DNA of 24,617 bases, from positions 1 through 24,617 of the IMG/VR virus record IMGVR_UViG_3300025082_000069; one strand, given 5' to 3'. This document shows positions 1-24,617 of the stretch, one piece after another; within the stretch, counting starts at the first letter, position 1; every line of letters begins with the position of its first letter. The notes below the pieces were generated by a model. That model ran no database searches. It was given only the letters and a program-made list of their open reading frames with translations, and was not told where the DNA came from. The position numbers were made by a program, and so were the translations under genes. Origin of the DNA: a virus.

Positions 1-94
1 AGTCGTAGATAAAGGTGAAACTGCCGACCACCAGGGCGATGGTTGTTACGATATGCCCCGCTGACAAGGTTTTGCTGAATGGTGTGTCGGTCAT
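1..94 (-). CDS. Small membrane protein, N-terminal fragment (possible holin-like)
   Basis: The gene starts with ATG at 94 and runs off the left edge of the window, so only 31 codons are visible. The peptide begins MTDTPFSKTLSAGHIV and continues into a hydrophobic stretch (about residues 13-29, rich in V, T, A, L, F and I) that looks like a transmembrane segment. Its start overlaps the stop of the exported-protein gene by four bases (ATGA), so the two are probably translationally coupled. A small membrane protein at the end of a virion gene block, next to an exported protein, would fit a holin or another lysis component. That role is inferred from position and hydrophobicity only, because no family motif is visible in the fragment. 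Confidence 0.6.
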   Translation of the reverse strand, partial: MTDTPFSKTLSAGHIVTTIALVVGSFTFIYD

Positions 95-480
95 AATTCG
101 TTTCCTATAATATCCTTGCGTCTGTCTGATCTGTTGGCTGGCCTGTTATCAGACCAGAGTACCGGGCCACCTGAAAACAACAGGCAAGCGGTTTCGTCTT
201 TTACCCCCACCAAACTGAATGTGCCGTCTTCCCCACCGTCTACAGTAAGGTAGATGTCTACCCCACCTCTGGTTTTGGTCAGGATTGCCCTGATAACTTC
301 CCCATACTGATGTTCGAGGAAGTGAAACATCCCAGCAGAATCACGGCTGCAATACAGCATGAACTGGGCAGGGACAGCTTGAGTGCCAGGTGGCGGCAAG
401 ATGTTCTGCCGTTGCTCTGCGTGTGCAGGTAAAAAAAAAGCCGCGACTAGCGCGGCTGTGGCGATGATGGATTTGATCAT
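91..480 (-). CDS. Small exported protein with cleavable signal peptide
   Basis: This is a 129-residue protein starting at ATG 480. The start overlaps the TGA of the upstream 638-aa gene by four bases (ATGA), which is preferred over an in-frame start ten codons earlier. The N-terminus (MIKSIIATAALVAAFFLPAHA) is a classic Sec signal peptide: a short basic n-region, a hydrophobic core and an A-H-A cleavage site followed by EQ. There is no lipobox cysteine and no further membrane segment. The mature part has two cysteines (in LYCSRD and ETACLL) that could form a disulfide in the periplasm, and looks beta-rich. The family is not recognised. Its position beside a membrane protein at the end of the virion genes makes a lysis or envelope role plausible, but this is inference. 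Codons 8-17 double as a terminator hairpin. Confidence 0.75.
   Translation of the reverse strand: MIKSIIATAALVAAFFLPAHAEQRQNILPPPGTQAVPAQFMLYCSRDSAGMFHFLEHQYGEVIRAILTKTRGGVDIYLTVDGGEDGTFSLVGVKDETACLLFSGGPVLWSDNRPANRSDRRKDIIGNEL
431..457 (-). terminator. Intrinsic terminator-like hairpin inside the signal-peptide coding sequence
   Basis: On the minus strand a perfect 7-bp stem AGCCGCG/CGCGGCT with a 5-nt loop (CTAGT) is followed at once by nine T residues. This is the textbook layout of a Rho-independent terminator. It lies within codons 8-17 of the exported-protein gene and encodes the hydrophobic core ATAALVAAFFL. It would attenuate transcription into this gene and the membrane-protein gene after it. 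Whether it acts when ribosomes translate through it cannot be told from sequence. Confidence 0.7.
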
Positions 481-2393
481 TGTCCTGGTACTGTTGGAAT
501 TTCCATCCACCTATTCAGATCATCTTTCAGGTTGCTCATGAAGTTCTCATCGGAACCTGAAATGTATTGCGTACCTGTAAACACCGGTATCGCAGCAATC
601 CAATTTCCGGCAGCTCTGGTCCCGGCTTTAACATTCTGTCCGGCTAACATCCAATCCAGGAATCTCTTATTTGTCCACAGCTTGGACCCAGCATAAGCAC
701 TCCCTACCGTCATGGCAGTAGTCACTGGATCAACCCACATGCCACCGAATGCACCCGTCATAGCTAATGCCTTGGCCGTTCCAGATGGGTTGGCAAATTT
801 ACCGCTTGCACTCAGCCGGTCAGCTATTCGAGCCAGACTTGCCAACTGAGCATCAATCCCACCACGTTTTGCATTACCCCCAAACAGAAGCTCCATCGGT
901 CGTTTCGACGCTTTGCGTAGTTTGTTGTAGTTTGTGAGGAATGTGCGTGGTGAAAACACTTGACCGGTATAATCCTGTTGGGCGGGAGTCGCCTGGCCCA
1001 GCCTCTGCACAACAGCCCCTCTAACCAATTTCCAAGTCTCAGGATCGGTCGCTTTTTTCGCTTTGGCAATTATAGTGATGTTGCCGCTTTCTATTGCCTT
1101 GAATAATTTATCTGGTTTAAGTTTCAGAACATCATCGAACGTCCTGACCATAGCCCCATCATCGCCAAATGCCATTCTCCAGTATCTGCTGGCATTGCGC
1201 CATGCTCGGCGTGGTGAACTATCACCAGTTCTTTTGGCGATGTCATCAGCAGCGGCACCCATGTCCGTCATAAGGTGACCATACAACTGTTTTGCTATAC
1301 CTGGATCTCCAGCATCAGTAACCATGCCAGTTGTTTTTCGTCCTACCTGTGTACGAATCTCATCCAGAATATGCCAGGGAATGTCGTCATGCTTTGTCAG
1401 AGCGGTGTCGATCTTATCCATGAGGTTATCGCCAAACACTTTTCTCAGGTCATCGTATTCCTCTGTGTATCTTCCAGCATAGGTTGCTAGAAAGTCTTTA
1501 GTATTATCGAGCCTGACTATAGTGGATTGGGGAATCAGGTCATTGGCTATACGATAGAGCGCAGTGGATCTTTCTTCGTACTTTGCGACTTTAGCGGCGG
1601 CTGATGCTTGTATTCTCTGTCCGGCCACCAAAGAATCCGTGGTCATATCCAAAGTAGCATCATCGGACAAATGCTTGATCGCGTTATTGAACTGCTTATA
1701 GACTTTCGTGAGTTTGTCATTAACATTTCCAGAAGTAATTGGAACCTCTTTTAATAACTGTTCCAACCCCTGAACGATTGAACTATCCGAGACAGTGCCT
1801 GGGGTGTAGTCCATTCCCAGCATCCTGAGATCCGATATATTTCTCTGGACGTTTCGGGTCGCAGGCGCTCGCAACACTCTCGCACCAGCAGTTGGCGCTG
1901 TAGTCGCCAAGCCACCACCTAAAAGTGCCAGCATATCTGAACTGATTTCCTCATCCCCAGGAAGCACGTTACCCATGACATTCTGATCAAAACGCTTTCC
2001 AGTAAGACCACCAATTCCCCCCATTACATACGGGGTCGCAACCCTGGCGGCCTGTAGTCCTAGATTGGCAATTTGCCCTGCACCAGGTACTGGTGGCACT
2101 CTGGGAATACTCTTTTGGAACCGTTGTCCTAAATTGAAACCAGCCGCTGCTGGGCCTGCCTCCCAACCAACTCTTTTGGCTAGATCCCCTAAACCACCAT
2201 ACCAGGGTTGATCAGCCTGGACCTGTTCGGTCCGAACAATATGTTGATTCATCCAATCTGGATTAGGGGTGCTGGATTCGATTGGTATTTCATCATCAAT
2301 TACTATCTCATCATCAACCGGTGGTTCAACAACCGGTACTATCTGATCATCCTTCTTTTTTTGTCCCACCAGATATTCGTCTTCCCAGCTCAT
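477..2393 (-). CDS. Probable internal virion / DNA-ejection protein (638 aa)
   Basis: The start ATG at 2393 overlaps the preceding stop by four bases and has a good ribosome binding site (AGAGG about 7 nt upstream). The first 45 residues are acidic and proline-rich. Residues ~65-190 are glycine/alanine-rich and moderately hydrophobic, with runs such as GGIGGLTGKRF and ALLGGGLATTAPTAG. The middle (~190-480) is mainly predicted helix with many K, D and R residues. A second Gly/Ala-rich, membrane-prone patch lies near residues 540-570. Large size, amphipathic helices, Gly/Ala-rich patches and a late position after the tail genes resemble ejected internal proteins of short-tailed phages. No specific family motif is recognised, so the role is inferred from composition and gene order. 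Confidence 0.6.
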   Translation of the reverse strand: MSWEDEYLVGQKKKDDQIVPVVEPPVDDEIVIDDEIPIESSTPNPDWMNQHIVRTEQVQADQPWYGGLGDLAKRVGWEAGPAAAGFNLGQRFQKSIPRVPPVPGAGQIANLGLQAARVATPYVMGGIGGLTGKRFDQNVMGNVLPGDEEISSDMLALLGGGLATTAPTAGARVLRAPATRNVQRNISDLRMLGMDYTPGTVSDSSIVQGLEQLLKEVPITSGNVNDKLTKVYKQFNNAIKHLSDDATLDMTTDSLVAGQRIQASAAAKVAKYEERSTALYRIANDLIPQSTIVRLDNTKDFLATYAGRYTEEYDDLRKVFGDNLMDKIDTALTKHDDIPWHILDEIRTQVGRKTTGMVTDAGDPGIAKQLYGHLMTDMGAAADDIAKRTGDSSPRRAWRNASRYWRMAFGDDGAMVRTFDDVLKLKPDKLFKAIESGNITIIAKAKKATDPETWKLVRGAVVQRLGQATPAQQDYTGQVFSPRTFLTNYNKLRKASKRPMELLFGGNAKRGGIDAQLASLARIADRLSASGKFANPSGTAKALAMTGAFGGMWVDPVTTAMTVGSAYAGSKLWTNKRFLDWMLAGQNVKAGTRAAGNWIAAIPVFTGTQYISGSDENFMSNLKDDLNRWMEIPTVPGQ

Positions 2394-4084
2394 AGTTGTA
2401 CCTCTGAATCAGATGGGTGTGGAAGTTTATGAAGACCCTCTTTATTCTTTATAGTGAAATAGGAACCAGGTGGAAGTGCATCACGTTGTTTCTCGGTTCT
2501 GACCTCTGCGGGATTCCATATTGTATATGGTAGGTTGTCATACACCCATTGCGGATTGTTTGTTTCTTCAAGCATCCGAATGTAATCACTAAATGCGCGG
2601 AGCTTCCAGATAATTGTTTTCTCAGTATCCGTCATTGTTGGGAAGAATTTTGATTTGTATTCTGCTGCTTCCGCTACACTAATGGCCGCACCAGATTCAA
2701 GACGAAGGGCATTAGCCAAGGCGGTTCTCATTTGCGCCCAGGCCAACCGACCTTCGCCAGGCACATTAAGCGAGGTCAAAATTATATCCAGACGATCAGC
2801 TTTGAAATTTCCAGACTCATCGAAAAAATATGACGCTGCATCGTTCGACCACTTTCTGGACATTGCAGCCATTGCAACTTGCCTGGCCTCACCCATCTTT
2901 TGGCCCTGCTTACCTAAATTATTAGTAATCTCGGTTTTACTAGCAGCGGGATCTACCATATCCCACCCTTCGGGAACCTTTGTATCATCCCTCAAGAAAT
3001 AACGCGGGAGGCCGTTTTCATCGGTCTTAACATAACCAAGATGCCCAACACCCTCTGGGTCCACGAAACGCATCGATCTTCCTACGGGATCTTTTACAGG
3101 TTTGTCTTGGTGCCAATCACGGGATTTAATTCTTTTGACAAATTCAGGTGAATCAATCCGTCCGGTCCAGGGTTTGGCTTTTGTATCTTCGTGGTTGTAG
3201 AGGGTGACGTAACCTTCCTTATTAGGAATAAGACCCATATTTAATACTGTTGGTAAATAATCAACACCACCACCAGCATTAAGCCACGCTACTGATAATT
3301 CAGCATTCGTGTCCGGTACCCCTTTTTTCAGGATACTCTGCAATGCTCTCTGATTTACGATGTCTTTATATTTAGCTACCGCACTTGCTTCATAGCTGGA
3401 TGAATTATCTTTAGTACCCCATATGCTGGATACTGCGCGGAGAATGTTTTTTTTCCGTTTGATCTGATTTAAGATGGATACATCGTTACTCAGTTCTGCC
3501 TTCGCTGTTGTTCGAGCATCGGTCGTCGGCGCTCTCGTCACCGCACCAGATCCACCCAGAGATCCAACACCCCCAGTGCGTTCCCAATCCTGCTGGTTGC
3601 GGTTGAAGGTACGCTGCCTGTTATCCATAGAAAGATTTAATGCGCGAGCTATACCGCTGGGTTTTTCTACCATCGCATCTTTAGCGCCTGGGTAGACCGG
3701 GACAGTGCGTGGGATTAAGCCTGGTTGTGCTTGCATAGCATCTACATCAGTGCCTGGAGCTTCCGCATCACGCGTTTGATCAGCGAGAACTTGCTGTTGC
3801 CATTCTTCCCCTTGGATAAGGCTCGGCGGGACATCTGTTCGATTAACGCCGAACAGCCTATTGCGATCTGCCGCCCTTAACATCGTATTGAGATTGGCTC
3901 GATTAAGACTTTCGGCAGTTTGTGGCCGTATAGTCTCCACCGGATCTGGGAGAAGACCGGGCATCGGCACAGTCTCGCCCGTCATCAGGTTGGTCAGCGT
4001 AGCTTCGGCTTGTTCTCTCCGCGCAGCCATTTCAGCCGCGAGTAGTTCCTTCCTACGTTGGGCCATCTGTGCGTCTGTTGGCAT
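2390..4084 (-). CDS. Large structural/internal virion protein of unknown family (564 aa)
   Basis: The start ATG at 4084 overlaps the preceding TAA in a TAATG junction, and the stop overlaps the next start as ATGA, so it sits inside a tightly coupled string. The N-terminal 40 residues form a charged Ala/Glu/Arg-rich helix. The next ~130 residues are proline-rich and probably extended. The rest is mixed, with many aromatic residues and a likely globular region from about 200 to 560. No signal peptide, membrane segment or catalytic motif is visible. Proteins like this, lying between tail genes and the last ejection-type gene, are often packaged inside the capsid or in the tail. Structural or internal virion protein is therefore the most reasonable reading, but the family is not recognised. 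Confidence 0.5.
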   Translation of the reverse strand: MPTDAQMAQRRKELLAAEMAARREQAEATLTNLMTGETVPMPGLLPDPVETIRPQTAESLNRANLNTMLRAADRNRLFGVNRTDVPPSLIQGEEWQQQVLADQTRDAEAPGTDVDAMQAQPGLIPRTVPVYPGAKDAMVEKPSGIARALNLSMDNRQRTFNRNQQDWERTGGVGSLGGSGAVTRAPTTDARTTAKAELSNDVSILNQIKRKKNILRAVSSIWGTKDNSSSYEASAVAKYKDIVNQRALQSILKKGVPDTNAELSVAWLNAGGGVDYLPTVLNMGLIPNKEGYVTLYNHEDTKAKPWTGRIDSPEFVKRIKSRDWHQDKPVKDPVGRSMRFVDPEGVGHLGYVKTDENGLPRYFLRDDTKVPEGWDMVDPAASKTEITNNLGKQGQKMGEARQVAMAAMSRKWSNDAASYFFDESGNFKADRLDIILTSLNVPGEGRLAWAQMRTALANALRLESGAAISVAEAAEYKSKFFPTMTDTEKTIIWKLRAFSDYIRMLEETNNPQWVYDNLPYTIWNPAEVRTEKQRDALPPGSYFTIKNKEGLHKLPHPSDSEVQL

Positions 4085-4488
4085 TATCTTGGCCTCGGTT
4101 TTCTTTTTGCAGGATCACCCAGATACGGGTTGTACGAACCGCCTGTTGGGATACCCCTGGTGGTCAGCATGGATGGATTTGCAACGGGTTGATGTCGAGC
4201 GCCTGGGACGCTTACAGGGACTAGAGACTTAAACGGTTGGTCAGCCGCGTCGTAGTCTGCACCAGCTTCTGCAAGTTGTTCTTTTAGTTTTTCCTGAAAA
4301 CCGTCATTAAACCAACTCGACGGGGTATGCTTGATGGTAGGTTTTCCAGCGGATGCACCACCATATCCGATCATTGCTTGGTCATAAGCGCCTTGTGCTG
4401 GAAAGTCAGAACGATCAGGGCGTCTTCTCATCCCTTCCCATCCAGACGTAGTAGCCGAAGCTGGTGTAAAAATTCCACCGGCTGCCAT
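4084..4488 (-). CDS. Small hypothetical virion-region protein (134 aa)
   Basis: The ATG at 4488 overlaps the preceding TGA by one base (TGATG). A GTG one codon earlier is also possible, but the ATG is the more likely start. The protein is rich in glycine, alanine, proline and serine, with a short helical stretch (FQEKLKEQLAEAGADYDAA) near the middle and a basic C-terminus ending KRKPRPR. Much of it looks disordered. It ends in a TAATG overlap with the 564-aa gene, so it is probably expressed with it. The basic tail could contact DNA or the acidic parts of neighbouring internal proteins. The family is not recognised and no function is claimed. Confidence 0.55.
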   Translation of the reverse strand: MAAGGIFTPASATTSGWEGMRRRPDRSDFPAQGAYDQAMIGYGGASAGKPTIKHTPSSWFNDGFQEKLKEQLAEAGADYDAADQPFKSLVPVSVPGARHQPVANPSMLTTRGIPTGGSYNPYLGDPAKRKPRPR

Positions 4489-5537
4489 CACAACACCCCG
4501 TAGTCAACACGTTTCACCCCGTCGATCTCGCTAACAGCATCAGGTCGTGTTAGCTCGACTTCCTGGGCCATTACGCCGCGACTGCGATGGGATGGATCGT
4601 TGTACTTGTAGTTGTACGAATAAACATTAAAGCCTTTCCAGGTTGTGCCTTCCGGTACGATGTTCTCCTTGATACGAATGTCAGACCACGGAATAACTGA
4701 CGCAATACTCGCCAGCTTGCCAATCGTATCCAGACCGCTTGGGCCTGGTGCTGTGGTACTGCCACCGTAGTCGCCTGAGATACTCGCCATGTAGTTCTGT
4801 AAACTCGTCTGTGGTGCCTGGGCATCGTACATATAGCGGGAAACATCCTGCTCTATAGCCCTCTGGTTCATCGCCTGCCGTGCATCTCCCACATCCCTAA
4901 CAGCACCGTACATCCCCAAAGGTGCGCCCATGATCGTTGGATAAGCACCCATGCCGTACTGCTGCTGCTGTATGCCCATCTGTGCCGCTGGCATTCTCAT
5001 GCCCTGTGCTTGACCGTAAGCACCACCGTACATTTCAGCGGCCTTGTTGATCATCTGCTGGTTGGCTGATGCGATTGCTTTTGCCTGGATGTTGTTGGCG
5101 ACCGAACTGCCGCCGGGCTGCGCTTCAACCATTGCACTGCGGATGCCGGGAAGGACGTTATTCAACAACTGGTCCCTCGCCTGGTTGCCGAACACCGTCA
5201 TCATGTCGGTATAAGGTGTACCCGCTCCGGTGTTGACGTTACCGGCGAGAAGGTCAGACATCTGACCTGTGCTGAATGGTGTTGCGCCAGCCAAACTCCG
5301 GCCTAATGCCCCCTCTGCACCCATCTGCATACCGGTTGTGCGCGGTCCCATTGCATAGCCCAGCACAGACCGTTGTGCTGCCTGTTGAGCTGGGTCAAAA
5401 GGCGCGACAGTCGGACCTGGATAGTAATCTGGTGCGCCAGCCTCATAAAGACCCCTTGCTTGACCAAAGCCGTACTTCAGCGGCTCAATTTGTTCGGCCC
5501 AGGGTTCCGTTGTTTTGGTTCTTGATCCACCACTCAT
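4488..5537 (-). CDS. Internal/structural protein with C-terminal S74 (intramolecular chaperone) domain
   Basis: This is a 349-residue protein with a clear ribosome binding site (GAGGA before ATG 5537). Residues 1-260 are rich in Gly, Ala, Gln and Met and look helical or low-complexity, unlike a beta-helical fibre. Residues ~285-349 match the Peptidase_S74 domain, the intramolecular chaperone of endosialidase and other tail spikes. It opens SDIRIKENIV, with the Ser and Lys five residues apart as in the self-cleavage dyad, then has YSYNYKY, GVMAQEVE, PDAV and VDYGVL. The gene ends exactly at VDYGVL, so the long helical tail seen in spike chaperones is absent. In the family this domain drives trimer folding and then cuts itself off. 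On a protein of this composition the role may be to trimerise an internal or tail-tip protein. Confidence 0.8.
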   Translation of the reverse strand: MSGGSRTKTTEPWAEQIEPLKYGFGQARGLYEAGAPDYYPGPTVAPFDPAQQAAQRSVLGYAMGPRTTGMQMGAEGALGRSLAGATPFSTGQMSDLLAGNVNTGAGTPYTDMMTVFGNQARDQLLNNVLPGIRSAMVEAQPGGSSVANNIQAKAIASANQQMINKAAEMYGGAYGQAQGMRMPAAQMGIQQQQYGMGAYPTIMGAPLGMYGAVRDVGDARQAMNQRAIEQDVSRYMYDAQAPQTSLQNYMASISGDYGGSTTAPGPSGLDTIGKLASIASVIPWSDIRIKENIVPEGTTWKGFNVYSYNYKYNDPSHRSRGVMAQEVELTRPDAVSEIDGVKRVDYGVL

Positions 5538-5547
5538 TTTTTAATCC

Positions 5548-6753
5548 TCATTTTTCATCCGACATACCGTAATTCACCCACTCACCCTTGCCATCGTTTC
5601 GGCTTTGCACCCATTCCCAGAGGCCACGACCAGATGGTTTATCCGGCATCGTGAATTTTCCAGGTGCTACATCTGGCGCAGATGTGCCGGTATTGGTCAT
5701 CAAGCCGAGATACGCATTGGGATTCGCTTCGTAAGCCTTTTGTGTAGCCTCATCGATTCGTTTTTGTGCCTTTTCTTTTTCAGCAAAATATCTATCTTCC
5801 CCACCATGTTTTTCTACAAATTCAATATCTTTTTGAATCTGCGGATCAATAGTGATTAAATTATCTCTCGCCTTGTTGTAGAGTTCTTCCCTTGCCACCG
5901 AGCCGGTGGGATCTCCCCCCAAGTCCCTAGACCGATCTGAATTATATTTATCAATTATTGGCTGGACAGTTTTTACGGTGGTGACGCTGGTTGTGTCTGT
6001 TGTGTCTGTTGTGTCAGTGGTTGTAGTGTCAGTCGTTGTAGTGTCGGTCGTACCGTCAGTCGTTGTCGTACCATCAGTCGTTGTCGTACCATCAGTCGTT
6101 GTCGTACCACCAGTCCTTGTGGTTCCACCTCCAGCCCCACTCCGCGCATAGTTCCAGAAGTTGGGCAACGTATAGTTCCAGTTTGTACCTAGTGCTGGCA
6201 GTGCCTCAAAATTCCACATCCCCGCCGGTACACCCGAAGCGATCAATCCCGCATCAGAACCAGGAGCTGCGTACAATGGATTTGCCACTCCAGTCCCACT
6301 CCAATTCAAAGCAGTACCTGAGGCTATTGGGTATCCCGGTCGGTCAACACCCGTGATGGGAACGAACGGATCTGCTGGTGTTGTTCCACTTGCGCCACTC
6401 AAAAAGTCCTCAAAACTTGTGCTTCCGGTCCACGGCTGTACGCTAGTTGCTCCCATATAAGTACCAGACCGAAGGGCGTCATCTTCAGCGGCATGCGCTC
6501 GACCGAAAGCGGCTTTAGTGGTTCCACCACGTTTAATCCAATAATCGGCTTGCTGTTCAGGCGTTAAATTGGGATTTCCCTGTCCATCAAATTGGCGCAT
6601 GTCACCACCTTTTTGAAAGGTGTCAATCATCTTCCAAGTGACCGAATCCCCGATATAATTCTCAAAATCCTGATCAGTAGCACTACCAGCTTTGTATCGT
6701 GAATACGCATCTGCGTAATTGTGTTCACCACCACCAAATAATCCACCAGCCAT
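5548..6753 (-). CDS. Hypothetical structural protein with Thr/Asp-rich repeat linker (401 aa)
   Basis: The gene starts at ATG 6753, five bases after the GNAT gene stop, with an AGAGA-type binding site overlapping the end of that gene. The N-terminus (MAGGLFGGGEHNYADAYSRYK) opens a compact helical region with many aromatic residues, followed by a Gly/Thr/Pro-rich part. Residues ~210-260 are a low-complexity linker of GTTTTD and DTT units. The final 140 residues are charged and helical, with repeated Glu and Lys (for example EKEKAQKRIDEATQKAYEAN). A helix, flexible linker, helix plan fits a virion protein with two separated folded parts. No family is recognised. The position between the GNAT-like gene and the S74 protein places it in the internal/structural block. 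Confidence 0.55.
   Translation of the reverse strand: MAGGLFGGGEHNYADAYSRYKAGSATDQDFENYIGDSVTWKMIDTFQKGGDMRQFDGQGNPNLTPEQQADYWIKRGGTTKAAFGRAHAAEDDALRSGTYMGATSVQPWTGSTSFEDFLSGASGTTPADPFVPITGVDRPGYPIASGTALNWSGTGVANPLYAAPGSDAGLIASGVPAGMWNFEALPALGTNWNYTLPNFWNYARSGAGGGTTRTGGTTTTDGTTTTDGTTTTDGTTDTTTTDTTTTDTTDTTDTTSVTTVKTVQPIIDKYNSDRSRDLGGDPTGSVAREELYNKARDNLITIDPQIQKDIEFVEKHGGEDRYFAEKEKAQKRIDEATQKAYEANPNAYLGLMTNTGTSAPDVAPGKFTMPDKPSGRGLWEWVQSRNDGKGEWVNYGMSDEK
5979..6126. repeat. In-frame tandem repeat encoding (GTTTTD)n and (DTT)n
   Basis: An 18-bp unit occurs in near-perfect tandem copies between about 6051 and 6126 (gtcgttgtcgtaccatca on the plus strand). It grades into shorter 9- to 15-bp units with the same gtcgttgta and gtgtctgtt words towards 5979. 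Read on the minus strand these give GTTTTD and then DTTTT and DTT units in the middle of the 401-aa protein. All unit lengths are multiples of three, so copy number can change without shifting the frame. Confidence 0.85.
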
Positions 6754-6755
6754 AG

Positions 6756-7178
6756 CTAAATCTCTTTTGTAAAAATGTGATACGAATTAGTCCAGCCTTT
6801 TAAAATCTTCCCCCAACCCTTACGTCCCCAGGCTTCGAGATGTGAACAGCCTAAACTTTTGGCGTAGTTCTCAAGCTCTGGGTAAAACGGAAACCACTTG
6901 TTCATATCTCCACCCCCTATAGATACCACCCGCAAAACTCTCTTGCGTGGATAAGGGATATGCTGCGTGACCATCGCAGCCAGAACATCACCGTCCTCGA
7001 CGGCGATCCATAATTGCATCTCTGCCTTTTCCAGCATAGGCTTCATATCTTCGGGCAACATCTCGCCTTCAGAATGTGGTGTGGCTTTTGCCAGGTGTCC
7101 CTCGACGTGGGGCCAGATTGCGTCTACTTCGGATGGGTGGATCAGGAATGCTTTACAATTTATTCCAGCCTGTCCCAT
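6756..7178 (-). CDS. GNAT-fold acetyltransferase-like protein (140 aa)
   Basis: The protein has the layout of a compact GNAT N-acetyltransferase as found in many phage genomes. There is an N-terminal helix (HPSEVDAIWPHVEGHLAKA), a beta pair (LWIAVEDGDVLAAMVTQ), the strand LRVVSIGGGDMNKWFPFYPELENYAKSLGC and a closing segment HLEAWGRKGWGKILKGW. The GRKGW stretch occupies the usual acyl-CoA-side region, but the canonical Q/R-x-x-G-x-G/A pyrophosphate loop is not well formed, so catalysis is uncertain. The start ATG 7178 has no clear Shine-Dalgarno and lies eight bases after the previous stop, suggesting coupling. It might modify a virion or host protein, or act as a structural GNAT fold. The substrate is unknown. 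Confidence 0.65.
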   Translation of the reverse strand: MGQAGINCKAFLIHPSEVDAIWPHVEGHLAKATPHSEGEMLPEDMKPMLEKAEMQLWIAVEDGDVLAAMVTQHIPYPRKRVLRVVSIGGGDMNKWFPFYPELENYAKSLGCSHLEAWGRKGWGKILKGWTNSYHIFTKEI

Positions 7179-7188
7179 AATTATAAAA

Positions 7189-8142
7189 TCAAGAGTTGGT
7201 CATCCCCTTACCGGCGACAAAACCGTAAAAATTAGTTCCCCCGTCAAAAGTTGTGAAGGTTACGCAATCAGTTCCAGAGGATGTCATCAGGTTATCACTG
7301 GTGTCATCGCCATCGGCCCAGTAAACGGCATTGCCACCGCCATCATGCGCCCCAGCCTTGAAAGAGGCCGTGCAACTACCCAGGTTAGTACCCAAGATGG
7401 TTACGGAGTTTGAATGGGAACTCAGGGCGTTGGTAATTCCTATATTAAAGGTTCCACCACCCGACATGGTAAGAGTCTGGACATTGCCATCCTCAAGATC
7501 AATATTAAATGCTGCGGTCTTTGTTCCTATTGCGCTGACAGTTTCTGCGTAGTCTGTAAAGCGTGGTCTGCTAACCACCGTATCGGCACACGATATACCA
7601 TCATCTACCGTTAAGTTCTGGACAAATCTACCATCGCCAAAGACATCTAAAGTATATGAGGGGCTAGTATCTAAAATACCTACCCTCTGCCCATTTAACG
7701 TAATATGAACTTGGTTGTCTACATAAAAATCAGCACGGGGGCTACCCGCATCGCAACGGATTTTTAAGTTTGCTGAGTTGGCAACATTGTTATCCATCTC
7801 CAATGTTAAATCCCCAGAAGTACCCGAAATCTCTACAGTACCCGCATCTAGGGCTAACAGATTTACCCAATGTGAACCCTTCTTAAAGACGTAAAGCCCC
7901 TCAACACCAGTGCCTAAAGGGTCTGCATTTGTACCGTCAAAATACCTGATATCCCCCGCTCTGGGTTTATCTGGTACTGCATTAATTCTTTCCAGCCTGA
8001 AGGTTGCTTGATTGAAAAGTACGTTACCAAGACGCTTCAGTTCATCAACCGTGTATAACCCTAAAGATTCTGGATCAGAGGGTAATGGGCCGGGTTCATA
8101 ATGAATTACAGATTTTTCTACCCTATCAGTATAGGTAGCCAT
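7189..8142 (-). CDS. Tail fibre protein, short paralogue (317 aa)
   Basis: Residues ~28-100 (YTVDELKRLGNVLFNQ to SHWVNLLALDAG) resemble the N-terminal domain that anchors many phage fibres to the virion. Residues ~114-185 (EMDNNVANSANL, VGILDTSPSYTLDV) and ~189-317 (TDYAETVSAIG, TLTMSGGGTFNIGI, TFDGGTNFYGF) match two separate blocks of the 597-aa fibre at 12712-14505. The whole TAAELN-repeat centre of that longer fibre is absent here. The last 128 residues are probably the distal, receptor-contacting or trimer-capping domain. DNA identity to the paralogue is clearly lower than protein identity, so the duplication is old. The gene begins two bases after the proline-rich protein ends. Confidence 0.8.
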   Translation of the reverse strand: MATYTDRVEKSVIHYEPGPLPSDPESLGLYTVDELKRLGNVLFNQATFRLERINAVPDKPRAGDIRYFDGTNADPLGTGVEGLYVFKKGSHWVNLLALDAGTVEISGTSGDLTLEMDNNVANSANLKIRCDAGSPRADFYVDNQVHITLNGQRVGILDTSPSYTLDVFGDGRFVQNLTVDDGISCADTVVSRPRFTDYAETVSAIGTKTAAFNIDLEDGNVQTLTMSGGGTFNIGITNALSSHSNSVTILGTNLGSCTASFKAGAHDGGGNAVYWADGDDTSDNLMTSSGTDCVTFTTFDGGTNFYGFVAGKGMTNS

Positions 8143-8143
8143 T

Positions 8144-8923
8144 CTAAACTTGACCTAAGAGTCCACCAGAACCTAGTGGGCCTATCCCCAGTGGATCGGC
8201 TAATGGGTCGGCGGTTAATAGACCACCCGGAGGCATGGTGGGTAACATTGGTCCCGCCATAGGAGCTACATCTGGAATTGCAAAAGTCATAGGCCGCATA
8301 CCGGGAAAATTTGCCAGCATAGGATAAGCCTGCTCCATCATCTGTGGCGTAAGAAGCGGTATCCCGGCTAAGTAACCCGGCGCTTCATCGGTCAAAGTAC
8401 CAGCATGGTACTGCTGGGCTTGCGATAAATTGGGGGATAATCCAGAAGAAGTTTCATACTTTGCTATTGCTGCAATAGGATCAGTCCTGAACTCAGAAGC
8501 AAAGTCAGGGTGTCTTGCTGTCAGCAACTCTATGTAATCATCATAATCAGTTCGGCTGGGCTTGCCTGTCATCTGACTAAATACATAGGGGTTTAGACCC
8601 GGAGACACCTGTTCCAGAGTTCTAGGGTCCACTACCGCAGAATATCTGGGAACTCTGTCTTGTTCGTAGACCGAATCATCTTGTGGCCCATACGGTTTGG
8701 TAGGATCAATTGCCCCCAACCTGTCCTCCTCAAGTTTTGCTTGATAAGGAGTTAAGAGAGATGGTGAATATTCCTGCGGCACTTTCCCCGGAACAACGGG
8801 GAGTGGGGAATAAAATGGATTATCGCTACCATATCCACTCATAACCCTAGTGGCAGGAGCTAATGCCCCACCCGCAATATTCGCCAACAATTCCTGTAAC
8901 GTTTTTCTTCTTCGCTCTGGCAT
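8144..8923 (-). CDS. Proline-rich virion-region protein of unknown function (259 aa)
   Basis: ATG 8923 overlaps the TAA of the nozzle-like gene (TAATG), so the two are coupled. The N-terminus is basic (MPERRRKTLQELL). Residues 54-61 read PSLLTPYQ, a string also present in the 852-aa protein at 21437. The body is rich in proline, tyrosine and aspartate, and the last 70 residues are a Pro/Gly/Met/Leu-rich low-complexity tail ending GGLLGQV. There is no signal peptide or membrane helix. It could be a small structural or internal virion component, since it is translated with the tail protein before it. The family is not recognised. Confidence 0.55.
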   Translation of the reverse strand: MPERRRKTLQELLANIAGGALAPATRVMSGYGSDNPFYSPLPVVPGKVPQEYSPSLLTPYQAKLEEDRLGAIDPTKPYGPQDDSVYEQDRVPRYSAVVDPRTLEQVSPGLNPYVFSQMTGKPSRTDYDDYIELLTARHPDFASEFRTDPIAAIAKYETSSGLSPNLSQAQQYHAGTLTDEAPGYLAGIPLLTPQMMEQAYPMLANFPGMRPMTFAIPDVAPMAGPMLPTMPPGGLLTADPLADPLGIGPLGSGGLLGQV

Positions 8924-10536
8924 TAGTTCATCTTGGAACCGCGAACCCCTGCGTTACTAACATCCAGAGAATAGCCGTCCAATCTCCATGTTTGATCTCC
9001 GGTGGATTCAAATTTCACACCGATATACTTTCCGGTTACTCTAACGGGAACCTTTGATTGTGAATCAGGATTAAATGTATATGGGCCTTCCCATGCTACT
9101 GATTCTTCAGTAGACATCTGACTGCCTACATAAACATTCACAGTAGTAGAACCTGATACCGACATCTTAGGCCAGACTGAGGTAACGTGTTTAACCATTG
9201 CCTGATTGGGCTGATTCTGTTCATCCATAGACAGTCCAGTTCTTTCAATATAGGAAGTCATATTAGTACCGTCTGACGTATTTCCGGTGTTGTTTCTGTA
9301 CAATTTTGTATCAGTAGGAGATACCATAACCAGAGTTTTACCTTCCTTACTTGTAAAGGAAGATGAAGTAATATCATTCCAGTTTAATGTTTCAGATGTC
9401 CAGGTCGTACTAGCAGCATTCCATGAAGCGGCAGAAGTAGGATCGGCTTGAGTACCGTATCCGATAAACCCCAAGTTTGGAATATCACGCTCTGTAAATG
9501 TCTGGTTTATCCAGTTATAAACTAGTGCTTTATCGCACTGGGTATCGGAATTACCAGAAGTTACATAACAGGCCCACATCTCTGTATTAGCATAATCCGC
9601 TACTACAAATGATTTCTCATATTCATCACCATTGATATTACCAAATACATAATCCCGCATTTTATGTGGAAGTATGGATTTAATCTGTCTACCATCATTG
9701 ACATACATATCACCATTACCAAAGATGAAATGCCCACCATCAAATTCCACTACGCAGTTCTTGGATAATGCGCCGACAGTTGGAGATAGTTGACGAAACG
9801 AGAAGATGAACGGAGTTCCAACATACGTCATCGAGTAAGTGGAATCTTCTTTATAGATCATAAAGGCGTCACCAAGAGGTACACCATCTACAATCTTTCC
9901 CCTGGTATCAGCTAATTCATACTCACCAGCGTCTACCGTTGCAGACGTTTCATCCCATGACGTAGGAACAGCCTGTGTAGCCCCCTCTGTTGACCATTTT
10001 ACAAGTCTTGTATATGGAACAGAAGACTTCTTTATATTCAGGGCAATCAGGAAGGAGCGGAATGCTCTTACAGAATAGGCTTCTGTTGAGGCAGGCCAAT
10101 TACTCAAGTCTGCCATCTTGGTGGATGTAGACGGCACACCTGAACTCAACGCCCAGAATTGCGGGTCATCAAAGCCGTTAGCCATGATAAGAACACCACC
10201 TAATACGGTGGATGTCCAACCTTCTTTTGCGGTAGCACTGTAATCACCGCCAGATGTTCTGGTTATGTCAGTCCATGACGATCCGTTGTGGACGTATATC
10301 TTAGCCAGCCCACCTATGATCCAGTAGTTGGAACCGCCTATTTCAAGATTGACAATATGATAGGGCGCAACAGGACAGGAGGCCATAACTTCCTTATAGC
10401 CGGGGGTTTTCTGAATAGCCCCATGCTCCGCCCTTATATTATTGCCATCCGTCCAGACATTAGGAGGCAGTTGCCAAGAATTTATATCTTTGACAATCCC
10501 CATCTGCCCGACATTATCAATCGGTATAAGAGCCAC
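8923..10536 (-). CDS. Probable tail nozzle / beta-propeller tail protein (537 aa)
   Basis: The start is a GTG at 10536 with a strong GAGG eight bases upstream. The protein is almost entirely beta, opening with MALIPIDNVGQMGIVKDINS, then a strand-rich body with repeated short aromatic blocks (NYWIIGGLAKIYVHNGSSW, GHFIFGNGDMYVNDGRQI, SFVVADYANTEMWACYV). It closes with a jelly-roll-like segment ending WRLDGYSLDVSNAGVRGSKMN. This pattern, and a length above 500 residues just after the fibre genes, match the tail proteins of environmental short-tailed phages that form the nozzle below the adaptor ring. The opening 'own a value, plot it on a grid' type of repeated strands suggests a propeller. Assignment is by pattern and context, not by a diagnostic motif. 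Confidence 0.65.
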   Translation of the reverse strand: MALIPIDNVGQMGIVKDINSWQLPPNVWTDGNNIRAEHGAIQKTPGYKEVMASCPVAPYHIVNLEIGGSNYWIIGGLAKIYVHNGSSWTDITRTSGGDYSATAKEGWTSTVLGGVLIMANGFDDPQFWALSSGVPSTSTKMADLSNWPASTEAYSVRAFRSFLIALNIKKSSVPYTRLVKWSTEGATQAVPTSWDETSATVDAGEYELADTRGKIVDGVPLGDAFMIYKEDSTYSMTYVGTPFIFSFRQLSPTVGALSKNCVVEFDGGHFIFGNGDMYVNDGRQIKSILPHKMRDYVFGNINGDEYEKSFVVADYANTEMWACYVTSGNSDTQCDKALVYNWINQTFTERDIPNLGFIGYGTQADPTSAASWNAASTTWTSETLNWNDITSSSFTSKEGKTLVMVSPTDTKLYRNNTGNTSDGTNMTSYIERTGLSMDEQNQPNQAMVKHVTSVWPKMSVSGSTTVNVYVGSQMSTEESVAWEGPYTFNPDSQSKVPVRVTGKYIGVKFESTGDQTWRLDGYSLDVSNAGVRGSKMN

Positions 10537-10539
10537 TAT

Positions 10540-10962
10540 TTATTCCTCATCCAAGTCCCACAATTGTGTTTCTTCATTCCAGCTATAGATGATAAGACGA
10601 CCTTGGTCATCATACTTATCAGTTACTGGCATTGGCACTGGCGCTTCCCATGTGCAAGTTGGTTCATCCAGTAACCAACTGTCATAAGGTTTAGGCGGGA
10701 TAAACGCATCTCTGGAGGAATCATAGGTGTAACCGATCCCAGCGTAATTTTTACGAAGAACAATGCCGCCATCCGGTTCTTCACTATTTGGAGCGTAATG
10801 GATACCTCCTCTGGTATTGTACGAAGTACGCTTACATACTTGACCATGAAATTCTCCATACCAAGTTTCCGGGTCTTTACCTTCAAGCAATTCGTTTTCG
10901 TCCTTGCCTTTAATAACCCAAGTGACAATATTATTTTCGTTTACAAAAGCGTAATGTGCCAT
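10540..10962 (-). CDS. Conserved small phage protein in the fibre cluster (140 aa)
   Basis: The chosen start is ATG 10962, giving MAHYAFVNENNIVTWVIKG. It overlaps the TAA of the glycine-rich gene (TAATG) and has GGAG about nine bases upstream, so an in-frame TTG five codons earlier is not needed. The features NYAGIGYTYD, DAFIPPKPYDSWLLDE and a Trp-rich C-terminus (IYSWNEETQLWDLDEE) are typical of a small protein family common in cyanophages and other marine phages, usually near tail fibre genes. Its function is not established. A fibre-associated or virion structural role follows only from its neighbours: the glycine-rich adhesin before it and the nozzle-like gene four bases after it. Confidence 0.7.
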   Translation of the reverse strand: MAHYAFVNENNIVTWVIKGKDENELLEGKDPETWYGEFHGQVCKRTSYNTRGGIHYAPNSEEPDGGIVLRKNYAGIGYTYDSSRDAFIPPKPYDSWLLDEPTCTWEAPVPMPVTDKYDDQGRLIIYSWNEETQLWDLDEE

Positions 10963-11870
10963 TATGCTGCGCTCCAACTCACGTTATCTGAACCATCGGT
11001 AAAGGTAGTCACTGACGTACCCCCAGCCGTAGCTGTGGATGCTGTAAGTGATCCACCAACTGTTATAGTATAATCATCGGAATAACTGAGAATAACTAAA
11101 CCAGAGCCACCGGCACCGCCGCCAACAGTTTGTCCACCGCCGCCGCCACCACCACCGCCTGTATTTGCCGAGCCAGCATTTCCTGCTTGAGACGAAGTTC
11201 TGGTTCCAGCACCACCTCCGCCAGAACCACCTGCAGCCGCCGAGCCGCCATCCCAAGCACCGCCACCTCCGCCACCACCGCGAGTAACTGACGATCCCGT
11301 AATCGCTGACGAAACGCCATTGCCACCAGCACCAGCTTGACTTCCCGATCTGCCAGTGCCAACCACTCCTGCACCACCACCACCACCACCAACTACATAG
11401 GTAGCGGCAATATGATAACCAAGACCACCATCATATCCCTGATTTGCAGTACCACTTCCCACTGCTGTCGATGCCTCATTCCCGGCCCCACCGCCACCAC
11501 CACCAGAACCGCCAGCCCGACCATCGGCACCATGGCTACCACCGCCACCTCCGCCAATTGCGGTGTATGTTGAAAAAGTAGAATTACTTCCATCACCTCC
11601 CGCGGTACTAGCACCGGCTGCGGAACCACCACCACCGATAGTTACGTTGAAATTGGTTCCTAAAGCTAGTGTTGGCGCTGCTCCAGCAGAGTCACCACCT
11701 CCAGAACTTTCGCCAGAAACGGTAGAAATATAGCCGCCAGCCCCGCCACCACCGCCGCCATAGGAACCACCACCGGCGCCTGCGCCTGCAATACAAATAA
11801 AAGAAACTTCAACCCCTGTAGTTACTCCAGCGGTTCCCATTAATGCAGCTTTAAATGCTCCTAGTGGCAT
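10962..11870 (-). CDS. Glycine-rich tail adhesin-like protein (302 aa)
   Basis: The start MPLGAFKAALMG at 11870 is chosen because AGGA lies seven bases before the ATG. An open frame continues 14 codons upstream but has no binding site. Residues ~30-255 consist of many poly-glycine runs of 4-9 residues separated by short variable segments, forming the kind of packed polyglycine-II bundle known from T4-like gp38 adhesins. After the last run comes GGSGLVILSYSDDYTITVGG, a motif typical of glycine-rich phage proteins, and a short beta tail. The variable segments between glycine runs are likely receptor-contacting loops. It lies between a TAAELN-type fibre and the 140-aa conserved protein, so it probably forms or caps a fibre tip. 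Confidence 0.75.
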   Translation of the reverse strand: MPLGAFKAALMGTAGVTTGVEVSFICIAGAGAGGGSYGGGGGGAGGYISTVSGESSGGGDSAGAAPTLALGTNFNVTIGGGGSAAGASTAGGDGSNSTFSTYTAIGGGGGGSHGADGRAGGSGGGGGGAGNEASTAVGSGTANQGYDGGLGYHIAATYVVGGGGGGAGVVGTGRSGSQAGAGGNGVSSAITGSSVTRGGGGGGGAWDGGSAAAGGSGGGGAGTRTSSQAGNAGSANTGGGGGGGGGQTVGGGAGGSGLVILSYSDDYTITVGGSLTASTATAGGTSVTTFTDGSDNVSWSAA

Positions 11871-11880
11871 AATCTTATCC

Positions 11881-12699
11881 TCATGGTGATTGCATATCTG
11901 TTCCAGCAGCAAAGCCGTACCAGATTACTCCACCATCTACAGTTGTAAATGTTAAAATATCTATTCCACTAGACGTTAATGTGGGTTCTGTTCCACTAGC
12001 CCAATCGACTGCACCGGGCCAAACTGTTCCACTATTAGATGCGCCATTGGTAAGTATTAACGTGAATGAACAGCAACTGCCAGAATCGGAGGGGTTATCA
12101 AATGTATAGGTCGTTTCTGATGCAGTCTGCGTAGCAGTTACAACATTACCAAGCAAGAGATCAATGGACTGACTGCCGCCCCCAGTATTACCAATTGCAT
12201 TTACTGTTTCCCCGTAATCCTTAAACTCAGGACGCTGTACAATCTTATCTGCGTGATTAACAACACCACTGGCATCAGCGGTAACTGCCTTGGAATTTTC
12301 AACAGTACCCAGAGTCGTGATATCGTTGTAGTTCAACTCTGCTGCCGTAGCGGTAACCCCGTCTACAATATTTAACTCAGCCGCCGTTGAAGTAACACCG
12401 TCCAGAATATTGAGTTCTGCTGCCGTGGATGTAACACCATCTAAGATATTGAGTTCGGCAGCGGTACTTGTTACCCCATCCAAGATATTTAGTTCAGCAG
12501 CCGTAGAGGTTACACCATCCATGATGTTTAACTCTGCCTCAGAAGCACTGATAGCAGTTGTTCCTGAAAGGCCGCTGAACTGGGTCTTCAGGACAGTTTT
12601 CAACATCCTTAGATGGTCATCCCCCTGCGCTACAGAATCGCTGGTAGTCGGATTTGTAGCCGTTAATTGGCTAATATATGTTGCGCTTTCTAATGCCAT
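11881..12699 (-). CDS. Tail fibre protein with 13-residue TAAELN repeats (272 aa)
   Basis: ATG 12699 is preceded by AGAGGA. The N-terminus (ATYISQLTATNPTTSDSVAQ then GDDHLRMLKTVLKTQF) is a standard phage fibre attachment segment. Residues ~56-120 are five tandem 13-residue units ELNI(L/M/V)DGVT(S/A)TAA plus a final partial unit, forming a slender repetitive shaft. Next comes TTLGTVENSKAVTADASG, a linker shared with the 597-aa fibre. The C-terminal ~120 residues start with RPEFKDYGETVNAIG and end VDGGVIWYGFAAGTDMQSP, a diverged version of the tip domain found in the other two fibres. It probably makes a homotrimeric fibre. The shared shaft and tip architecture with its upstream neighbour suggests they arose by duplication. 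Confidence 0.82.
   Translation of the reverse strand: MALESATYISQLTATNPTTSDSVAQGDDHLRMLKTVLKTQFSGLSGTTAISASEAELNIMDGVTSTAAELNILDGVTSTAAELNILDGVTSTAAELNILDGVTSTAAELNIVDGVTATAAELNYNDITTLGTVENSKAVTADASGVVNHADKIVQRPEFKDYGETVNAIGNTGGGSQSIDLLLGNVVTATQTASETTYTFDNPSDSGSCCSFTLILTNGASNSGTVWPGAVDWASGTEPTLTSSGIDILTFTTVDGGVIWYGFAAGTDMQSP
12340..12534. repeat. Five 39-bp tandem units encoding ELNI-x-DGVT-x-TAA
   Basis: Five consecutive units of exactly 39 bases encode the 13-residue fibre repeat on the minus strand. The protein units are almost identical, but the DNA is not. The Ser of VTS is written TCT, AGT, TCC and TCA in successive units (the fifth has Ala), and Gly alternates GGT/GGG. The repeat therefore exists mainly at protein level. 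Confidence 0.9.
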
Positions 12700-12711
12700 T
12701 CTTTTATCCTC

Positions 12712-14505
12712 TTATGAATTGGCAAATTCTTTGCCAGCAACAAATCCATACCAGTTAGTTCCGCCGTCAAAGGTAGTGAAGGTTACGCAATCAGTTCCTG
12801 AAGATGTCATAAGGTTGTTACTTGTATCACCTCCGCCAGCCCAGTAGACAGCATTTCCGCCACCACCATTCGCACCAGCAAGGAATGTACCGGTACAGCT
12901 TCCCAAGTTGGTTCCCAGAATGGTTACCGAATTGGAGTGGGAAGATACTGCATTGACGATTCCGATATTAAAAGTACCTCCACCCGACATCGTTAGGGTT
13001 TGAACATTGCCGTCTTCTAAATCAATATCAAAAGCGGCAGTCTTGGAACCAATAGCATTTACAGTTTCTGAATAATCCGTAAGTCTTGGCTTCGTAACCT
13101 GTTGATCGTCAGCAGCTAATGTTCCTGTCATCGTTCCACCAGCAAGGGGCAGCGCAGCAATATCTGATAACACCTCAGATGCGCTTCTACCTTCTACTGC
13201 GGTTCCGTCAATTTTCAGGAAGTCATTGTCAGCAACGCCAGAAGCATACTGGGCTACGTCGTACTGTGAAATACCCTGTGCAACAGATAGTTCAGTGCTT
13301 GTTATTTCCAGGCCACCGTTGGACATAAGATCGGTGCTGAAGGTAGTGCTGGTTAAATCCAGTCCATCACCCGCGGTGTAGGTCGTATTAGTATCAGTGC
13401 CGGTAATGGTTAGGGTGTCGCCACTCATTGCGGTAGCAACATTTGAACCTCCAGCAATAGTTAAAGTATCGCCGGGAGATATGCCCGTAGAACCTGAGTC
13501 ACCCGCTACAGTCGTATCGGCGGTTGTCTGGGCATCTACATACGCTTTAATTGATTGCTGAGTAGAAAGGTTTGATGCACTGTCTGATGACATGTCATCT
13601 TCGTCTGCAATGCCCTTACCATCAAGCAGATTAAGTTCAGCCGCAGAAGCTGTTACCAGAGTACCCGCTAGTTTCAGGCCACCATCCACAAGATCGTGAG
13701 ATGCAATATTAAGAATCTGATCTCCATCAGTAGCACCAACAGTGACTACACTTGATGCCTGTGTAAGAGCCTTAGAATCTTCTGATGTACCAAGCGTTGT
13801 AACATCCAGATAATTCAATTCGGCAGTTGTACCAGTATATCCATCAATTAAATTTAACTCAGTCGCAGATGCTGTAACCAGCGTTCCACCAAGTTTTAAC
13901 CCATTCGTACCATCATGTGAAGCAACATCAAAGTCAATTGCTCCATCCGATATCGTTACATCCTGATCTTCATTGATGGATATTGCAGCAGTTGTACCAA
14001 CCGCAGAGCCTAGTCCTATGACTAGATCATCAGTAGTGTCGTCAAGACCAACATAGAAGTCTTGGGCGTTGCCGTCAAAGACAATCTTCTGATCCTCTGC
14101 GCCACCATCACCTACTGTTAGGTTTCCGCCGACTATAAGATCGCTGGTAAATCTGCCGGTATCATTGACATCAAGAGCGTATGAAGGGCTGGTATCACCA
14201 ATCCCTACACTTTGACCTTTCAGTGTAATAACGGCACTGCCATCTAAATATAGGTCAGTCCTAGCATTACCCGCGCCATTGTTAATCTGGAAATTTGAAG
14301 AATTGGCAGCATTATTATCCATTTCAAATATCTGGTCACCAGAAGAAGTCTCCATCTCCATAGTGTTACCGAGATTAATTTTACTGACATCAATGGCTGC
14401 ATCAGATGCTACATCTGCATTGGCAATCGTACCGTCAAGAATCATAGTAGTGGTTACGGTATCCGTTCCACCACCTTGTGTTACTGCAAAATTACTTAAT
14501 GACAT
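12712..14505 (-). CDS. Long tail fibre protein (597 aa)
   Basis: ATG 14505 has a strong GAGGGGG site eight bases upstream, just after the adaptor gene stop. The first 50 residues (ending MILDGTIANADVASDAAIDV) are a common fibre collar-type module. Residues ~61-133 (EMDNNAANSSN, VGIGDTSPSYALDV) match the 317-aa fibre. The centre (~135-465) holds ATELNLIDG and TAELNYLD repeats, GDTLTI units and other beta-shaft sequences. Residues 470-597 (TDYSETVNAIG, TLTMSGGGTFNIGI, TTFDGGTNWYGF) are the tip domain also found in the 317-aa fibre and, diverged, in the 272-aa one. The beta-rich repetitive nature indicates an elongated trimeric fibre for host recognition. It is the first gene of the fibre block. 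Confidence 0.82.
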   Translation of the reverse strand: MSLSNFAVTQGGGTDTVTTTMILDGTIANADVASDAAIDVSKINLGNTMEMETSSGDQIFEMDNNAANSSNFQINNGAGNARTDLYLDGSAVITLKGQSVGIGDTSPSYALDVNDTGRFTSDLIVGGNLTVGDGGAEDQKIVFDGNAQDFYVGLDDTTDDLVIGLGSAVGTTAAISINEDQDVTISDGAIDFDVASHDGTNGLKLGGTLVTASATELNLIDGYTGTTAELNYLDVTTLGTSEDSKALTQASSVVTVGATDGDQILNIASHDLVDGGLKLAGTLVTASAAELNLLDGKGIADEDDMSSDSASNLSTQQSIKAYVDAQTTADTTVAGDSGSTGISPGDTLTIAGGSNVATAMSGDTLTITGTDTNTTYTAGDGLDLTSTTFSTDLMSNGGLEITSTELSVAQGISQYDVAQYASGVADNDFLKIDGTAVEGRSASEVLSDIAALPLAGGTMTGTLAADDQQVTKPRLTDYSETVNAIGSKTAAFDIDLEDGNVQTLTMSGGGTFNIGIVNAVSSHSNSVTILGTNLGSCTGTFLAGANGGGGNAVYWAGGGDTSNNLMTSSGTDCVTFTTFDGGTNWYGFVAGKEFANS

Positions 14506-14517
14506 TTATATCCCCCT

Positions 14518-15144
14518 CTAGGGTGTTCCACTAGCGCTCATCACTCTCAAGTTCGAGCCTGAATGACGATCTTTGTTGTCCTGACTCTGAATACTTGCCA
14601 CTGCCTTCTCGAACGCACCCAGCCATACCGGAATTCTTTGGTCGTTCATAATGAAGGGTTCTGCTTCCAGCAATGTTCCGTATAAATACACGTTCGGATA
14701 ATTTGTCAGCATGTCGTTTGTGGTTGCTGAGTCGGATAGAGCTGTGAATGTTTTGTAGTAGAGCATCGAGGTTGTGTAGACAGCATCCGGGCCTGGTCCC
14801 AGGCGAACGTTGTCTGCGATGATCGTGAATACCTGGGGTTTGGCTTGAGCGCTTCCCGCCCATAATCTCGTCATCATTTCCGGTGTGATGTAAGCGAGTG
14901 GCGTCAGCGGATCTGTTGAGAGATGAAATTCCTTCATCTGCACGAAGCCTGTCGGCAGTGAGTATTCCCGTGTTCCTGCGACCGTGGATATTGCGGTGGA
15001 TACGGTTTCCATTTCTCTTATCCGCAACTCCCGAAACCGGGCTTCAGCCAAAACAATAAACTCCGGTATCCGATCGGTCAGGTCACTCCTGTCCAGCCAG
15101 TTAGCTGCTGCTGTCTGTAGTTCTGAATAAGTGCTTATTGCCAT
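14518..15144 (-). CDS. Head-tail adaptor protein (SU10-type, 208 aa)
   Basis: The protein begins MAISTYSELQTAAANWLDRSDL with an amphipathic helix, then IPEFIVLAEARFRELRIREME. It has a central beta region (STVAGTREYSLPTGFVQMKEF, ITPEMMTRLW) and the signature stretch NVYLYGTLLEAEPFIMNDQRIPVWLGAFEKAV. That arrangement is characteristic of the phage adaptor family of SU10-like and related short-tailed phages. The adaptor forms a ring under the portal to which the tail nozzle attaches, which agrees with its position between head-completion genes and tail/fibre genes. The start overlaps the end of the preceding gene by ten bases. No anomalies are seen. Confidence 0.8.
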   Translation of the reverse strand: MAISTYSELQTAAANWLDRSDLTDRIPEFIVLAEARFRELRIREMETVSTAISTVAGTREYSLPTGFVQMKEFHLSTDPLTPLAYITPEMMTRLWAGSAQAKPQVFTIIADNVRLGPGPDAVYTTSMLYYKTFTALSDSATTNDMLTNYPNVYLYGTLLEAEPFIMNDQRIPVWLGAFEKAVASIQSQDNKDRHSGSNLRVMSASGTP

Positions 15145-15800
15145 TTTCTATGTTCCGGTGGCTTAGAGTGGCCTTTCCAATCAGGGGGAGGCGGTGTTAA
15201 GTAAGAGAAATCGTTAGGACCTTTTAGGAATCCATAACGCTTTCCATAATGCGGTACGACCTTGCCAAGAGGAAACCTACCTGCGAATTTAAGCAGTGGG
15301 CATACTTCAGGTAACCATAAGTCTATGCCACGCCCCTTAGCAAACCCTAGTAGGTACTCCACGTTGGGTCGTTCATCCATGTACTCATCGGCATGGCCCC
15401 AACCACCCTGACCTATAAGATCAACGCCCCAAACCCCTACCTTGTCAACCCCTTCAAATATAGCCAACCCCAGCATATAAGCTATTGAGGAATTGTAATA
15501 ATCACCCACAAGGGCAGACACTTCTTCCAGAGGATATTCAATGGCGTTAGGAATATCAGGATATGCTTGCTGCATATATAAGGGGGCATCCAGTTCCCTC
15601 AACCTATCCTCGTAGCCGTGCCTATAAAATGATGGCGTTGCCTTCCTTATACACTCCAATGGATGTATATCGAATAGCCTATCGAAATAGGGCCACCCAT
15701 CTTCATCCCACGGTAATCCCCATACTTCCCAATCCGGGTCTTCATATGGCGCGTCATCATGGGTGGAGGGTGCAAGCCCTACAATCGCTACTTGCCTCAA
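15135..15800 (-). CDS. Rossmann-like phage protein of unknown function (221 aa)
   Basis: The start is a TTG at 15800 overlapping the previous TGA (TTGA). It is chosen because it leaves the conserved first strand VAIVGLAPSTHDDAPYEDPDWEVWGLP intact and no ATG lies nearby. The opening VAIVGLAPS, a later helix-strand pair (SSIAYMLGLAIFEGVDKVGVWGVDLIG) and NVEYLLGFAKGRGIDLWLPE give an alternating beta/alpha pattern like a Rossmann-type nucleotide- or sugar-nucleotide-binding fold. Proteins with this pattern recur in phage genomes, often annotated as hypothetical. The C-terminal 35 residues are Pro/Lys-rich and probably extended. An enzymatic role such as modification of a surface sugar is possible but not shown. 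Its position inside the head-tail completion genes is unexpected for an enzyme. Confidence 0.6.
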   Translation of the reverse strand: MRQVAIVGLAPSTHDDAPYEDPDWEVWGLPWDEDGWPYFDRLFDIHPLECIRKATPSFYRHGYEDRLRELDAPLYMQQAYPDIPNAIEYPLEEVSALVGDYYNSSIAYMLGLAIFEGVDKVGVWGVDLIGQGGWGHADEYMDERPNVEYLLGFAKGRGIDLWLPEVCPLLKFAGRFPLGKVVPHYGKRYGFLKGPNDFSYLTPPPPDWKGHSKPPEHRKWQ

Positions 15801-16105
15801 ACGTGAACAAGCCTCATGGTTACATTAGAACCGCCTACTCTCTGGTGGTGCATGTACTGAGACACACCAGAACCGGAAAACTTCGGCACGTTTATGAATG
15901 TGAGGCCAGCGGCTAATTTCAGATCATTAGCAGTGCTGACAGAGGCGCTCGATGACGAAGAAAAGTTAAAATAAATTTCGCCGTCACAGTGCACACCTAT
16001 TATCTTCGCGGAACTCACGTTCGTGGCTACGGCAGAGGCACCGACAGTTATCACACTCTGCACATCCCAACGATTGAAAGATCCGTCGTCGCTTCGTCTA
16101 TACAT
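15797..16105 (-). CDS. Small beta-rich virion protein (102 aa)
   Basis: ATG 16105 lies ten bases after the previous stop with AGG upstream. The sequence is almost wholly beta-type (DVQSVITVGASAVATNV, GEIYFNFSSSSSASVST, DLKLAAGLTFINVPKF, NVTMRLVHV), with a serine-rich turn. Such ~100-residue beta-sandwich proteins in the head-completion region of phages are often capsid decoration or minor structural proteins. No specific family is recognised. The gene overlaps the next by four bases (TTGA). Decoration protein is a guess from size, strand content and position. Confidence 0.55.
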   Translation of the reverse strand: MYRRSDDGSFNRWDVQSVITVGASAVATNVSSAKIIGVHCDGEIYFNFSSSSSASVSTANDLKLAAGLTFINVPKFSGSGVSQYMHHQRVGGSNVTMRLVHV

Positions 16106-16114
16106 AATTTTTAC

Positions 16115-16441
16115 CTAGATGTTGGTTGGTGCTACTTTGAAATATTTGAAATCAGGATCGTTCACATACCGGGCGAGTAACTTGGAATCTTTTTCAATAG
16201 CGCCGTTGGTTTCTTTCATCCATCTTTCCCAGATCGTGACTGGAATAGAAGCCGCGTGATGCCACTCGCCACGTTTACCCATCGTGAGCTTGTCGCCGTA
16301 CACATTCATTCGCCGTTTGTTTTCTTCGAGAACAGACGTGACGTCCTGCACGGTGTTAAAGAGGATCGTGTTGTCCACTTCATCAAAGTGCATGTCGGTA
16401 CGACGCTCCGGCGTTTGCTGTAGCACCGCTCTTTTAGACAT
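16115..16441 (-). CDS. Conserved phage head-region protein (108 aa)
   Basis: ATG 16441 lies within the last codons of the 60-aa gene (8-base overlap, ATGTCTAA), so translation is probably coupled. The segments MHFDEVDNTILFNTVQDVTSVLEENKRR, ASIPVTIWERWMKETNG and ARYVNDPDFKYFKVAPTNI match the pattern of a small protein commonly found just after the capsid gene in podovirus-type genomes: an acidic start, a VQDV helix, an IP-x-x-x-x-x-W helix and an LNDP-x-x-x-x-LRT-like end. Its function is not established to my knowledge. A head-completion or virion-associated role is suggested by the constant position. Confidence 0.65.
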   Translation of the reverse strand: MSKRAVLQQTPERRTDMHFDEVDNTILFNTVQDVTSVLEENKRRMNVYGDKLTMGKRGEWHHAASIPVTIWERWMKETNGAIEKDSKLLARYVNDPDFKYFKVAPTNI

Positions 16442-16616
16442 AGCCGATGTCTCCTACCTTGGGTGCGCCATCTGCGGGGTCAGCATCGATGTATGCTTTC
16501 TTCAGCCATCCCATAGCGTCCTGGGGTTCTGCTGGTTTTTTCGGGGCAGCTTTCTTCTTTTTGCCCTTGATCATTTTGTTGGCTATACCTTCAATTTCTT
16601 TGTCGATGTTGTCCAC
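16434..16616 (-). CDS. Small lysine-rich protein (60 aa)
   Basis: The start is a GTG at 16616 with GGAG six bases before it. The only nearby ATG (16630) is in another frame. The protein is one basic helix (IDKEIEGIANKMIKGKKKKA), a Pro/Lys linker and a short helix (DAMGWLKKAYIDADP) ending PKVGDIGYV. It lies directly after the capsid terminator and overlaps the 108-aa gene by eight bases. A nucleic-acid-contacting or capsid-associated role would fit the poly-lysine patch. The family is not recognised. Confidence 0.6.
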   Translation of the reverse strand: MDNIDKEIEGIANKMIKGKKKKAAPKKPAEPQDAMGWLKKAYIDADPADGAPKVGDIGYV

Positions 16617-16630
16617 TTCTGCTCCGTCAT

Positions 16631-16658
16631 AAAAAAGGGGCGAGTTACCCCGCCCCTT
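16631..16658 (-). terminator. Intrinsic terminator after the major capsid gene
   Basis: On the minus strand a perfect 8-bp stem AAGGGGCG/CGCCCCTT with an 8-nt loop (GGGTAACT) continues into a run of six T. It begins 20 bases after the capsid stop codon and ends 14 bases before the next start. High GC in the stem and the T-run make it a strong Rho-independent terminator candidate, likely leaving capsid mRNA more abundant than the genes behind it. Confidence 0.9.
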
Positions 16659-16678
16659 CTTGTTGGTTTACAGCCTGG

Positions 16679-17904
16679 TTACGCTTCGCAGTCAGCCAAG
16701 ATGCCAGAAGAAGCCTCATTTTTAGAAATAAGACCCATCTCGCACAGGAGGAGCTGCTTTTGAGCATCACCAGTCTTAGCAAGTTCAACCGTCTGGAAAG
16801 GACGGAGCGTTCCAACGGCCCAGAAGTCCATATCCAAAAAGAAAACATGCTCAGAGCTGTGCATGTTCCGATCAGCGACGATCCGGTACGTTCCAAAGTC
16901 GGAAACGTACACATCTACCGCCGCAACAACATGGGCAGGTGCATCACCCTTGGTGCTGGTACGCAGAGATGAAACAGATTGTGCTAGATCAGAAATTGCC
17001 TGCTTGATGGTCGGTGGACACAGAATTAAATCTGCGGCACCACCAGCTTCGTAGGTATCTTTGATGACATTCTTAATGCCAGCTTCCGTAATAGAAGCAG
17101 TAGCACTAGATTCTGTCATCGCAGTCGTACCTGATGTACCAGCAGCCGGTGAACCCGATGAGGGATTCATCGATACCCAGTTGGTAGCAAGCCAAGCAGG
17201 AACACCAGCCGATGCTCTGGCTGTGGTTGAGTCACCGGCAGCACGCACGATGTTCTGTAGAAGCATAACTTCTATATCACGCTTCATGCGCTTGCCGTTT
17301 TTCAGTTTTGTTATCGTAGAGGTTCTTTATCCCCTACTTCTTACGGTTTGCCATCCCGTAAGCTCGGACTATATCTTCACCCCCTGGGGGTGCTTTGCAC
17401 TCGTGGGTTTTCATCGTCCCGAAGGGACTGTTTAACCTAGTCTCTGAACCTTCACCACATTGCTGTGGTGCTTGGCTGCGGATTCCCCTTTTGGCGGGGT
17501 TCCCGACAATTCACAAAGTTTTCATTCAGGTATTGCTACCTGACGGACCATTTTTACATAGCCAACTGGTAAGCCTGGTGTTTGCCGTGTCCGGCGTAGT
17601 TCACAGCGTCATCAGTCCCAGATGTCTGATTCACATATTGCGAAATCTGACAGTAGTTTCCCAATCGCGTTGGAAGTACCCGAGCGGTGGCGGCGATAGA
17701 ATCGTCGCCCTCGATCTTGCGGTTGACAGCGCCAGCAGTAATCGAGTCTGTCTGCCATTCGAAGAAAGTGTTATCCACATTCTGCTTGGAGCAACCAGAA
17801 AAGAAGGGTGTATCCAAAGGTGCGATTGAGTGGATGACGTCGCTGAGTTGTTCACGAATCGCAACGGAACTATACGTTAGCGATGTGTTTGTAGCGATTG
17901 CCAT
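16679..17904 (-). CDS. Major capsid protein (SU10/DUF5309-like), interrupted by a group I intron; join 17904-17560 and 17302-16679
   Basis: Exon 1 (115 codons) begins MAIATNTSLTYSSVAIREQL and contains FEWQTDSI, KIEGDDS and NYCQISQYVNQTSGTDDAVN. Exon 2 (207 codons plus stop) contains MKRDIEVMLLQN, SDFGTYRIVADRNM and LDMDFWAVGTLRPF. Joined, they give a 322-residue protein with the HK97-fold SU10/DUF5309 layout and the usual family length. Across the junction it reads AYQLA-KNGKRMKRDIE, which matches the helix AYQLAKKGKELKRDME expected in this family with no residue lost or gained. Unspliced, translation would stop two codons into the intron and give a 116-residue fragment. AAGGA lies upstream of ATG 17904, and the scaffold gene ends 16 bases before. 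It forms the capsid shell on the scaffold. Confidence 0.95.
17303..17559 (-). ncRNA. Group I intron, subgroup IA-like, without ORF (257 nt)
   Basis: Read on the minus strand, the core is canonical. P lies at intron nt 51-60 (TTGTCGGGAA), Q at 76-86 (AATCCGCAGCC), R at 113-122 (TCAGAGACTA) and S at 183-194 (AAGATATAGTCC). P7 pairs GACTA (118-122) with TAGTC (189-193). P3 pairs CTTTGT (42-47) with GCAAAG (162-167). P1 pairs exon GGCU plus intron AU with AUGGUC (9-14), placing a U-G wobble exactly at the 5' splice site. P2 (CAGGTA/TACCTG) and P6a (CACCACA/TGTGGTG) both carry GCAA tetraloops. P8 (CACCCC/GGGGTG) lies just before S. Helices GGTT/AACC and GTCCC/GGGAC between P7 and P3' correspond to P7.1/P7.2, a subgroup IA trait. 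P9 is CTTACGG/CCGTAAG. The intron ends in G. No homing endonuclease is encoded. Confidence 0.96.
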
Positions 17905-17920
17905 TTATCTATCGTCCTTG

Positions 17921-18952
17921 TTAGGGTTTCAATATATCTTCCAGCAGAGTAGCCGCGTCATCGACGTGACCTGTCTGCTTTAGACGTTTCATTTTTGCAG
18001 TACGATTTGATTTTGCTTCCGCATTTTTGGACGATGCTTTCCCGCCTCGAATGACCCTGGGTTTGTTCTTGAGCTTCTTGGACTTAACATCAGATCCCTG
18101 TAACTCGTCGTACATCCTGGCCTTGTTCAAAACAATAAAAGAACGGTGATCAACTAAAGTGTCGATCTCCTCGTCCTGGTAGCCCTGCACCTTTGCGTAA
18201 TCGCGCAGCTTTCCGGCTAACTCCCGTTGAGCATCAGGCTTGCCCCACTCCGGTAGTTTTCCTACCAGTGCGGCGTGTTCTGTCTTAACGGTGTCGGCCC
18301 ACTGTTGCTGCTGACCGTGATGCGCCTTTTGCTGTGCAGATGCTTGTTCTGCTTGGAGCTGGCGAACCTGGTCCTGGGCCATCCTGAATTCTTCTCGCTT
18401 CGTGACGAACTCTATGGGGTCATCTCTTTTCAGAGCTTCCCAATCGATAGATCCCCATTCTTCGAGCTTTGAATTCTCGATTACGTTTTGCAAATACTGG
18501 GCGTACTGCTGCCTTTCCTGCTGGATCTGAGAAACTTCGGAGTTGTACTGCTGTTGCAGTGACTCCATCGCCTTTCTATCTTCAGCAAGTTGCTGGCTTT
18601 TCTTCGTGAATGAAGATTGCCGCGAATAGCCGTTCAGCAGTTCGTCGAGGCTGACTTGTGTCGTCTGTCCATCTACACGGACTTCGTAGACAAGTTCCTC
18701 GTCTTCTGCTTCTGGTTCTTCGCTTTCGGATTCGTCAGATTCGTCTTCTTCAACTTCCTCTGGTTCGTCCTCTGAAACCGCCTCTGATTCTTCGTCTGGT
18801 ATTTCTTCCGTGGACTCTAATTCTTCGGTGGTGGTGGCTTGCTCGTTTTCTGGTTTCTCGTCAGAGTTCAGAAGTCCGAGGATCGCCTCTTGTGCGGCAA
18901 CAATGCTGCCGTCTTCCTGCTCGATTGCCGGTTCCTGCTGAGTGTCGGCCAT
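17921..18952 (-). CDS. Capsid scaffolding protein (343 aa)
   Basis: The start is placed at ATG 18952 (MADTQQEPAIEQ) because GGAG lies five bases upstream. A frame-compatible ATG four codons earlier overlaps that binding site. Residues ~25-90 are extremely acidic (long runs of E, D and S). They are followed by VYEVRVDGQTTQVSLDELLNG and YSRQSSFTKKSQQLAEDR, a pattern typical of podovirus scaffolds. A Gln-rich coiled coil covers ~115-220, and the last 60 residues are strongly basic (SKKLKNKPRVIRGGK, NRTAKMKRLK), as expected of a coat-binding end. Scaffold directly before capsid is the standard order. The protein guides procapsid assembly and is then released. No protease domain is visible. Confidence 0.85.
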   Translation of the reverse strand: MADTQQEPAIEQEDGSIVAAQEAILGLLNSDEKPENEQATTTEELESTEEIPDEESEAVSEDEPEEVEEDESDESESEEPEAEDEELVYEVRVDGQTTQVSLDELLNGYSRQSSFTKKSQQLAEDRKAMESLQQQYNSEVSQIQQERQQYAQYLQNVIENSKLEEWGSIDWEALKRDDPIEFVTKREEFRMAQDQVRQLQAEQASAQQKAHHGQQQQWADTVKTEHAALVGKLPEWGKPDAQRELAGKLRDYAKVQGYQDEEIDTLVDHRSFIVLNKARMYDELQGSDVKSKKLKNKPRVIRGGKASSKNAEAKSNRTAKMKRLKQTGHVDDAATLLEDILKP

Positions 18953-18965
18953 ATGTTTCTCCATG

Positions 18966-18988
18966 AAAAAGACCGCCCGAAGGCGGCC
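18966..18988 (-). terminator. Intrinsic terminator upstream of the scaffold gene
   Basis: On the minus strand GGCCGCC-TTCG-GGCGGTC forms a 7-bp stem (one G-T pair) capped by a stable UUCG tetraloop and followed by five T. It ends only 13 bases before the scaffold start codon, so it would limit readthrough from the portal genes unless a promoter or antitermination operates here. Confidence 0.88.
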
Positions 18989-18991
18989 CTA

Positions 18992-19023
18992 CCAGCGTCC
19001 ATGCTGGCTCATTAGCTAATGAG
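18992..19023. other. Perfect 16-bp palindrome abutting a second hairpin
   Basis: CTCATTAGCTAATGAG (19008-19023) is a perfect palindrome. It directly touches CCAGC-N6-GCTGG (18992-19007), a 5-bp hairpin, and then with three bases between comes the UUCG terminator. Between the stop of the 79-aa gene and the scaffold gene nearly all of the sequence is folded. The palindrome could be an operator for a dimeric protein or an RNA stem protecting or processing the transcript. Which one is not decided by the sequence. Confidence 0.7.
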
Positions 19024-19026
19024 TTT

Positions 19027-19266
19027 CTAAAAAATCGGTTTGTTCCCGCGACTTAATTCTCCGGTAGTCATTACTGACTCGAAATGAGTTTTAAGTTTTT
19101 TAAGCAATTGCAAACCTAGCCAGTAGTGTTCTCTGGCTTCCATATCCTGGGTCTGGGAGTTTTCCCAGCGGTCCAAGAATTCTTCGTGAATGGTTGTCCA
19201 GGCTTCCTGAAAGAGAGGTTCTTGCAGGATGCGTTTGGCAGCCATTTCACGTTGTTCTATATTCAA
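19027..19266 (-). CDS. Small helical conserved protein between portal and scaffold (79 aa)
   Basis: The frame opens with a TTG immediately after the TAA of the 44-aa gene (TAATTG). An ATG seven codons later (19245) is the alternative start. The pattern AAKRILQEPLFQEAWTTIHEEFLDRW, then AREHYWLGLQLLKKLKTHFESVMTTGEL, is a short helical hairpin. Small proteins with a 'ILxxPLFxEA' motif occur between portal and scaffold in many podovirus-type genomes, so it is probably a conserved head-assembly or packaging factor. That function is inferred from position. It ends in TAG just before a cluster of three hairpins. Confidence 0.65.
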   Translation of the reverse strand: MNIEQREMAAKRILQEPLFQEAWTTIHEEFLDRWENSQTQDMEAREHYWLGLQLLKKLKTHFESVMTTGELSRGNKPIF

Positions 19267-19401
19267 TTAGTACGCCCGGCGCATTCGTTTCGGATTTTTG
19301 TACTTAGACGCCCACTTCTCGGCGGCATCGCGGGTCTTAAACTTTTTAGTCACACCACCATAAGAAGCTGTGAAACCATCTTTAACCTTTCTAACTGGCA
19401 T
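19267..19401 (-). CDS. Tiny basic protein (44 aa)
   Basis: The ATG follows the portal stop directly (TAAATG), and the stop is directly followed by the TTG of the 79-aa gene. The peptide is MPVRKVKDGFTASYGG then VTKKFKTRDAAEKWASKYK and NPKRMRRAY. It is very basic and reads as a three-stranded beta sheet plus helix, like the small AP2/integrase-arm-type DNA-binding fold (a short beta meander followed by an amphipathic AAEKWASKY helix). Perfect packing between two genes without spacer supports it as real. A DNA-binding or portal-associated role is suggested by charge and fold pattern only. Confidence 0.7.
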   Translation of the reverse strand: MPVRKVKDGFTASYGGVTKKFKTRDAAEKWASKYKNPKRMRRAY

Positions 19402-21369
19402 TTACGTTGCTCCTATAGCGACGGGTCTTTTCTGTTCTGCTTCAAGTTTCAACTCTGCCATCTTCAACTGAGCGTCCACCTGTGCTTCAGCCGCGTCCTG
19501 CTGAACTTTCTGCGCTTTGATCTGGACTTCTGCTGCTTTGATTTCCAGTTCCTTCTGCTTGTTCTGCACCTCCATCTGCGCCATCTGCTGTTCGGGCGAC
19601 GGGCCTCGTGGTTGTGCATCTGCCGGGTTAGTCAGGAAAGATTCAACATCCTTAAATCCCATGTTCTCGATCATCTGAGCGCCGAGGTTGTACAGGTTCT
19701 GCTCGTTGACGATCGATAAACCACCGGCCATTGCCTGGGATGCAAATTGCGTGAGCTGTGCGAGCTGCATTGCCTTCTGGTCCCGGTTGCCGTGGCCCAG
19801 CCCAACTGAAACAACACAATCCATCTTGTCGCGCCACATGTCAGGACGTACCGGAACCCACTCTTGTCTGAGCATGATCACACGCTCTTTATCCTGGTGT
19901 TTAGATACCAGTTCGTAGATAAGTTCAGCCAGGCGCTTAACACCTGTCTCTGCAAAGACTCTGGCGATGAGTTCTACACGCTGCTGTGAGGCAGACATCA
20001 CCTGGTTGACTGCGGTAGCGGTGGTATGGGATGTAAGGGCGTTGTCGTCCAGACCCTGGCTCATACGGGAAACCCCGGAGCGTTCTTCTCGGATCTGGTC
20101 GAGGTACTGCATCATCTGGAAGACGTAGGGCTGTAACTGCGGAGTTGGCAGCGGCTGTACTGCGCCCTGTGCTTTAACGCGAACAATGCCCCCTGGCCTG
20201 GACGTGAGCAAATCGTCTAAGTTGCACATTCCTTCCTGTACCGCGACCCGACCGGAGTTCTGGAGGTACATGTTGTCTAGGAGCGAACGCATCAGAACGG
20301 TCTTAATTTCTGCCAAATCTTCTACTTGGTCGGTGATCGACATGCCCACGATCTGATGCGGCAACGGCGTTGGCGTCAGCGTTGCAAACGGAATGGTGTC
20401 AGCCGGTTCGTTGTCTAGGATCTGACGACCGGCGTAGAAGACGCGGCGTAGCTCGTTAATACCGTCACCGTCGTAATCGACCTTCAGGTATGCCTCATTC
20501 ACCCATACTTCACGGCTCGGGCCGACATCTTCGTTATCCCAACGAGAGTAGGCTGACGAATCAAACGAAAAACGTGTATCACGTTCCTCATTAAATCCTA
20601 ACTGATCATCACTGCCGATTTCTTCTTCGTTGACGTCGTAGCCCATCTCACGCAGTTCACTCAGCGTCATCTTGCGACGATGGCAGACGAACCGTGCGTC
20701 GGCTACGTTCTTGGCTTCGGTCGAGATCAGGAATTCTTCAGGCGGTACGTTGTCGATCTTGACCCGGCCCTTTTTGGCGTGGCGGGTGATAGTGACATCG
20801 TGCAGAACTTCCGCAAGCGACATTTCTTCTTCTGTTTCTGCTTCTACTTCTTCTTCATCACGTTTTTCTGTGTGTTCGAGGACTTCAACATCGTCGCTTG
20901 ATATAAGCGCTTCGAGTTCAACATCCGTCAGGTCGTGGTATTCCTCACGATCCCAGCGATCGGCATCATCCCACCAGCATTTCACAATGCCCAGCTTTTG
21001 AATCAGCGCATCAGATGCCCAAGTAAGGAAAATGTTGAACCAGTTGTTGTCACGGGTGAGGATGTAGTTGACGTAATCGGTTGACTGCTGTGCGCCTGCT
21101 ACGTCTTCTGGACCTTCGGGGGTGAATCTAACGATCTCGTCCGATGAGGCAAAGATCCGCATGAGTGAAGGCTTGATCCATTCGATGGTGTCCATCACAG
21201 TGGTATCAACCACCTGGGACCGTGAATCTATTTCGTTGCCGTAGGGTTCGGCGTAGTATCGGAGCAGTGACTCACGCCGTACTTCCGACAGTTCATCGTT
21301 GTTGCCCTGTGCAGAGCTGAGTTCGTCTTCGACTCTAGCCAGCAGTTCTTCGTCTGTTAGTTTTGCCAT
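19402..21369 (-). CDS. Portal protein (P22-like, 655 aa)
   Basis: ATG 21369 has AAGGA six bases upstream, just after a terminator. The features YYAEPYGNEIDSRSQVVDT, VMDTIEWIKPSLMRIFAS, VPPEEFLISTEAKNVADARF, HQIVGMSITDQVEDLAEIKT, GIVRVKAQGAVQPLPTPQL and ERSGVSRMSQGLDDNALT match portal proteins of P22-like and many environmental short-tailed phages, and the length is normal. Residues ~592-650 form an Ala/Gln/Lys/Glu coiled coil (the barrel-like C-terminus, QQMAQMEVQNKQKELEIKAA). An acidic insertion lies near residues 160-185. The portal forms the dodecameric ring through which terminase packages DNA and to which the adaptor binds. It is followed by two tiny genes without spacers. Confidence 0.93.
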   Translation of the reverse strand: MAKLTDEELLARVEDELSSAQGNNDELSEVRRESLLRYYAEPYGNEIDSRSQVVDTTVMDTIEWIKPSLMRIFASSDEIVRFTPEGPEDVAGAQQSTDYVNYILTRDNNWFNIFLTWASDALIQKLGIVKCWWDDADRWDREEYHDLTDVELEALISSDDVEVLEHTEKRDEEEVEAETEEEMSLAEVLHDVTITRHAKKGRVKIDNVPPEEFLISTEAKNVADARFVCHRRKMTLSELREMGYDVNEEEIGSDDQLGFNEERDTRFSFDSSAYSRWDNEDVGPSREVWVNEAYLKVDYDGDGINELRRVFYAGRQILDNEPADTIPFATLTPTPLPHQIVGMSITDQVEDLAEIKTVLMRSLLDNMYLQNSGRVAVQEGMCNLDDLLTSRPGGIVRVKAQGAVQPLPTPQLQPYVFQMMQYLDQIREERSGVSRMSQGLDDNALTSHTTATAVNQVMSASQQRVELIARVFAETGVKRLAELIYELVSKHQDKERVIMLRQEWVPVRPDMWRDKMDCVVSVGLGHGNRDQKAMQLAQLTQFASQAMAGGLSIVNEQNLYNLGAQMIENMGFKDVESFLTNPADAQPRGPSPEQQMAQMEVQNKQKELEIKAAEVQIKAQKVQQDAAEAQVDAQLKMAELKLEAEQKRPVAIGAT

Positions 21370-21391
21370 AATTCCTTATCGTCTAGGCATT

Positions 21392-21416
21392 AAAAAACCG
21401 CCCGGTTGGGCGGTTT
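21392..21416 (-). terminator. Intrinsic terminator between the 852-aa gene and portal
   Basis: On the minus strand a 9-bp perfect stem AAACCGCCC/GGGCGGTTT with a 4-nt loop (AACC) runs into further T (six T in total). It begins 21 bases after the stop of the 852-aa gene and ends 23 bases before the portal start. It is a strong Rho-independent terminator candidate. Confidence 0.9.
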
Positions 21417-21436
21417 GGTTCCACTTTATTTTGAAA

Positions 21437-23995
21437 CTAATTTACCATTTTCACTTTTGAAGGATTAACAACTCGAATGCCATACCCGCTACCTGGTGGG
21501 TACCGCACTCCGGCATAGTTGTTCCGTTTCAACCACTTTCTAATTTCCCGATCAGCCTCTTTTACCCCAAGATCATCGAAATCTTTTCCTAGCTCAACTT
21601 CCAAAGCATCAGTCATTTCAAGAAAATCAACCAGATCACCCTCTACAGCTACTTTGTAAACTCGTCCTTTATCACCCGCATAAACTTCCGCTTCACCTAC
21701 ATCATCCGTGATGGATACTCCTTTGAAATGAGAATCTAGATCATCGACCGCTTTTAGATTTGTGATATTTTTATCAGAACTACCGTGATAGAAAATACGC
21801 TGCTGTGGTTGCGCCATACTCAGTGTCTCGTTTTCGAGAGTTTGTCCCAGTAAACCACTCTGCGAGGCGGTTTCTTGGTACGGCGTGAGGAGCGACGGTC
21901 CTCTAATTGGTCGTCGCCTTAATCTTTTTGCTTGTCCTGATTGGAGGATTTGGATGCCTTGGCCTGTTGTCTCGCGGACACTACGGGCGCTATCGTCCAG
22001 CCTTTCGAGTAAATCGGATCGTCCGGCTTCGCCCAGCCCCCGCTGAAACGGCTCGCCTTTCCCGCCTTGTTTATAATGGTCGAATTCGCCATGCCAAATT
22101 GCCTCTGAATTATATAACTGGTAGCTACCATCAATATTTAACTTATCACCAGCTAAGTTTAACACGTCTTGAATCAGTAAATCGATACGATTGGATAGTG
22201 ATTCTGGAGATTCTGTGACCTTAGATACTTTTCCAGTTGATGTAATCCGAGGTTGCCGATTCAAGAAAAATGTAATCGTCTTGTTATCCGGTGTGTAGTA
22301 GAAACCTGGAGCTGTTTTTTCTGAAATTAAACGATCACCCTTCCTGGGTGGCCCCATTAAACGACCACCCCAAACACCTTGATCCAACTGATCAGCAGCC
22401 ATAGATGCAAAAGACATTGCCTTTTCAAATGATGGATTGCCACTCAAAACTACATTTAAAGAAACTGTATCACCACCACCTAACGGCCTCGAATTAATTA
22501 CCATGTCTTGCTGAAAATTCAACCCGATGTAGTTTGCTAGATCGGCCGCTCGTTCTGGAGATGCCAACGCATCAAGTTGAATACTTGGCGGCGTAGCACC
22601 ACCGTATTGACCACCAGCAATGTTGGCTGTTCCACGAACACCAACCGCGTTCATAATATCTGGCAACACTGTGCGGTAGACATGATCAGTTAACCACTGT
22701 TGATCTTTGTACGGCATATTTCGGAATGTTTCACCGAACTCTTGATCCAAGGGCGAACCAAGACCAAAGGCTAATTCTGATGAGATACGTCGTATATTGC
22801 TCTGAACTGCTTCCGGTATTGTCTGGACACCACCACCAACCTTGTCGCCCATGTACTTCCAGCCGACAGCTTGAATTTCGCTGGGGGTCCAGTTGCCACC
22901 CATGAATCCTTCTTGATTCGCTTCCTGCGCGAATCGATTCATTTTCTCAGAACCGCGTTCATATTGCGTATCGAGAACAACCTTCTTTACATCAACTTTC
23001 ACTGCGTCAGCCTGGTCACCGAAATGCCGACGCAAGTATTTGTGAAATGTGTCGTCTACAAAACCCATATCCCGCGTCGAATGCACATCCATGACTGCGG
23101 GACCACCACCTTCAGGACGGTCACCCATGAAAGTGCGTAGCTCACGCTCGTAGGCTGAATCAACAAAGTCCATCAGCTTCGGACCAGCTCCAGACTCGAT
23201 GTCGCCACCACCCAGGGCTTGCAGAATCTTTTCTTCCCCCAGACCGGCAATCATGGGTTGATGGATCCCAAGTGTTTTTTCTTCAGCTCTTAAAAGATTA
23301 CGCAATGCACCAGCGGGACTTTCGTTCTGGTTCCCCAACAACCAGCCGAGCATGTATTTTTCACCGTTACCCCTGCCGAAGATACGATTAAAATGTGACA
23401 ACCCTTCACGATACCATTTCCTGTAATCCTCGATATCGGTTGGGACCATTGTGCCAACACGTTCCTTCCAATCACCAAACGTGATATCACCAACCACCAT
23501 TTTTTTGCCATCAGCTTCGAGAACTATCCGATCTTGGGGGGCGCCTACTTCTTCTTTTCGACCGAGCTTTCTTCTGAGCGCACCTTCGGGATCAGGTGCT
23601 TTCATTCTCTTAAAGAGATCACCGGGCCTACCTCTAACTACACTTCCTGCCACCAACAGCGGACCCGCGAGCTGTTTGCCGGTCATTTCCTCAGATAGAA
23701 AACCCCCTGGAGATTCTATTCCGGCTTTAGCAAGGACAGCACGTTGTGCTTCGTTAAACGATTCGGCTTGCTGATTCAGAACAGGCGCTATTAGGTTACC
23801 GACCTGAGTTGCCGCATCACGCCATAATGGACCGCTGGGATCCAAACCCCCAACCAGTGCCGCTGCGTTCAGATTCGGATTCTCTGAAAATTCCATCAAA
23901 CCCTGTCGAACTTGGTTCTTATACCGATCCCAATAGTCACCGGCATAGTCCCACAACCCGGACGGACCAGGCATCCAATCCCACATGCCAGCCAC
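21437..23995 (-). CDS. Large multidomain protein with C-terminal ADP-ribosyltransferase-like domain (852 aa)
   Basis: The start is a GTG overlapping the terminase TAG by one base (TAGTG). An ATG three codons later is an alternative. The N-terminus is tryptophan-rich (MAGMWDWMPGPSGLWDYAGD) and helical. The middle includes AVMDVHSTRDMGFVDD and NWTPSEIQAVGWKYMGDK, a D-x-H...R plus TPxxIQA layout seen in large phage polyvalent proteins. Residues ~699-706 read PSLLTPYQ. Residues ~731-852 resemble the ART domain of PolyVal-type proteins: IFYHGSSDKN first strand, GVSITDDVGEAEVYAG, YKVAVEGDLVDF, WLKRNNYAGVRY and a closing RVVNPSKVK. The acidic residue usual in the last strand (E-x-V-x-x-NP) is not visible. 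Such proteins may be co-injected effectors. Function here is inferred. Confidence 0.65.
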   Translation of the reverse strand: MAGMWDWMPGPSGLWDYAGDYWDRYKNQVRQGLMEFSENPNLNAAALVGGLDPSGPLWRDAATQVGNLIAPVLNQQAESFNEAQRAVLAKAGIESPGGFLSEEMTGKQLAGPLLVAGSVVRGRPGDLFKRMKAPDPEGALRRKLGRKEEVGAPQDRIVLEADGKKMVVGDITFGDWKERVGTMVPTDIEDYRKWYREGLSHFNRIFGRGNGEKYMLGWLLGNQNESPAGALRNLLRAEEKTLGIHQPMIAGLGEEKILQALGGGDIESGAGPKLMDFVDSAYERELRTFMGDRPEGGGPAVMDVHSTRDMGFVDDTFHKYLRRHFGDQADAVKVDVKKVVLDTQYERGSEKMNRFAQEANQEGFMGGNWTPSEIQAVGWKYMGDKVGGGVQTIPEAVQSNIRRISSELAFGLGSPLDQEFGETFRNMPYKDQQWLTDHVYRTVLPDIMNAVGVRGTANIAGGQYGGATPPSIQLDALASPERAADLANYIGLNFQQDMVINSRPLGGGDTVSLNVVLSGNPSFEKAMSFASMAADQLDQGVWGGRLMGPPRKGDRLISEKTAPGFYYTPDNKTITFFLNRQPRITSTGKVSKVTESPESLSNRIDLLIQDVLNLAGDKLNIDGSYQLYNSEAIWHGEFDHYKQGGKGEPFQRGLGEAGRSDLLERLDDSARSVRETTGQGIQILQSGQAKRLRRRPIRGPSLLTPYQETASQSGLLGQTLENETLSMAQPQQRIFYHGSSDKNITNLKAVDDLDSHFKGVSITDDVGEAEVYAGDKGRVYKVAVEGDLVDFLEMTDALEVELGKDFDDLGVKEADREIRKWLKRNNYAGVRYPPGSGYGIRVVNPSKVKMVN

Positions 23996-24617
23996 TAGAC
24001 GATACCGAGGTCAGGGTATTTAAGTTCGTCTGTCCAGATGGAATCTCCCAGGGGCATGGCGAAGCGGGTGGATTGGACTGCGTACCTGGTAGCCGCCATC
24101 AGGTCGTCTTTCAGAGGTACGATTTTATTGTCCTTGCGGTGATACATCCGAAATTCCTCTAACCAATCGCCCAGCGTGTTAAATACCTGGAAACGCCCCT
24201 GCTCCATCATCGTCAGCATCTTCATAATTCCTGTTTCGATGGAGTTATTCCCCTTCTTCTCTCCCACGGCAACGGGGTTCGTAAAATGTTCTGGTAGCAT
24301 GTTGAGGCCGTGGGTTCTGTACTGGTCGGTGAGGCCCGGATTACCCATACTATCCCGTCGGTGACCATCATGAGGCCACGCGCAAGGCGTGAACCCCGTC
24401 CTGCTTCTAATAGCCTGTGCATGGACATACGGCGCTGCTTTGCTCTGCCGATAGGTGTCGTAGATGACGATTCTTTCTTCATCGGTTCCATAGGTGTCAG
24501 GGTCCACTGCCACGCCAACCCACGCAGTGGGGTGGTCGTAGCCGAAATCTATCCCCCCGATACGCGGCCAGTCGGACGGTATGGGGAAGGGTTCAACAAG
24601 AATCCTGTCTTCCATCA
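23995..24617 (-). CDS. terL: Terminase large subunit, C-terminal nuclease domain (partial)
   Basis: The gene is cut by the right window edge, so the N-terminal ATPase domain lies outside and the first visible Met is internal. About 207 residues remain. They hold the RNase H-like nuclease fold with its acidic residues: GIDFGYDHPTAW (Asp at about 23), CAWPHDGHRRDSMGN (Asp ~83) and KDDLMAATRYAVQS (Asp ~170/171). A tail of ~25 residues follows. The enzyme packages DNA into the procapsid and cuts concatemers, docking on the portal. The stop overlaps the start of the 852-aa gene by one base. All three metal-binding positions look intact. Confidence 0.92.
   Translation of the reverse strand, partial: MEDRILVEPFPIPSDWPRIGGIDFGYDHPTAWVGVAVDPDTYGTDEERIVIYDTYRQSKAAPYVHAQAIRSRTGFTPCAWPHDGHRRDSMGNPGLTDQYRTHGLNMLPEHFTNPVAVGEKKGNNSIETGIMKMLTMMEQGRFQVFNTLGDWLEEFRMYHRKDNKIVPLKDDLMAATRYAVQSTRFAMPLGDSIWTDELKYPDLGIV

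Follow-up and report, generated by a model that had tools for sequence, protein, structure and literature searches.

Background

Terminators close to gene starts and reading frames that run through terminators are both already known, the latter from the pyrBI attenuator and the pil1 leader of Streptococcus gallolyticus, in which translation into the terminator suppresses it. In Escherichia coli the ampC attenuator is the terminator of the frd operon, so that the terminator of an upstream operon attenuates expression of a downstream exported protein. Functional terminators have also been described within the first 100 bp of coding regions (Li et al., PMC4824070), and 3' ends internal to ORFs have been reported (PMC7815308). 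In the E. coli experiments of PMC4824070, translation of an ORF lowered by 10% the efficiency of the terminator tR2 located 30 bp downstream of the AUG; tR2 efficiency was below 10% at 5 bp from an upstream stop codon and approximately 90% at 28 bp, with values of 0.12 and 0.8 at 17 and 18 bp from the stop in two sequence contexts. Here we describe a locus of a marine phage group at which a terminator-like hairpin coincides with the signal-peptide codons of a gene.

The late gene layout and the exported protein

The window (the whole 24,617-nucleotide stretch analysed) is a 24.6-kb podovirus fragment carrying the virion gene set of phage SU10, including the portal (PF23899), capsid (PF17236) and adaptor (PF24175) genes, with all main genes on the minus strand. 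The last gene of the virion block (2393-477, minus strand; 638 aa, weakly matching a DNA ejection protein family) ends in ATGA (480-477), in which its stop overlaps the ATG of a gene for a 129-aa exported protein of no known family (480-91, minus strand). We took the ATG at 480-478 as the start since it is common to the relatives, a GTG at 510 merely opening the longest frame. The window's contig end cuts the next gene (94-1, minus strand), which encodes a membrane and coiled-coil protein and is complete in a related contig (L021, 9596-9862). The earlier note had placed membrane-protein and lysis genes here; the membrane protein is borne out, and lysis is only suggested, by a homologue in Alteromonas phage P24 that lies one gene away from a lysozyme gene. 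At three other loci (L081, L084 and L085) the downstream gene comes immediately after the large virion gene and the exported gene is missing, such that the latter looks like a dispensable insert at this position. Elsewhere in the window, a group I intron (Rfam RF00028, 76.9 bits; 17569-17340, minus strand) separates two frames (17904-17554 and 17287-16679) of the SU10-type major capsid gene.

The first codons of the exported gene (480-418, minus strand) encode MIKSIIATAALVAAFFLPAHA, which, judged by eye, has the layout of a Sec signal peptide: a short basic n-region, a hydrophobic core and a small-X-small cleavage site (AHA). Relatives with different signal-peptide sequences retain this n-region, core and cleavage layout. 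Signal peptides are swapped freely on an otherwise conserved protein. Cys 44 and Cys 99 are the only residues invariant across 16 aligned exported proteins, which suggests a disulfide-bonded periplasmic protein. No match was found in Pfam or PHROGs, and comparison with PDB sequences gave a best E of 0.2 or worse and no named relative. An AlphaFold model was of low confidence (mean pLDDT 68); its viral Foldseek matches (E < 0.001) were confined to uncharacterised proteins of uncultured phages, and Foldseek against the PDB returned none with E < 0.3. In the phages collection the cassette had no good match (nine records, none reaching 80% query coverage), a Vibrio phage match extending over 18 bases only.

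A terminator-like hairpin within the signal-peptide codons

Codons 8-17 of the exported gene contain, in the sense orientation, a perfect GC-rich hairpin followed by a T tract, as the earlier note had described. The stem (AGCCGCG-CTAGT-CGCGGCT, 457-439, minus strand) pairs 457-451 with 445-439 in seven base pairs, six of them GC, around a five-base CTAGT loop, and the nine-T run (439-431, minus strand; codons GCT TTT TTT TTA) begins with the last stem base, which pairs with A457. The ORF (480-91) covers the entire structure, which begins 24 nt into the gene and 19 nt past the stop of the upstream virion gene (16 nt in L049). It thus shows the GC-rich stem of at least 5 bp, the short loop, the U tract directly after the stem and the position shortly after the stop of a preceding gene that characterize Rho-independent terminators. 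The stem folds at -11.9 kcal/mol (33 nt), a value equalled by 6 of 200 shuffles, and the folding z-score of its 90-nt context is -3.2. A simple terminator scan of both strands of positions 1-20000 found 27 terminator-like sites against 17.3 expected, among which this hairpin has the longest T run. Searched against Rfam at gathering score, positions 431-480 gave no match, the group I intron being the only match in the window.

When codons were redrawn 200,000 times from the phage's own codon usage with the peptide MIKSIIATAALVAAFFLPAHA held fixed, a stem of at least 7 bp with at least six T arose in 0.67% of draws, and one of at least 6 bp in 4.3%. Because an Ala-rich hydrophobic core itself favours such stems, the single sequence is weak evidence of a dual role; the relatives described below make that evidence strong, and together the two bodies of evidence agree with the proposal that codon choice here serves both the signal-peptide core and a terminator-like hairpin.

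Four such hairpins partition the late block, and only this one lies within a gene. The other three are intergenic, positioned after the major capsid gene (16659-16634), just before the scaffold gene (18988-18971) and before the portal gene (21416-21395), all on the minus strand. Those at 18971-18988 and 16634-16659 stand directly before the ribosome binding site of the next late gene. The arrangement is as if serial partial terminators graded late gene dosage.

Conservation among relatives

Close relatives of the window's exported protein are encoded at 15 IMG/VR loci, 14 of which could be compared at the start, L016 having no 5' end. Two (L002 and L013) share the signal peptide and the exact hairpin with seven T, and the remaining 12 combine a closely related mature protein with unrelated signal peptides that lack a hairpin. 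Searching for the peptide IIATAALVAAFF irrespective of codons recovered four loci, all with the exact hairpin. At another locus, L035, the same signal peptide and hairpin precede a distant mature protein (38% overall identity to that of the window), and DNA identity forms an island from the start codon to approximately the cleavage site, the sequence on either side of it being unrelated; a search for relatives of L035 returned no match besides itself.

To obtain a sample independent of the hairpin, we used the downstream gene as bait, which yielded 15 loci, 12 of them with the exported gene directly upstream. Signal peptides of the Ala-Ala..Ala-Ala-Phe type occurred in four of the 12 (L073, identical to L021; L076, identical to L060; L077; and L049), all of which kept the stem and T tract, and the other eight had different signal peptides without the hairpin. 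No hairpin was detected within 120 nt in 15 relatives with other signal peptides, a scan whose assumed starts were displaced by a few codons in L009, L010, L049 and L075, though within the scanned span. Since most relatives lack it (12 of 14 and 8 of 12 in the two samples), the hairpin is dispensable for the exported gene. Its absence alongside other signal peptides in the 15 relatives checked led us to reject it as a whole-family feature of the exported protein.

Aligning the seven distinct contigs with a signal peptide of this kind, hereafter terminator-type (the window, L021, L019, L035, L049, L060 and L077), we found a stem of 6-7 bp and a tract of six to nine T retained in every one. Nine T occur in the window only, with seven in L021, L019, L035 and L049 and six in L060 and L077. 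Standard pairs occupy 47 of the 49 pair cells (95.9%), against 29-61% when the alignment is slid. The earlier note had proposed examining whether relatives keep the stem and T tract while amino acids change, and L077 does so: it reads AAFMAAFLM rather than AALVAAFFM (codons GCC GCC TTC ATG GCG GCT TTT TTA), such that the loop residues LV become FM and the inner pair G-C becomes C-G, with a 7-bp stem and six T retained. This stem folds at -14.4 kcal/mol and would arise by codon choice with a probability of 0.0005; L077 was retrieved through the downstream gene, and hence not selected for the hairpin. Covariation amounts to one pair in one sequence, with the same inner pair broken in L060 (A.C, leaving 6 bp and six T), and 72 of 500 shuffles reach its score, so that the pair count falls short of significance when taken alone. 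The change in L049 is confined to the loop, and L035 has lost the outer A-T pair.

Letters in the stem are more conserved than those around it: window and L049 are identical at 14 of 14 stem letters and 22 of 40 others, and window and L077 at 12 of 14 and 26 of 43. Within the tract of all seven contigs, every Phe is TTT, all three Leu are TTA and the preceding Ala is GCT, although TTA accounts for 5-24% of Leu codons in the three contigs concerned and GCT for 24-29% of Ala codons. As codons outside the stem are also conserved among the window, L021, L019, L035 and L060, similarity within this group is due in part to recent exchange or descent. Overall, the relatives support selection acting on the RNA.

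Association with the upstream virion gene

The gene upstream of the exported gene was sought in 28 loci and found in 25. Terminator-type signal peptides occur with two upstream families, A (window, L021 and L077; 28-38% identical) and B (L019, L035, L060 and the near copies L027 and L067), and in a single further case (L049) with a fibre-assembly-like upstream gene. They were absent from the remaining upstream families among these 25 loci, and from L082, linked to family B only by weak partial matches. The 4-nt ATGA or GTGA overlap is present in all terminator-type relatives. On a tree of 16 mature exported proteins, signal-peptide type needs five changes, compared with a mean of 5.1 for shuffled labels. 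This scatter, on a tree in which L035 and L049 form long branches, led us to reject the view that signal-peptide type is inherited with the exported protein. Taken together, the restriction to particular upstream families and the scatter over the exported-protein tree indicate that the hairpin accompanies the virion-block end rather than the exported protein.

Copies in bacterial genomes and other phage genes

The exact 23-mer GCCGCGCTAGTCGCGGCTTTTTT, including six T, occurs at 12 places in the GTDB genome collection. Ten are between genes, 20-27 nt after a same-strand stop, and represent four separate loci: one in six Pseudomonas, one shared by Spongiibacter and Neomelitea, one in Vibrio and one in a gammaproteobacterial MAG. 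Another (L067) is a phage contig resembling L035, and the last (L062, a Pseudobdellovibrio MAG) has the 23-mer inside the start of a 292-aa frame with a TAATG stop/start overlap. In L062 (~723-800), an apparent signal peptide, MSISFQFIEKAALVAAFLFFSPVSS, includes the same terminator hairpin.

A codon-blind search of IMG/VR for AALVAAFF[M/L] yielded 21 stretches, eight of which had an upstream start and a continuing ORF (L019, L021, L027, L035, L044, L045, L046 and L049; the contig ends inside the ORF in L019 and L027). All eight pair perfectly at both free positions, the inner one being G-C in six and C-G in two (L044 and L046). The 13 stretches without such an ORF were mostly plain terminator-like hairpins, including six with an unpaired inner A-G and two with a wobble T-G. 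We excluded L051, with T-A at the covarying position, from the signal-peptide cases, as it has no in-frame start codon upstream and its open frame begins after the hairpin. In L051 (12036-12100) an upstream ATG frame stops just before the hairpin, one base off at a five-T run, reflecting either a frameshift site or an assembly error. L044, L045 and L046 are seemingly different genes, and terminator and signal peptide may have come to coincide on more than one occasion.

As a bacterial control, the codon-blind pattern matched in 10 of 398 genomes, several matches resembling non-coding terminators; the one clear coding case (L094) lacks the pairing, and the matches are too few for a rate. A survey of 97 loci (738 kb) found 11 sense hairpins with six T near gene starts and two elsewhere in genes, figures from which no rate was derived as the loci were mostly selected for the feature and included some duplicates and doubtful ORFs.

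Interpretation

We propose, with a probability of roughly two in three, that the hairpin is the Rho-independent terminator of the virion block, translated as signal-peptide codons of the overlapping gene. Conservation of the stem and T tract, the pair flip in L077, codon bias in the tract, the upstream-family link and the intergenic bacterial 23-mers all argue for an intrinsic terminator, as do the three further hairpins of the late block. Because the next gene starts inside the virion-gene stop, the terminator bases would be translated as the core of a signal peptide, the GC stem being read as Ala-Ala..Ala-Ala and the U tract as Phe-Phe. Polymerase stopping at the hairpin would yield virion mRNA only, and read-through would extend expression to the exported protein and the membrane-protein genes that follow, so that the terminator would set the ratio of the virion block to the next block. 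Ribosomes that end the virion gene 19 nt upstream and restart at the overlapping ATG probably lower termination efficiency, in which case the block ratio may be sensitive to translation. A transcript terminated in the T tract would have a start codon but no stop, and ribosomes restarting on it would need rescue. The hairpin, T tract, overlap, stop distance, conservation with one compensatory change and upstream-gene link are direct observations, from which we infer termination, its strength and the ribosome effect.

The strongest rival is the strict attenuator suggested by the earlier note, in which translation of the signal peptide melts the hairpin and the downstream genes are expressed only if the gene is well translated. 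The ORF does cross the entire hairpin, and its start overlaps the upstream stop, so that ribosome occupancy depends on coupled translation. The pil1 and pyrBI terminators are suppressed by translation into them. However, the hairpin follows the upstream gene, which suggests that it is primarily an operon-end terminator and secondarily an attenuator, and no pause site or signal is known for it. The claim that efficient ribosome loading would melt the structure also sits poorly with the loss of only ~10% of termination in E. coli at a terminator 30 bp after the AUG of a translated ORF (PMC4824070), a small effect attributable to the ribosome not having caught up so early. By analogy with those data, the suggestion is that own translation would suppress the hairpin little and that distance from the upstream stop should matter more: at 19 nt the hairpin lies within the steep range, and ribosomes finishing the upstream gene should have more influence than those translating the signal peptide. 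We consequently lowered our estimate for attenuation mainly through the gene's own translation, and consider the strict attenuator unlikely, if far from negligible.

It is improbable that the hairpin is a by-product of an Ala-rich signal peptide followed by Phe, folding by chance with no role in transcription. Such peptides do favour it, with 4-7% of codon draws for AALVAAFF-type sequences (window, L035 and L049) giving at least 6 bp and six T, and in L024 and L031 the 17-mer encodes the AALVAA of signal peptides that have no T tract. Against this stand the stem of L077, kept through a pair flip with differing residues (0.0005), the upstream-family link, the codon bias of the T tract and the occurrence of an identical sequence in bacterial intergenic hairpins placed like terminators. 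A stable hairpin can shield a 3' end, and a structure that starts 24 nt into the coding sequence, immediately in front of a ribosome restarting at the ATG, could act on translation or mRNA stability, as an export pause or a 3'-end guard of the virion mRNA, rather than on termination; we consider this less probable again, since it leaves unexplained the T tract with TTT and TTA codons in all seven contigs. Programmed transcriptional slippage giving two products, which a run of nine T is long enough to permit and which the earlier note had raised, is very improbable and was rejected because nine T are confined to the window copy, the other six aligned relatives having seven (four) or six (two), and no alternative product was identified.

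Under the terminator reading, one DNA stretch would satisfy two unrelated constraints, a transcription-end signal in RNA and an export signal in protein. In the right frame a GC stem is Ala-rich and a U tract Phe-rich, and we tentatively suggest, at distinctly less than even odds, that intrinsic terminators are a ready source of signal peptides, recruited when a gene starts inside the preceding stop, possibly several times. This phage cassette, the L044, L045 and L046 genes and the Bdellovibrio-like L062 gene may represent independent origins. A recruited terminator would then tie the amount of exported protein to translation of the upstream gene. Such recruitment would offer a simple route for export tags to arise from non-coding terminators, and gene or terminator finders that exclude coding sequence will miss such sites.

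Comparison with known systems

As in the cases of PMC4824070 and PMC7815308, the phage hairpin is a terminator, here predicted, shortly after a start codon; those cases were engineered or mapped singly, and in the portions available they report no double use as a signal peptide. The open literature searched revealed no paper on a terminator that doubles as signal-peptide codons, which does not prove that none exists. As in the pyrBI and pil1 systems, the frame spans the hairpin and a ribosome can in principle disrupt it; unlike in those systems, no regulating signal is known for the phage hairpin, and the frame encodes the export signal of a genuine protein rather than a dispensable leader peptide. 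The ampC arrangement likewise places an upstream operon's terminator before an exported protein, but its hairpin lies in an untranslated leader and not in signal-peptide codons. Ordinary Rho-independent operon-end terminators share the GC stem, short loop, U tract and position ~20 nt after the stop; in the phage, by contrast, the following gene begins ahead of the hairpin and continues through it in frame, which makes the locus a concrete case for studying how a terminator behaves right after a stop/start overlap.
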